Source: Bacteroidia bacterium (GTDB taxonomy: Bacteria; Bacteroidota; Bacteroidia; Bacteroidales; Azobacteroidaceae). From it: 59,093 nucleotides of DNA. A program made the translations under genes and the position numbers. The DNA is taken from positions 1 through 59,093 of the forward strand of contig BNXY01000012.1 in NCBI GenBank assembly GCA_025999935.1, in the 5' to 3' direction. Below are positions 1-59,093 of this stretch, one piece after another. The notes below the pieces were generated by a model. The model did not search any database. It saw only the letters and a program-made list of their open reading frames with translations, and had not been told where the DNA came from. Position 1 is the first letter of the stretch. The number at the start of each line of letters is the position of its first letter.

Positions 1-708
1 ATACCATAAAAACACAAAAGAGTGAACGTGCAAGGCAAATACAAAGTGATCGACAAACATTTTTTTTTGTTTGTGAAAGAAAATAAACAACTGGAAAGCA
101 AAGATCGGTATCAATAAAAAAGCCGCAAAAGGGGCTGCGGTTTTTGCATTATTGATTATCTCTTGCTTGGCAGCCTTATCCGACTTTGATCCTTTGGCGG
201 CTATTCGTTCAATGATTTTATCGAAAAGTTCATCATCTTCATCTGCAATTTCTTCATTCTCCTCTACAGTTACTTCTTTTTCGTTAAAAGTTTCTTTTTT
301 CTCTGAAGCCATATCTTTTTTGACAGTCTCAATCGCTTCTTTTGCCTCTTCTTCCTCATTCGTCCAATTTATATGGCTGGTAACCAACGCAAAAAACAAA
401 ATCGTAATGAACCAGAAAAGTTTGGCCGGATGCACATAACTGACTACACGCCCTTTGGAAAATTCCACCGACAACTTTCCGGGAAAGAAAAGCAGGTATT
501 TGAGGGTAACCAAAATCTTATTGTCCAGACAAAAGATATTCTCGATGGCATTGGAAACCAATTCCTTTACGGAACGATGCACCCCTGCGAACAAGTCTTG
601 CCCGCAATTATGGCAATAACGGGAAATTAAGGGCGTTCCGCAATTTCGGCATACAGCGTGTACCGGAATGGACTTTCTTCTTTTTCTGCGGGAAAACAAG
701 TTTGACAT
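1..708 (-). CDS. DUF3667-like zinc-ribbon membrane protein (partial)
   Basis: The minus strand is open from an ATG at 706-708 to the window edge, so the C-terminus is missing; about 236 residues are visible. The N-terminus is basic (MSNLFSRRKRRKS) and carries two CxxC pairs (CRNCGTPL and CHNCGQDL, residues 20-40) that form a zinc ribbon. A conserved segment follows (LDNKILVTLKYLLFFPGKL, then VHPAKLFWFITILFF), then a membrane helix, a long acidic Glu/Lys-rich stretch and a second helix near the edge. This order matches the Bacteroidota DUF3667 family of inner-membrane proteins of unknown function. The acidic insert between the helices is long and probably extramembrane. The family call is fairly safe; no role can be given. 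Confidence 0.75.
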   Translation of the reverse strand, partial: MSNLFSRRKRRKSIPVHAVCRNCGTPLISRYCHNCGQDLFAGVHRSVKELVSNAIENIFCLDNKILVTLKYLLFFPGKLSVEFSKGRVVSYVHPAKLFWFITILFFALVTSHINWTNEEEEAKEAIETVKKDMASEKKETFNEKEVTVEENEEIADEDDELFDKIIERIAAKGSKSDKAAKQEIINNAKTAAPFAAFLLIPIFAFQLFIFFHKQKKMFVDHFVFALHVHSFVFLWY

Positions 709-723
709 AAGGGCTTTCTATTA

Positions 724-756
724 AAACCTGTTAGGTCTTCAAGACCTAACAGGTTT
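724..756. repeat. Palindromic repeat, copy 1 (probable terminator hairpin)
   Basis: AAACCTGTTAGGTCTT at 724-739 is followed after one base by its exact reverse complement at 741-756. It lies between argF' and the DUF3667 gene, both on the minus strand, so it would fold in the transcript just after the argF' stop. A second copy with one arm mismatch is at 11266-11301, which makes it a dispersed repeat rather than a one-off terminator. Confidence 0.75.
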
Positions 757-765
757 ATTTATCAT

Positions 766-1719
766 TCACAGTTCAGATAACATCCTTTTCAACACCACTT
801 CGCAGGATATTTCGCGATTGGCCGCCTCTTGAATCACAATTGATTTTGGGCTTTCAATCACTTCGTCCGTGACAATCATGTTGCGGCGAACCGGCAGGCA
901 GTGCATGAAAAAAGCATCATTTGTCAATTGCATTTTGGCCGTATCGACCGTCCAACTGCGGTCTTTGCTCAAAATTTGTCCGTAATGCGCGTCTTCAAAT
1001 GCCGACCAGTTCTTGGCATAGATGAAATCGGCTCCTTCAAAAGCTTTGTTTTGATTGTATTCCACTTTTGCCCCGCGCACAAATTGCGGGTCTAATTCGT
1101 AACCTTCGGGATGGGTAATCACAAAATCCACATCGGCTTCGTTCATGAAATCGGCGAAAGAATTGGGAACGGCCTGTGGTAAAGCTTTCGGATGAGGCGC
1201 CCACGACAACACCACTTTCGGGCGCGCCTTGGTCTTAAATTCTTCAATCGTAATCAAATCGGCAAAAGCCTGCAACGGATGGGTGGTCGCCCCTTCCATG
1301 CTGAATACCGGACGTCCGGAATATTGGATAAACTGATTGAGTATCTTTTCGTTATAATCGTCCTGCTTGTTCTCGAACTGCGCAAAAGAACGCACGCCAA
1401 TAATGTCGCAATAAGACCCCATCACCGGAATCGCTTCCAAGATATGTTCGGTTTTGTCGCCGTCCATGACTACGCCCCGTTCGGTTTCCAAACGCCATGC
1501 GCCTTGGTTGACATCCAATACGATAACATTCATTCCCAAATTCATGGCGGCTTTTTGCGTACTCAATCGCGTACGCAAACTTGAATTGAAAAATACGGCC
1601 AACAAGGTTTTGTTTTCGCCCAAAGCCTTGTAGGCAAACCGGTTTTTCTTTACTTCAAGCGCTTCTTTAACAGCAACATTCAAGTCGCCTAAATCTTTTA
1701 CAGTTTTAAATACTTTCAT
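766..1719 (-). CDS. argF': N-succinylornithine/N-acetylornithine carbamoyltransferase
   Basis: Transfers the carbamoyl group of carbamoyl phosphate to an N-acylated ornithine in the acylated arginine pathway of Bacteroidota; cytoplasmic. The 317-residue protein has the carbamoyl-phosphate loop in the diverged form FFNSSLRTRLS (43-53) instead of the STRTR of ordinary ornithine transcarbamylases, and the C-terminal HCLPVRRN motif. In the Bacteroides fragilis enzyme residue 90 is Pro (succinylornithine-specific), while Xanthomonas has Glu at the matching site (acetylornithine-specific). Here residue 90 is Thr (MDGDKTEH), which argues for the succinyl form by inference. It lies 62 bp downstream of proA on the same strand, as in Bacteroidota arginine/proline operons. 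Confidence 0.92.
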   Translation of the reverse strand: MKVFKTVKDLGDLNVAVKEALEVKKNRFAYKALGENKTLLAVFFNSSLRTRLSTQKAAMNLGMNVIVLDVNQGAWRLETERGVVMDGDKTEHILEAIPVMGSYCDIIGVRSFAQFENKQDDYNEKILNQFIQYSGRPVFSMEGATTHPLQAFADLITIEEFKTKARPKVVLSWAPHPKALPQAVPNSFADFMNEADVDFVITHPEGYELDPQFVRGAKVEYNQNKAFEGADFIYAKNWSAFEDAHYGQILSKDRSWTVDTAKMQLTNDAFFMHCLPVRRNMIVTDEVIESPKSIVIQEAANREISCEVVLKRMLSEL

Positions 1720-1734
1720 AATTTTATTAATTGA

Positions 1735-1787
1735 GAGTTGAAAGTTGAGAGTTGAGAATTAAAAAAACCAACTCTCAACTCTCAACT
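1735..1787. repeat. Inverted GAGAGTT-type simple repeats between proA and argF'
   Basis: Short direct repeats of GAGAGTTG are followed by their complement. AGTTGAGAGTTGAG (1743-1756) pairs perfectly with CTCAACTCTCAACT (1774-1787) around an A-rich 17-nt loop. The right arm overlaps the proA stop codon. It can form a strong hairpin in the proA-argF' transcript. Similar low-complexity units are at 23357-23380 and 56991-57058. Confidence 0.7.
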
Positions 1788-3032
1788 ATTTCTAATTTGT
1801 CCTGTTCCTTTGATAATCCATTTATAGCTTGTTAATTCTTCCAAAGCCATGGGGCCGCGGGCGTGCAATTTCTGCGTACTGATGCCGATTTCCGCTCCTA
1901 ATCCGAATTGGGCGCCATCGGTAAATGCCGTTGATACGTTTTCGTAAACGCAGGCGGCATCGACTCGCTTTTGAAACACAATCGCCGTTGTCGGATTTTC
2001 GGAAATGATACATTCGCTGTGTTTGGAACTGTAACGGGCGATGTGTTCCAAGGCTTCTTCCAAGTTAGCAACCGTTTTGATACTCATTTTATAATCTAAA
2101 AATTCAGTTCCGAAACTGAATTCGGCGGCCGGTTGCAATAAATCTGCCGGATACTGTCCGGATAACGCTTGATATGCTTTTTCGTCGGCATAAATAATGA
2201 CTTGGCTTTCGGGTAATTTTCCGCAAATGAAAGGCAAATCGGCCGATCGTTCCTCGTGAATAATCAGGCAATCCAAAGCGTTGCAAACACTTACGCGCCG
2301 CGTTTTGGCGTTGTTGACAATTGCTTGCCCGATTTCCTTGTTTCCGTCGATATCGAAATAGGTATGGCAAATGCCTGCGCCGGTTTCAATGACCGGAATC
2401 TTCGTATTTTTCCGGACAAAATCAATCAAACTTTGGCTGCCGCGGGGAATAATCAAATCCACAATTCCTTCGGCCTGCAACAAAGCGGCGGTCGCTTCCC
2501 GTTCGGAAGGCAGCAAGGTGCAACATTCAACCGGAACGTGATGCGATGCCAATACTTCTTGTATAATCTTCACAATAGCGGCATTGGAAAATTCCGCATC
2601 CGAACCGCCTTTCAGAATGCAAACATTCCCCGATTTGAAACAGAGAGAAAATACATCCAAACTCACATTGGGACGGGCTTCGTAAATAATGCCTATCAAA
2701 CCGAACGGCACACTGATTTTTGTAATTTTCATCCCATTGGGGCGGGTGGTTTCTTTCAATATCCGCCCAACCGGAGATGGTAATTCCGTAACATTCTTCA
2801 AATCAGCCACAATCCCTTCGATACGTTCGGGAGTCAGTTTCAGCCGGTCGTATCGATAATCAGTTGGAGACATCCGGTCTAAATCTTTCTGATTTTCGGA
2901 AAGAATTTTGTCTGTTCCTTCCAAAATTTTTTCGCCGATAGAAAATAAAATTTCATTTGCCATTTTATCGGGAAGAGAAGATAAAACAGCGCTTGCTTTC
3001 TGTGCTTTTTCAAAAAAAACGGAATAATGCAT
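1782..3032 (-). CDS. proA: Gamma-glutamyl phosphate reductase
   Basis: NADPH-dependent reduction of gamma-glutamyl phosphate to glutamate semialdehyde in proline synthesis; cytoplasmic aldehyde-dehydrogenase fold. The start is placed at the ATG at 3032 ([14 protein letters not shown]), giving 416 residues, the usual length; the frame is open 11 codons further but without family similarity. Visible family motifs are [16 protein letters not shown], the cofactor-loop [27 protein letters not shown], the catalytic-cysteine region [15 protein letters not shown], and the C-terminal [17 protein letters not shown]. It is followed at 62 bp by argF', consistent with one transcription unit. No proB is visible in the window. 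Confidence 0.95.
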
Positions 3033-3081
3033 GCAAATACGATTTATTTTTCGACAAAAGTACATATTTTATCTGATTTTT

Positions 3082-3111
3082 TTTGTTTTTGAAATAAATA
3101 ATCTATTTTTG
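3082..3111 (+). promoter_or_regulatory. Bacteroidota-type promoter for the small barrel gene
   Basis: TTTG at 3082-3085 (-33 element) and TATTTTTG at 3104-3111 (-7 element, consensus TAnnTTTG) are 18 bp apart. This implies a leader of about 100 nt before the ATG at 3216. The match is good for the phylum but was found by eye. Confidence 0.5.
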
Positions 3112-3215
3112 TAGCCGGATAATTGATTTTCCGTACACTCTTCATAATTAAAGAAAGAAAATTATTCAGCGGGAATACCGATGCCCCTATTAAGTAGGTA
3201 ATAAATTTTTATTGT

Positions 3216-3746
3216 ATGAAAAAAATTATTTTTTTCGTTTTGTTGTTTTGCTTAAGTTTCAACATGGGAATTTTTGCGCAGGTGTTTTCTAAAGGAGATA
3301 AAGTGGTTAATTTGGGTGTTGGAATTATACCTTATGTTAACTATTCGGGTTATTCAAATAAAGTTTTGCCTATTTCCGGTTCGTTTGAATACGGACTTTT
3401 CGACAACTTGTTTGATGAACACTCAGCCATAGGGGTAGGGGGTTATATCGCTTATACTTCTTGGGAAAGTAAAGGCCAAAATGATTGGACGGTTAGTGAT
3501 TTTATACTTGGAGCCAGAGGCGCTTTTCACTATCAATTTGTGGATAAATTGGATACTTATGCCGGCGTAATGTTTGGGTACGATGTTGTAAGTTATTCGG
3601 AGGCGCATCAAGACATAGCCGGAAGTGGCGTTGCTTCTTCTTTTTTCACAGGTGCAAGATACTACTTCACAGATAATTTAGCTGCATTTGGAGAACTTGG
3701 ATACGGTGTTGCCGCGTTACAGTTGGGTGTTTCCTTCAAATTTTAA
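3216..3746 (+). CDS. Small outer-membrane beta-barrel protein
   Basis: The 176-residue protein has a clear signal peptide (MKKIIFFVLLFCLSFNMGIFA, cleaved before QVF). The rest shows alternating aromatic/Gly strands typical of an eight-strand barrel of the OmpW/porin-like type: KVVNLGVGIIPYV, AIGVGGYIAYTSW, FILGARGAFHYQF, TYAGVMFGYDVVSY, ASSFFTGARYYF, LAAFGELGYGVAALQLGVSFKF. The last residue is Phe, as expected for a barrel inserted by BAM. The downstream GH92 lipoprotein starts 26 bp later, so they may be co-transcribed, but no functional link is visible. Function unknown. Confidence 0.75.
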   Translation: MKKIIFFVLLFCLSFNMGIFAQVFSKGDKVVNLGVGIIPYVNYSGYSNKVLPISGSFEYGLFDNLFDEHSAIGVGGYIAYTSWESKGQNDWTVSDFILGARGAFHYQFVDKLDTYAGVMFGYDVVSYSEAHQDIAGSGVASSFFTGARYYFTDNLAAFGELGYGVAALQLGVSFKF

Positions 3747-3772
3747 TTTTTTATTTGTATAAATATACAAGC

Positions 3773-6007
3773 ATGAATATTCATAAGGATTTTCTTCTGT
3801 TTTTCATCTTTTTATTTCTATTTTCTTGTTCAAAAGAAGAGATAGATTTAACAACATCTGTTAATCCTTTTATAGGAACCGGTGGACATGGTCATACGTA
3901 TCCGGGTGCGGTTGTTCCGCATGGCCTTGTCCAACTCAGTCCGGATACCCGTACTTCCGGATGGGATGCCTGTTCCGGGTATTATTATGAAGATACCTCT
4001 TTAATCGGATTTAGCCACACCCATTTGAGTGGGACCGGAATCGGCGATTTGGGCGATATTCTGTTTTTGCCTTATACGAATGAATTGCAATTGATTATAC
4101 CGAATGGAGAAGACAAAAAACCGCGATTTGGCTCTTCTTTTTCTCATGAAAAAGAAAAAGCAAGTCCGGGTTATTATCAGGTTTATCTCAATGATTATGA
4201 TATTGACGCGGAACTGACGGCTACCCTTCATGCCGGTTTTCATCGCTACACATTTCCAAAATCAGATTATCCCGGTATATTTATTGATTTATCAAGAACC
4301 ATCCAAGACCGGAGATTGATAAACTCGGAAATCAATGTAATCAATGACCGGGAGATACAGGGAATGAAACAAGTAAGAGGTTGGGCGCCGAATCGTTATG
4401 TCTATTTTTATGCCCAATTTTCAGAACCATTCACTTACGTCTTGGAAGAAAATGAAAAGGCGTATTTAAAATTCAACAAAACAGATAAAGGCAAGCAAAT
4501 ATTAGCCAAAGTAGGCATTTCTTTTGTGGATTATGCCGGGGCCAAAAACAATCTCCAATCGGAAATTGCAGATTGGAACTTCGAGCAAGTAAAAAAGAAC
4601 GCTCATGATGTATGGAATAAAGAATTAAGTAAAATCGCCATTACCACTTCGGATGATAAAAACCGCAATATTTTCTATACAGCCCTGTATCATACAGCAT
4701 TAGAGCCGGTTATCAGTTCGGATGCAGACGGAAGATACCGGACTATGGACAGCCGAATTGCGGAAGATAAAGATTATCTGAACTATTCCATCTTTTCGCT
4801 TTGGGATACATTTCGTGCTTTACATCCCTTGAATACCATCATTTCTTCCGCCGAAAACCAAGCCATGATTCGCTCTTTGATTCGCAAATACGATGAAGGC
4901 GGATTGCTGCCTATGTGGGAATTAAATTCCAATTACACCGGCTGCATGATTGGATATCATGCTGTTCCGGTTATTGTGGATTCTTATGTAAAAGGCGAAC
5001 AAGATTTTGATGTGCAAAAAGCCTATTTAGCCGTTAAAAAATCGGCTTCTTACGATACGGTAAATGTATCTCCAACGATAAATAGAAGTATTTTACACAA
5101 CAATCTGATGCCGGTAGGCAAACAATATAAAAATACCACCGGGTATATTCCGGCCGATATAGAAACCCAATCGGTCGCCCGCGGTTTGGAGTACGCTTAC
5201 GATGATTGGCTCATTGCACAGTTGGCATTAGAATTGGGTTTTGATGCCGATTTTGCGCATTATACGGAGCTAAGCAAGCTTTACAAAAACTATTACGATT
5301 CGGAAAGCGGATTCATGCGAGGAAAAATGCTGAATGGTTCATGGCGAACCCCTTTCGACCCGCGCCATTCCGACCACAACAACGATGATTATTGCGAAGG
5401 AAATGCTTGGCAATGGACTTGGTTCGTCCCGCACGATGTACAAGGTTTAGCTACTTTAATGGGTGGAAAAGAACGGTTTATCCAAAAGTTGGATTCCTTG
5501 TTCAGCATATCTTCCGAAGTGACGGGCGAAAATGCCTCTGCTGATATTTCCGGATTAATCGGACAGTATGCCCATGGTAATGAGCCGAGCCACCAAACCA
5601 TTCATATTTATAATTTGATGGGGCAAGCGTATAAAACCCAGGAGTTGGTAGATGAAGTTTTGCAAACGCTTTATTTTGATGCACCCAATGGTTTGTCGGG
5701 CAATGAAGACTGCGGCGAAATGTCGGCATGGTACGTTTTGAACAGTATGGGATTCTATTCCTATTGTCCCGGAATACCTTGCTATTCTATTGGCAGACCT
5801 TTGTTTGACGAGGTAAAGATAAACTTGGAAAACGGAAAAATATTCACGATTCGCACCCTCAACAACAGTAGCGCCAACAAATACATCCAATCCGCCCGGT
5901 TAAACGGGAAAAGCATAGATGGCGCACTTTTCTTCTCCCACCAAGAGTTGATGGAAGGAGGATTGCTCGAAATAACGATGGGGGACAAGCCGGATTTACG
6001 TGATTAG
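3773..6007 (+). CDS. GH92 family alpha-mannosidase lipoprotein
   Basis: Exo-acting, calcium-dependent alpha-mannosidase (GH92) that trims mannose from glycans; the lipobox (FLFSCSKE) predicts a membrane-anchored, probably surface or periplasmic enzyme. The ATG at 3773 (MNIHKDFLLFF) gives a canonical lipoprotein signal; the frame opens at 3755 but adds only six residues. Family landmarks in order: VNPFIGTGGHGHTYPGAVVP near the N-terminus, SHTHLSGTGIGDLGD, FSLWDTFRALHPL, YCEGNAWQWTW (catalytic acid region), YAHGNEPSHQ and GNEDCGEMSAWYVLNSMGFY. Length (744 aa) is normal. It stands alone, without SusC/D, about 14 kb from the large locus that contains two more GH92 domains. Confidence 0.93.
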   Translation: MNIHKDFLLFFIFLFLFSCSKEEIDLTTSVNPFIGTGGHGHTYPGAVVPHGLVQLSPDTRTSGWDACSGYYYEDTSLIGFSHTHLSGTGIGDLGDILFLPYTNELQLIIPNGEDKKPRFGSSFSHEKEKASPGYYQVYLNDYDIDAELTATLHAGFHRYTFPKSDYPGIFIDLSRTIQDRRLINSEINVINDREIQGMKQVRGWAPNRYVYFYAQFSEPFTYVLEENEKAYLKFNKTDKGKQILAKVGISFVDYAGAKNNLQSEIADWNFEQVKKNAHDVWNKELSKIAITTSDDKNRNIFYTALYHTALEPVISSDADGRYRTMDSRIAEDKDYLNYSIFSLWDTFRALHPLNTIISSAENQAMIRSLIRKYDEGGLLPMWELNSNYTGCMIGYHAVPVIVDSYVKGEQDFDVQKAYLAVKKSASYDTVNVSPTINRSILHNNLMPVGKQYKNTTGYIPADIETQSVARGLEYAYDDWLIAQLALELGFDADFAHYTELSKLYKNYYDSESGFMRGKMLNGSWRTPFDPRHSDHNNDDYCEGNAWQWTWFVPHDVQGLATLMGGKERFIQKLDSLFSISSEVTGENASADISGLIGQYAHGNEPSHQTIHIYNLMGQAYKTQELVDEVLQTLYFDAPNGLSGNEDCGEMSAWYVLNSMGFYSYCPGIPCYSIGRPLFDEVKINLENGKIFTIRTLNNSSANKYIQSARLNGKSIDGALFFSHQELMEGGLLEITMGDKPDLRD

Positions 6008-6177
6008 GATTTTATTTGGTACTTGCCACTGTTCCATACCCACCAAAGTGTCCAAACCTTGCGGAAAGCCGTTGATGAAATAATCACACCGAGAACGAAC
6101 GATACCGTAAGTACCGGATAATCTTCCTGAATAATCTTCTTTAGCCATTCGTATTTTTCTTTTTTTTCGGATGCCAT
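6004..6177 (-). CDS. Small hypothetical membrane protein
   Basis: A 57-residue frame starting MASEKKEKYEWLKK, with a charged N-terminus followed by one hydrophobic segment (YPVLTVSFVLGVIISSTAF) and a Trp-rich tail. It converges on the GH92 gene, overlapping its stop by 4 bp. It is not antisense to anything else, and its composition looks like a real single-pass protein, but I recognise no family. It could also be spurious. Confidence 0.35.
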   Translation of the reverse strand: MASEKKEKYEWLKKIIQEDYPVLTVSFVLGVIISSTAFRKVWTLWWVWNSGKYQIKS

Positions 6178-6292
6178 TTTTACAAATGACAACATGAAGA
6201 ATAACAGGCGTTTAAACCACTTTCAAAAAGCAAACAATCCACAAGCTATACAAAGAGACCAAAAATAGGCGGAATTATTTATTTTGAGGAAT

Positions 6293-7027
6293 TTATTCAT
6301 TTTTTAATGCTTCTTTTTCATTGAATAACTCAAAATAACGCCGCAATTCATTCTCAACCTCTTTGTTATCATTGTTCCTGTCTTTGGCTATCCGGCCTTT
6401 TTCCATCAAAATAACTCTTGATGATAAGTTGATGATATGTTCTATATTATGGCTGGAAACGAGAATTGTTGTTTTGTGTATTGTATTCAATTCTTTCAAA
6501 AGTCTTTTTAATTCGAATTGGGATGTCGGATCTAAAAAATTAAACGGTTCATCCAATATAAGGATTTCCGGGTGAATGATCATGGCTGACACAATCCCGA
6601 CTTTTTGCTTATTTCCCGATGATAATTCATGAATATACTTTTCATTACCCGTAATTTCATCCGTCATCAATTTATTAAAAACAATTTTCCGTTTATCAAT
6701 CTCGGCTTTAGATAAACGATATGCTTCTCCTGTAAAATACAGAAATTCTTTCGCGGTTAAAAATTCTAATAAAAAGTTAGTATCCAAATAGGAGCCTGTT
6801 ACTTTTTTCCAACAATCATCCTTCGAGACTACTGTCCCGTTCAAACTTACCGTTCCTTTTGTAGCTTTGATTAAATCTAAGCACAACCGGAGTAAGGTGG
6901 TTTTTCCGGCGCCATTGTTTCCTACAACGCCCACTATTTCACCTTGATAAATATTTAGTAAGGGAATATCAACAACCGGAACGTTGTTGTATGCTTTTTT
7001 CAGATTTGTTATATTTATAGCCTTCAT
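6293..7027 (-). CDS. ABC transporter ATPase, module A
   Basis: A 244-residue stand-alone nucleotide-binding subunit. Walker A is GNNGAGKTT (about 37-45), the signature is LSSGNKQKVG, Walker B is ILILDEPFNFLD and the switch His is in VSSHNIEH. It starts 4 bp after the stop of the DUF5687-like membrane protein, so the two almost certainly form one transporter. The closest relative in the window is the ATPase of module B (8930-9646), with the same EPFNFLDP..Q stretch. No C39 peptidase domain is present, so it cannot itself cleave a double-glycine leader. With a leader-peptide gene at the head of the operon, a role in export of, or self-protection from, that peptide is inferred. Confidence 0.9.
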   Translation of the reverse strand: MKAINITNLKKAYNNVPVVDIPLLNIYQGEIVGVVGNNGAGKTTLLRLCLDLIKATKGTVSLNGTVVSKDDCWKKVTGSYLDTNFLLEFLTAKEFLYFTGEAYRLSKAEIDKRKIVFNKLMTDEITGNEKYIHELSSGNKQKVGIVSAMIIHPEILILDEPFNFLDPTSQFELKRLLKELNTIHKTTILVSSHNIEHIINLSSRVILMEKGRIAKDRNNDNKEVENELRRYFELFNEKEALKNE

Positions 7028-7031
7028 ACTA

Positions 7032-8438
7032 TTAATTTTTTCGTAAATTTTCCATTATCCGATATTTTCTTTGCATGAATTTTTTGTATAAATAATCAAT
7101 CCAGTGGGAGTATGTCATAACCGTAATCAGGCTGATTGAAAGAATAATATAACAACCGGTTGTTGAAAAAAAGTAAATAATAGCAGCACATCCGAATAAG
7201 GAGGCGCCGGAAATAAACCCTGTCACTGTTTGTACGAATGTCTTTTCGATTTTAAAATCCGGCTGAATGGGAAACAAGTCAAACCTTTTCGCAAATAAAA
7301 TATTATGCAACAGCAGTAGCGCCATCGGACCGGATGTATAGAAATACAATGATATTAAAGGCAACAAGTTTGATTTGTCATACATTGTTATGAAAATCAA
7401 CAGAATTAGAAAAATAATGGTTGTTATTATAATATGTATATAAAAAGAGCTGAATAATAGCGATTTGATTGAAATGGGCTTCGTATAGATTCCATCGAAA
7501 TAATTTGAACTTAAATAGATGGTAAACGGTAGCATAACAAATGTGTAAATACCCAAAAATATTCCAAATCCAATTATCTTCAGATCAAAAGTTATAAAGA
7601 ATACTATTCCTGCCATTGCATAAGAAACCATTAGAATTGGAAATTTCTTAAATACACTACAACGGAAATATTTTATTAACAATATTTTGCTGAAAATATT
7701 TGATGAAATAAGTCTTGAATTAAAGTCGTAAATAGTTTTGTGAATCAATTGATTTCCCTCATATACCTGATATAGCTCCTGTTTAATTACATAAAAGTAG
7801 CCCGGAATCAAAAGCGCGGTGCCAGTCAGTAATACGACAATAGAGTAACTGTTATCAAGAAAATTTGAATACGAAAAAACAGTCGCGGTTCGATAAAACC
7901 AAACAAGAATGATGCTGTATGCAAGCACAATGCTCAAGGTCGTAATCAAAAATAACTTGTATCTGATACAGAAATATATAATTATTCTTGTCAATAGATT
8001 CAATAAAAAACCCATTAGAGATAAACAGATAAATAAAAAAACGTATGTTTTGATTGAGCTTTCAATTGTATTCGACAAAAACAGCACAGAACCAACGAGT
8101 GGAAACAAAATAAAATTGAACACGGAAAACAACTCTCTTACTAAAATATAATTTCTAATCTTGGAAACGGTTAATTTGGTAATATATGGAACCAAGGCAT
8201 ATTGCTTTTCTTTTTTGAAAAGAAAAATAAACAAAAAAAATGCAATAATAGCCAGTTGTTCATAAACAGATTGTGTCAAATATCTCCGGTCTATAAACTG
8301 CCATGCTATCATGCCTCCTGCAACACATCCTGAGAAGTAATAAACGCTTTTTCCTAATTGATACAACGGAAGGAAATACAAAAAAACGCCATATTTACTT
8401 TGCATCAACTTCATTTGTATTTTAAGAATCGTGTTCAT
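7032..8438 (-). CDS. DUF5687-like ABC permease, module A
   Basis: A 468-residue integral membrane protein with about 10-12 hydrophobic helices and basic loops (FKKEKQYALVPYITKLTVSKIRNYIL near 75-100; KYRIMENLRKN at the end). Architecture and neighbour (an ATPase 4 bp downstream) fit the Bacteroidota DUF5687 family, thought to be ABC-2-type permease parts. The N- and C-terminal halves align with the two separate membrane proteins of module B. The ATG at 8438 lies inside the leader-peptide gene (17-nt overlap); an ATG at 8414 would start just after its stop. Either way, translation is probably coupled to the peptide gene. Confidence 0.8.
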   Translation of the reverse strand: MNTILKIQMKLMQSKYGVFLYFLPLYQLGKSVYYFSGCVAGGMIAWQFIDRRYLTQSVYEQLAIIAFFLFIFLFKKEKQYALVPYITKLTVSKIRNYILVRELFSVFNFILFPLVGSVLFLSNTIESSIKTYVFLFICLSLMGFLLNLLTRIIIYFCIRYKLFLITTLSIVLAYSIILVWFYRTATVFSYSNFLDNSYSIVVLLTGTALLIPGYFYVIKQELYQVYEGNQLIHKTIYDFNSRLISSNIFSKILLIKYFRCSVFKKFPILMVSYAMAGIVFFITFDLKIIGFGIFLGIYTFVMLPFTIYLSSNYFDGIYTKPISIKSLLFSSFYIHIIITTIIFLILLIFITMYDKSNLLPLISLYFYTSGPMALLLLHNILFAKRFDLFPIQPDFKIEKTFVQTVTGFISGASLFGCAAIIYFFSTTGCYIILSISLITVMTYSHWIDYLYKKFMQRKYRIMENLRKN

Positions 8439-8526
8439 GCGTTGATGTTTTTAATATGCCGACAACACACGGCCTAACTGTACCGCCATTAATCACTTCC
8501 ATTTGCGTAAAATCCATCTTTTTCAT
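8422..8526 (-). CDS. Double-glycine leader peptide A (bacteriocin-like)
   Basis: A 34-residue peptide. Residues 1-15 are MKKMDFTQMEVINGG, a Bacteroidota double-glycine leader with hydrophobic positions F6, M9 and V11/I12 before GG. The predicted mature peptide is 19 residues (from T16), with a single Cys at 20 and a His/Glu/Asp-rich end (THEHDS). Support: the leader is nearly the same as that of peptide B (11022-11156), although the cores are unrelated; the gene heads the permease-ATPase operon; and the upstream 30 nt are identical in both genes. Leader cleavage would need a C39-type peptidase, not found in the window. Mature function (toxin, pheromone, modified peptide) is unknown. Confidence 0.78.
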   Translation of the reverse strand: MKKMDFTQMEVINGGTVRPCVVGILKTSTHEHDS

Positions 8527-8541
8527 TTTAATAACAATTTA

Positions 8542-8549
8542 CAAAATTA
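8542..8549 (-). promoter_or_regulatory. -7 promoter element, peptide A operon
   Basis: On the minus strand TAATTTTG (TAnnTTTG) ends 15 nt before the peptide A ATG, giving a very short leader. The same element with the same spacing is upstream of peptide B. No clear -33 TTTG is seen, suggesting help from an activator. Confidence 0.5.
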
Positions 8550-8569
8550 AACATTAAATTTGATTTATA

Positions 8570-8589
8570 AATATTCCACGTGAAATATT
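8570..8589. promoter_or_regulatory. Near-perfect palindrome around CACGTG upstream of peptide A
   Basis: AATATTC-CACGTG-AAATATT is an almost complete inverted repeat (one mismatched pair) centred about 30 bp upstream of the -7 box of the peptide A operon. This is a position where a regulator could bind. It is absent upstream of peptide B. The operator role is inferred. Confidence 0.3.
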
Positions 8590-8645
8590 GGGAGATTTGT
8601 CGTACACCCGTTCCATTACAATTTTTTATTTTTCAAAATAATTTT

Positions 8646-8956
8646 GTTACTACTCAGCTTCTCTCTAAATAATAATTTAACGCAAAGGGGAAGACCGAAG
8701 GTCTTTAATGTGAATAACCCCCAGTGAAGCGAAGCGACTGGGGGTAAAGAGACAGCTCTCTCTCGCCCTCAACGCCGATAGGTGTTGAACATGCTCGTTA
8801 ATGAATGAATTACTTCAACCCACTTCGGGGTTGAGGGAGTGTGTGTGTCCATTACCACCCCCAGTTGCTACGCTTCACTGGGGGTTATTCATATTTAAGA
8901 CCTCCGGTCTTCCCCTTTGCGTTAAATTATTATTTAGAGAGGAGCTGAGTAGTAAC
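8646..8956. mobile_element. Miniature inverted-repeat element 1 (311 bp, 8-bp TSD)
   Basis: The ends are GTTACTACTCAGC at 8646-8658 and its complement at 8944-8956. Long imperfect inverted arms (about 100 bp) include GC-rich hairpins with CCCCCAGT/ACTGGGGG stems (8717-8745 and 8857-8885). The direct repeat ATAATTTT flanks both sides (8638-8645 and 8957-8964), proving transposition. There is no transposase; it must be moved in trans. A TIR starting GT..A plus an 8-bp target duplication recalls IS66-type ends, but this is a weak inference. The right end lies inside the ATPase B gene. Element 2 (16708-16808) shares the termini. Confidence 0.88.
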
Positions 8957-9646
8957 ATAATTTTCTATTTCGAGTTTTGTTGTTTCGTTTATATTTTTTT
9001 CATCTCGAATAATACCTCCGGCTTCAAGAACAACAATCCGAGTACAAATATCCGTAACGTGTTGAATATTGTGACTTGACAATAAAATAGCAGTGCCGTA
9101 TTTCTGATTATATTCCCTTAAAACCCTTTTCATTATTATTTGAGAAGAGGGGTCTAAAAAATTAAATGGCTCATCTAAGATAAGTAATCTCGGTCGAATA
9201 AGCATGGCCCCGATAATTCCTATTTTTTGTTTGTTGCCTTTGGAAAACTTATCAATGTGTTTCTTTTGATTTAAAATTTCATTATCCATAAATGGAATAA
9301 AATCGACAAGAATAGCATCAATTTCTTTTTTGCTAATACCATACAAATCGCTTATATAGTAAAAATATTCTTCCGGAGTGAGAAAATCAATTAAAAAATG
9401 CGCATCAATGAAAGCAGAAGTATATTTTTTCCAAGCATTGGATTGACTTACATTTTCATTGTCTATTAAAACAAATCCTTCATCCGCTTTTAAAAGGTCG
9501 AGGCACAAGCGAAATAAAGTTGTTTTTCCGGCGCCATTATTACCTAAAACCCCAATTAATCCACCCTCATTGATCGTTAATTGAGGAATATTTAAAACTT
9601 CTTTTTGTTCGAAACGCTTGATTAAATTTTGTATATTTAAAATCAT
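8930..9646 (-). CDS. ABC transporter ATPase, module B (C-terminus rewritten by an element)
   Basis: A 238-residue ATPase starting at the ATG at 9646 (MILNIQNLIKRFEQ); the frame extends further upstream but that part has no family similarity and overlaps the permease. Walker A is GNNGAGKTT, the signature is FSKGNKQKIG, Walker B is LLILDEPFNFLDP, and the switch is LSSHNIQH. It is a paralogue of the module A ATPase. The last eight codons (VTTQLLSK) and the stop are the terminal inverted repeat of the miniature element. Removing the element and one target duplicate restores a frame ending NYFEK, which resembles the RRYFELFNEK end of the paralogue. The insertion thus swapped three residues for eight and probably left the protein functional. 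It starts 7 bp after the upstream permease gene. Confidence 0.88.
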   Translation of the reverse strand: MILNIQNLIKRFEQKEVLNIPQLTINEGGLIGVLGNNGAGKTTLFRLCLDLLKADEGFVLIDNENVSQSNAWKKYTSAFIDAHFLIDFLTPEEYFYYISDLYGISKKEIDAILVDFIPFMDNEILNQKKHIDKFSKGNKQKIGIIGAMLIRPRLLILDEPFNFLDPSSQIIMKRVLREYNQKYGTAILLSSHNIQHVTDICTRIVVLEAGGIIRDEKNINETTKLEIENYVTTQLLSK

Positions 9647-9653
9647 AAAACAA

Positions 9654-10346
9654 TTATTTTTCTCTGAAACATTCCAATCTATGATATTTACTTTTCTCAA
9701 AATTTTTACCAATTTTTCCCAACCAAATTCTGTTTGTAGCTATAAAAACAAGTCCGGTTAACGACATAGCGGTTAAAGTAATTATTTCATTGAAAAACCA
9801 ATAAAATAATGACAGAAGTCCCAAAGCAACAATTACCATTAACATTGGGAAAAAATAATTACCAGCATCGAAACCTTGATAATTGGCAAAATAAGATGCT
9901 TTAATATTAAATGGCTTATATGAAAACAGCGACGAGTAAAATAACCCCCCAAAGGCAAAACCGACAGAAAATAAAAAAGCGGCGACAAGTTGCATTAATT
10001 TTATTCCTAAAAACAGACTTGGCAAAAACAGAATAAATAATACACCTGATGTAATGCAGTATAATCTATATTTTGCCTGCAATATTTTAAAAATCGACAA
10101 AGGAGCTATTACCTGTTTCTCTATAAATGAAGCATTGATGCTAAATGCCAATGTTGCAAAATTTGCAGGCAAGGTAAAGATTGCCCAAAGAAAACATTCT
10201 TTGATTACAAAACATTCCTTCAGTAAAGTTGAATCTGCTAATTGTATATAAAACATTAAGGGTAACAATAACGCAGATACGACGAAAAGTTGTCTCAATC
10301 TTTTATTTCTGACAATTAATTTCCATTCAAATAAAATTAAATTCAT
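9654..10346 (-). CDS. Membrane protein, C-terminal half of a split DUF5687-like permease
   Basis: A 230-residue protein with about six hydrophobic helices, starting MNLILFEWKLIVRNKRLRQ at the ATG at 10346. The frame is open further upstream but that extension is Cys-rich and not membrane-like. It aligns with the second half of the single-gene permease of module A (SKILLIKYFRCSVFKKFP region onward), including the KYHRLECFREK end against KYRIMENLRKN. Its ATG overlaps the stop of the preceding half by ATGA, so the two are likely made by coupled translation and assemble as a heterodimer with the ATPase 7 bp downstream. Confidence 0.78.
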   Translation of the reverse strand: MNLILFEWKLIVRNKRLRQLFVVSALLLPLMFYIQLADSTLLKECFVIKECFLWAIFTLPANFATLAFSINASFIEKQVIAPLSIFKILQAKYRLYCITSGVLFILFLPSLFLGIKLMQLVAAFLFSVGFAFGGLFYSSLFSYKPFNIKASYFANYQGFDAGNYFFPMLMVIVALGLLSLFYWFFNEIITLTAMSLTGLVFIATNRIWLGKIGKNFEKSKYHRLECFREK

Positions 10347-10987
10347 AAGGCAATACGATTCAATTCTTTGTACAAATTTTCTTTTAAAGTAAAAAACAAG
10401 GCTATAACCAAAGAAAGAACAGCAAAAGTAAGGATTGTAATTGCAAATATTTGGCTTAATGAATTTACAACAAGCATTATAACCATAATGAAGCCTAAAC
10501 AAACGGGATAAACGACAAGGGCATAACCTCCCATCAATGCTTTTAAGAAAGCAATTAAATAATTATTCAGCAAAATAAAAAATAATAAAGTAATGGTAGT
10601 CAGAACTGTTAAAACTCCGCAATAGCACAAAATCAGGCAATAAATCAACCCGCAACCCCAAATCCAAAAACGCGGCAAATCCGATAAAATAATATACAAA
10701 ATCAATGTTTTGCGTGGAATCGGCAATGTAAGATAAGGGACTATAGCTGCATCGGCATTTTTCTTTAAGAAAAACCGTAAAGAAAAATCCAAAATTATTA
10801 TTGCGGGCACTAAAAAAACAGATAATGTTTCAAAATCTCCTTTTGGAACTGCAACAAACAACAATATCAAATACATTACCGAAAAAACCATCAACATAGC
10901 AGTAATAATTAAATTTCGTTTATAATCCGATTTTCGTTTTAATGAAAGATTTTTATGTTTGTTTAGTAAAAGAAAATAATAAATCAT
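10343..10987 (-). CDS. Membrane protein, N-terminal half of a split DUF5687-like permease
   Basis: A 214-residue protein with about five to six helices. The start is set at the ATG at 10987 (MIYYFLLLNKHKN), 34 nt after the leader-peptide stop; the longer frame would run into the peptide gene. The segment LKKNADAAIVPYLTLPIPRKTLILYIIL matches FKKEKQYALVPYITKLTVSKIRNYIL of the module A permease, and its end (FFTLKENLYKELNRIAL) matches the mid-point of that protein (YFYVIKQELYQVYEGN). It lacks the second half, which is the next gene. Confidence 0.75.
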   Translation of the reverse strand: MIYYFLLLNKHKNLSLKRKSDYKRNLIITAMLMVFSVMYLILLFVAVPKGDFETLSVFLVPAIIILDFSLRFFLKKNADAAIVPYLTLPIPRKTLILYIILSDLPRFWIWGCGLIYCLILCYCGVLTVLTTITLLFFILLNNYLIAFLKALMGGYALVVYPVCLGFIMVIMLVVNSLSQIFAITILTFAVLSLVIALFFTLKENLYKELNRIAL

Positions 10988-11021
10988 TTTACTTTTGAGA
11001 ATAAATCGAAACTTGAAAGAT

Positions 11022-11156
11022 TTAAAAGAAACAATTAGCATTCTTAGTTGCACTTGCGGCACAGCCTATTGCCGACAAAAAAGCGATGGCTCCCTTACCT
11101 GTACAACTTTTCCCTCCTTGCAAATTTTCCATTTGAGTAAAATCCATCTTTTTCAT
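11022..11156 (-). CDS. Double-glycine leader peptide B (bacteriocin-like)
   Basis: A 44-residue peptide. Leader MKKMDFTQMENLQGG (1-15), then a 29-residue core beginning KSCTGKGAIAFLSAIGC and ending NCFF. The core is cationic at its start, Gly/Ala-rich and hydrophobic, with three Cys (18, 32, 42). This composition is typical of small secreted class II-like bacteriocins, though also possible for a modified peptide. Compared with peptide A, leader residues 1-10 are identical and the core is unrelated. Downstream lie the split permease and ATPase B. No modification enzyme or C39 protease is visible nearby. The peptide call is strong; its activity is not known. Confidence 0.82.
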   Translation of the reverse strand: MKKMDFTQMENLQGGKSCTGKGAIAFLSAIGCAASATKNANCFF

Positions 11157-11171
11157 TTTAATAACAATTTA

Positions 11172-11179
11172 CAAAATTA
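11172..11179 (-). promoter_or_regulatory. -7 promoter element, peptide B operon
   Basis: TAATTTTG on the minus strand, at the same distance from the ATG as in the peptide A operon. The segment 11127-11183 (promoter, leader mRNA and first ten codons) matches 8497-8553 with one mismatch in 57 nt, so the two are recent duplicates. Confidence 0.5.
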
Positions 11180-11265
11180 AACAATAGTACCTCGGCATCG
11201 GAGCATCCTTAAGTTTTTCCCGCACTCCCGGTTTAACCGGAACGGGCATCATCATTGGTGCATTT

Positions 11266-11301
11266 AAACCTGTCAGGTCTTCTTCAAGACCTAACAGGTT
11301 T
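11266..11301. repeat. Palindromic repeat, copy 2
   Basis: AAACCTGTCAGGTCTT, a four-base loop, then AAGACCTAACAGGTTT: 15 of 16 pairs match, and the right arm is identical to that of the hairpin at 724-756. It lies downstream of the S41 protease gene on the minus strand, as copy 1 lies downstream of argF', and may act as a terminator. Confidence 0.7.
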
Positions 11302-11357
11302 TTTGGCGTTGCATAAGCCCTAAAATTAGCTAAAAAGAACGCAAATTATGGAAGGTG

Positions 11358-13034
11358 TTAGCCCTGGCTGCCTTCATTATTTTCCAATAATTTATCGTAT
11401 TCCGCCGGATTATTAATGATTTCAATGGCTTTGGGCAATGCATCGTTGTACACGTCACTGTCGTTGAGATAATGGTAATAATCATTTTCTCCGAGAAGTT
11501 CGCGGATGAGATATCCTTTGACTTGAAACTGAATGAGCGGCTTGGCTTTTGGCAAGTCTTTCTGCTGTTCTTCGGTCAGTTGATAGCTTTTTTCTTTCAA
11601 TTCTTCTGCTTTATCCTTTTTATATAGCTCCAATAATTCGTTGATTATCTTATCGGAAACTGTAAATGTCTTTCCAAGCGTAGCATAATCCGGATATTGT
11701 TTTTTTAAGTTATCGCGATTATCATCAATCAATTTGGTAATATACTTGTAAATTGTACCGTTTCCATATATTTCTCTATACAAGGAAGTTTTTGCGGCAA
11801 GATAATACCAACCGGTCGTATCGGTATTTATCGGAACAAAATAGTCCGGCATGATTCCGCCACCGCCATAAACGGTACGATGTGAAACTAAAGTGTTATA
11901 TTTCAACGAATCAGGGAGGTGGATACTGTCGGCTGAAAGCATCTCGCCCCTATCGAAACGGACAGCAATATCCTTGTAGTAAGATTCTAATTTCCCGTTT
12001 TCATAAGGTTTTTGAATTGAACGGCCGGTGGGCGTGTAATACCGTGCAGTCGTCAAACGAATCATAGAACCATCGGGTAAGGGAACCGGTCTTTGTACCA
12101 ATCCTTTACCGAAAGTTCTTCTTCCAACGATAACGCCTCTGTCCCAATCTTGTACGGCGCCGGAAACAATTTCACTGGCAGATGCCGTGTTTTCGTCAAC
12201 CAAGATGATTATGCGTCCGGTCGATAAAGTTCCGTTGAATCTGGCTTTGTCGTCTTTGCGTCTTTGATGCAGGCCTTCCGTATATACAATTAATTGATTT
12301 TGTTTCAAAAATTCATTAGCAATCATAATACCGGCTTCTAAATAACCGCCGCCATTGCTTTGCAAGTCAAAAATAAGATTCTTCATCCCTTGCGCCTGTA
12401 ATTGGGTTACTGCTGTTTTAAATTCATCATAAGAAGTTGCAGCAAACCGGTCTAATTTAATATATCCGGTTTCGGCATCCAACATATAATAGGCATTCAG
12501 ACTGTGGAAGGGAATTTTGTCGCGAATAATTTTGAAATTCAATAGCTCCGGATTGTTTTTCCGGAGTATTTTTACATTGACGGTTGTCCCTTTCGGCCCG
12601 CGAAGACGGGACATTACATCGTTCGTTTTCATCTTAACACCTGCAATCAAGGTATCATTTACTTGAATAATCCGGTCTCCGGCGCGAATGCCGACTTTTT
12701 CGGAAGGTCCGCCCGAAACGACATCCACTATATATAAGGTGTCTGTCAACATATTGAATTGAACGCCAATCCCATCAAAATTTCCTTGCAAAGGTTCATC
12801 AGCTTCTTTCAACTCTTCGGCAGACAAGTAAGTAGAATGAGGGTCTAACTTTGCTAACACGCCGACAATTGCGTCTTCGACTAATTTACTGCTACTTACA
12901 CTATCAACATACAGATTATCAATGTAATACAAGGCTGTACTAATTTTCTGGAGTTCCGGATCTAAATTTTTCTGGCCATACGTGCAGGAATGTATGCCTA
13001 TCAATACGATACATACACAAACAAATTGTTTCAT
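11358..13034 (-). CDS. S41 family C-terminal processing peptidase with PDZ domain
   Basis: Secreted serine protease of the CtpA/Prc type acting in the periplasm. Start at the ATG at 13034 (MKQFVCVCIVLIGIHSC) gives a clean signal peptide, possibly a lipoprotein one (HSC); the frame also has an ATG at 13067, inside the end of coaD. After an N-terminal helical region (LVEDAIVGVLAKLDPHSTYLS) comes a PDZ domain (about residues 80-165, GIGVQFNMLTDTLYIVDV). The S41 core follows: GYIKLDRF, DLQSNGGGYLEAGI, the nucleophile in NTASASEIVSGA and the lysine in GRRTFGKGLVQ. A C-terminal helical tail has NPAEYDKLLENN. About 558 residues, usual for Bacteroidota. Confidence 0.92.
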   Translation of the reverse strand: MKQFVCVCIVLIGIHSCTYGQKNLDPELQKISTALYYIDNLYVDSVSSSKLVEDAIVGVLAKLDPHSTYLSAEELKEADEPLQGNFDGIGVQFNMLTDTLYIVDVVSGGPSEKVGIRAGDRIIQVNDTLIAGVKMKTNDVMSRLRGPKGTTVNVKILRKNNPELLNFKIIRDKIPFHSLNAYYMLDAETGYIKLDRFAATSYDEFKTAVTQLQAQGMKNLIFDLQSNGGGYLEAGIMIANEFLKQNQLIVYTEGLHQRRKDDKARFNGTLSTGRIIILVDENTASASEIVSGAVQDWDRGVIVGRRTFGKGLVQRPVPLPDGSMIRLTTARYYTPTGRSIQKPYENGKLESYYKDIAVRFDRGEMLSADSIHLPDSLKYNTLVSHRTVYGGGGIMPDYFVPINTDTTGWYYLAAKTSLYREIYGNGTIYKYITKLIDDNRDNLKKQYPDYATLGKTFTVSDKIINELLELYKKDKAEELKEKSYQLTEEQQKDLPKAKPLIQFQVKGYLIRELLGENDYYHYLNDSDVYNDALPKAIEIINNPAEYDKLLENNEGSQG

Positions 13035-13053
13035 AAGTTTTATTATTGTAAGT

Positions 13054-13524
13054 TTATTTATATTCATCTATTTTCAAATTTTCGGGAATAAAATCGGCGA
13101 CCGATTTCCCATAAGTTAATAATTCTCTGACAATGGAGGAACTGATATGCGTATGCTCCGGTTCCGTAAATAATACAAACGTTTCAATTCCGGCAATGCC
13201 CCGATTCACGTCGGCAATGTTTTTTTCGTATTCAAAATCATTGACCGACCGGATGCCCCGAAGAATAAATTGCGCTCCGGTTTCTTTGGCAAAATCAACC
13301 GTCAGTCCATTGTATGCTTTGACTGTAATTCGGGGATTGGGTTTAAAGAGATTGGAAATCATACTTATTCTTTGTTCCAACGAAAAAAAAGTTTTCTTTT
13401 CGAGATTGATTCCAATGGCGATAATAATTTCATCTACCAGATGCAACCCCCTTTCCACCAAAGAAAAATGTCCGATGGTAAACGGGTCGAATGTGCCCGG
13501 GAATAGCGCTATTTTTTTAGACAT
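13054..13524 (-). CDS. coaD: Phosphopantetheine adenylyltransferase
   Basis: Fourth step of coenzyme A synthesis: transfers AMP from ATP to 4'-phosphopantetheine; cytoplasmic hexamer. The start at the ATG at 13524 ([19 protein letters not shown]) gives 156 residues, the normal length. The nucleotidyl-transferase motif TIGH, the substrate loop [12 protein letters not shown], and the C-terminal ISSSIVREL motif are all present. It overlaps the end of the topoisomerase gene by 8 bp and is followed at 19 bp by the S41 protease gene, so the three are probably one operon. Confidence 0.95.
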
Positions 13525-15379
13525 CTTCTTCAACAACCAAATTATTGATAATAAAAACTTGCCTTTCCATGGTGTTTTTTCCCATGTAAAATTCCAACAT
13601 CTCTTTGACGGCGTCTTCTTTTCGCATACTTACCGTGTCTAATCGTAAATCCTTGCCGATAAAATGCTTAAATTCGGACGGCGAAATTTCTCCCAAACCT
13701 TTGAAGCGGGTAATTTCCGGATTCGGGCCTAATTTTTCGACGGCGTTCGAACGTTCTTCCTCGGAATAACAATAAATCGTTTCCTTTTTATTTCTTACCC
13801 TGAAAAGCGGGGTTTGAAGAATAAAAACATGGTTGTTCTTAATCAAATCCGGGAAGAATTGCAGAAAAAATGTGATAATCAACAAGCGAATGTGCATCCC
13901 GTCAACATCGGCATCGGTGGCGATAATCACTTTGTTGTAGCGTAAACCTTCCAAACCGTCTTCGATATTCAACGCAGCTTGCAACAAATTGAACTCTTCG
14001 TTTTTGTAAACAATCTGCTTGGTTTCGCCGAAAGTATTCAGCGGCTTACCGCGGAGACTGAAAACCGCCTGAAAATTCGGGTCGCGGCTTTGCGTAATCG
14101 AACCGCTGGCAGAATCTCCCTCGGTAATAAAAATACAGGTGTTCTCTAAGTTTTCTCCTTTTAAATCGCTATAATGCAAGCGGCAATCCCGCAATTTTTT
14201 ATTATGGAGATTGGATTTTTTGGCCCGTTCTTTGGCTAATTTAGAAACTCCGGCAATCGCTTTCCGTTCTTTTTCCGATTCGAGTATCTTTTTCAGAAGG
14301 GTGTCGGTTATCTCCGGATTCTTATGCAAGTAATTGTCCAATTCCTTTTTGACAAAATCGCCGATAAATTTCGTTACCGTTGGCCCTCCGGGGCCGATGT
14401 CCCGCGAACCCAATTTCGTTTTTGTCTGGGATTCAAAAACCGGCTCCTCCACCTTAATGGCAACAGCGGCAATGATTCCCGAACGAATATCGGAATATTC
14501 AAAGTTCTTGGAATAATATTCCTTGATTACCCGTGAAACGGTTTCCTTGAAAGCCGAAAGATGCGTACCGCCTTGCGTGGTAAATTGCCCGTTCACAAAC
14601 GAATAATATTCTTCGCCATACTGATTGGCATGTGTAATTGCAATTTCTATATCCGCCCCTTGCAAATGAATGACCGGATAGAGAAATTCATCGGTCATCT
14701 TTTCATTCAACAAATCGACCAGACCGTTTTTTGAAAAGAATTTTTTACCATTGTAATTGATAGTCAAACCGGAATTAAGGAATACATAATTCTTTAATAA
14801 GGGTTCAACAAATTCATCCCTGTAGTGGTAATCCTTAAAAATTTCTTCGTCGGGAATGAAATTGACCAAGGTGCCGTTGGCTTGATCGGTGGAAGTAATG
14901 GGCGCATCTTCAATAACGTGCGCTTGATTGTATTCGACGGCTTTGGTTTCTCTTTCCCTAAAACTTTGAACCAGCATATAGGAAGAAAGCGCATTGACCG
15001 CTTTAATCCCGACACCGTTTAATCCCACGGATTTTTTGAAAGCCTTGGAATCGTATTTGCCACCCGTGTTCATTTTGGAAGAAACATCGACCACTTTGCC
15101 GAGAGGAATCCCGCGACCATAATCGCGAACGGTTACTACTCCTTCTTCGATGGTAATGTCGATGGATTTACCGAAGCCCATCATGTATTCGTCGATGGCA
15201 TTGTCGAGCACTTCTTTCAGCAACACGTAAATACCGTCGTCCACATAGGTTCCGTCGCCGATTTTGCCGATATACATTCCCGGCCGCCGCCGGATATGCT
15301 CCCACCATTCAAGTGTTTGTATGTTGCCCTCTCCGTATTCAACCGCTTGATTTGTATTGTTTATATTTATTTCGTTCAT
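13517..15379 (-). CDS. parE: Type IIA topoisomerase B subunit (probably topoisomerase IV ParE)
   Basis: ATPase subunit of a type IIA topoisomerase that decatenates or relaxes DNA. GHKL ATPase at the N-terminus ([52 protein letters not shown]), the transducer domain, then TOPRIM ([26 protein letters not shown]) and the C-terminal [13 protein letters not shown] region. The length of 620 residues, without the GyrB insertion, fits ParE better than GyrB in this phylum; the choice between them is an inference. coaD overlaps its 3' end; the GNAT-like gene is 18 bp upstream. Confidence 0.9.
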
Positions 15380-15397
15380 AAAAAATTAGTTCATCTT

Positions 15398-16528
15398 CTA
15401 CTTTAATAATTTAATAAATGCGCGCCGGGTTTTATGGTGTTTTGCCTCAAAATCTTCCCATTGCGATTGCATTTTGTGGTTGATTTCCAATTCGGGATTG
15501 CTTTCGGCGTATTTATATCCGATTCTATCAAAAATAGGTATCAAATCATAAAAAAGTAAAGCGTTTACGCCCTTGTTCTGGTATTCCGGAAGAACGCCCA
15601 TAATGTATAAATCCACGATGTCGTTTTTGGTATAGAGCGCTTTCAATAAATAAATCCAACCGAAGGGAAACAAGCGCCCTTTGGCTTTTTGCAGCGCCTT
15701 CGACAGAGAAGGCAAAGTAATCGCCAGCCCCACCACGGCGTCGTCCGCTTCCCGAATAATCAATGTTACTAACTCCAAACGAAGCATCGGAATATACATT
15801 TTGATATAATAATCGATTTGTTTTTCCGACAATTCGGAATAACCGTACAAGGGTTTATAGGCTTCGTTCCACAACAGGAATATTCTTTTTGCATACGGCC
15901 AAATTTCCCGTATTTTTTTGAATTTCTTTACTTTAAGTCCGTGTCTTTTCAAAACGATTTCTGAAATACGGCGGTGTTTTTCGGGAATGGTTTTGGGAAT
16001 CCGGATTTGAAATTCATTCCAATCCTGTTCCTTGGCATATCCCAATTTTTCGATATGGTCTTTATAGTATGGGTAACTATAAACTGTAGCCATGGTTCCC
16101 AGCTGGTCGAATCCCCAAACCAACAAACCTTCGTGGTCTAAGTCGGTAAAGCCCAAAGGCCCTTGCATCCCGTTCATGCCTTTTGCGAGCGCCCATTTTT
16201 CGATCGCTTCAAACAAGGCGGAGGATACTTCTTCATCGTCGATAAAATCGACAAAACTGAAACGTCCGTATTTCTGTTTCCATGTTTCATTCGCTTTGTG
16301 ATTGATAATTCCGGCAATCCTGCCTGCGATTTTATCTTCTTTATAGGCTAAAAAATAGATAGATTCACAAAAATCGAAAGCCGGATTTTTATCCGCGCTC
16401 AAAGTCATTAATTCATCATCTATCAAACCGGGCACATGGTAAGGATTTCCCGCATATAACTTAATATTGAACTCAACAAATTTTTTCAAATCCGATTTGT
16501 TCTTAACTTCTACTATTTTAACGGCCAT
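15398..16528 (-). CDS. GNAT-fold acyltransferase-like protein
   Basis: A 376-residue cytoplasmic protein of a family common in Bacteroidota and annotated only as N-acetyltransferase-like. An N-terminal region (KNKSDLKKFVEFNIKLYAGNPYHVPGLIDDE) precedes two GNAT-like halves: FLAYKEDKIAGRIAGIIN with GPLGFTDLDHEGLLVWGFD, and AVVGLAITLPSLSKAL with LYIMGVLPEYQNKGVNALLFYDL, the latter resembling the acetyl-CoA loop. It ends HKTRRAFIKLLK. Located 18 bp upstream of the topoisomerase gene, so probably co-transcribed. Substrate unknown. Confidence 0.75.
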   Translation of the reverse strand: MAVKIVEVKNKSDLKKFVEFNIKLYAGNPYHVPGLIDDELMTLSADKNPAFDFCESIYFLAYKEDKIAGRIAGIINHKANETWKQKYGRFSFVDFIDDEEVSSALFEAIEKWALAKGMNGMQGPLGFTDLDHEGLLVWGFDQLGTMATVYSYPYYKDHIEKLGYAKEQDWNEFQIRIPKTIPEKHRRISEIVLKRHGLKVKKFKKIREIWPYAKRIFLLWNEAYKPLYGYSELSEKQIDYYIKMYIPMLRLELVTLIIREADDAVVGLAITLPSLSKALQKAKGRLFPFGWIYLLKALYTKNDIVDLYIMGVLPEYQNKGVNALLFYDLIPIFDRIGYKYAESNPELEINHKMQSQWEDFEAKHHKTRRAFIKLLK

Positions 16529-16707
16529 TTATCTTATAAGTGTTAGATGTTCATTTGTAACGTGCAAAGATACATTCTTTTTTTTATTTTATTGCAAAAA
16601 AAATGGTTAGAGGAGATTTTTTCTTGCTTGCAGCCTTGTCCCGATTGGGATAGTTATTACTTTCAGATATTCAATCCAGTTGTGATTATTACATTGATTG
16701 AAATTTG

Positions 16708-16808
16708 GTTACTACTCAACTCGGGTCAGCAGTAAAAACAGGTGTTTGTGCGAAAAGGCGCATAGCGCCAACACCTGTTTTTACTGCTGACCCGAGCTGA
16801 GTAGTAAC
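16708..16808. mobile_element. Miniature inverted-repeat element 2 (101 bp, 8-bp TSD)
   Basis: Almost entirely one hairpin. GTTACTACTCAACTCGGGTC and following bases form a left arm of about 39 bp complementary, with one mismatch, to the right arm ending GAGCTGAGTAGTAAC, around a loop that itself folds (GGCGCATAGCGCC). The flanking direct repeat is GAAATTTG (16700-16707 and 16809-16816). Termini and 8-bp duplication match element 1 while the interior is unrelated. Confidence 0.9.
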
Positions 16809-16910
16809 GAAATTTGTCGTACACCCAAATATTATGACTATACATGTATTTTCCTGTTTTACCAGGATGTCTTTTTTACGCCCTATTGGTGTACCGTCTT
16901 ATTCTTTAAA

Positions 16911-16936
16911 CTCCTCCTGCTTGAATGCAGGAGGAG
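16911..16936 (-). terminator. Hairpin after the FISUMP protein gene
   Basis: CTCCTCCTGC and its exact complement GCAGGAGGAG are separated by six bases, 30 bp after the stop of the minus-strand gene. The following T-run is short, so a Rho-independent terminator is plausible but not certain. Confidence 0.5.
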
Positions 16937-16965
16937 GAATAGATAACTTGTCAAATAATCCGGAT

Positions 16966-18678
16966 TTATTTCGCTATACAACGAACAGAGTAGCCATAAT
17001 AAGGAGTGACGTTGTCGTCCGTAGAAGGACCTTCTTCGTTTTCGTATATAGACAGTCTGCCCGTTCGTGCGGTGTTGATTCTATGACTGCTCCAGTAGAA
17101 TCCGGCTTTGTTTCGGAGGCCGCCAAGTCCGCCCCAATCGGCGAAATGGCCGGCAGCCGGCAAGTACAGCCCGGGCCCGAAGAAACGTCCACTACTAAAG
17201 TTGGTCTCGTCTTCGTTCCAAGAAGCACCGGGTGGATCTGTTCGAGGATTTAGTCTTAGGCTGTTATCGATATCTTCTTCGATAACACCCGCCCATTCTG
17301 TTAGTGTTGGCACACGATATCCTTCAGGACAAGGATCATTTTCCGTTTTTGAATCTTCTGACCATAATCCGTAAACTATCCCGCTATAAATCCAACCGGT
17401 GGGGATAGCTGAGAACGGAGTTTCGACGGTAGCTATAGGGTCTTTTTGTCCCCACTGGTAGTAATCTCCATTCAGTCCTTTAGCAGGAGTGAATGGGTCG
17501 GAATTCTGGTCCGCGCCCATATTGTGGCACATAAATTCTTTCCACACGCCGGCGGCTACATAAGCCCCGCAACAAACGCAATCCTGTATTTTTACCAACA
17601 ACGGAACACCTACTTCTTTTGCACCGTCGTGATAAATAGCGTAGATGGTTACATGAGCGGCCTCGTCGCGGGTACGTTCGTAGATTCTACCAAATACATC
17701 ACTCAAATCAGTCGCGTAATTTACAGTCAGTTCGATTTTTTCATTATGGATTATCGCACCCGATTTACCGCCCGAATAAGAGGCGACACAACCTACGGGG
17801 TCCTCAATCTGGAAATGCAGGTCGTTTATTGTTCCGCTATTCGGTGCGGTAAAGGTGTAGATTACAGGAGGCAGGGTCGCAAAATCGACCGCGAGAGATG
17901 TCCGGGATGCCTGTGTACCGCATCCGTCTTCCCAATTCGACTTGTTTATGTCAAAGCAGGTTTTTCCGGAGAGCGTACCTGGTCCGAGAGGAATACTTAG
18001 GGGGGCAGTTACCGTAACGGTATAGATGCTTGTCCGCACCAAATTGCTGGTACAGTCCGCGTTTGTCATCTCACAGAAATAATAATATGTACCGGCGGTT
18101 TGACTGTCCGTCAGGGTATTGGATGTCTCGCCTGTCAGTTCAGTCGCAGCGGCATAGTCTTTCGTATTATTTCTGTACCACTGGTAAGCGGTCTGCGGCG
18201 AACCCGATGTATAGTCCACCGATACCGGTCCCAGCTTAAAGATCGCTCCTGCTGCGGCAGGGACAGGCGGCTGGTCTCCTGAAGGAATCACGGTGCCCGG
18301 GATGGGTTCGGCACAAGTCTGGTCACAGAGTAAAATCCATTTCTGTGTGTTCCAGCATTCCATACAGTCGGTGTCGATATTGTAGATGACAAGCCCCCGA
18401 GCCTTCTCCTGCTGGTCGGGAGTGATGAGGCTGCCGCCCGAGGGGTCGGCAGGATTAGTTACGGTGTTTCCTAAAAAATATTCGCTCCAGGCGTTACGCT
18501 GAGCGGTAGTCAACTGCGGCAGGCGAAGCCCCTTGCTGTCGCTCGTCAGTTCGAGAACCGAAAAATCATGCGGGGTCTGGTTTGACCCGATGGTTACCTG
18601 GGCTTGCAGGCAATGGACGGAGAAAAGCAGCAGGACTGCCGGTAAAAGTCTCTTAAGTCTGTTTCTTGTTATTGTCAT
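16966..18678 (-). CDS. Secreted surface protein with FISUMP-like C-terminal domain
   Basis: 570 residues with an Arg-rich signal peptide (MTITRNRLKRLLPAVLLLFSVHCLQA). The mature N-terminus (QVTIGSNQTPHDFSVLELTSDSKGLRLPQL) is the typical opening of Bacteroidota surface proteins of this class. An Ig-like segment follows (about 145-225: AYQWYRNNTKDYAAATELTGE... YYYFCEMTNADC), then a Cys-rich middle, and a C-terminal domain with YYQWGQKDPIA, DPCPEGYRVPTLTEWAGV, GLYLPAAGHF, FYWSSHR and YSVRCIAK, the hallmarks of the FISUMP (Fibrobacter major paralogue) domain. By eye it is GC-richer than its neighbours. Likely surface-exposed; function unknown. Confidence 0.75.
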   Translation of the reverse strand: MTITRNRLKRLLPAVLLLFSVHCLQAQVTIGSNQTPHDFSVLELTSDSKGLRLPQLTTAQRNAWSEYFLGNTVTNPADPSGGSLITPDQQEKARGLVIYNIDTDCMECWNTQKWILLCDQTCAEPIPGTVIPSGDQPPVPAAAGAIFKLGPVSVDYTSGSPQTAYQWYRNNTKDYAAATELTGETSNTLTDSQTAGTYYYFCEMTNADCTSNLVRTSIYTVTVTAPLSIPLGPGTLSGKTCFDINKSNWEDGCGTQASRTSLAVDFATLPPVIYTFTAPNSGTINDLHFQIEDPVGCVASYSGGKSGAIIHNEKIELTVNYATDLSDVFGRIYERTRDEAAHVTIYAIYHDGAKEVGVPLLVKIQDCVCCGAYVAAGVWKEFMCHNMGADQNSDPFTPAKGLNGDYYQWGQKDPIATVETPFSAIPTGWIYSGIVYGLWSEDSKTENDPCPEGYRVPTLTEWAGVIEEDIDNSLRLNPRTDPPGASWNEDETNFSSGRFFGPGLYLPAAGHFADWGGLGGLRNKAGFYWSSHRINTARTGRLSIYENEEGPSTDDNVTPYYGYSVRCIAK

Positions 18679-19216
18679 AATTTTTATCAGTTTTATTAAT
18701 TTATTAATGTGCAGTTTTACTGTAAATCATTTATGATAGTTTTTGAAATCGGCACAAAGATATGTGATTTATTTTAAATAAACAATTTTTGCAAATGAAA
18801 AATTTTGATTTGCATTTTATGTTGTTTGGGGTGGGTGGGGTTGCAGATTTATCCTGCTGAGGGCAAACGCATCTAAATAACCCCCAGTCGCTTCGCTTCA
18901 CTGGGGGTTATTCATATTCAAGCCCTGCGGGCTTCGTTAACACAAATTAAGATGCGTTTGCCCGAAAATGAACCAATTATTTTTCAAGATATTTTTTAAA
19001 TTATTCATATCGTTTCCTATTAAAAATTTCTGCAAAGGTACTGTTTATTTTCCAATAAAATATATTTCCAATGGAAATAATTAAAAAAATATTTTCAGAG
19101 TGAACGATTTCTACCCTGCATCGTTTTTTGCTGCCCGAAGTATCGTGAAAAAAAATTGTAATCCGATAAAAATCAACTATCTTTGTGCTTTGAAAATACA
19201 GACAAAAATAAACGGT
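18679..19216. other. Intergenic region with a miniature element and no gene seen
   Basis: Upstream region of the FISUMP gene, AT-rich and without a convincing reading frame, then miniature element 3 (18861-18963) and the upstream region of mntA. Nothing else is visible. Confidence 0.6.
18861..18963. mobile_element. Miniature element 3 with GGGCAAACGCATCT ends
   Basis: A 103-bp unit with 14-bp terminal inverted repeats (GGGCAAACGCATCT at 18861-18874; complement at 18950-18963). Inside is a GC-rich hairpin (CCCCCAGT...ACTGGGGG, 18880-18908) and a second small stem (GCCCTGCGGGC). Its right 83 bp recur with few differences at 19827-19909. No long target duplication is visible (at most GA). Confidence 0.78.
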
Positions 19217-19531
19217 ATGAATAAAATAATTACAGACAAAATAAACGAAATTCAACGTTTATGCAAAGAATATCGTATCAAGACTTTATACGTTTTTGGT
19301 TCTGCCTGTTCCGACAGATTTCGTAGCGACAGCGATATAGATTTTCTTATATCGTTCGACCAGAATCTTGGTATAGACGAGTATTCTGAAAATTATTTTG
19401 CATTGCATTATAAACTGCGAGCGTTGTTTGGCAGAGAAATTGATATTGTTACCGAAAATTCGCTTTCAAATCCATATTTTATAAAAAGTGTGGAACAAAC
19501 CAAACAACTGATTTATGGAACTAAAAATTAA
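19217..19531 (+). CDS. mntA: MntA-type nucleotidyltransferase antitoxin
   Basis: A 104-residue minimal nucleotidyltransferase. The ATG at 19217 (MNKIITDKINEIQRLCKEY) is chosen over upstream in-frame starts because the family begins there. The motif FGSACSDRFRSDSDIDFLISF carries the GS-x10-DxD signature, and a third acidic residue is in REIDIVTEN. In known pairs MntA inactivates the HEPN RNase HepT by adding AMP to a tyrosine near its catalytic motif. The start of the partner gene overlaps its end by 17 bp. The active-site residues are intact here although the partner is broken. Confidence 0.88.
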   Translation: MNKIITDKINEIQRLCKEYRIKTLYVFGSACSDRFRSDSDIDFLISFDQNLGIDEYSENYFALHYKLRALFGREIDIVTENSLSNPYFIKSVEQTKQLIYGTKN

Positions 19532-19748
19532 AAAATACTTGTTTGATATTCAAGTGTCTATAAACTCTATCAATGAATATCTTGGTATAAAAAGAGATTT
19601 TTTTGCTTATACGCAAAACAAATTGTTACGCCGCGGAATAGAACGCGAACTCGAAATAATCGGCGAAGCCGCTAACCGGATTCTGCAAATAGACGACAAT
19701 ATTGCTATAGATAACGCCCGCAAAATAGTTGTATTAAAAATCCCGTAA
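19515..19748 (+). pseudogene. hepT: HepT-type HEPN toxin, truncated at a repeat element
   Basis: 77 codons beginning MELKIKKYLFDIQVSINSINEYLG, with the HEPN helix RRGIERELEIIGEAANRIL. It runs into ARKIVVLKIP and a stop at the edge of the repeat block at 19755-19909. Complete HepT proteins are about 110-120 residues and continue from this point into the RNxxxH..Y motif that forms the RNase site and the AMP-acceptor tyrosine. That whole part is missing and is not found downstream of the repeat. I infer an inactive toxin remnant. Confidence 0.8.
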
Positions 19749-19754
19749 GAGCTT

Positions 19755-19909
19755 GAATATGAATAACCCCCAGTGAAGCGAAGCGACTGGGGGTACAAGA
19801 GAATATCTATCCCACCATCATTGTACCCCCCAGTCGCTTCGCTTTACTGGGGGTTATTCATATTCAAGCCCTGCGGGCTTCGTTAACACAAATTTAGATG
19901 CGTTTGCCC
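19755..19909. repeat. Inverted pair of GC-rich palindromes (REPIN-like) plus element 3 end
   Basis: Two copies of the CCCCCAGT...ACTGGGGG hairpin (19766-19794 and 19827-19853) face each other across about 32 bp, each flanked outward by TTATTCATATTCAAGC. The right part (19827-19909) matches miniature element 3, including its terminus AGATGCGTTTGCCC; the left terminus is replaced by an inverted copy. A facing pair of the same hairpins occurs in element 1. Confidence 0.78.
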
Positions 19910-20034
19910 TTCGTAAATTCATTGATTTAAATTCTTTCCATGGATATGAAAATGGGTCGTATATTAATGTTGTATTGGAACAAAAAACACAAAAGAAAAA
20001 CCATTTTCAGTAAAGAAATCTCATTTAATTCAAC

Positions 20035-20042
20035 TATTTTTG
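20035..20042 (+). promoter_or_regulatory. -7 promoter element, GH105-GH2-GH29 operon
   Basis: TATTTTTG fits TAnnTTTG about 100 nt upstream of the GH105 start. No ATTAA repeat series like that of the other two operons of the locus is present, so this operon may be controlled differently. Confidence 0.4.
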
Positions 20043-20139
20043 CATTTATTTTTTGAAACAATAATCATGAAACATACATGTTTAGTAAACGCCATAGAGA
20101 ATGAAAATTCTCAAATTGGCAAATTTTCAAATTAATCAC

Positions 20140-21258
20140 ATGAAAAAAATAATTCTGCTATTATTCGTTTGCGTGTCATTCCATGGAAATGCGTTAGACC
20201 GCTTGTCCGTAAAAAACATCCTGCAGAAAACCGTCGATTGGCAGATCAAAAATTTCCACTATTCCGACAGCGGAAGCGCCGGACACCTGCACGACTACGG
20301 AATCAATGCATGGACCAATGCGGTACTATATACAGGAATGACCGAATGGCTCGAAATAGCCGGCGAGAATAATGCCGCACACGAATGGCTGCTCAACATC
20401 GGAGAAAAAAGTCGCTGGGCGATTGCCGAAAATTTTACCCAAACCCGCTACGGATTATATCACGCAGATGAACTTTGCATCGGACAGTTTTTCCTTGAAA
20501 TGCACAGCCGATACAAGGATGAAAAGATGCCGGAATCCACCAAAAATCGCTTGGATTGGATAATCGCTAATCCGCCGGATACAAGCCGGATTGCTGCGAA
20601 CAAACAATCATGGACTTGGTGCGACGCTTTGTTTATGGCGCCGCCGGTCTATGCGCGCATGGCGTCATTGACACAAAACGATAAATACCTCCAATTCATG
20701 GATAAACAATTTAAAAGCGCTTATCGCCATTTATACGATAAGGAAGAAAAACTGTTTTTCCGCGACGGCACTTATTTTGATAAACGGGAAGAAAACGGAC
20801 AAAAAGTATTCTGGGGCAGAGGCAACGGCTGGGTAGCCGCCGGATTGGTAAACATCCTGAAACAGTTACCTTCAAATTCGCCTTACCGCCCTTTTTATGA
20901 AAATCTGTTTCAGGAATTTGTCCCACGATTGGTTTCGTTACAAGATAAATCCGGTTATTGGCACGCCAGCTTGTTAGACCCGGATAGTTATCCTTCGCCT
21001 GAAATCAGCGCCACCGCTCTGATTACTTACGCTTTAACTTATGGCGTAAACAGCGGATTATTAGACAAAAACGAATTTTTACCGGCTATTCTTCAATCGT
21101 GGAAAGCCTTATCAAACGCTGTCGATGAAACAGGTAAAATAGGCTGGATACAACCGATAGGCGCCGACCCCCGCAAGGTTACAGCCGATATGACAGCCGT
21201 TTATGGCGTTGGCGCTTTTTTGATGGCCGGATATGAAATTTACAAATTAGCAGAATAA
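20140..21258 (+). CDS. GH105 unsaturated glucuronyl/rhamnogalacturonyl hydrolase
   Basis: Removes the unsaturated uronic acid left at the non-reducing end after polysaccharide-lyase cleavage. The start at the ATG at 20140 (MKKIILLLFVCVSFHGNA) gives a signal peptide; the frame is open 13 codons upstream. (Alpha/alpha)6-barrel family motifs: LHDYGINAWTNAVL, QSWTWCDALFMAPPVYARMA (catalytic Asp), FWGRGNGWVAAGL, SGYWHASLLDP and the C-terminal GWIQPIGADP. At 372 residues it is the normal length. It pairs functionally with a lyase, and the three-module protein at 24935-29128 supplies a lyase-like module. GH2 follows 4 bp downstream. Confidence 0.92.
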   Translation: MKKIILLLFVCVSFHGNALDRLSVKNILQKTVDWQIKNFHYSDSGSAGHLHDYGINAWTNAVLYTGMTEWLEIAGENNAAHEWLLNIGEKSRWAIAENFTQTRYGLYHADELCIGQFFLEMHSRYKDEKMPESTKNRLDWIIANPPDTSRIAANKQSWTWCDALFMAPPVYARMASLTQNDKYLQFMDKQFKSAYRHLYDKEEKLFFRDGTYFDKREENGQKVFWGRGNGWVAAGLVNILKQLPSNSPYRPFYENLFQEFVPRLVSLQDKSGYWHASLLDPDSYPSPEISATALITYALTYGVNSGLLDKNEFLPAILQSWKALSNAVDETGKIGWIQPIGADPRKVTADMTAVYGVGAFLMAGYEIYKLAE

Positions 21259-21262
21259 AAAT

Positions 21263-23359
21263 ATGAAAACAAAAATCTTGTGCTTATTAATTGGTATCAC
21301 ATTCATTTCCCAAATGCAAGGCAGGGATATAAAACCGTTCAATGACGGATGGTCGTTCAAAAAACCGGAAAACCTGCCCCAAACGCTGAACGAAAATTGG
21401 AAACCGGTCACAATTCCCCATACTTGGAATGCCGAAGACATGCAAGTCAAAAAGAATATTTTTTATGCCGGAGAAGCCTATTACAAAAAGACGTATCGTC
21501 CGGATAAATCCCTCGCCGACAAACGTGTTTTCCTCCGTTTTGAGGGAGTAGCCGCTACCGCTAAACTGTATGTCAACGGCGAATTTGCCGGTGGACACGA
21601 GGGTGGTTATGCCGCTTTCGCGATTGAATTGACTAAGCTTTTGAAATACGGAGAAACCAACGAACTCCTGATGAAAGTCGATAACGCTCCCAATCCGGAA
21701 GTTATCCCCATCAATCACACCCTGTTCGGCGTATATGGCGGGATTTACCGTCCGGTGGAACTCATTGTAACCGAAAAAATAAATATTGCCGTAACCGATT
21801 ATGCCTCTCCCGGCGTTTACCTCACGCAGCAAAATGTAACCAAGCAATCGGCCGATGTGAGCGTGAAAATCAAATTGGAGAACAAAAGAAAAGAAGCCGA
21901 AACGGTAAAAATCCGAACCACCATTTATGAAACCAACGGAAACATCAAAACCCAAAAAGAAACATCCGTAAAAGTATTGCCGCAAGGCAGACAGGTATTT
22001 ACCCAAGAGTTAGCGGTTAAAAAACCGCATCTGTGGCAAGGCTTGGAAGACCCGTACTTATACAAAACCGTGGTACAAATCGAATTGAAAGGACAAATAA
22101 TCGACGAAATTGTTCAACCCTTGGGATTAAGACATTTTGAGTTGAGAGCCGGCGACGGCATGTACCTCAACGGAAAAAAAACGCCGATGTATGGCGTTTG
22201 CCGCCACCAGGACTGGTGGCAGTACGGTACCGCATTGAGCAATGAACAACACGACGCCGATTTGGCGATTATCAAAGAAATAGGTGCGACCACCATTCGT
22301 TTTGCACACTACCAACAAGCCGAACGCATTTATGCCAAATGCGACAGTATCGGCTTCATCATCTGGGCGGAAATCCCCTTCGTCAACCGGGTTTCGACCC
22401 AAGAATCGGGCAATGCCAAACAACAGCTTACCGAACTGATTCGTCAAAACTACAACCATCCGTCTATCTATGTATGGGGATTGCATAATGAAGTCTATAC
22501 ACCTTATAATTACACCGTTGCATTAACCACCGAATTAAACGATCTGGCAAAATCCGAAGACCGCCACCGCTACACTGTATCCGTCAACGGCTACAAAGTG
22601 GTTGACCAAGCATCCAATCTGAATGCGGATATTCAAGGAATTAACCAATATTTCGGCTGGTACGGCGGAGAAATCAAAGATGTGGAAGGCTGGGCAACCG
22701 GTATAGAAAAAAACTTCCCCGACTACAAAGTCATCTTTTCCGAATACGGCGCGGAAGCCAATATCGACCAGCAGGAAGAAGTGGTAGGAGAATTTGGCCG
22801 TTATTTTTCCCAATTCTATCCCGAAACATTTGCAACCAAATATCATGAGATTCATTGGGGCGTGATTTCCAAACATCCCATCCTGCTCGCTTCCTACGTC
22901 TGGAATACTTTCGATTTTGCCACTCCCGTCAACACACAGGGCGGCGTGGAAGCCCGCAACATGAAAGGTTTGGTTACTTTCGACCGGAAAACGAAGAAAG
23001 ATCCATTCTATTGGTATAAAGCCAATTGGAGCAAAGAGCCGGTACTTTATCTGACACAACGCCGTGCAACGGAAAGGGAAAATGAAATTACGCCGGTAAC
23101 GGTTTATTCCAATCTCGGCGCTCCGCAATTGTTTGTAAATAACGTGGAAATAAAAGATTATTCCAAAGGAACAACCAATGTGCACTATATTTTCAACAAC
23201 GTGAAACTGAAAGATGGCGAAAACACCATCGAAACAAAAATCACGCACAACGGCCAAGTGATTGAAGATAAAATCAAGTGGAATTATTCAGCGAAAAACA
23301 AACAATCGGGAGATGGTTCCACACCCGTAAAGCGGACGGAAGAACACGTAGGACTTTGA
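21263..23359 (+). CDS. GH2 family beta-glycosidase (beta-galactosidase-like)
   Basis: 698 residues, signal peptide MKTKILCLLIGITFISQMQG. Sugar-binding domain (about 22-170, FNDGWSFKK, FAGGHEGGYAAF), Ig-like domain, then a TIM barrel with ICRHQDWWQYG, acid/base Glu in IYVWGLHNEVYTP and nucleophile Glu in VIFSEYGAEANID; YVWNTFDFATP follows. A C-terminal accessory beta domain ends at KRTEEHVGL. The enzyme hydrolyses a beta-linked terminal sugar (galactose or glucuronic acid; the family does not decide). Probably periplasmic. Second gene of the GH105-GH2-GH29 operon. The simple repeat GAGAGTTAAGAGTTAAG overlaps its stop. Confidence 0.92.
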   Translation: MKTKILCLLIGITFISQMQGRDIKPFNDGWSFKKPENLPQTLNENWKPVTIPHTWNAEDMQVKKNIFYAGEAYYKKTYRPDKSLADKRVFLRFEGVAATAKLYVNGEFAGGHEGGYAAFAIELTKLLKYGETNELLMKVDNAPNPEVIPINHTLFGVYGGIYRPVELIVTEKINIAVTDYASPGVYLTQQNVTKQSADVSVKIKLENKRKEAETVKIRTTIYETNGNIKTQKETSVKVLPQGRQVFTQELAVKKPHLWQGLEDPYLYKTVVQIELKGQIIDEIVQPLGLRHFELRAGDGMYLNGKKTPMYGVCRHQDWWQYGTALSNEQHDADLAIIKEIGATTIRFAHYQQAERIYAKCDSIGFIIWAEIPFVNRVSTQESGNAKQQLTELIRQNYNHPSIYVWGLHNEVYTPYNYTVALTTELNDLAKSEDRHRYTVSVNGYKVVDQASNLNADIQGINQYFGWYGGEIKDVEGWATGIEKNFPDYKVIFSEYGAEANIDQQEEVVGEFGRYFSQFYPETFATKYHEIHWGVISKHPILLASYVWNTFDFATPVNTQGGVEARNMKGLVTFDRKTKKDPFYWYKANWSKEPVLYLTQRRATERENEITPVTVYSNLGAPQLFVNNVEIKDYSKGTTNVHYIFNNVKLKDGENTIETKITHNGQVIEDKIKWNYSAKNKQSGDGSTPVKRTEEHVGL

Positions 23360-23380
23360 GAGTTAAGAGTTAAGAATTAT
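23357..23380. repeat. GAGAGTTAAGAGTTAAG simple repeat
   Basis: Two direct copies of GAGTTAA at the very end of the GH2 gene, in the 34-bp gap before GH29. It resembles the GAGAGTTG units at 1735-1787 and probably belongs to the same class of gene-end repeats. Confidence 0.5.
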
Positions 23381-23393
23381 AAATTATGAACAC

Positions 23394-24872
23394 ATGAAAC
23401 CATTTATCATTTTATTTTTGTCGGCGCTAATGACGTTGCCGACGACCGCGCAGACACCCGCCAAAGAACGTATTACATTGCAACACGGCTCACATGGCGG
23501 CAAACGAACCGACGCCGAAATGCAACGCTGGCGCGAGTACGGAATCGGACAATTTATCCACTGGGGCGTTTATGCCATTCCCGGCGGACAATGGAACGGT
23601 AAAACCTCAACCGGCGCTGCCGAATGGTTTCGCTCTTCCGGACTGATTTCCAAAGAGGAATACGACAATCTCTACAAACAATTCAACCCGACGGATTTCG
23701 ATGCAAAAAAATGGGCGAAACAAGCCAAACAAATGGGCGCACGCTACATGATTTTCACCACGAAACACCACGACGGATTTTGTATGTGGCCCAGTAAATA
23801 TACTGATTACACCATCGCCCACACACCTTATAAAAAGGATATTGTAAAAGAATTGGTCGATGCCTACACCGCCGAAGAAATTGATGTTTACCTCTATTTT
23901 TCCATCATCGACTGGAATCATCCGGGCTATCAGTCTGCTCCTGCCGGAAACGATAAAGATAAAGCCCGTTACGAAAAATTCAAGGCATTTACCCGCAATC
24001 AATTGATTGAACTGCTTACCAACTATCCGGCAACCAAAGGACTTTGGTTTGACGGCTCATGGGATAAGGCTTGGATAGAAGAATCCGCTTGGGTGGACGA
24101 TTTGGGCGAAGAATTGCGTGCCATGCATCCGGGTCTGATTATCGGAAGTCGTTTCCGTGCAGATGAAAAAGGCAATCGCCACGTCGATGCCAACGGCGAA
24201 CTGATTGATGATTACGACCAGCGATTCGAACGCAACCTCCCTGCCGATTTGAAAGAAGTAGGCGGAAACGACTGGGATTGCGCCATGACGATTCCCGAAA
24301 ACCAATGGGGATACCATCGCGACTGGTCGCTGAGTTACGTAAAAACACCCTACGATTTGATAGAGATGGCAGTAAAAGCCAATTCACTCGACGGGAATTT
24401 CGTAATCAACTTTGGACCCGACGGAAAAGGCAACATTCGCAAAGAAGAAACAGACATAGCCAAAGGCATCGGCGACTGGACGGCAGTCAACGGCGCAGCC
24501 ATTTACGGAACGCATCATTCCCTATTGGAAAAACAGGATTGGGGCTACTCCACCCAAAAAGACAGCGCCATTTATCTGTCCGTATTCAATAAGCCTATGA
24601 ACAATTTGCTAAGGGTAAAACTGCCCAAAAGTAAAAACCCAAACAGGATTTACGTCATCGAAAAAGCCCGGTTTCTATCAACAAAAGAACCGGCGCAAAT
24701 CAATGGCAACGGAAAAGCCGGCACCTATTACCGGGACAAAACCGGCGCATCTTATTACGACCTGATTATTCCCGAAAAAATTCAGCAGACCAATCAACCG
24801 TTCGTAATCGTTATTCAATTAAAAGAAATAGACAAAAAAGATCAGGATGCTTATCAGCAGGCAATTACATAA
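23394..24872 (+). CDS. GH29 alpha-L-fucosidase
   Basis: Retaining exo-alpha-L-fucosidase, secreted (signal peptide MKPFIILFLSALMTLPTTAQ). 492 residues. N-terminal barrel motifs are WREYGIGQFIHWGVYAIPGG, ARYMIFTTKHHDGFCMWPSKYTDY and the nucleophile region TKGLWFDGSWD. NDWDCAMTIPENQWGYHRDW and GNFVINFGPDGKGNI precede a C-terminal beta domain. Last gene of the plus-strand operon; it converges on the minus-strand operon, with 62 bp between the two stops. Confidence 0.94.
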   Translation: MKPFIILFLSALMTLPTTAQTPAKERITLQHGSHGGKRTDAEMQRWREYGIGQFIHWGVYAIPGGQWNGKTSTGAAEWFRSSGLISKEEYDNLYKQFNPTDFDAKKWAKQAKQMGARYMIFTTKHHDGFCMWPSKYTDYTIAHTPYKKDIVKELVDAYTAEEIDVYLYFSIIDWNHPGYQSAPAGNDKDKARYEKFKAFTRNQLIELLTNYPATKGLWFDGSWDKAWIEESAWVDDLGEELRAMHPGLIIGSRFRADEKGNRHVDANGELIDDYDQRFERNLPADLKEVGGNDWDCAMTIPENQWGYHRDWSLSYVKTPYDLIEMAVKANSLDGNFVINFGPDGKGNIRKEETDIAKGIGDWTAVNGAAIYGTHHSLLEKQDWGYSTQKDSAIYLSVFNKPMNNLLRVKLPKSKNPNRIYVIEKARFLSTKEPAQINGNGKAGTYYRDKTGASYYDLIIPEKIQQTNQPFVIVIQLKEIDKKDQDAYQQAIT

Positions 24873-24934
24873 ATAATAAATACTTATGGTTCAATTTGAT
24901 AGCATCGACTTTTCATCCCCTATCAGGTAATTAA

Positions 24935-27900
24935 TCATATTTCCATATTGGCTATATGGCCCTCTGTCGGAATGATATAACCGTTTAGTTGCAACAAATT
25001 ATCTCTGATTTCCATATTTTTCGACCCATCCATCAAAACATCCAGTCCGATTCCGTTCAGGTCGTTTCCTTCAACCAAGTTGCCGGTTATGCTAATGTGT
25101 TCACATTCTGCGCACCGGATACCCGACAGGGCATTTCGGGCAGCTTCATTTCCGACAACGGAAATATTGCGGCAAAAAGTCATGTCAATACCGCTTCCCC
25201 AAGGCGAGGTATCAAAGCGGCTGTTCCTGATTTCTCCGTCCGAAACATGTGTCAGCAGCAGGTTGTGATGGAAACCGGCGCCCGGTACAATGCTTGCCCC
25301 GTTGTCGCTGAAATCGCAGTTGATGACTTTCACTCCACTCGCTCCTTTGACCGACACTCCGCTTTTGGTACAGTTTTGAACCGTCAGGTTTTCGAAACGG
25401 ATATTTTTCATTTCTCCGTCTTTATCGGCGGAAAACAGGATGCCTTCACGGCTTGGAGCGCTCATGTAGGAGCGGTTTCTGCGGTCGTGGTTCGGGTCGT
25501 CGTTTGTTTTTACGCTGACGGCGCCTTCAATCAGGAGGTCGCGAACGACAACATCATGCAAGTCCTTGTCAATATTGATGATGGTTGCCATCCTTTGTTC
25601 GGGACTCAGAAAAAGAATGGTTTCCTTGCCCTTGCCTGCAAGCGTAACTCCACTTTTCATTTTCAAAGGCTCTTTCAAGGTGTGAACGCCTTTTTCAAGC
25701 ACTACGAATTTGTTTTTATCAATCGCTTCCTGAATGGATTCTCCCGGACGAACAAGGATTGCTCCTTCGGAAGAAGTTAATGTAGAGACAGTTAATGCTC
25801 CTGTTTCCATGGGGGATTTTGCTTTGGGATCGGGTTGAACGCTTTGTTTGACCGCCGTTGGAATATAGTTTAAGGGAGCGCGCAAAGCCGTCAGCAGTGC
25901 AACCGATGATTTCGGGCGGGTATGTTTTTCGATAGCCGCCTTTGTATAAGGCAATTCTATTCCCTTGACCGTTTGATAATGGTTAAAAATGGATTCGTAA
26001 ATATCCCTAAAGCGGTCTTTCTCCCTTTCGGACAGCACGCCAAAAACCGGAATTTCCCCGCCAAGCAAGTATTTTGTTGTATATTCAAATCCCAAAGCCA
26101 GACGGTCGCCGGCAACGCGGTACAAGTCAATTCCTTGTGTACATGCTACTTGAGCCGCTTTGGCAAATTCGCCGATTCCGAGTTGTACATGTCCCCAGTC
26201 GCGGGTGGTTTCCTGACATTGACCGTTGGGATAAATGTATTTCGTAATGCCGGAATTGCCGGTTCCATGGTAAAACCGTTCCAGTCCGCGGTTGAATATT
26301 TCCGGATTATCGGTATAAACGCCGATACACAACATCGTATGGATAATCGAAGCGTCCCAGTTTCCATTGGCTTCCGTAAAGAAATCCTTGATAGTCGGAT
26401 AAAAAACGGTCAATACAAGACGTTCAAATTGTTCCCTGTCTTTTTCCGCCCATCCCGAATCCGTATGCTTGAGAATTTCCGCAGCATTCAGAAACGGCGG
26501 GGCGAACAATCCGACGTTCAGTTTGGCATTGTTGGCGTCGAAATCCCATAAACGGTACGACCAGGCGTTCAAAATCTCAATTGCCTTGTCGGCATAGCGT
26601 TTATCTTCCGTAATATACCACATCAAGGCGTGATTGTAAGCGGCGTCGGAGCTTCGTTCGTACTCTCGTCCGCCAATGCTGTTGGCTCCATAAGGCCCGA
26701 CGGAAATATGGGTAAACGGAACCGGTTTGAAATCAAGGGAAGCTGCTTTTTTTAGATTTTCGAAAGCTGTTTTCCAAGGTTCTTTTCCCGCTTGCACCTG
26801 CTGTTTCATATAGGCCAAGTCTTCGCCGGTTTGCGACATTCCGGGATGCACAAAGGGCTTTGCGGCAAGGGTTTCATCTCCTCCATCGCGGGGCCGGAGA
26901 ATGGGTTCTTTTCCGTACTTGTAATTCGGGTTTTTTCCCATCGTGAATTTCAAAACGCTTCCGTTCAGAATATCTTTGTGAGAAATGAAGGTAAAAGGAT
27001 AATTTTTCCCGTTTAATTCAACTGATTGAATATAAATGTTTTCCGAAGAATTATTTACGGTTTCAACCGTAAATTCCTTTCCGTTTTCGAGGTGAATAAC
27101 CGCCTTGTCGAAAAGCGGACTGCCGAAAACATAGTCGCCCGAAGCGGTCAGTACCGGATAAAAACCCAATGAAGAAAGGACATACCATGCCGACATTTGC
27201 CCGCAGTCTTCATTTCCGATAATCCCGTCCGGTTGGTCGTGATAAAATTCCTTCATGATTTTGCGCGCCAAACGGGCTGTTTTCCATTGCTGGCCGGCGT
27301 AAGCGTACATATAGGCAATATGATGGCTCGGTTCGTTGCCGTGAGCGTATTGACCGATTTCTCCTGTCAGGTCAACCAGTACATCGGGGTCATCGGGGTC
27401 GGAATGGAGGGAGAAAAATTGGTCTAAACGGTCGATGAAAGCGGCTTCTCCGCCCAAAAGTTCAATCAATCCGTTCACATCCTGGGGAACAAGCCAGAGG
27501 TATTGCCAAGCGTTTCCTTCCGCATAATCGGTGGCATAAGGACGTTTCGATTTGAGCGGGTCAAAAACAGGATTCCATGAGCCGTCAGCCATTTTCCCAC
27601 GGGGAAATCCGGATTCCTTATCGTAGTATAGCTTATAATTTTCAGCCCTCTTCTTGAAATATTCATAATCGGCTGTTTTTCCTAACTTTTTAGCCATCAA
27701 AGCGATACAAGCGTCGCCGATTGCGTATTCCAAGGCGCTTGCCACAGGACGGTTTTTCATTACATCGGAAGGAATGGGTTTTAAATCCCGCACGTAATCC
27801 AATCCTCTCAAATCGCTCATTGCCGTGGTTTTCAAAGCGTTATACGCTTTTTCCGCATCAAAACCCTTGATTCCTTTTATACAGGCTTCGGCAATTACCT

Positions 27901-29128
27901 GAAAACTGCTTATTCCTACCATTGTGCCTGTATCATAGCTTCTCAAATGCCAGATAGGAAGTGCGCCCGTTTGGTCGAAAATCGCCAGCATACTGTTGAC
28001 AAAATCGCTCACCTTATCGGGATTCGTGAGCGTAAACAGCGGATGAGCAGCACGATAAGTATCCCAAAGCGAGAAAATCGTATAATTATCAAAAGAGGCA
28101 TTCTTATAAACTTTCCAATCGGAACCCATATAGTCGCCATTATGGTCGTTAAACAGCGAAGGATGCGTCATGGCGTGATACAGGGACGTATAAAAAATAC
28201 GCTTGTCGGCTTCATTCTTTGTTTCAATTTCAATTTTAGCCAATTCCTTTTCCCATAAGTCAAGCGCGCGGTTTTTGACTTTATCGAAATCCCAATCGGG
28301 AATTTCGGCTTTGATGTTTGCAAGCGCATTTTCGGCGCTGACCGGCGAAATGCCGACTTTCAGCAATACTTTTTCCGGTGATTTTTTGAAGGAAATCAAT
28401 CCTTTCAATGAGGCGCCGGTTGCTTTTTTCCCTGCAATCAATGTTGTATTGTCATAAATGGCAAAATCGGTAACGGGGACTGATGATTTTATCGCAAAAA
28501 ACACTTTTTGTTTTTTCGCCCAGCCTTCCGAACTGCGGTAGCCTTTCAGGGTATATTTATCGACTATTTCAAGATAAGTATCTGTCGATTTGTCGTTCAA
28601 ACCTTCTTTTAAGTCAATGATGATGCGGGCGTTTTCGCCTTGCGGAAAAGTATATTGATGAAATCCGACACGCTCGCTTGCCGTGAGTTGTACGTCAATA
28701 TTGTAATCATCCAATTTTACACTGTAATAGCCCGGTTTTGCCATTTCATTTTTATGTGAAAATTTAGAAGCGTAACCGCTGTAACGTTCGATTTCCTTGC
28801 CTTTGTCCAATTTCACATCGCCCATATACGGCATAATCAACACATCGCCCAAATCGCCGATACCTGTTCCGCTGAGATGCAGTTGCGGAAATCCGATGAT
28901 TACACTGTCCCGGTAATTATATCCCGAACACCAATCCCAACCTTTGAAAAAATTGGAAGGACCAACTTGCACTGCCCCAAAAGGAACATGGGCGCCGACA
29001 AAAACATGACCGTGTCCACCTGAGCCGATGAAGGGGTCAACGTAACCGGTAACTTTCCGGGTTTGAGCCGAGAGACCGGACAAAACCGAAATGAAGCATA
29101 AAATGCTTATAATTAGTTGTTTATTCAT
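24935..29128 (-). CDS. Three-module GH92 / alginate-lyase-like / parallel beta-helix protein
   Basis: 1397 residues, signal peptide MNKQLIISILCFISVLSGLSA. Module 1 (about 25-745) is a complete GH92 alpha-mannosidase: VDPFIGSGGHGHVFVGAHVP, LHLSGTGIGDLGD, YAEGNAWQYLW, YAHGNEPSHH, GNEDCGQMSAWYVLSSLGFYP. Module 2 (754-1105) is an (alpha/alpha)-toroid of the alginate-lyase superfamily, with GNWDASIIHTML (N923, H930) and QCQETTRDWGHVQLGIGEFA (970-989, H980), resembling PL38-type lyases. Module 3 (1122-1397) is a right-handed parallel beta-helix (SIQEAIDKNKFVVLEKG, then regular NISVVGNEA and HISITGNLV rungs) as found in PL6 and epimerase-like proteins. It is the last gene of the SusC operon. One polypeptide would join mannose removal to uronan binding or cleavage. 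I know no such combination; a fusion of neighbouring genes is the likely origin. Confidence 0.85.
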   Translation of the reverse strand: MNKQLIISILCFISVLSGLSAQTRKVTGYVDPFIGSGGHGHVFVGAHVPFGAVQVGPSNFFKGWDWCSGYNYRDSVIIGFPQLHLSGTGIGDLGDVLIMPYMGDVKLDKGKEIERYSGYASKFSHKNEMAKPGYYSVKLDDYNIDVQLTASERVGFHQYTFPQGENARIIIDLKEGLNDKSTDTYLEIVDKYTLKGYRSSEGWAKKQKVFFAIKSSVPVTDFAIYDNTTLIAGKKATGASLKGLISFKKSPEKVLLKVGISPVSAENALANIKAEIPDWDFDKVKNRALDLWEKELAKIEIETKNEADKRIFYTSLYHAMTHPSLFNDHNGDYMGSDWKVYKNASFDNYTIFSLWDTYRAAHPLFTLTNPDKVSDFVNSMLAIFDQTGALPIWHLRSYDTGTMVGISSFQVIAEACIKGIKGFDAEKAYNALKTTAMSDLRGLDYVRDLKPIPSDVMKNRPVASALEYAIGDACIALMAKKLGKTADYEYFKKRAENYKLYYDKESGFPRGKMADGSWNPVFDPLKSKRPYATDYAEGNAWQYLWLVPQDVNGLIELLGGEAAFIDRLDQFFSLHSDPDDPDVLVDLTGEIGQYAHGNEPSHHIAYMYAYAGQQWKTARLARKIMKEFYHDQPDGIIGNEDCGQMSAWYVLSSLGFYPVLTASGDYVFGSPLFDKAVIHLENGKEFTVETVNNSSENIYIQSVELNGKNYPFTFISHKDILNGSVLKFTMGKNPNYKYGKEPILRPRDGGDETLAAKPFVHPGMSQTGEDLAYMKQQVQAGKEPWKTAFENLKKAASLDFKPVPFTHISVGPYGANSIGGREYERSSDAAYNHALMWYITEDKRYADKAIEILNAWSYRLWDFDANNAKLNVGLFAPPFLNAAEILKHTDSGWAEKDREQFERLVLTVFYPTIKDFFTEANGNWDASIIHTMLCIGVYTDNPEIFNRGLERFYHGTGNSGITKYIYPNGQCQETTRDWGHVQLGIGEFAKAAQVACTQGIDLYRVAGDRLALGFEYTTKYLLGGEIPVFGVLSEREKDRFRDIYESIFNHYQTVKGIELPYTKAAIEKHTRPKSSVALLTALRAPLNYIPTAVKQSVQPDPKAKSPMETGALTVSTLTSSEGAILVRPGESIQEAIDKNKFVVLEKGVHTLKEPLKMKSGVTLAGKGKETILFLSPEQRMATIINIDKDLHDVVVRDLLIEGAVSVKTNDDPNHDRRNRSYMSAPSREGILFSADKDGEMKNIRFENLTVQNCTKSGVSVKGASGVKVINCDFSDNGASIVPGAGFHHNLLLTHVSDGEIRNSRFDTSPWGSGIDMTFCRNISVVGNEAARNALSGIRCAECEHISITGNLVEGNDLNGIGLDVLMDGSKNMEIRDNLLQLNGYIIPTEGHIANMEI

Positions 29129-29140
29129 TATATATATATT

Positions 29141-31693
29141 TTATAAACGTATCTCCCTTTCCAAACGAATATCGTCAGAAGACGCTCCCGCCATGAAGCG
29201 AAAAACACCCGACGGAACAACGAATTTAGCTTTTCCCTCATCCCAATACCGAAGTTGTTCCTTCGGCAATACGATTTCAATCTTTTCGGTCGCTCCTTTT
29301 TTAATGAAAACCCTCTTAAAACCTTTCAATTGTTTGACGGGAAGAGAAATATTCATGTCCGGCAGTTTTACGTACAATTGCGTTACTTCGCTTCCGTCTC
29401 TTTTTCCGGTGTTTTTTACATCGAAACTGACCCGGATAGAGTCATTCTTTTCATTGATTTTCAGATTCTTGTATTCAAAAGCCGTATAACTCAATCCATA
29501 ACCGAAAGGATAGAGCGGTTTTCCTTTGAAATACTGATAGGTACGTCCTTTGGTAATATCGTAATCATCAAACGGAGGCAATTCGTCCAAGCTGTTATAA
29601 TAGGTCAACGGCAATCTTCCCGCCGGATTGTAGTCGCCGAACAGCACTTCCGCAACAGCCGTTCCACCCTGTTCACCGGGATACCAGGCATTGACGATGG
29701 CGGGAATATTTTCGTTTATCCAGTCAATCGCTAACGAACTTCCGGCTACAAGCACCACAATGGTATTCGGATTTGCCTTGTATATTTCACGGATAAATTC
29801 TTCCTGGTCTTTCGGCAAATGAATATCGTCCCGGTCTTTTCCTTCGCGTTCAATGCTTTTATTGATTCCCAGCACGGCAACTGCCAAATCGCATTCGCGA
29901 ACTGCTTTTCCCGCTTCTCCATATAAATCCAAGCGGCTTTTTTTGTCTGTGGACGGGATTCGCCACGACAAACGGGCCATCGCGTCGTCGCGGTTGTCGT
30001 AATATTCGGCTTGCAGCAGATAGTCTTTACCGGCTTCCATTTCAATACGAGCCGTATCGGTACGGATACTGTGTCCCGCCCATGCGTCGATTATTTTTTC
30101 TCCGTTGATATACAAACGGCAACCATCGTCGGAAGTAAATGCAAAAGTGTAAGTCCCCGATACGGTCGGTCGCAAATTCCCTTTCCATCGAATAGATATA
30201 GGCGGTTTAGGTAAAAAGGGGTCGGGCGCCTGATTGGCGGGTTCGTAATTAATCCATTCGTCGGTTCTCCTTTTAGGCTCGCCTTCCAGATTCCTGTTGG
30301 AAAAATATTCGGTTTGCAAGCCTTCGGGATAATAAGCCGGCGAAATCATCTCGTAACCGTCCGAAGCCGATACCCAAGGGGCATATACAATCTTTACCCG
30401 GTCGCCTGCTTTTTCCCGGATACCGGACAGGATGGATACCGGCTGATTGACGGGGTATCCGCTGTAATCGCCAAATTCGCAGTTGGCGGCATTGATGCCT
30501 ACCACCGCGATGGATTTCACTTTTTTCAGGTCAAGCGGCAAGCGGTTGTTTTTGTTCTTGAGTAAGACAATACTTTGGCGGGCTGCTTCCAATGCCAACT
30601 CCTTATGTTCCGGCGAGCCTACCGTCGAGGGCGGCAATTGATTGTAGGGATTATGGTCGGGACGGTCAAAAAGTCCCAAACGCATCCTTGCCCTCAACAC
30701 ATGATATGCGGCGGAATCAATATCGGCATCCGATACCATTTTCTGTCGGTAAGCATTGAGTAGCGGCTTGATATAGACATCGTCGCCACATTCCAAATCC
30801 AATCCGGCTTTAATAGATAAAGTGGCGGCGGCTTCTTTTGTTTTGACGTATTTATGTCCGCTAACGAGTAAAGAAGGCCCTCCGCAATCGGAAACCACAT
30901 ATCCGTCGAACCCCCAGTCTTCGCGCAAAACTTTTTGTATCAGCCATGGATTGGCGGTGCAAGGCACATTGTTGATGGCGTTGTAAGCCGTCATGAAAGA
31001 AGCCGCCCTCCCTTCCCTGACACATTGCTCAAATGCCGGAAAATAATACTCGCGCAATAATCTTTCGGCAACTTGGGGATTTGCTTCAAAGCGGTTGTGT
31101 TCTTCGTTATTGACGGCAAAATGTTTGGGTGTTGAAACAACTTTAAGGTATTTCGGATTATTGCCCTGAAGCCCTTTCACAAAAGCGGCTCCCAATACGC
31201 CTGACAGGTAAGGGTCTTCGCCGTAAGTTTCCGGCGTTCGTCCCCAACGCGGGTCGCGCGCCATATTGACGGTAGGCGACCAGAAAGTGAGCAAATCGCT
31301 GAACTGCGCAGTTTGTTTTTTCCCCTGCTCCAGTTCATTCCAGCGGGCGCGGGCTTCATCTGAAATAGCAGTGGCTACGCGGTAATGCAAATCGTAATTC
31401 CACATCGCCGCCAGTCCGATGGCTTGCGGGAATACGGTGAAATTTCCGGGACGGACAACGCCATGCAAAGCTTCGTTGCCATGATAGTATTTATCAATTT
31501 CCAACCGGTTGATTTCGGGTGAAGTTGCCCGCAGGAGTCCTATCTTTTCTTCGACTGTAAGTCGCGACAGCAAATCCGTTATGCGGTCGTGAAGCGGCGC
31601 TTCTTCATTGCGGAAAAGTTCCTTTTCCTGGGCTTGCAAGGCTGGAATAGACAGCAGGAAAGCCAATAATACGATGTAATTCAGAAATTTCAT
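29141..31693 (-). CDS. GH3 family beta-glycosidase with PA14 domain
   Basis: 850 residues, signal peptide MKFLNYIVLLAFLLSIPALQA. GH3 N-terminal barrel with TVNMARDPRWGRTPETYGEDP, TPKHFAVNNEE and the nucleophile Asp269 in GYVVSDCGG. The C-terminal sandwich (SIVLLKNKNNRLPL) is interrupted by a PA14 carbohydrate-binding insert (about 465-600: LQTEYFSNRNLEG, FTSDDGCRLYINGEKIIDAW). It ends in a fibronectin-III-like domain (FDVKNTGKRDGSEVTQLYVKLP). PA14-bearing GH3 enzymes are mostly beta-glucosidases or beta-xylosidases; specificity here is open. Twelve bp upstream of the three-module gene in the same operon. Confidence 0.92.
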   Translation of the reverse strand: MKFLNYIVLLAFLLSIPALQAQEKELFRNEEAPLHDRITDLLSRLTVEEKIGLLRATSPEINRLEIDKYYHGNEALHGVVRPGNFTVFPQAIGLAAMWNYDLHYRVATAISDEARARWNELEQGKKQTAQFSDLLTFWSPTVNMARDPRWGRTPETYGEDPYLSGVLGAAFVKGLQGNNPKYLKVVSTPKHFAVNNEEHNRFEANPQVAERLLREYYFPAFEQCVREGRAASFMTAYNAINNVPCTANPWLIQKVLREDWGFDGYVVSDCGGPSLLVSGHKYVKTKEAAATLSIKAGLDLECGDDVYIKPLLNAYRQKMVSDADIDSAAYHVLRARMRLGLFDRPDHNPYNQLPPSTVGSPEHKELALEAARQSIVLLKNKNNRLPLDLKKVKSIAVVGINAANCEFGDYSGYPVNQPVSILSGIREKAGDRVKIVYAPWVSASDGYEMISPAYYPEGLQTEYFSNRNLEGEPKRRTDEWINYEPANQAPDPFLPKPPISIRWKGNLRPTVSGTYTFAFTSDDGCRLYINGEKIIDAWAGHSIRTDTARIEMEAGKDYLLQAEYYDNRDDAMARLSWRIPSTDKKSRLDLYGEAGKAVRECDLAVAVLGINKSIEREGKDRDDIHLPKDQEEFIREIYKANPNTIVVLVAGSSLAIDWINENIPAIVNAWYPGEQGGTAVAEVLFGDYNPAGRLPLTYYNSLDELPPFDDYDITKGRTYQYFKGKPLYPFGYGLSYTAFEYKNLKINEKNDSIRVSFDVKNTGKRDGSEVTQLYVKLPDMNISLPVKQLKGFKRVFIKKGATEKIEIVLPKEQLRYWDEGKAKFVVPSGVFRFMAGASSDDIRLEREIRL

Positions 31694-31715
31694 GTGATTA
31701 ATTTGTTTTTTTTAA

Positions 31716-33164
31716 TTACCAATTATCTGTACGAAAAGGAGTAACCGGAATGCCATAGATGCTGAAAAGGCTTGCTTCCACAAAATTTTTGTAAGCATAC
31801 CTTACGGCAACCGGATTCGGGACGTCTCCACAGGTTACAACAAGCCTTGCCGTTTTGGTTTCTATTTCGGCTTTTGCCGGATGAAAAACCTTATCTTCTC
31901 CGGCAATTTCAAAGCCTTTCAGGTCAGTCCACATGGGACAAATTCCTCCGGGTGCATTGTTGAAGTCTATATAAATCCTACTATCGACCTTTTCCATTGA
32001 TTTATATTCCGGCGACAAATAGCCAAAACCCGATTTACCGTAAGTTTTTGCCAACGCCCAATAAGCAAGCCTGTTGCCTACCGTTTCCTTATCCATCGGA
32101 TGGATGAAGACAGGGTGTCCGATGTCCATCGTCAACGCCATTCCGGAATTGGGAATATCTTTCATGTTCTTAAACTGCACATCCCTGAAACGGGCTGCGG
32201 ATGTGCCGTCGGCTCCTTCGTAGTTGAACGGCGCTATCTGCACGAAATAAAAAGGAAATTCGCCGACTCCCCATTTTTGCCGCAAATCTTTCACAAAAGC
32301 AGGCATCAGTGCTGCGTATTGGTCTGCATTGTCGCGGTTGCTCTCGCCTTGATACCACAAAAATCCCTTAATCGTAAAGTTTATAACCGGCGCTATTTTG
32401 GCATTGTATAAAACACAGGGTGTAGCTGTCGGATTTTTCACCTGCTCATCGTTATCAAGAATTGACAAGTTGATTTCCTTAAAAGGACTTATTGCTTCGC
32501 GGCTCATCCAAGCCTCAAGTTTAGAGCCTCCCCACGATGAAACGATTATTCCGACCGGAACTTCCAGAACTTCCTGTATATAAGAAGCAAAATAGTAAGC
32601 TACGGCGCTGATATTGGCAACGTTTTCCGATGAATTATCCATCCACCGCCCTTTGCAGTCTGACTCCGGTTTCTTGCTAAACTGCCTTACCCATGCGCCT
32701 TTTTCGGAATCGGTTGTAAACATCCGGATGGGCGTCGAAGGTTTGGCTTTGGCGATTAAATCGTTTGTGTTTTTTGTGGGCTGACGGTCGAATCCGCGCA
32801 CCGGCATTTCCATATTCGATTGACCGGAACAGAACCAAACTTCTCCGATGAGGATATTTTTCAAGACGGTTTCCATCCCGTCGCTGATGCTTATTTCATA
32901 CGGGCCTCCGGCAACGGGCGTTTCGACGGTTGTCAGCCATTTCCCTTCCGCATCGCTCGTTGCAGTATAAATTTTCTTATTCCACGATGTTTTGACAGTA
33001 ATTTTTGTTTTTACATTCGCTTCGCCCCAAAGTTTGACAGTTGACTGCTGCTGCAAAACCATATTGTTTCCCAGTATTGACGGCAATTTTATTCCGGCGT
33101 GGAGAAACGTTCCCGATAACAGGAAACAGATAAAAAGAACAAGTATATTTAATCTTTTTTTCAT
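31716..33164 (-). CDS. SGNH carbohydrate acetylesterase (sialate O-acetylesterase-like)
   Basis: Secreted esterase that removes O-acetyl groups from glycans. The start at the ATG at 33164 (MKKRLNILVLFICFLLSGTFLHA) gives a proper signal peptide; the frame opens earlier but overlaps the upstream GH92 gene. An N-terminal beta domain (LPSILGNNMVLQQQSTVKLWGEA) is followed by the SGNH core: block I nucleophile in WFCSGQSNMEMP, WYQGESNRDNADQYA, and the His in MDIGHPVFIHPMDKETVGNRLA. About 482 residues. Family members act on many acetylated sugars, so its presence says the glycan is probably O-acetylated, not that it holds sialic acid. Confidence 0.88.
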   Translation of the reverse strand: MKKRLNILVLFICFLLSGTFLHAGIKLPSILGNNMVLQQQSTVKLWGEANVKTKITVKTSWNKKIYTATSDAEGKWLTTVETPVAGGPYEISISDGMETVLKNILIGEVWFCSGQSNMEMPVRGFDRQPTKNTNDLIAKAKPSTPIRMFTTDSEKGAWVRQFSKKPESDCKGRWMDNSSENVANISAVAYYFASYIQEVLEVPVGIIVSSWGGSKLEAWMSREAISPFKEINLSILDNDEQVKNPTATPCVLYNAKIAPVINFTIKGFLWYQGESNRDNADQYAALMPAFVKDLRQKWGVGEFPFYFVQIAPFNYEGADGTSAARFRDVQFKNMKDIPNSGMALTMDIGHPVFIHPMDKETVGNRLAYWALAKTYGKSGFGYLSPEYKSMEKVDSRIYIDFNNAPGGICPMWTDLKGFEIAGEDKVFHPAKAEIETKTARLVVTCGDVPNPVAVRYAYKNFVEASLFSIYGIPVTPFRTDNW

Positions 33165-33195
33165 GATAATCATTTTCATAAATTCGTAATTGCTA

Positions 33196-35469
33196 TTAAG
33201 GTATCTGTTCAGCCGAAGGAGGAACATTTGCCAAATCCGAACCCCAGTCCTTATTGGCTTTATCACCCATCACCAGCGTCAATTTACCGCCGCGAATAAT
33301 ATCTTCGTGACTGATCCACGGTTTGTTCCATTCCTTACCGTTCAAGGTAGCCGATTGGATGTATTTGTTATCGTCCGAACAATTAATCGCTTCGATTTCA
33401 AATACATTACCGTTGCCTAACTGTATTTTTACGTGCTTGAAAAACGGGCTTCCGATGTTGTAAACCGGGATACCCGGCGTAACCGGATACAAACCGATGG
33501 ACGAAAATACAACAAAAGCCGACATCCCGCCTCCGTCTTCGTCGCCGGGATTACCCATCAGATCGTTGCGGAACCACTGTTTAACCAAGCTTCGTATCCG
33601 TTTTTGCGTTTTCCAGGGTTGTCCGGCATAATTATACAGATACGGAATGTGCATGGACGGCTCGTTGGCCATGGAAAACTGCCCTACATTTCCGGTTTGG
33701 TCGGGCAGTTGGGCGTAAAACACATATTTTCCTTTGCCCAAAGGTTCCCGGAAAGTCTGGTCGAGATTGCTTGCGAATTTTTCGGGAGAACCCATCAATT
33801 GAATCAAATCGGCCGGATTGTGCTGCACTTCCCAGCGGTAAGTCCATCCGTTGTTTTCATCGTAATAATCTCTTGCCCCTTGTCCGCCGGAGAAACGGTA
33901 ATCGAAAGGTTGGATAAAGTTTCCATCCTTGTCTTTCGGATGAAAGAAACCTGTTTCCGCATTGTATAAATTGCGGTAATTGTAGGAACCTTTCAGGAAA
34001 TAGCGGTAATCATCTTCTTTATCCAATGCTTTGGCGATTTGCGCTAAACACCAGTAATCGTAACAAGTGCCCAAGGTTACGGCAACCGGTTGCCGTTTTT
34101 CTCCCTTGTTCACTTCCGCTATATATTCCGCTTCGCCTTCTTTCAATGCCGGATAATAGCCTTTTTCCCGGTAAAATTCGTCCAATTCTATATTGGGAAT
34201 TTTCATCCAGGGCAATAGGGATTTTTCGGTAATGGCGGATTTGCAGGCTTTGTAGGCTGCTTCCAGGTCAAATCCCCGCAATCCTTTATTGTAAGCATCC
34301 CAGACCATTGCTACGCCATGATTGCAATTCATGCCGTGCCGGTCGCCCGTTGCAATAGGGAAGGTTGGCATCCATCCGTCGGGCGATTGTTGCGCCAAAC
34401 GGATAAAGGACTGTATCATATCCGATTCCGCTTCCGGTGCAATCAAAGTACGCAAAGGATGGGCGGCACGGTAAGTATCCCAAATCCAATCGTCGGTATA
34501 GTAGGCGATGCCTTCGTCGTTGTGCACCTGTCCGTCGGCAGGACTGAAATAACGGCCATCTTCCGACATGTTGACCATCCGTTCATAGACTCTGTACAAA
34601 GTGGTATAAAACACGGATTTATCGTTATCGCTTCCTCCTTCTACCGAAATTTTTCCGAGCGCTTCATTCCATATTTTACGGCCTGTTTCCGCTATTTCCC
34701 GCCAATCATAAGTCTTTATTTCCCGGTTCAGATTCCGGAGCGCCTGCGTTTCGTCAATGAAGGAAACGCCGTAACGCAAACGGACGGTTTTCTGATTCTT
34801 ATTGAAACAAAGGATCATTGTATGAGCATTTCCTTCCGCCGGAATTTTATCATATTGGATGATATGTTCCGACAAAAAGCCGGTTTTATCGGGCGTTTGT
34901 TCGATTTCAACATTTAGATAAACTTTTGTATTGTTTCCTATGGATTGATAACCGGAAACGCCGTTGGCAGTGAGATGCATTTCTCCGTTTCCCGTATGGA
35001 AAATGAGGTAATTGTCTTCCGCCGGTTTATCGAAAGTGATTTCATAAATACCTGATTGACGGGAAGGAGCATAGTTTACTTTTATAGCGGCTTCATCCAG
35101 ATAGACGGAATAACTGTAGGGGGTAATTTTTTCCAAATCGTAGGAATAATCAACCACATCCTGAAAATTGAACTTGTCGCTCGTAACCGGACTGATGCTG
35201 AAAGCGGAGGTATTCCGGTGACTGGTTACGATAACCGGCAGTCCGTGCAACAAATCGGAGGTATAATCCGTCCGGGCGGGATAAACCCGCATCATACCGT
35301 TCGGCAGGTGAGTCGTCGGGTAAGTAGGCACTAATAAATGACTGATGTTTCCCATGTAGGGATTGACGTAATCGACCGGCGACTTGCTTGTTTTGTTGTT
35401 ATTGCAGGAAAACAACAAGCCGGAAAGAAAACAGATGATTGTAATTGAATAAAAAAAATGCTTCTTCAT
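33196..35469 (-). CDS. GH92 family mannosidase lipoprotein, divergent type
   Basis: 757 residues, lipoprotein signal MKKHFFYSITIICFLSGLLFSC. Recognisable as GH92 (VDYVNPYMGNISHLLVP, DDWIWDTYRAAHPL, NEPSMHIPYLYNYAGQPWKT, NPGDEDGGGMSAFVVFSSIGLYP), but the landmark blocks differ from the other two copies in the window: the GGHGH loop is NISHLLVPTYPTTH, EGNAWQ is ENNGWT, and GNEDCG.MSAWY is GDEDGGGMSAF. The catalytic acid and base carboxylates appear kept. It is a different GH92 subfamily, so a different mannosidic linkage is expected. First enzyme gene after the hairpin that separates it from the Sus genes. Confidence 0.88.
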   Translation of the reverse strand: MKKHFFYSITIICFLSGLLFSCNNNKTSKSPVDYVNPYMGNISHLLVPTYPTTHLPNGMMRVYPARTDYTSDLLHGLPVIVTSHRNTSAFSISPVTSDKFNFQDVVDYSYDLEKITPYSYSVYLDEAAIKVNYAPSRQSGIYEITFDKPAEDNYLIFHTGNGEMHLTANGVSGYQSIGNNTKVYLNVEIEQTPDKTGFLSEHIIQYDKIPAEGNAHTMILCFNKNQKTVRLRYGVSFIDETQALRNLNREIKTYDWREIAETGRKIWNEALGKISVEGGSDNDKSVFYTTLYRVYERMVNMSEDGRYFSPADGQVHNDEGIAYYTDDWIWDTYRAAHPLRTLIAPEAESDMIQSFIRLAQQSPDGWMPTFPIATGDRHGMNCNHGVAMVWDAYNKGLRGFDLEAAYKACKSAITEKSLLPWMKIPNIELDEFYREKGYYPALKEGEAEYIAEVNKGEKRQPVAVTLGTCYDYWCLAQIAKALDKEDDYRYFLKGSYNYRNLYNAETGFFHPKDKDGNFIQPFDYRFSGGQGARDYYDENNGWTYRWEVQHNPADLIQLMGSPEKFASNLDQTFREPLGKGKYVFYAQLPDQTGNVGQFSMANEPSMHIPYLYNYAGQPWKTQKRIRSLVKQWFRNDLMGNPGDEDGGGMSAFVVFSSIGLYPVTPGIPVYNIGSPFFKHVKIQLGNGNVFEIEAINCSDDNKYIQSATLNGKEWNKPWISHEDIIRGGKLTLVMGDKANKDWGSDLANVPPSAEQIP

Positions 35470-35603
35470 GGTAATCTATTTTTTAATTATTATTTAAAAA
35501 AATTCTTTGGAGTTCATTGTTGAGACCTATAGGCTAATGGATAAGCATATACACGCAAACAATGTATTGATAATTTTTATTTTCATACGTAAATAAATCA
35601 ATA

Positions 35604-35641
35604 ATTTCTGTCATTTCTATTCGTGCAGAAATGACAGAAAT
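35604..35641 (-). terminator. Perfect 15-bp hairpin between the Sus genes and the enzyme genes
   Basis: ATTTCTGTCATTTCT (35604-35618) and its exact complement (35627-35641) lie around an 8-nt loop, in the 231-bp gap between the DUF3823 gene and GH92. In the minus-strand transcript it could act as a partial terminator or an RNA-stability element giving more SusCD than enzyme mRNA. There is no long U-run after it. Nothing else is visible in this gap. Confidence 0.55.
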
Positions 35642-35700
35642 CATTAAACAAAAAACAATCTTTTTACCTTAATTTATATCGGTTAATTAAATGAAAATTG

Positions 35701-36477
35701 TCAAGGAACGTGAATTTTTTCTATGGTTGAAAAATTATCCGCACCCATACCCGGATAGTTTGTTTCCGGTTTTCCGGCTGCCGTTTGGCAGTTCATGGAA
35801 ACACGAATCCAATAGTCTATACCTGTATATTTAAGCGGGATTGCCGTGCGGAAATTGAGTTCCTTACCTTCCATGTCGTTTGTCAGTTTTAAACTAACGG
35901 GATACAAATCAAGCCACCGGGCGCTTGTATTGACCGACCTTGAAACCAATAGCCAAGATTCTTTTGTGTCCGGCATCTCATATCCCGCTTTCTGATTTCG
36001 TTTGAAGCGAACGGAACATTCAATATAGGAACCGGAAGCTTCTGAAACTACAACCGGTTTTTTAATCCACTCTATTGTAAGATATGGAGTTACCGTAAAA
36101 TCTTTGGTAGCTGTACCTTTTATCTCAACCAATTCGCCGGCATCATCACCGTCTTTCAATGCATCATCGTAAGGATAAAAAGCGCCGGCTCGGGGCAACA
36201 TGCGGTATGTTCCCGAAAACCATTTGGTATGGCGGTAAGTTCCGTCTTGCTGAACCTTCAGTGTTTGATTTCCGATGTAGGATGTGCTGTCTTTCGCCCA
36301 GCTTAATTCCCGCATACGAATAATCTCCGAGCCGTGATTGACTTGAAGCGGCTGACCCAAATGGTCGTAAACTGTTCCCTGAATTGTAGCATCAGGTCCA
36401 TCATAATTATCTATTTCACAAGATACTACGAAAAGTGAACAAAACAATAGAATAATATAATTAATTAACTTTTTCAT
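35701..36477 (-). CDS. DUF3823 surface lipoprotein (SusE position)
   Basis: 258 residues; lipoprotein signal MKKLINYIILLFCSLFVVSC followed by EIDNYDGPDATIQGTVYDHLGQPLQ, the characteristic start of DUF3823. An N-terminal CarboxypepD-like beta domain and a second Ig-like domain follow. It occupies the place of SusE/SusF directly after SusD (12-bp gap), so it is expected to sit on the cell surface and help bind the glycan, although direct binding is inferred. Confidence 0.85.
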   Translation of the reverse strand: MKKLINYIILLFCSLFVVSCEIDNYDGPDATIQGTVYDHLGQPLQVNHGSEIIRMRELSWAKDSTSYIGNQTLKVQQDGTYRHTKWFSGTYRMLPRAGAFYPYDDALKDGDDAGELVEIKGTATKDFTVTPYLTIEWIKKPVVVSEASGSYIECSVRFKRNQKAGYEMPDTKESWLLVSRSVNTSARWLDLYPVSLKLTNDMEGKELNFRTAIPLKYTGIDYWIRVSMNCQTAAGKPETNYPGMGADNFSTIEKIHVP

Positions 36478-36489
36478 ACGGATTCATTT

Positions 36490-38601
36490 TTATTGATTTC
36501 TGTTTTTCTGCAATAAAGGATTGTTTTTCAACTCATCACCCGGTATTCCTTCATAATAATTGTTGATGGAGAAAGTAATGCGGTCGCTGCCGGATTCAAG
36601 GTTTTTAGCGTCGTAGAGATATTTCCCGTCGGGAATACCCGAAGCGTCAACGGTTGCATCCTTGCTGAACATAAATGAATACAATCCTCTTTTACGATAC
36701 TGATTGATTTGCGTGTCGTAAGTGAACCAACGCAGCAAATCCCAATAGATTTTGCTCTCAAATGCGAGTTCCTTGTAGCGTTCTACCCGAAGAATCTGTA
36801 AGCCGCGGTTGGGCGCTTCCACAAATCCGCCTTGTCCTTTCGGACCGGGTTTGGTCCATTGGGTATAAGCGGGATCTGTTGACAATTCGGCGGGAGAGGC
36901 AAGCAATGTTGCTCCGGCGCGGTCGCGAATATCATTAATACAAGTATAAGCGTCCTGAAGCATATTTACGCTGTTATAGGTCGATTCGCCGCTTTGAGCA
37001 AGTTCAATAGCCGCTTCGGCTCGGTTCAACAGAATTTCAGCGTAGCGGATTTCAATCCAAGGTTGGGTTGATTCGTATAAGTTTGTTTGTCCTTGCGTCA
37101 TCGCGAGATTCATGTGCTTGCGTCCGTGAAATCCGGTCAAAGTATTGTTACCACCATTGTTCGACATTTTGGGACCATCCAGCCCGTTTTTGAAAATTTT
37201 TAAGCCGTTCACATCGTATGTATCATTTTGTGTGCGGGGATCGGCAGTAGAATTAAGGATTATGCCATCTCTGAATAGGTATTGTTCAATCACTTTTGCA
37301 TTACCTTCTGTTGCGCGATAATTACTGCCGTCGGCTCCGTCGTCGATGCTGAATTTTTTGAACTTGCGTGTTGCAGGATCAATATCTTTGTTGAAGATAC
37401 CTGCCCGCAAATCTACTTTGAATCCGCCTTTAACAACTTGTCCGGGAAGAAGCAAGTTCGCCCTGAGTCTGGGTTCTGCGCCGTCCCAAAGTTGATGACC
37501 ATTGTCGTAAACGTTGTAGTAACCTTCTGAATCAAAAGCGCTGAAATGGCCATCGGCATCAAGCGGCAGTCCGTCGAACAGTTCTACCCAATCTAATGTA
37601 GGATTAAAACGGTCGCCATAGGTAGTAGTCATACGGGGCGGCGCCATGATAGCGTCGTAGGAATGCGTTTGCATTGTATAATCGAACTGGCGCAACCAGA
37701 TGGATTCTTTGTTAGATGTTACCTTTTCCCATATTTCGGCGTAATTAGCCATTTTATCAGTATTTCCGCGATGGAGTTGGTAAACTCCTTCCAGTAATTT
37801 AGCGGCATCCCAAGCCTGTTTAAAGTACTCGTTGGCGAGGCTTGAAGGAATACCTTCGAGCAGTACTCCATCTACTTCCCAATCCTGAAATTTCAGAGAG
37901 CCGTAACGGGCTGTAGTCGCTGCATGAAGGGCGGCACGGCTTTTCAAGGCTGCGGCAACGTATTTGTTGGCACGCCCCGTTTCGCTTGTTGCGGACATTC
38001 CTGCAATTGCTTCGTCCAAATCTTTCAGGATAAAATTGTAAGTATCGGCATGACTGCTGCGAGCCATATACAGAGAACTTGCATCATTTATATCCGGCGG
38101 CAATTCCTGTGCAGTTTCAAGAAGCGGCAAACCGCCATAACGCTTTGCCAACTGGAAATAAACATAAGCGCGGATAAATTTTGCTTCTGCAATCCAACCT
38201 TTCGCCTGATCGGCAAGTTCAGGATACTTTGGTAAATCGGCCATCAGGGTATTTACTTGACGTATCATTTTGAATCCGTCTTTCCAGTATCCTGTTCTAT
38301 GGCGCTGTAAGCCGACATTGTTTCTGTTCAGCATTTCGCCGGTGGAGTTCCAGAACGTATTTATCATAATTGCGCTGAAATATCCGCCATCGGAGCCACT
38401 CACGTCGTTACGTCCATTGTCGTAGCGGAAATCTTCCATTGGAAGATGGTTGTATATTCCCGCAAAATAAGCTTTTATACCATTTTCATTGTATATGTCG
38501 GTAGGTGTGATAACCGTTTTTGGAATAATATCCAAATCTACGCATGACACAAACCATGACATTGAAAACAATACTGTTAAAATAAAATATATTTTTTTCA
38601 T
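36490..38601 (-). CDS. SusD/RagB family glycan-binding lipoprotein
   Basis: Surface lipoprotein that forms the lid of the SusC transporter and captures oligosaccharide. Lipobox in MKKIYFILTVLFSMSWFVSC. N-terminal SusD region (LDIIPKTVITPTDIYNENGIKAYFAGIYNHLP), TPR helices (IRQVNTLMADLP, WIAEAKFIRAYVYFQLAKRYGGLPL), and the C-terminal RagB region (WIEIRYAEILLNRAEAAIELAQSG, RGLQILRVERYKELAFESKIYWDLLRW). At 703 residues it is longer than most family members (about 500-600), with the extra length in the loops of the middle part. 33 bp after SusC. Confidence 0.95.
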   Translation of the reverse strand: MKKIYFILTVLFSMSWFVSCVDLDIIPKTVITPTDIYNENGIKAYFAGIYNHLPMEDFRYDNGRNDVSGSDGGYFSAIMINTFWNSTGEMLNRNNVGLQRHRTGYWKDGFKMIRQVNTLMADLPKYPELADQAKGWIAEAKFIRAYVYFQLAKRYGGLPLLETAQELPPDINDASSLYMARSSHADTYNFILKDLDEAIAGMSATSETGRANKYVAAALKSRAALHAATTARYGSLKFQDWEVDGVLLEGIPSSLANEYFKQAWDAAKLLEGVYQLHRGNTDKMANYAEIWEKVTSNKESIWLRQFDYTMQTHSYDAIMAPPRMTTTYGDRFNPTLDWVELFDGLPLDADGHFSAFDSEGYYNVYDNGHQLWDGAEPRLRANLLLPGQVVKGGFKVDLRAGIFNKDIDPATRKFKKFSIDDGADGSNYRATEGNAKVIEQYLFRDGIILNSTADPRTQNDTYDVNGLKIFKNGLDGPKMSNNGGNNTLTGFHGRKHMNLAMTQGQTNLYESTQPWIEIRYAEILLNRAEAAIELAQSGESTYNSVNMLQDAYTCINDIRDRAGATLLASPAELSTDPAYTQWTKPGPKGQGGFVEAPNRGLQILRVERYKELAFESKIYWDLLRWFTYDTQINQYRKRGLYSFMFSKDATVDASGIPDGKYLYDAKNLESGSDRITFSINNYYEGIPGDELKNNPLLQKNRNQ

Positions 38602-38634
38602 ACTTTTGTATTTTTATTTATTCAACAATTAAAA

Positions 38635-41600
38635 TCAGAATGAAAGAGAGCCGCCAAAGTTAATCGTACGGTTCAATGGATACATATATCCGCTTGATTC
38701 GGTCGGCTTTTCGGGATCAACTCCCCTTACCTTTGTAAAGGTTACCAAATTGTAAGCGTTAATAAAAAGCCTCATATCTTTAATTCCACTTTTGGAAAAC
38801 AGAATGTTTTTAGGCACTGCGAAACCAAGTTCTACTGTTTTAAGCCTTAGATAAGTTCCGTTTTGAATGTTAAATTTGGAATCAATGTCCGCTCTTGTTT
38901 TTCCATAAGGATAATAACCTGAAACCCATTGATTTGAAGGGTTGTAAGGATCTTTATCCGGATCAACAGGATGCCAACGGTCGAACAAAAGTTCGAGGGC
39001 GTTTCCGTCCCAAGCCAAGGGTTCGAGCAACTGTTCACCGTATGAAATATAGGACATAGCCGATCCTTGAAACAAAGCGCTAAAATCAAACGATTTCCAC
39101 TGAGCGGCCAAATTCAATCCCAAGTTCATTAAAGGATAGTTGCGTTTTCCTGTGAAACCCTCATTCGGATTGGTAGTAGTAGCAATGGGGTGTTTGTCTC
39201 TGTCGTCAATCACACCGTCGCCGTTCCAGTCTTCGTAAATCGGGTCTCCGGGAAGGGTTCCGGTATTGGAGTAAATCGAATTGGCTATATCTTCGTAAGA
39301 TTGGTATTGACCTGCAGAACCGTAACCGAACCAAATATCATTGTAGCGGTTTAACACGTTATTTCTCCAGTAATCATACGAGTTTGAACGATCAGGTTGA
39401 AGAATTTTTGTTCTCAAAGTCCTTGTCATCGACACAAAACCTGTAACTTTATACAGAAAATCTTTATTTACACGGTTTGTGTGCCTCAGTTCAACTTCAA
39501 AGCCTTTTGCTCGCTCGGCATTGAAGTTTATTTGAGAAATTCCGGTTCCCAGTGTTGCAGGAAATATGACTGAGGGTGCAGTAGCTATATTTTCGCGATC
39601 GCGTTGGAAGAAATCAAGCGAGAAACCCGCAAGTCCGTTCCATAAATCCGCTTCAAGTCCAAGATTTTTCATTTCATGACTTTCCCAAGTAAGATACATA
39701 TAGGGAGCATTACGGAATCCGAGTCCGTTTACGAAAGTGCTACCGAATACATAACCCCTTGCTATGCTGTTTCGATTACCGCTTGCAGGATAATCGTAGC
39801 CTTCATAAAATTGACCGGATGATACGCCGCCTTCGTTTGCAGTTCGTCCCCAGCTCGCTTTTAATTTAAGATTGTTGACGAAAGATACATTGTCTTTAAT
39901 GAAAGATTCTTCCGATAATCTGTAAGCCAGCAACACGCTTGGGAAAAGCGCCCATTTATGACCTTTTGGAAACGTGGATGAACCGTCGTAACGAAATGCA
40001 AATTCAGCCATATATTTGCCGAGATAATCGTAATTCAACCTGCCTACAATTCCTGCGTTTGCAGTTTCATTCAATCCGCTGCCGTTTCCTTCCATACCTT
40101 CGGTGTTACCCGCTTGCAGATAAGGAATCGGAATATCGAAATAGCGGAAAGCGTTGAAATTATATCCTTGATTGTAACGTTCTTCGTACAGCAGCATTGC
40201 ACCAACGTTATGGGTGTCAAGAAATGTACGGTTATAATTCAACGAAAAGTTCATCAAGGTTGTGTAACTTGTGTTGTAAGTGCGCCTCAGGCTTGTCTTT
40301 CCGTTTCGTAAATAAGTTTGGTAGGTGTCGTTGGAAGCCACGTAACGATATTCATTATATTCTTTCTTGAAATCCGAATTATCGTCGAAAGTCTTGTCGT
40401 AACTGTACATGAATTTAGCAGACAGACCTTTGAGAAATGGTGCATCATACTGTAGATACATGTTCGACTGGAAAATATTCTTCTTGTTATTGACAAAACC
40501 CGACAGTTCCGGATGAATGGCAGCAACCGGATTGTATTCATTATCCGGATGATAATAATACGGAGCCGTATCGTTTGCATAAAGCGGGTCGGTTGGACGC
40601 GAACGCCACATAATATTGAAAATACCTGTCGTAGCCACATTCTGTCGTTCGGTTTCATCCGAAATCAAATTTAGTTTTACGCCTCCTTTCAGGTCTTTTG
40701 TTATATTGACGTTTAAGTTTGTCCGGAGATTGTAACGATGATAGTTTGCGGAGTTTGTGCGAAAGAAACTTCCTTGGTCGTTATAACCGAGATTGACATA
40801 ATAGTCAATTTTTTCAGAACCGCCGCTTATCGAAACATTGTGCTGTTGTTGAGGAGCCGTTTTTCTCATGACTTCGGCATACCAGTCGGTATCGGGCATC
40901 TCGCCTTTTCTCAGCGCTTCGAAATAAGCGTCATCGTAGGTTTTTACAGGTGCGGTCGTATTCCGCATGGTCGTTTCGTTATACAGCAAAGCGCGGTCGT
41001 ATGCTCCAATCGGTTGCAATATTTCGGCAGGAGTTTGGATACCGTAATACATTGAATATTCAATTTTAGTTTTTCCCTTTGTCCCGCTTTTTGTAGTAAC
41101 GAGGACAACTCCATTTGAGCCGTTAAAACCGTAAACAGATGTTGACGCATCTTTAAGAATAGAAACACTTTCAATGTCGTTAGGGTCCATTCTCGCTAAA
41201 TCACCGCGAGGAACTCCATCCACAACGAGAAGCGGGCTTCCTAAGCCGCGAATGTCGAATTGGTTACTGAAATTCCCCGGTTCCGAAGTTTTTTCAATCA
41301 CGCGCAAACCCGGAAGTTTTCCGGTCATCATGTTTTGAACATTCGTGTTCTTCGTCGTTAACAACTGTTCGCTGTTTACCTGCGCTACCGAACCGGTCAG
41401 TGTTGTTTTCTTCTGTGCACCATAACCGACAACGACTATTTCGCCCAAGTTGGTTAGGTCTTCTTCCAAAACGAATTGGAAATTTGTTTCATTTCCAATT
41501 GTCTTCTTTTGTCCGACAAAACCGATGTACGAAACCGCTACGGTTGCATTCGCAGATAAATTAGCCGGCAGGCTCAATGAAAATTTTCCGTCAACGTCGG

Positions 41601-41826
41601 TGGATGTACCCAGATTTGTACCGGATATGCTTACAGAAGCGCCAATTACCGGTTCACCGTTTTTTTCGGAAACAATTCCTCTAATGTTTTTGGTTGTCTG
41701 AGCATTTATCAGGATAGATGTTGAGCAGATTAGCAAAAACAATAGCGTTCGCATTAACATTTTTTTTCTCAAAAAGAAAATTACATGTTTCTTTTTGTGT
41801 TTTTCTAAATAGTCCTTCATAAACAT
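38635..41826 (-). CDS. SusC/RagA family TonB-dependent outer-membrane transporter
   Basis: 1063 residues; imports oligosaccharides across the outer membrane with energy from TonB. The signal peptide is at about 25-42 (MRTLLFLLICSTSILINA); the basic N-terminal extension MFMKDYLEKHKKK may be part of a long signal, with alternative ATGs at 41820 and 41754. CarboxypepD-like domain (IRGIVSEKNGEPVIGASVSI), TonB-box area (EIVVVGYGAQKKTTLTGSV), plug (PLLVVDGVPR, NDIESVSILKDASTSVYG) and a 22-strand barrel ending NRTINFGGSLSF. First gene of the seven-gene operon, preceded by the repeat-bearing promoter at 41857-41926. Confidence 0.95.
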   Translation of the reverse strand: MFMKDYLEKHKKKHVIFFLRKKMLMRTLLFLLICSTSILINAQTTKNIRGIVSEKNGEPVIGASVSISGTNLGTSTDVDGKFSLSLPANLSANATVAVSYIGFVGQKKTIGNETNFQFVLEEDLTNLGEIVVVGYGAQKKTTLTGSVAQVNSEQLLTTKNTNVQNMMTGKLPGLRVIEKTSEPGNFSNQFDIRGLGSPLLVVDGVPRGDLARMDPNDIESVSILKDASTSVYGFNGSNGVVLVTTKSGTKGKTKIEYSMYYGIQTPAEILQPIGAYDRALLYNETTMRNTTAPVKTYDDAYFEALRKGEMPDTDWYAEVMRKTAPQQQHNVSISGGSEKIDYYVNLGYNDQGSFFRTNSANYHRYNLRTNLNVNITKDLKGGVKLNLISDETERQNVATTGIFNIMWRSRPTDPLYANDTAPYYYHPDNEYNPVAAIHPELSGFVNNKKNIFQSNMYLQYDAPFLKGLSAKFMYSYDKTFDDNSDFKKEYNEYRYVASNDTYQTYLRNGKTSLRRTYNTSYTTLMNFSLNYNRTFLDTHNVGAMLLYEERYNQGYNFNAFRYFDIPIPYLQAGNTEGMEGNGSGLNETANAGIVGRLNYDYLGKYMAEFAFRYDGSSTFPKGHKWALFPSVLLAYRLSEESFIKDNVSFVNNLKLKASWGRTANEGGVSSGQFYEGYDYPASGNRNSIARGYVFGSTFVNGLGFRNAPYMYLTWESHEMKNLGLEADLWNGLAGFSLDFFQRDRENIATAPSVIFPATLGTGISQINFNAERAKGFEVELRHTNRVNKDFLYKVTGFVSMTRTLRTKILQPDRSNSYDYWRNNVLNRYNDIWFGYGSAGQYQSYEDIANSIYSNTGTLPGDPIYEDWNGDGVIDDRDKHPIATTTNPNEGFTGKRNYPLMNLGLNLAAQWKSFDFSALFQGSAMSYISYGEQLLEPLAWDGNALELLFDRWHPVDPDKDPYNPSNQWVSGYYPYGKTRADIDSKFNIQNGTYLRLKTVELGFAVPKNILFSKSGIKDMRLFINAYNLVTFTKVRGVDPEKPTESSGYMYPLNRTINFGGSLSF

Positions 41827-41856
41827 AATAATTTATAATTTGGTTTTTATTCGCTG

Positions 41857-41926
41857 CAAAGTTAGCGGTTTGCATTTAATGGATTTGTTAATGTAAGGAT
41901 TAATGTTTTGATTAGTGGGGATTAAT
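41857..41926 (-). promoter_or_regulatory. SusC operon promoter with tandem ATTAA repeats
   Basis: Read on the minus strand, ATTAAT, ACTAAT, ATTAAT, ATTAAC and ATTAAA start at 41926, 41916, 41904, 41892 and 41880, i.e. spaced 10, 12, 12 and 12 bp. The -7 element TAACTTTG starts at 41864, exactly 16 nt after the last repeat start. No -33 TTTG is present; the repeats take its place. This direct-repeat layout, one per helical turn next to the promoter, is how SARP-type activators bind in actinobacteria. The same layout is at 44877-44924. Confidence 0.65.
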
Positions 41927-42008
41927 TTATTAGGAAAATTTAAAATTCGGGTTAAATAATTATAATTTCTAAGCGCGAAAAATGACAAGTTTATGATATA
42001 TACCCATT

Positions 42009-44561
42009 TCACGAAATAATCTCTTCAAAAGAATACTTAAATTTCGTCCCCAAAGAATAGGCGTATTTCTTTATAAAAGAAAGGTAAATGGATTTGGCGA
42101 GTCCGTTTTTTCTCATTTTTACCAAGGTGGAACATTTCAGTTTCAGTGCATCCTCATTCAATGTATCATGAATTAAAATAGCATCAGCCAGATTGACACG
42201 TTCCTGCAAGGACAAATCAAGATCTTTTTGTGCGTTTATATCTAAGAACAGGTCTATCAAGTCATTCGCAAAATCGGCTTTGAAAGTGTCCGACCATTCC
42301 AATTGAACATTGGGCAATAATTCTCCGACGGAAACGATGTTAATCAATTTCAAGACATCTTCTTTGGTTCTGTTTACCTTTTGTTTCATCTGTCGTATCA
42401 AAATCAACGCTTCGTAATAATCGCAATAAACATCATTGCCGAATTTGACAACCCAATAAGAATTTTGGCTCTCAATATGTATAGTGCCGATTTGTTCAAA
42501 AATCTGGCGGAGTTTACTCAGCATAACACCCCGGTTGTTGCGCGCGCGCTCCTGACTTTTGTCAAACCACAGGGTTTCTTTCAGTTTGGTTGACGAGATT
42601 CCCTTGCTGTCTTCTTTCAAAGTCGTTAATAAAATAATCAGAAAAAGATGTTTCTGCAATGGAGAAAATTCGGCGGTAATGTCCGTTCCATTTTTATCAT
42701 TTACTCGGAATCCGCCAAATAGAAAGATCGTCTGCGTTTTATCTTTTTTAGCAATCGGTTTGATTGTTTCTTTTTCTTCCTCTGTTTCAGTATTTTCGAC
42801 AGGAGGAATATTGATTTTCTTTTTCTCCCTGAAAATAAAGTATCCGGCGATAAGGCTGATGATGGTGGCTGCAAAGCTGTAAATCATCCATGAATTATCT
42901 TTTTCCGTATCCGACATTAGATATATTTCCGTTTCGGCCAAAGGTGGATACGACAACGAATAAATGGATATTGTCGCCATGGAATCCGTTGTTTCCGATG
43001 CGTAAGTAATAGCGGATAATTCATGGGTCTTTTTGTTCAGGAATAAATCGGCGTAAGAAGATATGTCGCGGAAATCATACGGAATACTTGTCAGCATTTC
43101 ATATTCAGGTTTTTCCAGGGAAAACTTACCGAGGGAAAGTGAGGTATGATATATTTGCTGAGGAAAACATAAGGCATAGAAACATTTATTCAACGTATCG
43201 ACTATCATTGAGTTAGCTACTGCAAAATGATTTTTCTGCGGTCCGAGTTCCCATATCTTTTTTGCTGTCATACTTCGAAGGTCTATCTCAAACAAATCGT
43301 AGTAGTTGTGCGGAGAAAACTCCTGTTGACCGGTTTCGCTTCCGTAACCGCCGAAAAGGAGTATCCGGTTTTCGTCCACCTTGCCCAAACCGCTCAAATA
43401 ACGCGGCTGAATCTGATCGCCTGTGTATTGCATTTTTTCCCAGATTTGAGTTCGGAACGAATATTTGTTGATATAGTTTTTGTATTTGTGATGTCCGTAT
43501 CCTCCAAACAAATAAAGAGAACTGTCATATTCGGATACAAGTTTATTATGATGCCAGAATTCGACTTCTTTTTCTTTTGTTGCCTTGTTTTTCCAGCTTT
43601 TTCCGGTTGCATCGTAAGCCGCGACATCCTTTCCGTTTTCCACATCAAAGCAATAGGAATAATAGTTTTTATCCAAAGGATTGTAAACGATTTGATTCGC
43701 AAAATCGCTATGCGGGATACCGGAAGATATTTTGTTTTTAATTAAAGTATGTGTTTGTGTATTATAGACATAAAAGTTTTTTATATCGGAAATTGCAATG
43801 CCGTTTTCATCGGGATTATAGGCGACTTGAGGATTTTTATAGGCATTGAAACTGATTCGTTTTTTCCATATAGCGTGGTCGTCCAGCAGCCATTTGGGAT
43901 TTTCGGCTGTTGCCAAATGTTTTTCCATTTCGTCGTAAACGCCATCCGCAGTATGTTTGGAAAGTTTCCAATAGTACAGCGGTTCTCCTTTAATATTGTT
44001 AATGCGGATATCTTTGACGATGATTTTCGGGACATCACTGGTCTGCAATTGTGAATAATTGCACCTTCCGAAAATAATGTTTACTTTTTCGAAATCTTTG
44101 ATATAAGCAATTGTCGGTGAAAATTTCTTTTCACCGACGGAAATATCTACACGGTTATTTTTTATATCGAGCAAAATCGAAAAAGGGAAAAAGGAGGGAT
44201 AAATTCCGTCGATTTCTTCCAAAGCACAATCGGCCAATACTTTACCGGAAGAGTTGACTACGGTTAGTTTATACAAAGTAAATAAAAAATCAATATGTTG
44301 GTCGTTTTGCCCAATTATCCGGAAAACATATCCGAAATTATACTCCGGTACAGACTGGTAACAAATATCGAAGGACAAAGCAAACCCATCGGGAAATGAA
44401 AATGCTTTTGAAGGGGAAAGATTAAAACTTGTCCGTTTTTCCTGCACAACTTCAAATGAACTGAACTCAAGGCCGTACCTTAAATCCTGGGCAACAAGGA
44501 AATGTAATGAGCAGAAGCAGAACATGCTCATGAGTATTGTATTTTTCAATGACTTTTTCAA
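42009..44561 (-). CDS. Transmembrane SARP-type regulator with periplasmic Kelch/LamG-like sensor
   Basis: 850 residues from a TTG start at 44561 (n-region KKSLKN plus hydrophobic core gives a good signal peptide); an ATG at 44531 is the alternative. Periplasmic part: a LamG-like beta-sandwich (about 30-215), then Kelch-type propeller blades (LYLFGGYGHHKYKNYINKYS, ILLFGGYGSETG). One membrane helix (557-577, MIYSFAATIISLIAGYFIF), an acidic linker, then a cytoplasmic winged helix of SARP type (612-712: IFLFGGFRVNDKNG, SSTKLKETLWFDKS, NNRGVMLSKLRQIFEQ) and a BTAD-like helical domain (to 850). It lies between the SusC operon and the divergent GH38 operon, so it is the likely direct sensor-activator of both. 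It is neither a hybrid two-component protein nor an ECF/anti-sigma pair. Confidence 0.82.
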   Translation of the reverse strand: MKKSLKNTILMSMFCFCSLHFLVAQDLRYGLEFSSFEVVQEKRTSFNLSPSKAFSFPDGFALSFDICYQSVPEYNFGYVFRIIGQNDQHIDFLFTLYKLTVVNSSGKVLADCALEEIDGIYPSFFPFSILLDIKNNRVDISVGEKKFSPTIAYIKDFEKVNIIFGRCNYSQLQTSDVPKIIVKDIRINNIKGEPLYYWKLSKHTADGVYDEMEKHLATAENPKWLLDDHAIWKKRISFNAYKNPQVAYNPDENGIAISDIKNFYVYNTQTHTLIKNKISSGIPHSDFANQIVYNPLDKNYYSYCFDVENGKDVAAYDATGKSWKNKATKEKEVEFWHHNKLVSEYDSSLYLFGGYGHHKYKNYINKYSFRTQIWEKMQYTGDQIQPRYLSGLGKVDENRILLFGGYGSETGQQEFSPHNYYDLFEIDLRSMTAKKIWELGPQKNHFAVANSMIVDTLNKCFYALCFPQQIYHTSLSLGKFSLEKPEYEMLTSIPYDFRDISSYADLFLNKKTHELSAITYASETTDSMATISIYSLSYPPLAETEIYLMSDTEKDNSWMIYSFAATIISLIAGYFIFREKKKINIPPVENTETEEEKETIKPIAKKDKTQTIFLFGGFRVNDKNGTDITAEFSPLQKHLFLIILLTTLKEDSKGISSTKLKETLWFDKSQERARNNRGVMLSKLRQIFEQIGTIHIESQNSYWVVKFGNDVYCDYYEALILIRQMKQKVNRTKEDVLKLINIVSVGELLPNVQLEWSDTFKADFANDLIDLFLDINAQKDLDLSLQERVNLADAILIHDTLNEDALKLKCSTLVKMRKNGLAKSIYLSFIKKYAYSLGTKFKYSFEEIIS

Positions 44562-44953
44562 AGTTGCAAAAAATTAAAATAAAATAATGCAAATATACAT
44601 ATTAATTTCGATTAGTTTTACAGAAAAATTATTCTTTGAGGAAATCTGGATTTTTACCTCACTTGTCCGGCGGGATTTTTTGTCTATTTCAAAATATCTT
44701 CGAACGAAAGATTAATATTCATCCATGAACTTCATTCGATAGATCATTTGCTTCTTTCCACTTTTCTTCGGCACAGTAATCTCTGATCTTTTTCAAATTC
44801 TCTGCACCATTAACAAATGGATTAATAATTGGCGTATAAATAAAAATATTGGAATTTTTTTTAAATAAATACCCATATTAAGTGTTTTATTAACTCATAT
44901 ATTAAGTGCTATATGGGAACTTTGCAAAAAAAACAAACTAAAAAAAACATACA
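44562..44953. other. Intergenic region between regulator and GH38 operon
   Basis: AT-rich, no gene seen. The regulator-proximal side has CAACTTTG (44561-44568, minus strand), a possible -7 box overlapping the TTG start. The GH38-proximal side holds the repeat-bearing promoter at 44877-44924. Confidence 0.5.
44877..44924 (+). promoter_or_regulatory. GH38 operon promoter with tandem ATTAA repeats
   Basis: ATTAAG, ATTAAC and ATTAAG start at 44877, 44889 and 44901 (12-bp steps). The -7-like GAACTTTG starts at 44917, 16 nt after the last repeat, the same spacing as in the SusC promoter. The first and third repeats share the longer word ATATTAAGTG. The -7 box departs from TAnnTTTG in its first base, consistent with dependence on an activator. 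The ATG is about 29 nt further. Confidence 0.65.
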
Positions 44954-47900
44954 ATGAAAAAGACATGGATTGGGTTACTGTTGGTTTTGTGTTATGCTCC
45001 TTTATTATTAGGACAAACGCAACATAAAGCGTACATGGTATCGAATGCCCATTTCGATACACAATGGTTGTGGACAGTGCAGACATCCATTGACGACTAT
45101 CTCTACAAAACAATGGTTCAGAATTTCTGGTTGATGGATAAATATCCCGACTATATATTCAACTTTGAAGGAGGAGTCAAATACAGTTGGATGAAAGAAT
45201 ATTATCCCGAAGAATACAAACGCTTGAAGCAATATGTTAAATCGGGACAATGGAATATTGCAGGAAGTACATGGGATGCTACCGATCCGAATATGCCTTC
45301 TCCTGAATCATTTTTTCGCAATATTCTTTTGGGACAAGAGTTTTTCAAGAAAGAATTTGGCATAAAATCAAATGATATTTTTCTTCCCGACTGTTTTGGC
45401 TTTGGCTATACATTGCCGACCATTGCGGCGCATGCAGGCTTAATTGGATTTTCTACCCAAAAATTACAATGGCGGAAATTTCCATTCTATGGAAAAGAAA
45501 AAATTCCATTCCTGATTGGGCTTTGGGAAGGACTTGACGGATCAAGAATATTGAGTGTGCCCCATGCGCAAAGCTATGTTTCCAAATATGAATACAAAGA
45601 CATCAGTAGGGATGAAGAATTGATAAAATTAACAGAAAAAGACCCCAATCATGTCGTTTATCACTATTATGGTGTTGGTGACAGAGGCGGTTCTCCAACA
45701 ATTCCATCCGTGGCTTCTATAGAAAAAGGTATTCATGGCAGCGGCCCCGTAAAGATAATCAGCGCTCGATCCGGGCAATTGTACGACGATTTTTATCCGT
45801 TTGACAAACACCCCGAATTACCTCTGTTTAAAGGAGAATTATTGATGGATGTACATGCTACGGGTTGTTATACCTCTCAAGCAGCTATGAAATTGTTCAA
45901 CCGGAGAAACGAGCAATTGGCCGATGCTGCAGAAAGAGCTTCCGTTGTGGCAGAATTATTCGGCGGCATCAACTATCCTGCGGAAGAATTACGAAGCGCC
46001 TGGCAACGATTCCTTTGGCATCAATTTCATGATGATATGACAGGAACCAGTATTCCGGACGTGTATAAATTTTCATGGAATGATGAATTAATCAGTCAAA
46101 CAAAGTTTGCCGAAACCATCACTATGGCTGTGGGTGCGGTAAGCCGCACATTGGATACCCGTGTTAGCGGAACTCCGGTAATTGTTTACAATCCGATTGC
46201 TCAAAGCAGAAAAGACATGGTAACAGCTACCATTGATTTGGATAAAACAGTACAGAATGTAACCGTTACCGGCCCAAATGGAAAGCAAATACCCTCGCAG
46301 ATTGTGGCAAGGAAAGACGGGAAAGCGAGTATTGCATTTCCGGTGGCTTCAGCGGCGGTTAGTTTTTCGGTGTACAATATAAAAACGGGAGGAAGTACAT
46401 TGAAAAGCGACCTTAAAGTATCTGCCAATTCCCTTGAAAACAAAGTATATAAACTGAGTTTGGATAAAAATGGAGATATTGCCTCCATCATAGACAAACG
46501 AGAAAATAAGGAATTGGTAAAAAAGGGCAACGCCTTTCGTTTGGCGCTCTTTACCAAAAATGAATCGTTGAGTTGGCCTGCTTGGGAGATATTTAAAGAA
46601 ACATTGGATGCAGAACCGATTGCTATTACCGACAATGTAAAAATCACTATTGCAGAACAAGGTCCCGTAAGAGCTACCTTAAAAATAGCGCGAATACATG
46701 GTCAATCCACCTTTATTCAATACATCAGTTTGACCAATGGCGCCGCCGACGATCGCATCGACATTACCAATGAGATTGATTGGAATGAAGCCAATTCCCT
46801 ACTTAAAGCAGAGTTCCCAATGAATGTGGCAAATGAAAAAGCCACGTATGATTTAGGGATCGGATATATTGAACGGGGAAACAACACGCAAACGGCTTAC
46901 GAAATATATGCACAGCAATGGGCGGATATTACCGACACGGATAAAAGTTATGGTGTTGCCGTAATGAATGATTGCAAATACGGCTGGGATAAACCGGACG
47001 ACAATACATTGCGTTTAACGCTGCTTCACACCCCGAAAGTAGGAAAAGACCCTAATATGACTCATCAAGATCATTTGGACTGGGGTCATCATACCATACG
47101 TTATGCCATTGTCGGTCACAAATCAATCGCTACAGACGGTCGAGTTGCAGGGAAAACGGAGGCTTTCAACCAACCTCTTCTTTCTTTTACGACAACCAAA
47201 CACAAAGGAAGTAATGGGCGGGAATATTCGTTCGTGAAGACGAACGCCCCGCAGATTGTTGTAAAAGCCATCAAAAAAGCAGAGTCCGGCGATGGTTATG
47301 TTATTCGCGTAAATGAAATATCGGGAAACAATTTGCCAAAAGCCACGATTACTTTTGCCGCTCCCATTGAATATGCCCAAGAGTTGAACGGAATAGAAGA
47401 GCCGGTTGGAGATATACAATATGCAGGAAATACAATTACGTTTGATGCCAAAGGTTTTCAGCCACGAACATTTAAGGTTAAGTTCAAAGAAGGAAATGCA
47501 AGCATCCATACGCCTCAAAACCAACCGGTTGATATAACCCATAATGCTACGGCTGTTACGACAGACGCTTTCAGACGTTCGGGTAATTTTGACGGCGCCG
47601 GAAATTCTTTTGCCGCCGAATTACTTCCGGAACTTGTTGTTTCCGATGGAATAGCATTTCAATTAAAAAATAAACCCGATGAATATAACTACGTCCGTTG
47701 CGAAGGACAAACAATTACACTCCCGAACCATAAAGGGGCAACTAAACTATACTTGCTTGTCACTTCTTCGAAAGAAGACAGAGAAACAACATTCATTATT
47801 GATGGGAAACAGCAAACATTTCTGATTCCTTACTATTCCGGATTTTATGGACAATGGGGATGGAAAGGGGAAAGTGAAGGATATATAAAAGAAGGTTCTA

Positions 47901-48127
47901 TCGCTCACTTAGGTACGCACCGTCATAGCGAAAAGGCAGGAAATGAATCGTATATCTATACTTACTTGTATAAAATAGGGATAGATATAGACTCAAATGC
48001 ACAAACGTTTACACTTCCTAATGACAAGAATATCGCATTGTTTGCAGCCACGCTGACGGATAATCCGAATGAAATCCGGTCGGCAATGGAGATGAGAGCA
48101 CTTCCGTACAAAACAGTTTCGAAATAA
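44954..48127 (+). CDS. GH38 family alpha-mannosidase
   Basis: 1057 residues, signal peptide MKKTWIGLLLVLCYAPLLLG. Retaining, zinc-dependent exo-alpha-mannosidase. N-terminal catalytic domain: YMVSNAHFDTQWLWTVQ (metal His/Asp), FNFEGGVKYSWMKEYYPE, NIAGSTWDATDPNMPS, nucleophile in DIFLPDCFGFGYTLPTIAAHAG, and WHQFHDDMTGTSIPDVY. The three-helix and large beta-sandwich domains follow (WAGDEDG-type site not seen), and the C-terminus carries an extra jelly-roll-like region (about 870-1050). First gene of the four-gene operon. GH38 in addition to two GH92 modules indicates an alpha-mannose-rich target. Confidence 0.93.
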   Translation: MKKTWIGLLLVLCYAPLLLGQTQHKAYMVSNAHFDTQWLWTVQTSIDDYLYKTMVQNFWLMDKYPDYIFNFEGGVKYSWMKEYYPEEYKRLKQYVKSGQWNIAGSTWDATDPNMPSPESFFRNILLGQEFFKKEFGIKSNDIFLPDCFGFGYTLPTIAAHAGLIGFSTQKLQWRKFPFYGKEKIPFLIGLWEGLDGSRILSVPHAQSYVSKYEYKDISRDEELIKLTEKDPNHVVYHYYGVGDRGGSPTIPSVASIEKGIHGSGPVKIISARSGQLYDDFYPFDKHPELPLFKGELLMDVHATGCYTSQAAMKLFNRRNEQLADAAERASVVAELFGGINYPAEELRSAWQRFLWHQFHDDMTGTSIPDVYKFSWNDELISQTKFAETITMAVGAVSRTLDTRVSGTPVIVYNPIAQSRKDMVTATIDLDKTVQNVTVTGPNGKQIPSQIVARKDGKASIAFPVASAAVSFSVYNIKTGGSTLKSDLKVSANSLENKVYKLSLDKNGDIASIIDKRENKELVKKGNAFRLALFTKNESLSWPAWEIFKETLDAEPIAITDNVKITIAEQGPVRATLKIARIHGQSTFIQYISLTNGAADDRIDITNEIDWNEANSLLKAEFPMNVANEKATYDLGIGYIERGNNTQTAYEIYAQQWADITDTDKSYGVAVMNDCKYGWDKPDDNTLRLTLLHTPKVGKDPNMTHQDHLDWGHHTIRYAIVGHKSIATDGRVAGKTEAFNQPLLSFTTTKHKGSNGREYSFVKTNAPQIVVKAIKKAESGDGYVIRVNEISGNNLPKATITFAAPIEYAQELNGIEEPVGDIQYAGNTITFDAKGFQPRTFKVKFKEGNASIHTPQNQPVDITHNATAVTTDAFRRSGNFDGAGNSFAAELLPELVVSDGIAFQLKNKPDEYNYVRCEGQTITLPNHKGATKLYLLVTSSKEDRETTFIIDGKQQTFLIPYYSGFYGQWGWKGESEGYIKEGSIAHLGTHRHSEKAGNESYIYTYLYKIGIDIDSNAQTFTLPNDKNIALFAATLTDNPNEIRSAMEMRALPYKTVSK

Positions 48128-48163
48128 TAAAATCTATCAAAAATATTTAAAATAATATAGACC

Positions 48164-51076
48164 ATGAAAAAAGTAAAATTTTTAGTCATCCGTTGTTGTC
48201 TCTTTCTGAACTTCAACAAAAGAATTACAATAGCCGCTCTATTATTGGTGTTAGTGCAAGGCGCTATCTTTGCCCAAAAGAAAGGGGTAACATCTGTGTC
48301 GGCATCCGTCAATGCCAATCAAGGGGCGCTATTGCTCGATAACAACAGCCAAACGGCTTGGGAGCTTAAAAGCAAAGATTTGCAAAACAACCAATTTCTG
48401 ATGTTTACATTACAGAAACCGGGCGATGTAAAGGAAATTCAATTAGAAGCAAATGGTATTTCAAAGGAAGAAATACAAAAAGCAATAAGCCTGTTCATCA
48501 CTTACGACCCGATGAATTTGGGCGAAGCCGTAAAATACAACATTCAAGGAAATCAAAAATTTTCCTTGACTTTTCCACCTAAGTACGGCGCTCATGTGCA
48601 AATTACGATCAAGGGTAATACGCTGAAAAAACCGTTTGCCATTACTGAAATAGCTTTCGTTTATGTTGAAAATGCCGCGAAGAAACAAGCATCGGAAACG
48701 GCACAACTTTGGATGAATGCAACACTTCCTGTTGAAGAACGGGTTGAATTGCTCTTGACCGCTATGACTCCTTCCGACAAAATGGAATTGATTCGCGAAG
48801 GTTGGGGTATTCCCGGTATTCCTCATTTAGGTGTTCCTGATATTAAAAAAGTGGAAGCGGTACACGGATTTTCTTATGGAAGCGGTGCGACCATTTTTCC
48901 ACAAGCTATCGCAATGGGCGCTACATGGAACAAGAAATTGACAGAAAATGTAGCAAAGACTATCGGAGATGAAACCCTTAGTGCAGGCGCTATTCAGGCA
49001 TGGTCGCCGGTATTGGATGTAGCGCAAGACGCCCGTTGGGGACGTTGCGAAGAAACTTTTGGCGAAGACCCCATTTTGATATCCCAAATTGGAGGCGCTT
49101 GGATTAAAGGCTATCAGTCGCTTGGATTAATGACAACACCCAAGCATTTTGCCATTCACGGAGCGCCTTTGGGCGGACGCGATTCACACGATATTGGTTT
49201 GTCTGAACGAGAAATACGCGAAGTGCATTTGGTTCCCTTCCGGCATGTAATTCGGGAATATAATTGTCAATCCATCATGATGGCGTATTCCGATTTCTTA
49301 GGGGTGCCGATTGCTAAAAGCCCAGAACTTTTAAAAGGTATTCTCCGTGAAGAATGGGGATTCAATGGATTTATCGTTAGCGACTGTGGCGCTATTGGAA
49401 ATCTTACTGCCCGCAAACATTATACGGCGGTTGATTATATAGATGCCGCCAATCAAGCATTAGCAGCAGGTATTGCAACCAATTGCGGGGATGTGTATAA
49501 CAACAAGGAAGTCATCGCAGCCGCCAACAGAGGCGAACTTGATATGGAAAATCTGGACAATGTATGCCGCACCATGCTAAGCACGATGTTCAGAAAAGGT
49601 CTTTTTGAAAACAATCCGTCTAAATCATTGGATTGGAATAAAATATATCCTGGATGGCAATCTCCGGAACATAAAGAAATGGCGCGTGAATCAGCTCGCC
49701 AGTCTATCGTTTTATTGAAAAACAAAGCAGACATTTTACCTTTATCCAAAACCGTAAAAACCATAGCTGTCATCGGACCGGGAGCGGATGATTTACAACT
49801 CGGCGATTATACTCCCAAAATTCAAGAAGGACAATTAAAATCGGTATTAACCGGAATCAAAGCAGCCGTCAGCAAGAGTACACAAGTGATTTATGAAAAA
49901 GGATGCGAGTTTACCAATAAAAAGAACTTTGATATAGAAAAAGCCAAGACGGCAGCTCTCAAATCGGATGTAGTAGTGATGGTATTAGGCGATTGCACAG
50001 CCGCCAATCAAAACAACGGCAACTATAACACTTCCGGCGAAAACCATGATTATGCCACTTTGGAACTTCCGGGAAATCAACAAGCATTGTTGGAAGCTGT
50101 TTGCCAAACAGGCAAGCCGGTGGTATTGATTTTACAAGTCGGTCGTCCTTACAATGTTTCTTATGCTGCCGAAAATTGCCAAGCTATTTTAGTCAACTGG
50201 TTTCCCGGACAAGAAGGCGGATATGCCACGGCAGATGTTCTTTTCGGCGATTATAATCCCGCCGGACGTTTGCCGATGACTTTTCCACGACATGTAGGTC
50301 AAGTTCCTAATTATTACAACTTCAAAACTTCCGGACGGCGATATGAATATTCAGATATGGAATATTATCCCTTGTATCCTTTCGGTTACGGTTTAAGCTA
50401 TACAAAGTTCAAGTATGCCAACCTGCAAACTCGTGTCAATGCAGACGGAACGATTTCCGTACATGCCGAAGTAAGCAATACGGGAAACAAAGCCGGCGAC
50501 GAAGTGGTTCAGTTGTATGTTACTGATATGTATGCCAGCACTAAAACCCGTGTAATGGAATTGAAAGATTTTGAACGTATTACATTGGCTCCGGGCGAAA
50601 CAAAGAAAGTAAACTTCACACTAACTCCTTACCAGCTATCCTTATTAAACGATCAAATGGATCGGGTAGTTGAACCGGGAGATTTTAAGATCAATGTAGG
50701 AGGTAAAAGTCCTTCTTACCGTGCAGGCGACCGAATCAAAGACAGCGTTACTTACGGTTCCGAATTGGAAGGTGTAACAGGAACCGTGGACTATTCGAAG
50801 GCTTATGCCTCCGATTTTACATTGACCTATTCCGGAATCGAAGAAAATCTGGTTTACAACAAGAAACGTGCAGTAGTCAAGGTAAAAAATATAGGAAACA
50901 TAATGGATACAGGAAAAACCCAACTGTTTGTCAATGGAGTGCAAACGAATGAAGTACATCATTACGAACTAAACTCCGGAGAAGAAAAAACAATTACCTT
51001 CGACTTAGACAAAAATGAAAAAATCAATGAGTTAACGTTTACCATTAAATATAAAAGTATAACAATAAAACTATAA
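48164..51076 (+). CDS. GH3 family beta-glycosidase with N- and C-terminal extensions
   Basis: 970 residues. The signal region is long (MKKVKFLVIRCCLFLNFNKR then ITIAALLLVLVQGAIFA). An N-terminal F5/8-type-C-like sandwich (about 40-165, LLLDNNSQTAWELKSKDLQNNQFLMFTL) precedes the GH3 barrel (PVLDVAQDARWGRCEETFGEDP, TTPKHFAIHGAPLGGRDSH) with the nucleophile in GFIVSDCGAIGN. The alpha/beta sandwich (SIVLLKNKADILPL) and fibronectin-III-like domain follow, and a further 130-residue beta domain (KAYASDFTLTYSGIEENLVYNKKRAVVKVKN) closes the protein. Probably beta-glucosidase or beta-xylosidase; not decidable here. Second gene of its operon, 36 bp after GH38. Confidence 0.92.
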   Translation: MKKVKFLVIRCCLFLNFNKRITIAALLLVLVQGAIFAQKKGVTSVSASVNANQGALLLDNNSQTAWELKSKDLQNNQFLMFTLQKPGDVKEIQLEANGISKEEIQKAISLFITYDPMNLGEAVKYNIQGNQKFSLTFPPKYGAHVQITIKGNTLKKPFAITEIAFVYVENAAKKQASETAQLWMNATLPVEERVELLLTAMTPSDKMELIREGWGIPGIPHLGVPDIKKVEAVHGFSYGSGATIFPQAIAMGATWNKKLTENVAKTIGDETLSAGAIQAWSPVLDVAQDARWGRCEETFGEDPILISQIGGAWIKGYQSLGLMTTPKHFAIHGAPLGGRDSHDIGLSEREIREVHLVPFRHVIREYNCQSIMMAYSDFLGVPIAKSPELLKGILREEWGFNGFIVSDCGAIGNLTARKHYTAVDYIDAANQALAAGIATNCGDVYNNKEVIAAANRGELDMENLDNVCRTMLSTMFRKGLFENNPSKSLDWNKIYPGWQSPEHKEMARESARQSIVLLKNKADILPLSKTVKTIAVIGPGADDLQLGDYTPKIQEGQLKSVLTGIKAAVSKSTQVIYEKGCEFTNKKNFDIEKAKTAALKSDVVVMVLGDCTAANQNNGNYNTSGENHDYATLELPGNQQALLEAVCQTGKPVVLILQVGRPYNVSYAAENCQAILVNWFPGQEGGYATADVLFGDYNPAGRLPMTFPRHVGQVPNYYNFKTSGRRYEYSDMEYYPLYPFGYGLSYTKFKYANLQTRVNADGTISVHAEVSNTGNKAGDEVVQLYVTDMYASTKTRVMELKDFERITLAPGETKKVNFTLTPYQLSLLNDQMDRVVEPGDFKINVGGKSPSYRAGDRIKDSVTYGSELEGVTGTVDYSKAYASDFTLTYSGIEENLVYNKKRAVVKVKNIGNIMDTGKTQLFVNGVQTNEVHHYELNSGEEKTITFDLDKNEKINELTFTIKYKSITIKL

Positions 51077-51080
51077 TATC

Positions 51081-52322
51081 ATGAAAACATTTGGATTTTT
51101 AGCGCTCTTAGTAATAAGTTGCTTTTCAATTCATCCGGCTATGGGAGCGGGTCAATTGACGGCTGGGACAGCCAAAATAAACATTACGCCTCCCGAACCT
51201 AAATATTCGGTTCACGATTCCCTGTATGCACGTGCGCTCATTTTGGATGCTGGTGGTTCTCGCATTGCCTTTGTGGCGTTGGATTTAGGCGGTTACACGA
51301 ATATTTCCTTACTTGAAAAACTGAAAAGTCGATTTAATCTGAAAGAAGCGTATTTCTGTCCACAACACACACATTCTTCGGAAACAGCTCCTCGCGAATG
51401 GCTGGAAGGACAGATTCTGTCCGTTATGGAAACGGCTTCAAAAAATATGTTTGAAGCTCGTGTTTCGGGAGGTCATCGTTATTTTCCCCAATTGAGTTTT
51501 AACCGCTTGATTCTTCGCGACGACGGACGGGCGCGTGAATCATGGGAAGGCGACGAGCATTACCGCGCTGTTAATCCGGAACGTATTCCTCATGGCCCGG
51601 TAGATAATGCGGTGGGTGTTATCAAGTTGGAAGATACAAGCGGAAAGCCCAGAGTGCTGATTATGAACTACGCCTGCCATCCCGACGTAGCTTGGAATAA
51701 CTTTGAAATTTCCGGCGATTATGTCGGTTACGCTACAAAATATACTGAAGAAGCTTTTGGCAATACCGTCAATTGCCTGTTTGTGCAAGGCGGCGGAGGT
51801 AATCAGGCGCCTCTGTTTAAAGACGGAGGCCGCACCGGTCCCAACGACCCGCGTCCTTCCAATTACGATTTGATTGACCGCATGGGAAAATTACTTTCCA
51901 TAGAAACGGTAAAATTGGCAAAGGAATTGTATCCCAATCCTAATGATGTGCCGAATATTAAGCTGAAAGCAGACTCGTTGCATTTCACGGGAAGATACGA
52001 TAAAAAACTGCAATATAATGTTCATTTCTCGGTAATTTCCATCAACGACAGGTATGTGGTTGCAACAGTTCCGGGCGAACCGTTTATCAAGTTTCAGATT
52101 GACTGGAAACGAGAAATGCAAGCCTACGCCGTACCGTTCTTTTTCGGATATACATGGAATGGAGGCAAATGGCCCATTTATCTTCCTGATATCCGGTCGG
52201 CGGCTTACGGCGGATATGGTGCCGACCACGGTCCGGATCTGATAGAAGTGGGTGCCGGCGAACGGATTATGGCAAAATTACTGGAAACTTATTACCGGAT
52301 GAACGGTATATTTAAACAATAA
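51081..52322 (+). CDS. Neutral/alkaline ceramidase-family secreted protein
   Basis: 413 residues, signal peptide MKTFGFLALLVISCFSIHPAMG. The mature start LTAGTAKINITPPEP and the blocks IAFVALDLGGY, YFCPQHTHSSETAPREW, MNYACHPDVAWNNFEISGDYVGYATKYTEEAFG and VQGGGGNQAPLF match the N-terminal catalytic domain of the neutral ceramidase family, including the HTHS metal site and the later His. It lacks the C-terminal Ig-like domain of true ceramidases. Such short forms are common in Bacteroidota carbohydrate loci and are probably hydrolases of an amide or ester on the glycan; the real substrate is unknown. 4 bp after GH3 and 4 bp before GH2. Confidence 0.8.
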   Translation: MKTFGFLALLVISCFSIHPAMGAGQLTAGTAKINITPPEPKYSVHDSLYARALILDAGGSRIAFVALDLGGYTNISLLEKLKSRFNLKEAYFCPQHTHSSETAPREWLEGQILSVMETASKNMFEARVSGGHRYFPQLSFNRLILRDDGRARESWEGDEHYRAVNPERIPHGPVDNAVGVIKLEDTSGKPRVLIMNYACHPDVAWNNFEISGDYVGYATKYTEEAFGNTVNCLFVQGGGGNQAPLFKDGGRTGPNDPRPSNYDLIDRMGKLLSIETVKLAKELYPNPNDVPNIKLKADSLHFTGRYDKKLQYNVHFSVISINDRYVVATVPGEPFIKFQIDWKREMQAYAVPFFFGYTWNGGKWPIYLPDIRSAAYGGYGADHGPDLIEVGAGERIMAKLLETYYRMNGIFKQ

Positions 52323-52325
52323 AAC

Positions 52326-55300
52326 ATGAAAAAGACATACATTTTATCAATATTTTTATTCCTTTGTACATCCACATTTTCCCAAAATGGGAAAACGATC
52401 TACAATCAACCGTTCGCACCTCATGAAGGTTTTATCAATAAAACGGAAAAAGAATACAGAAAAGAAATTTGCTTGAATGGATTGTGGGATTTTCAAGCTG
52501 TAGAGCTGCCCGTAGGCTATGTGCAGGGAAAGGGTATAGCGCCCGAATTGCCTTTGCCCGCGGTGAATGTGTGGAGTAATACAAAAATCAAAATACCTTC
52601 TCCATGGAACATCAACGCTTTTGCCAATCGCGACTTGGAAGGTCCCGACCATCGCAACTATCCATCCTACCCCAAAGCATGGGAAAATGTGAAAATGGCT
52701 TGGATGAAAAAAACGGTTACTATTCCTTCCGATTGGGCCGGCCAACAAATTAAGTTGCATTTTGAAGCCGTTGCCGGATTTACGGAAGTTTATGTGAATA
52801 AGCAGAAGGTGGGCGAAAACTTCGACCTCTTTCTTCCTTTTGATGCAGATATTACCTCTGTCGTTACACCAGGAGAAAGCATTGAAATCTGGGTTGGCGT
52901 AAGAAACCAGTCCTTATTTGAAGATCGATCCTCTGTCGGCAGACGTATTGTTCCTGCCGGCTCTATGTGGGGATACCATATTGCCGGTATCTGGCAGGAT
53001 GTGTTTCTAATCGCATTGCCTCCAATCTATATGGAAGATATTTATGTAAAGCCATTGGTGTCTAAAAATCTTCTGGAACTGGAAGTTACTGTGCAAAATA
53101 ATACAACGAAGAAAGCAGACATTCAACTTCAGGGCATCATCAACGAATGGATAAACAGAGCCGGAACTGATGTCAATTCTGCCCCTGTTCCTGATTGGGA
53201 ACTGGGTGTAAAAGCATTGGATATCGCAGCCGCTAAACTAACTATCGCAGCCGGAGGAACAGAGAAAACAACCTTGCAAATTCCGGTTAAAGAAGGTGAC
53301 CTGGCTTACTGGACTCCCGAACATCCCAATCTCTACGCCCTGCGTCTGTTGATGAATGATAAAAAGCAAACCATTGATACAAAATACGAACGCTTCGGAT
53401 GGCGCGAATGGACTTTCCAAGGAAACAAACAATGTTTAAACGGAAAACCTGTTGAATTGAAAGGCGACTCATGGCACTTTATGGGTGTACCTCAACTGAC
53501 ACGCAGATATGCCTGGGCATGGTTTACAGCCATAAAAGGAATGAATGGAAATGCTGTCAGACCGCACGCGCAGATATATCCCCGCTTTTATTTGGATGTT
53601 GCCGACGAAATGGGTATTTGTGTTTTGGACGAAACAGCCAACTGGGCAAGCGACGGGGGGCCGAAATTAGACTCCGAAAAGTTCTGGGAAGCCTCCAAAC
53701 AACACCTCGAACGCTTTGTGTTGCGTGACAGAAACCATGCTTCGGTATTTGGATGGAGCATCAGCAACGAAAACAAACCCGTTATACTCCATGTCTATAA
53801 CAAGCCCGAACTGATGCCGTATCAAAAGCAAGCGTGGGAAGATTGGCGCAATATCGTTATGAAAAACGACCCTACCCGTCCTTGGATTTCAGCCGACGGC
53901 GAGGATGACGGAGATGGCATTTTGCCGACAACAGTGGGTCACTATGGCGATTTAAATTCTATGAAACATTGGGCGGAAATCGGTAAACCTTGGGGTGTCG
54001 GCGAACACGGTATGGCTTATTACGGTACTCCCGAACAAGTGGCGAAATACAATGGTGAAGAAGCCTATACCTCACAATATGGGCGCATGAAAGGCTTGGC
54101 TATTGAAGGCTATAATCTGATTGCCGACCAACGCAAAATGGGTGCGTCTTATGTGTCGGTATTCAATATGGTATGGTATGCACTTCAGCCGCTTCCTATC
54201 GGGAAAAAAGATTTGACAACTCCTCCTTCTCTGACCGACGATGGTATCTTTTTTGCCGATTATAAAGAAGGAATTCCCGGAGTACAACCCGAACGAATGG
54301 GGCCTTACTGTACTACCTTCAATCCGGGATACGATCCTTCATTACCCTTGTATCAAACATGGCCGATGTATGAAGCCATGCGTACAGCTTACGCGCCGGA
54401 AAAACCGGCAGAATCGCCTTACAAGGATAACACGGTAGAGCAAAACCATATAAAAAAGCCCGTTGAACCAACAAATACGTATAAAGAAGTTGTGTTTGTG
54501 GGCAATGAAGATTCTTATTTGAAACGCATAATGGACACACAAGGGGTAAAATTCACAACCAAGGTAACAACTCCTCAACAACTATTGTATATCGTTGACG
54601 GCGCTCAAATCCCAACAGAAGCAGAGAAGAAAAATCTGCTACAAAATGCCGCAAAAGGCGCTGATGTCTGGATTTGGGGACTTGTACCTCAAACGATAAA
54701 CGCATACAATACAATATTACCTTTACCTCTCACATTGGAAGTACGCAACATATCATCTTTCATCCCTGAACAAAAATCATGGCTGAAAGGCTTGGCAAAT
54801 TCCGACTTCTATTTCTGTGAAATTCAAAGGGCAGATGCATCGCAATATGGACTTTCGGGCGACTTTGTCAATGAAGGAACTATCTTGTTGAACGCTTGCA
54901 ATACCGACTGGCGTAAATGGAACAAACGTCCGGAAGAATTGAAAACAGCCGCCACGCTTCGCTCTGAAAGGGAACGAAAAGGCGCTGCTCCGGCATTCGT
55001 TAAATATCAAAATTATTATGTAAGTACATTAACCGAATTTGCCAACTCGGGGAAAGGTTATAATACCTTGGCAAGCCTATTGAAGCAAGCAGGTATCCCT
55101 TGCCGGCAAACCGAAGCGAATATTGCTGATATCTTTTTCTCTCGTGATGGTAGTATGCAATTTCCGGCAAGTACGAAAAACAAATTCAGAAAAGAAGCTG
55201 ACGAGTATATTGTAGATTGCTGGGTATTCAGCCCTCGTCCTTTAGACGATTTGCTGATTGAACCTGATATGCCTAAGTTGACCTTATACGTTGATACCTG

Positions 55301-55523
55301 GCAAAGCGCCCTGCTGTTGAATGACAAACCATACAGGGCAACCAATAAGACAAACCGTAATAGTACGTACAAAGAGTTACCTTTGCTTCAAGGATGGAAC
55401 AAAATAACCTTGCGAATCGGGACCGAAGATAAAAACAGATTCAATGCAAATTTCTCATGTGAGAATAATGTTGCATTTTTGGGACAATTAAAAGTTTCAT
55501 TTACAAATCCGGAAGCCAAATAA
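52326..55523 (+). CDS. Large GH2-like beta-glycosidase
   Basis: 1065 residues, signal peptide MKKTYILSIFLFLCTSTFS. Sugar-binding domain (about 45-235: LNGLWDFQAVELP, VKMAWMKKTVTIP, SMWGYHIAGIWQDVFLIALPP), Ig-like domain, then the barrel: FGWREWTFQGNKQCLNGKPVELKGDSWH, MNGNAVRPHAQIYPRFYLDVADEMGICVLDE, acid/base Glu in SVFGWSISNENKP and probable nucleophile Glu in GVGEHGMAYYG. The C-terminal 350 residues (NEDSYLKRIMDTQGVKFTTKV onward) form extra alpha/beta and beta domains. A subfamily of GH2 of uncertain specificity (mannosidase, glucuronidase or galactosidase all possible). Last gene of the GH38 operon. Confidence 0.85.
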   Translation: MKKTYILSIFLFLCTSTFSQNGKTIYNQPFAPHEGFINKTEKEYRKEICLNGLWDFQAVELPVGYVQGKGIAPELPLPAVNVWSNTKIKIPSPWNINAFANRDLEGPDHRNYPSYPKAWENVKMAWMKKTVTIPSDWAGQQIKLHFEAVAGFTEVYVNKQKVGENFDLFLPFDADITSVVTPGESIEIWVGVRNQSLFEDRSSVGRRIVPAGSMWGYHIAGIWQDVFLIALPPIYMEDIYVKPLVSKNLLELEVTVQNNTTKKADIQLQGIINEWINRAGTDVNSAPVPDWELGVKALDIAAAKLTIAAGGTEKTTLQIPVKEGDLAYWTPEHPNLYALRLLMNDKKQTIDTKYERFGWREWTFQGNKQCLNGKPVELKGDSWHFMGVPQLTRRYAWAWFTAIKGMNGNAVRPHAQIYPRFYLDVADEMGICVLDETANWASDGGPKLDSEKFWEASKQHLERFVLRDRNHASVFGWSISNENKPVILHVYNKPELMPYQKQAWEDWRNIVMKNDPTRPWISADGEDDGDGILPTTVGHYGDLNSMKHWAEIGKPWGVGEHGMAYYGTPEQVAKYNGEEAYTSQYGRMKGLAIEGYNLIADQRKMGASYVSVFNMVWYALQPLPIGKKDLTTPPSLTDDGIFFADYKEGIPGVQPERMGPYCTTFNPGYDPSLPLYQTWPMYEAMRTAYAPEKPAESPYKDNTVEQNHIKKPVEPTNTYKEVVFVGNEDSYLKRIMDTQGVKFTTKVTTPQQLLYIVDGAQIPTEAEKKNLLQNAAKGADVWIWGLVPQTINAYNTILPLPLTLEVRNISSFIPEQKSWLKGLANSDFYFCEIQRADASQYGLSGDFVNEGTILLNACNTDWRKWNKRPEELKTAATLRSERERKGAAPAFVKYQNYYVSTLTEFANSGKGYNTLASLLKQAGIPCRQTEANIADIFFSRDGSMQFPASTKNKFRKEADEYIVDCWVFSPRPLDDLLIEPDMPKLTLYVDTWQSALLLNDKPYRATNKTNRNSTYKELPLLQGWNKITLRIGTEDKNRFNANFSCENNVAFLGQLKVSFTNPEAK

Positions 55524-55712
55524 ATTAGAGATAAGTATGTAATAAGAATTAATTTATAAAATGTATATCTTTATACAGATTCTATAATATCGAAAGAGTT
55601 ATTGTGAACATCTTTATCTTCTTTTTCCATAATAATTGGTAATTTAGCGTTATAAAATCAGGACAAAAATAAAAATAATATATAGATTGTCTTATTAAAA
55701 TGAATTTATGCG

Positions 55713-55720
55713 TAACTTTG
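55713..55720 (+). promoter_or_regulatory. -7 promoter element, trans-sulfuration gene
   Basis: TAACTTTG fits TAnnTTTG 26 nt before the ATG, so the leader is short and leaves no room for a riboswitch. The 223-bp gap before it shows no other structure beyond AT-richness. Confidence 0.5.
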
Positions 55721-55746
55721 CACCTCCAATATATTAAAAACAAACA

Positions 55747-56997
55747 ATGATGACAGATAAAGCAAAATTTCCGCAGACAGAAATTATTCGTAAACAATTT
55801 CCGCAAAAAGATGTACATGGAGCGATTTCCATGCCGGTTTATTCCTCAGCGGCCTTTGAATTTGATACTGCCGAAGAAATGGAAGACGCCTTTTTGGGGA
55901 AAAACGGCAAACATACCTATACCCGCATCTCCAACCCAACGGTGGAAGCTTTCGAGTCGCGCGTTCAAACCGCTTCGGGCGCCCCGCATGTCATGGCGGT
56001 CGCTTCCGGAATGGCAGCCATATCCAATGTGTTCCTAACCATTGCGTACTCCGGTTCCAATATCGTAACCTCTACGCATCTTTTTGGAAATACGTTTTCT
56101 TTGTTTCTGTTTACCTTGAAAGAATTTGGAGTGGAAGTCCGTTTCTGTAATATGCTGGATGTCGAATCGGTTGAAAAACAAATCGATGAAAATACCTGCG
56201 GCGTATTTACGGAAATCATTACCAACCCGCATATTGAAGTCGCCGATTTGTCTGCTTTGTCCGCTTTGGCGCATAAAAAAGGTGTGCCATTGATTGCCGA
56301 TTCCACCATTGTGCCTTGGAATTTCTTCAAAGCGGCTGATTTTGGCATAGACATAGAAATCGTATCCAGTACCAAATACATTTCCGGCGGCGCTACCAGC
56401 ATTGGCGGTTTGATTTTGGATTACCAGACTTACGACTGGGAACAATCCAAAAAACTGCACAACTTGGCAAAAATGACCGGGAAAAGAGCCTTTCAGGTAA
56501 AACTTCGCGGAGAAATCGCCAGAAATATGGGAGCGACTATGTCGCCGCAAGTAGCTCAGTTACAAAGCTTGGGCTTGGAAACCTTGGATTTGCGTTTCCG
56601 GCAGGAAGCACAATCTTGCCTCGAATTGGCCAAGTTCCTGAAAACATTACCGGAAGTTCAACAAGTCAATTACAACGGACTGACCGATGATCCTTTTTAT
56701 GCCATCAGCAAAAAACAATTCGGAGATTATCCGGGTGCGATGCTCACTTTCAGCTTGAAAGACAAAGCAACCTGTTTTGCTTTCATCAACCGGCTGAATA
56801 TCATCCGGAGAGCAACGAATTTGTTCGATAATAAATCCTTGATTATTCATCCCGAATCCACCATTTACGGAACCTTAAGCCCCGAATACAAAAAAATGGT
56901 AGAAGTTCCGGACAATATGTTGCGCTTATCCGTCGGATTGGAAAATCCGGAGGACTTGAAAGCAGATATTTTACAAAGTTTGAGGTTTCAGGTTTAA
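55747..56997 (+). CDS. PLP-dependent trans-sulfuration enzyme (O-acetylhomoserine sulfhydrylase / gamma-lyase type)
   Basis: 416 residues, cytoplasmic Cys/Met-metabolism PLP enzyme. Motifs: PVYSSAAFEFDTAEEMEDAFLG, YTRISNPTVEAFESRV (phosphate-binding Tyr/Arg), ASGMAAISNVFLTIA, EIITNPHIEVADLSALS, LIADSTIVPWNFFKAADFGIDIEIVSSTKYISGGATSIGG (Schiff-base Lys in STKY), and the C-terminal LIIHPESTIYGTLSPE plus LRLSVGLENPEDLKADILQSL. The family splits into O-acetylhomoserine sulfhydrylase, cystathionine gamma-synthase and methionine gamma-lyase; the sequence resembles the first most, but this is not certain. A separate transcription unit from the carbohydrate locus. Confidence 0.88.
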   Translation: MMTDKAKFPQTEIIRKQFPQKDVHGAISMPVYSSAAFEFDTAEEMEDAFLGKNGKHTYTRISNPTVEAFESRVQTASGAPHVMAVASGMAAISNVFLTIAYSGSNIVTSTHLFGNTFSLFLFTLKEFGVEVRFCNMLDVESVEKQIDENTCGVFTEIITNPHIEVADLSALSALAHKKGVPLIADSTIVPWNFFKAADFGIDIEIVSSTKYISGGATSIGGLILDYQTYDWEQSKKLHNLAKMTGKRAFQVKLRGEIARNMGATMSPQVAQLQSLGLETLDLRFRQEAQSCLELAKFLKTLPEVQQVNYNGLTDDPFYAISKKQFGDYPGAMLTFSLKDKATCFAFINRLNIIRRATNLFDNKSLIIHPESTIYGTLSPEYKKMVEVPDNMLRLSVGLENPEDLKADILQSLRFQV

Positions 56998-57058
56998 CGT
57001 TTAACGTTTTTGAAACTTGAAACGTTAAACTTGAAACGTTAAACTTGAAACGTTAAAT
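56991..57058. repeat. Tandem and inverted 14-bp repeats after the trans-sulfuration gene
   Basis: TTGAAACGTTAAAC occurs three times head to tail (57017-57030, 57031-57044, 57045-57058, the last ending in T). They are preceded by inverted half-units (GTTTAACGTTTAACGTTT, 56992-57009) that overlap the stop codon of the upstream gene. The whole can fold into a hairpin. It ends 12 bp before the next ATG. Confidence 0.8.
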
Positions 57059-57070
57059 TCGTTTTTGATT

Positions 57071-58495
57071 ATGAAGCATTTGATTTTTCTTTTAGCCTTT
57101 TTGAATCTGTCTCTCGTTTCTTTTGCTCAAACGGGATCTTCCTTGATTTGCCGTTTCGGGTTCACTTTTGAAATCAGCCGGCAAAAAAACTGGGGATACG
57201 CCAAACCGGTTATTCTGACGGTATCTCCGAATACATCCGCAGCGGCGCAAGGCCTTCAAGTCAATGATATTGTCGATGCCGTCAATGGAAAACCGACCGA
57301 GGGAGAAGATTATGAAACCATTTTCTCCTGGCTGCAAAATAGCGCGAATGATCAAATCAGTTTAAATATCAGTAATTTAAAAAACAGCAACAGAAGTTTG
57401 ATATTGACAAAATATTGCAGTTTTAATAATGCCTTAACCGAAAAAGATTTAGCGGAAGTGTACGCATTTTATAGCTTGGAAGACACCCAAAACAGGGCTT
57501 TTGCCTGCCCATTTAAAACAACTGTCAACCGGAATGTTAATTTACTCAATTACAAATCTTTTGGATTTCCAAAGCCGAATGCCCAAAACTTGCAATTGGA
57601 AAATTTAATGAACGCCGTTATTCGCAAAAGCTTAGAACAAAAAGGATTGAAATATTCCGACCGGAATCCGGATGTATTGGTTCAAACCTACTATTCCCAC
57701 CGGAAAAATCCGAATTATCGTTCCAATGCCAACGCGGATAAATTTCCCACAGAGAGCCGGTACAATATGAATACCCATTCCATGGAAAATTTGCCGATTT
57801 ACTACAATCTCCTGATTCATTCCAATCAGGCGGAGTTTTTCCTGACGCTGGGCATCCGTGTCGTAGATCCCAAAAGACAGGATAACAACGGATTGGTTTG
57901 GGAATGTGAAGCCAATGAACTTCTGAAATCTTACTATTCTCTGGATGATTATTCTACGTTTCATATTCCTTTGATGTTTATGCAGTATCCTTATCCGCAA
58001 TCCACGGAAGAAGCTAAATTTTTTTACGGCCGTTCCCGCTATAATTACACCGGAATTTATTTTAATATGGATAATCTGAAAGAGATAATCAGTGTCGATC
58101 CGTCGTCTCCCGCCGCCCAAGCCGGCATTCAATCGGGCGATGTGATAGAGAAAATCAATGGCGTCAAGTTCAACAATAATCCCAAATCGGCCGATAGCAA
58201 TTACAAGCAATTCATCTATAAAACCATGTCTTTCCGGAATCCGAAAACACAGTTTACCAATGCGGAAGGATTTACCCGGTGTATGTATTGGGACAAACTG
58301 AGCCATGCACAAATATACGACGCTTTCAGGAGACCTGAATTTTCAACCGCTTTCTCCTATCTGTTTTATTTTGAACCTTATATCAATTTATCAGGAACCA
58401 ATATCGTCAGTTTCAATATTGTCAGGGGAAAACAGAAGGAAGAAATAAAAGTAAAACCGGTCATTGTGGAAGAAGCTGTATTTGAAAGCAGATAA
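57071..58495 (+). CDS. Secreted double-PDZ protein with a DUF4136-like middle
   Basis: 474 residues from the ATG at 57071 (MKHLIFLLAFLNLSLVSFAQ, signal peptide). PDZ 1 (about 20-110: ILTVSPNTSAAAQGLQVNDIVDAVNGKPT), then a region like lipoprotein DUF4136 (VNLLNYKSFGFPKPNAQNLQLENLMNAVIRKSLEQKGLKYSDRNPDVLVQTYYS and a later VWECEANELLKSYYSLDDY), then PDZ 2 (about 325-460: IISVDPSSPAAQAGIQSGDVIEKINGVKF). No protease residues are visible, so it is more likely a scaffold or binding protein of the cell envelope. Function unknown. Confidence 0.72.
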   Translation: MKHLIFLLAFLNLSLVSFAQTGSSLICRFGFTFEISRQKNWGYAKPVILTVSPNTSAAAQGLQVNDIVDAVNGKPTEGEDYETIFSWLQNSANDQISLNISNLKNSNRSLILTKYCSFNNALTEKDLAEVYAFYSLEDTQNRAFACPFKTTVNRNVNLLNYKSFGFPKPNAQNLQLENLMNAVIRKSLEQKGLKYSDRNPDVLVQTYYSHRKNPNYRSNANADKFPTESRYNMNTHSMENLPIYYNLLIHSNQAEFFLTLGIRVVDPKRQDNNGLVWECEANELLKSYYSLDDYSTFHIPLMFMQYPYPQSTEEAKFFYGRSRYNYTGIYFNMDNLKEIISVDPSSPAAQAGIQSGDVIEKINGVKFNNNPKSADSNYKQFIYKTMSFRNPKTQFTNAEGFTRCMYWDKLSHAQIYDAFRRPEFSTAFSYLFYFEPYINLSGTNIVSFNIVRGKQKEEIKVKPVIVEEAVFESR

Positions 58496-58506
58496 GAAAT
58501 ATCTTT

Positions 58507-59001
58507 TCATTTTATCGTTCTGCAAGTCCGGTTCCATCTCCGTTTTCCGGTATTCATGTCTTTGGATTGCCGGATGAGAGTGGCTTTCCCAACGATATGG
58601 TCTTCCGGAACCAAACCCCAATAACGGGAATCGCGAGAATTGAAGGTGTTATCGCCTGCCATGAAATAGTAGTTCATTTTGAACATATAGTTATTTAAAA
58701 CAGCGCTGTCTAAATAAATTACATTTTCTTTTATTGCCATTATTTTATCGGTTTCGTATTCAATCAAAGGTTTATAGAGTTGATAATTGGTCGTATCAAT
58801 GACCAGCTTGTCATTTGCTTTGGGGAGGTATAGCGAGCCGGAATATTTGTAATTTCCATTTTTAACCCGAACGGTATCTCCGGGCAGACCTTTGCAACGT
58901 TTCACTAAAAAAACATTCAAATCCGGCTCCAATTTTTCAGGATTGGTGTAAGGGATTTCCAATATTTTTTTTGAATCACAAAGCCATTTATTTAATATCA
59001 A
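58507..59001 (-). CDS. Signal peptidase I-like (S26) protein lacking the serine region
   Basis: 164 residues from a TTG (59001). The catalytic-lysine block of S26 leader peptidases is clear (VFLVKRCKGLPGDTVRVKNGNYKYSG), as is box E (YFMAGDNTFNSRDSRYWGLVPEDHIVGKA). The N-terminal LNKWLCDSKKI resembles the NKW segment that normally follows the catalytic GxSMxPT motif. The serine, and the membrane anchor before it, are absent: the frame closes 14 codons upstream, and that space holds the end of another gene. Either a truncated remnant, a frameshifted gene, or a Ser-less homologue. Confidence 0.7.
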   Translation of the reverse strand: MILNKWLCDSKKILEIPYTNPEKLEPDLNVFLVKRCKGLPGDTVRVKNGNYKYSGSLYLPKANDKLVIDTTNYQLYKPLIEYETDKIMAIKENVIYLDSAVLNNYMFKMNYYFMAGDNTFNSRDSRYWGLVPEDHIVGKATLIRQSKDMNTGKRRWNRTCRTIK

Positions 59002-59092
59002 AGTAAATAACTTCCGGATCGGGATTATCCCTTATTGCATAAATACGTTTTTCATCCGGACTGATTTCAATTGCTTTTACTTCACAATCCAA
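58988..59092 (-). CDS. C-terminal end of an unidentified protein (partial)
   Basis: The last 34 codons before a TAA at 58988-58990 on the minus strand, running off the window. The residues AIEISPDEKRIYAIRDNPDP and the end VIYFDIK look like a beta-propeller repeat, as in Bacteroidota six-bladed propeller proteins. It overlaps the TTG start of the signal-peptidase-like frame by a few bases, which suggests the two are co-transcribed. Too short to name. Confidence 0.5.
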   Translation of the reverse strand: MDCEVKAIEISPDEKRIYAIRDNPDPEVIYFDIK

Positions 59093-59093
59093 G

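What the first reader, a model, noticed from the sequence alone, without database searches (positions are those of the whole stretch)
41857..44924. Same ATTAA repeat array at fixed 16-nt distance from the -7 box in both promoters flanking the regulator
SusC promoter: five units with starts 10, 12, 12 and 12 bp apart. GH38 promoter: three units 12 and 12 bp apart. In both, the last unit starts 16 nt before the -7 element and the -33 element is missing. Helical-phase direct repeats replacing the upstream promoter element are the known binding pattern of SARP activators. The regulator gene lies between the two. The third operon (GH105) and the regulator's own promoter lack the array.
Basis: partly seen in the sequence, partly recalled or inferred. 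Interest (0 to 1): 0.85.

Follow-up and report, generated by a model that had tools for sequence, protein, structure and literature searches.

The report
Membrane SARP regulator and its operator arrays
Promoters of sugar-harvesting genes in a Bacteroidota bacterium carry evenly spaced short repeats that very probably are docking sites of a membrane sensor whose DNA-binding end resembles the Streptomyces activator AfsR, and related bacteria in several branches of the phylum show the same layout.

Summary
Both promoters flanking the regulator carry ATTAA units 12 bp apart, the last one starting 16 nt before the -7 box, with no -33 box; shuffled windows almost never show this. The genome has more: one beside the regulator's paralogue, ahead of a rhamnogalacturonase-like gene, others ahead of GH92, GH99-like and transglutaminase-like genes. 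In 45 genomes of the family, 18 have strict arrays; all 18 encode the regulator, and none of 23 genomes without it has one. Beside 80 related regulators, 20 loci have an array at exactly 16 nt and period 11/12; other distances give 0-3, reversed sequence 0. The period follows the regulator's phylogeny. The cytoplasmic domain folds like AfsR and EmbR. Best reading: Kelch sensor, membrane helix and SARP-type activator in one protein, binding these arrays and probably replacing the -33 contact. Limits: no binding data; 54 of 80 loci show no array within 750 nt; at order level the link to the regulator is weak, and similar 11-bp TTAA arrays occur in genomes lacking it, some ahead of PhoB-like genes.

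The parts
41857..41926 (-). Array in the SusC promoter: five units (ATTAA at 41926-41922, ACTAA at 41916-41912, ATTAA at 41904-41900, 41892-41888 and 41880-41876, read on the minus strand) and the -7 box TAACTTTG (41864-41857)
   Evidence: Read directly. Whole-genome pattern hit with 0 mismatches. In L026 (regulator 94% identical) the same 10-12-12-12-16 layout: unit bases 24 of 25 identical, spacers 23 of 37.
44877..44924 (+). Array in the GH38 promoter: three ATTAA units (44877, 44889, 44901) and the -7 box GAACTTTG (44917-44924)
   Evidence: Read directly; whole-genome pattern hits with 0 mismatches.
42009..44561 (-). Regulator, 850 aa: signal peptide-like N-terminus, periplasmic beta domain, Kelch propeller (Pfam 261-442, strands to about 540), one transmembrane helix (about 557-577), cytoplasmic SARP-type winged helix and helical BTAD-like domain (about 610-850). 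Topology inferred from sequence and model.
   Evidence: Pfam Kelch; models; Foldseek and VIA matches to AfsR and EmbR; 620 homologues at E 1e-10 among the candidates scored, several named 'two-component SAPR family response regulator' by JGI.
24935..41826 (-). Run of genes behind the SusC array: SusC (38635-41826), SusD (36490-38601), DUF3823 protein (35701-36477), GH92 (33196-35469), sialate O-acetylesterase-like (31716-33266), GH3 (29141-31693), GH92 plus alginate lyase-like (24935-29128). That they form one operon is inferred from order and strand.
   Evidence: ATG 30 nt after the -7 box.
44954..55523 (+). Run of genes behind the GH38 array: GH38 alpha-mannosidase (44954-48127), GH3 (48164-51076), weak ceramidase-like match below cut-off (51081-52322), GH2 (52326-55523). 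One operon is inferred.
   Evidence: ATG 29 nt after the -7 box.

Best explanation
The ATTAA arrays are the operators of the regulator encoded between them: a one-protein membrane sensor with a periplasmic Kelch/beta domain, one transmembrane helix and a cytoplasmic SARP-type (AfsR-like) DNA-binding domain. Several SARP domains sit side by side, one per unit. The two nearest units lie where the -33 element would be, so the regulator probably takes over the role of that element and holds sigma region 4, as AfsR does in Streptomyces. When the periplasmic domain senses its ligand (perhaps alpha-mannoside-rich oligosaccharides, judged from the target genes), the SusC/SusD-GH92 genes, the GH38 genes and distant sites in the genome are switched on. 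Shown by computation: array, fixed distance, absence of the -33 box, SARP fold, association with the regulator, period following the regulator's phylogeny. Inferred: binding, activation, sigma contact, ligand, and the effect of unit number.
For: Arrays real and non-random. Own genome: an array 36-82 nt beyond the last matched codon of the one paralogue found (C31) and arrays ahead of GH92, GH99-like and transglutaminase-like genes. Family: 63 strict sites in 18 of 45 genomes, reversed-pattern control 0 in all 45; regulator in 22 of 45; all 18 array genomes have it, 0 of 23 without it have a strict array, Fisher p 4e-9 ignoring relatedness. At least 14 of those 23 encode GH92 (E 2e-13 or better), so arrays follow the regulator rather than GH92. 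With the looser nAnnTTTG box and period 12, the 24 zero-mismatch sites fall in 11 genomes, all with the regulator (my count). In 80 regulator loci the grid peaks at period 12, distance 16 (6 hits, other cells 0-2), and for three units at 11/16 and 12/16; 20 of 80 loci at d=16 against 0-3 at other distances and 0 reversed; 26 of 36 sites lie within 1 kb of the regulator, in 11% of the bases. Two order-level genomes (G176, G280) have a strict array 173 and 192 nt beyond the regulator domain. Period tracks regulator phylogeny: 3 changes against 7.2 in shuffles. TTG in the -33 region: 4 of 84 array sites against 42 of 149 other promoters. SARP fold. AfsR binds 11-bp direct repeats overlapping -35, with sigma region 4 on top of the protomers (PMC10936776, passages). 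Of 63 family arrays, at least 11 directly precede a GH92 gene.
Against: No binding, footprint or expression data. Pfam finds neither BTAD nor Trans_reg_C in the window's own domain; only 16 and 14 of 78 relatives match, weakly. 54 of 80 regulator loci show no array within 750 nt by any criterion used (some have short flanks; L026, L031, L034 and L074 have one 0.8-3.6 kb away), and promoters of the 50 loci without any show no lag-11/12 excess. At order level the association is weak: arrays in 5 of 15 regulator genomes (own genome left out) against 37 of 279 others, p 0.047. 4 of 22 regulator genomes in the family lack a strict array. One regulator-less family genome (G018) has a good-looking 12-bp array with one mismatch; with one mismatch allowed, sites appear in 27 of 45 genomes and the backward control also fires often. 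GH92 genes are near only 18 of 80 regulators and GH38 near none, so the alpha-mannoside ligand does not hold for the family at large. 12 bp is not AfsR's 11.
Confidence: 0.82

Rival explanations
1. The arrays are bound by an OmpR/PhoB-type response regulator (a Pho-box-like operator), not by the membrane regulator beside them.
Against: In the family, strict arrays are absent from all 23 genomes without the regulator. Arrays lie next to the regulator gene in diverse lineages. Beside the 80 regulators the genes behind arrays are SusC-like in 16 of 36 cases and GH92-like in 4 of 36 (my count). The window's period is 12, and period follows the regulator's phylogeny. Whether the 23 genomes encode PhoB was not tested.
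Confidence: 0.08
2. The arrays are intrinsic AT-rich or curved upstream DNA that helps RNA polymerase directly, with no dedicated protein.
For: Units are AT-rich and spaced near a helical turn; the two intergenic regions are 25-26% G+C.
Against: Dinucleotide shuffles and reversed sequence do not reproduce them; between the window and L026 units are kept (24 of 25) better than spacers (23 of 37); in the family presence goes with the regulator.
Confidence: 0.03
3. The regulator binds the arrays but represses the genes by blocking the promoter until ligand releases it.
For: The array covers the -33 region, where a bound protein could also block polymerase.
Against: These promoters lack a -33 element (4 of 84 with TTG against 42 of 149), so they would be weak without help, and the distance to the -7 box is fixed, as in activators that touch polymerase.
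Confidence: 0.07

Closest known systems
AfsR and other Streptomyces antibiotic regulatory proteins (SARPs); EmbR of Mycobacterium
   Same: Winged helix plus helical BTAD fold over 231-236 residues; for AfsR, a direct-repeat operator overlapping the upstream promoter element in a promoter with a poor one (PMC10936776, passages).
   Different: Here the domain hangs on a transmembrane helix and a periplasmic Kelch sensor; three to five units instead of two; 12-bp period in this clade, 11 in others; promoters are of the Bacteroidota -7 type; targets are glycan-use genes.
SusR-like regulators of Bacteroides
   Same: One membrane protein with periplasmic sensor and cytoplasmic DNA-binding part controlling susCD-type genes (PMC3878776, passages).
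   Different: [quoted passage not shown] here a SARP fold and short-period arrays. Sequence relation to SusR was not tested.
Hybrid two-component systems (HTCS)
   Same: Membrane glycan sensors that control PULs, including alpha-mannan PULs (PMC3878776, passages).
   Different: HTCS carry kinase, receiver and AraC domains; no such Pfam match here.
Pho box / PhoB-type operators
   Same: TTAA direct repeats, 11-bp period, same distance to TAnnTTTG in other genomes of the order. That these are Pho boxes is inferred.
   Different: Other target genes; found in genomes without the Kelch-SARP regulator; 11-bp rather than 12-bp period in the cases looked at.

Membership tests
SARP (AfsR/EmbR type) activators | Winged-helix DNA-binding domain followed by a helical BTAD domain | tested here: met
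   [not shown]
SARP (AfsR/EmbR type) activators | Recognisable by sequence profile (Pfam BTAD, Trans_reg_C) | tested here: inconclusive
   Window domain: no match at E 1; relatives 16 of 78 BTAD (best 3.5e-4) and 14 of 78 Trans_reg_C (best 3.1e-4). Profile search of PDB sequences up to E 5: none.
SARP (AfsR/EmbR type) activators | Direct-repeat operator in place of the -35/-33 element, at fixed distance from the -10/-7 element | tested here: met
   Distance 16 peak and missing -33 box; period 12 rather than 11 in this clade. That the arrays are this protein's operator is inferred from association.
SARP (AfsR/EmbR type) activators | Purified domain binds the repeats and activates transcription | not testable with these tools
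   No bench data.
SARP (AfsR/EmbR type) activators | Located in antibiotic biosynthesis clusters (typical, not strictly defining) | tested here: not met
   Window neighbours are SusC/SusD and glycoside hydrolases; SusC-like genes in 49 of 80 related loci.
Hybrid two-component systems | Histidine kinase, receiver and AraC domains in one protein | tested here: not met
   No such Pfam match in the 850-aa protein at E 0.01.
OmpR/PhoB response regulators | N-terminal receiver domain | tested here: not met
   No Response_reg match in the regulator at E 0.01.
SusR-like regulators | Sequence homology to SusR | not tested
   No SusR sequence was compared.

The most novel reading that the evidence does not exclude
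Bacteroidota have a further class of glycan-locus regulators beside SusR, HTCS and ECF sigma systems: a membrane-bound one-protein sensor with a SARP activator domain, reading a simple operator code (ATTAA units, 11- or 12-bp period, 16 nt from the -7 box) that lets regulons be read from sequence. The period changed between 11 and 12 bp together with the protein in one large clade, so the protomer-protomer interface co-evolved with DNA spacing, and one recurring target class is alpha-mannoside (N-glycan or mannan) degradation.
Probability: 0.65. Interest if true: 0.72.

Novelty: new variant of a known kind. Interest (0 to 1): 0.62.

Why it matters
PUL regulators in Bacteroidota are commonly grouped as SusR-like, HTCS or ECF sigma systems (PMC3878776, passages). 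A membrane SARP with a readable operator would add a class, would give a sequence code for predicting its regulons, and would carry the AfsR activation mechanism into a phylum with a different promoter type. Two natural repeat periods, 11 and 12 bp, offer a ready test of how side-by-side activators tolerate a change of DNA spacing.

Tried and rejected
Literature: ten searches listed no paper that by title or abstract start deals with a Kelch-SARP regulator or these arrays; the library holds open-licence PMC papers only and the listed papers were not all opened. PMC10936776, PMC3878776, PMC3547664 and PMC12596196 were seen as passages only. The Bacteroides PhoB paper gave no Pho-box sequence under the terms searched, so the Pho-box reading of the 11-bp arrays is inferred.

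Order-level co-occurrence was expected to repeat the family result but was weak (p 0.047); I put this down to 11-bp TTAA arrays of another regulator and to divergent operators, without proof. A profile search of PDB sequences with the C-terminal alignment gave nothing. The full-length model was poor at 577-713, so the domain was modelled alone. Fifty loci without arrays were tested by autocorrelation for other periodic motifs: no lag stood out; that call's group of 30 loci with arrays was chosen by arrays and is circular.

Rows dropped or set by hand: in the period tree (quick method, SH-aLRT only) sequence extraction failed for the loci of G009, G030 and G032, and G035 (mixed 11/12) was not labelled, so two (G007, G026) of six single-regulator array genomes entered; the labels of L032, L042, L047, L051, L053 and L059 were set by eye; L052's minus-strand site was left out; arrays 1 kb or more away were not used. 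L071, L100 and L102 were left out of the domain alignment A2. skip flanks shorter than 100 and 200 nt, so L030's array is missed; 79 of 80 loci have at least 300 nt on a side, 64 have at least 500 nt on both. The 84 sites include loci fetched by a pattern with fixed distance, which biases the d=16 count; the counts free of this are those on the 80 loci. Searches (31 sites; 36 sites in the same loci) differ in the least score allowed per unit. The GH92 list used was typed from the printed, cut-off part, so 11 of 63 is a lower bound. Seven genes for one search were picked by eye as Pho-like.

Full report
What is there. The SusC promoter (minus strand, 41926-41857) has units ATTAA, ACTAA, ATTAA, ATTAA, ATTAA with starts 10, 12, 12 and 12 apart and the last unit 16 nt before TAACTTTG. 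The GH38 promoter (44877-44924) has three ATTAA units 12 and 12 apart and 16 nt before GAACTTTG. The two-unit core occurs twice in the window and on average 0.003 times in 300 shuffled windows; promoter-only shuffles give it in 3 and 2 of 20,000. The flexible window scan found no array ahead of the regulator or of the GH88/GH105-type gene at 20101.

The neighbourhood. The regulator (42009-44561, minus) lies between SusC/SusD/GH92/GH3 genes on one side and GH38/GH3/GH2 genes on the other. GH92 and GH38 are alpha-mannosidase families (established knowledge), so the locus looks made for alpha-mannoside-rich glycans.

Own genome (80.8% complete, 318 contigs). One paralogue was found, on contig C31, 59% identical. 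The two-unit pattern with no mismatch occurs five times in 3.16 Mb: the two window sites, one just beyond the paralogue and ahead of a rhamnogalacturonase-like gene, one ahead of a GH99-like gene on C46, and one ahead of a transglutaminase-like gene on C59; with one mismatch allowed there are 13 sites against 3 for the pattern read backwards. A sixth array, found with the 11/12 pattern, precedes a GH92 gene on C31. A further three-unit site on C106 was not examined.

Family test. In 45 genomes of the family the strict three-unit pattern (TTAA, period 11 or 12, last TTAA 15 nt before TAnnTTTG) has 63 sites in 18 genomes; the same pattern read backwards has none in any of the 45. The regulator domain is in 22 of the 45. 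All 18 array genomes are among the 22; none of the 23 others has a strict site (Fisher p 4e-9, ignoring relatedness). At least 14 of those 23 have GH92 genes, so the arrays follow the regulator. At least 11 of the 63 arrays stand directly ahead of a GH92 gene. Against: 4 regulator genomes have no strict array. With a looser -7 box, period 12 and one mismatch allowed, sites appear in 27 of 45 genomes and the backward control fires often too; the 24 zero-mismatch sites are in 11 genomes, all with the regulator, but one regulator-less genome, G018, has a good-looking one-mismatch array.

Phylum test. 80 loci with relatives of the regulator were kept from 172 found in genome contigs, from Dysgonamonadaceae to Fulvivirga and Polaribacter. 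A grid over period and distance with two units peaks at 12 and 16 with 6 hits, other cells 0-2; with three units it peaks at 11/16 (5) and 12/16 (6), other cells 0-3, reversed control at most 1. A flexible scan finds 31 sites against 1-6 in five shuffles and 3 reversed. Within 750 nt of the regulator, 20 of 80 loci reach 14 of 15 (RYTAA) at distance 16, against 0-3 at every other distance from 11 to 22 and 0 reversed; periods 8-10 and 13-15 give 0. The ATTAA score gives 20 of 80 against 0 reversed, 3 at wrong distances and 1 at wrong periods. Together 26 of 80 loci have an array within 750 nt and 54 do not; in 50 loci without any there is no excess of lag 11 or 12. Of 36 sites in these loci, 16 are followed by a SusC-like gene, 4 by a GH92-like gene and one, in L075, by the regulator itself (my count). 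GH92 genes are near 18 of 80 regulators and GH38 near none, so the ligand probably varies within the family.

Period and protein. On a 31-row tree of the C-terminal domain, period 11 against 12 needs 3 changes, against a mean of 7.2 for shuffled labels (0 or 1 of 500 shuffles as low); twenty 12-bp rows, the window's among them, form one group with SH-aLRT 99. Outside it, two Dysgonomonas rows and one Prolixibacteraceae row also have 12. The closest relative with an array (L026, regulator 94% identical) keeps the 10-12-12-12-16 layout, with 24 of 25 unit bases but 23 of 37 spacer bases identical.

The -33 box. TTG in the -33 region occurs in 4 of 84 array sites and in 42 of 149 other intergenic TAnnTTTG sites ahead of ORFs. 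TTTG in the other promoters is commonest 22-24 nt upstream, as expected for -33; among the 84 arrays one has it there.

How it probably works. In AfsR, two protomers sit side by side on 11-bp repeats overlapping -35, and sigma region 4 rests on them instead of on DNA (PMC10936776, passages). If the Bacteroidota -7 box is centred on -7, the last two units here start near -27 and -39, close to AfsR's -29 and -40; this is inference, no start site being mapped. The regulator would be switched by a periplasmic ligand and would pull its cytoplasmic domains onto the array from the membrane.

Rivals. The strongest is a PhoB-type factor: in the order, 37 of 279 genomes without the regulator also have strict arrays, against 15 of 295 genomes for the reversed pattern (my count from the table), and of seven downstream genes picked by eye two are response regulators and one a phosphoesterase. 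The order-level association with the regulator is therefore weak (5 of 15 against 37 of 279, p 0.047), though in two of the five (G176, G280) the array lies 173 and 192 nt beyond the regulator domain. For the window, adjacency, family co-occurrence, 12-bp period and target genes favour the membrane regulator.

Verdict. Observation confirmed, interpretation supported and extended. New variant of a known kind: SARP-type activation in a membrane-bound glycan sensor of Bacteroidota.

Noticed in passing
L185 1570-2277, L186 1570-2256, L172, L173, L183, L193 (order-level loci): TTAA arrays with 11-bp period at the same distance from TAnnTTTG precede OmpR/PhoB-type response regulators, a calcineurin-like phosphoesterase and short CarbopepD_reg proteins in genomes without the Kelch-SARP regulator; they may be the Bacteroidota Pho box.
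   Followed up: partly
L019 (G000:C59) 4529-2523, minus: An array-bearing gene with a transglutaminase-core match and a sub-cut-off F5/8 match lies in the presumed regulon; a PNGase-like role in N-glycan release is possible, from recall only.
   Followed up: no
window 6267, minus: A weak array-like site (13 of 15 unit bases; 16, 13, 12) is followed only by a 64-aa ORF; it looks like chance.
   Followed up: partly
window 24935-29128, minus: One 1397-aa protein joins a GH92 alpha-mannosidase, an alginate lyase-like domain and a right-handed beta helix.
   Followed up: no
G018:C23:4241-4287, minus: A regulator-less family genome (97% complete, 7% contaminated) has a good-looking 12-bp array with a one-mismatch -7 box.
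   Followed up: no
L075 7045, plus: In this locus an array (16, 12, 11) stands ahead of the regulator gene itself, which hints at self-regulation there, unlike in the window.
   Followed up: no
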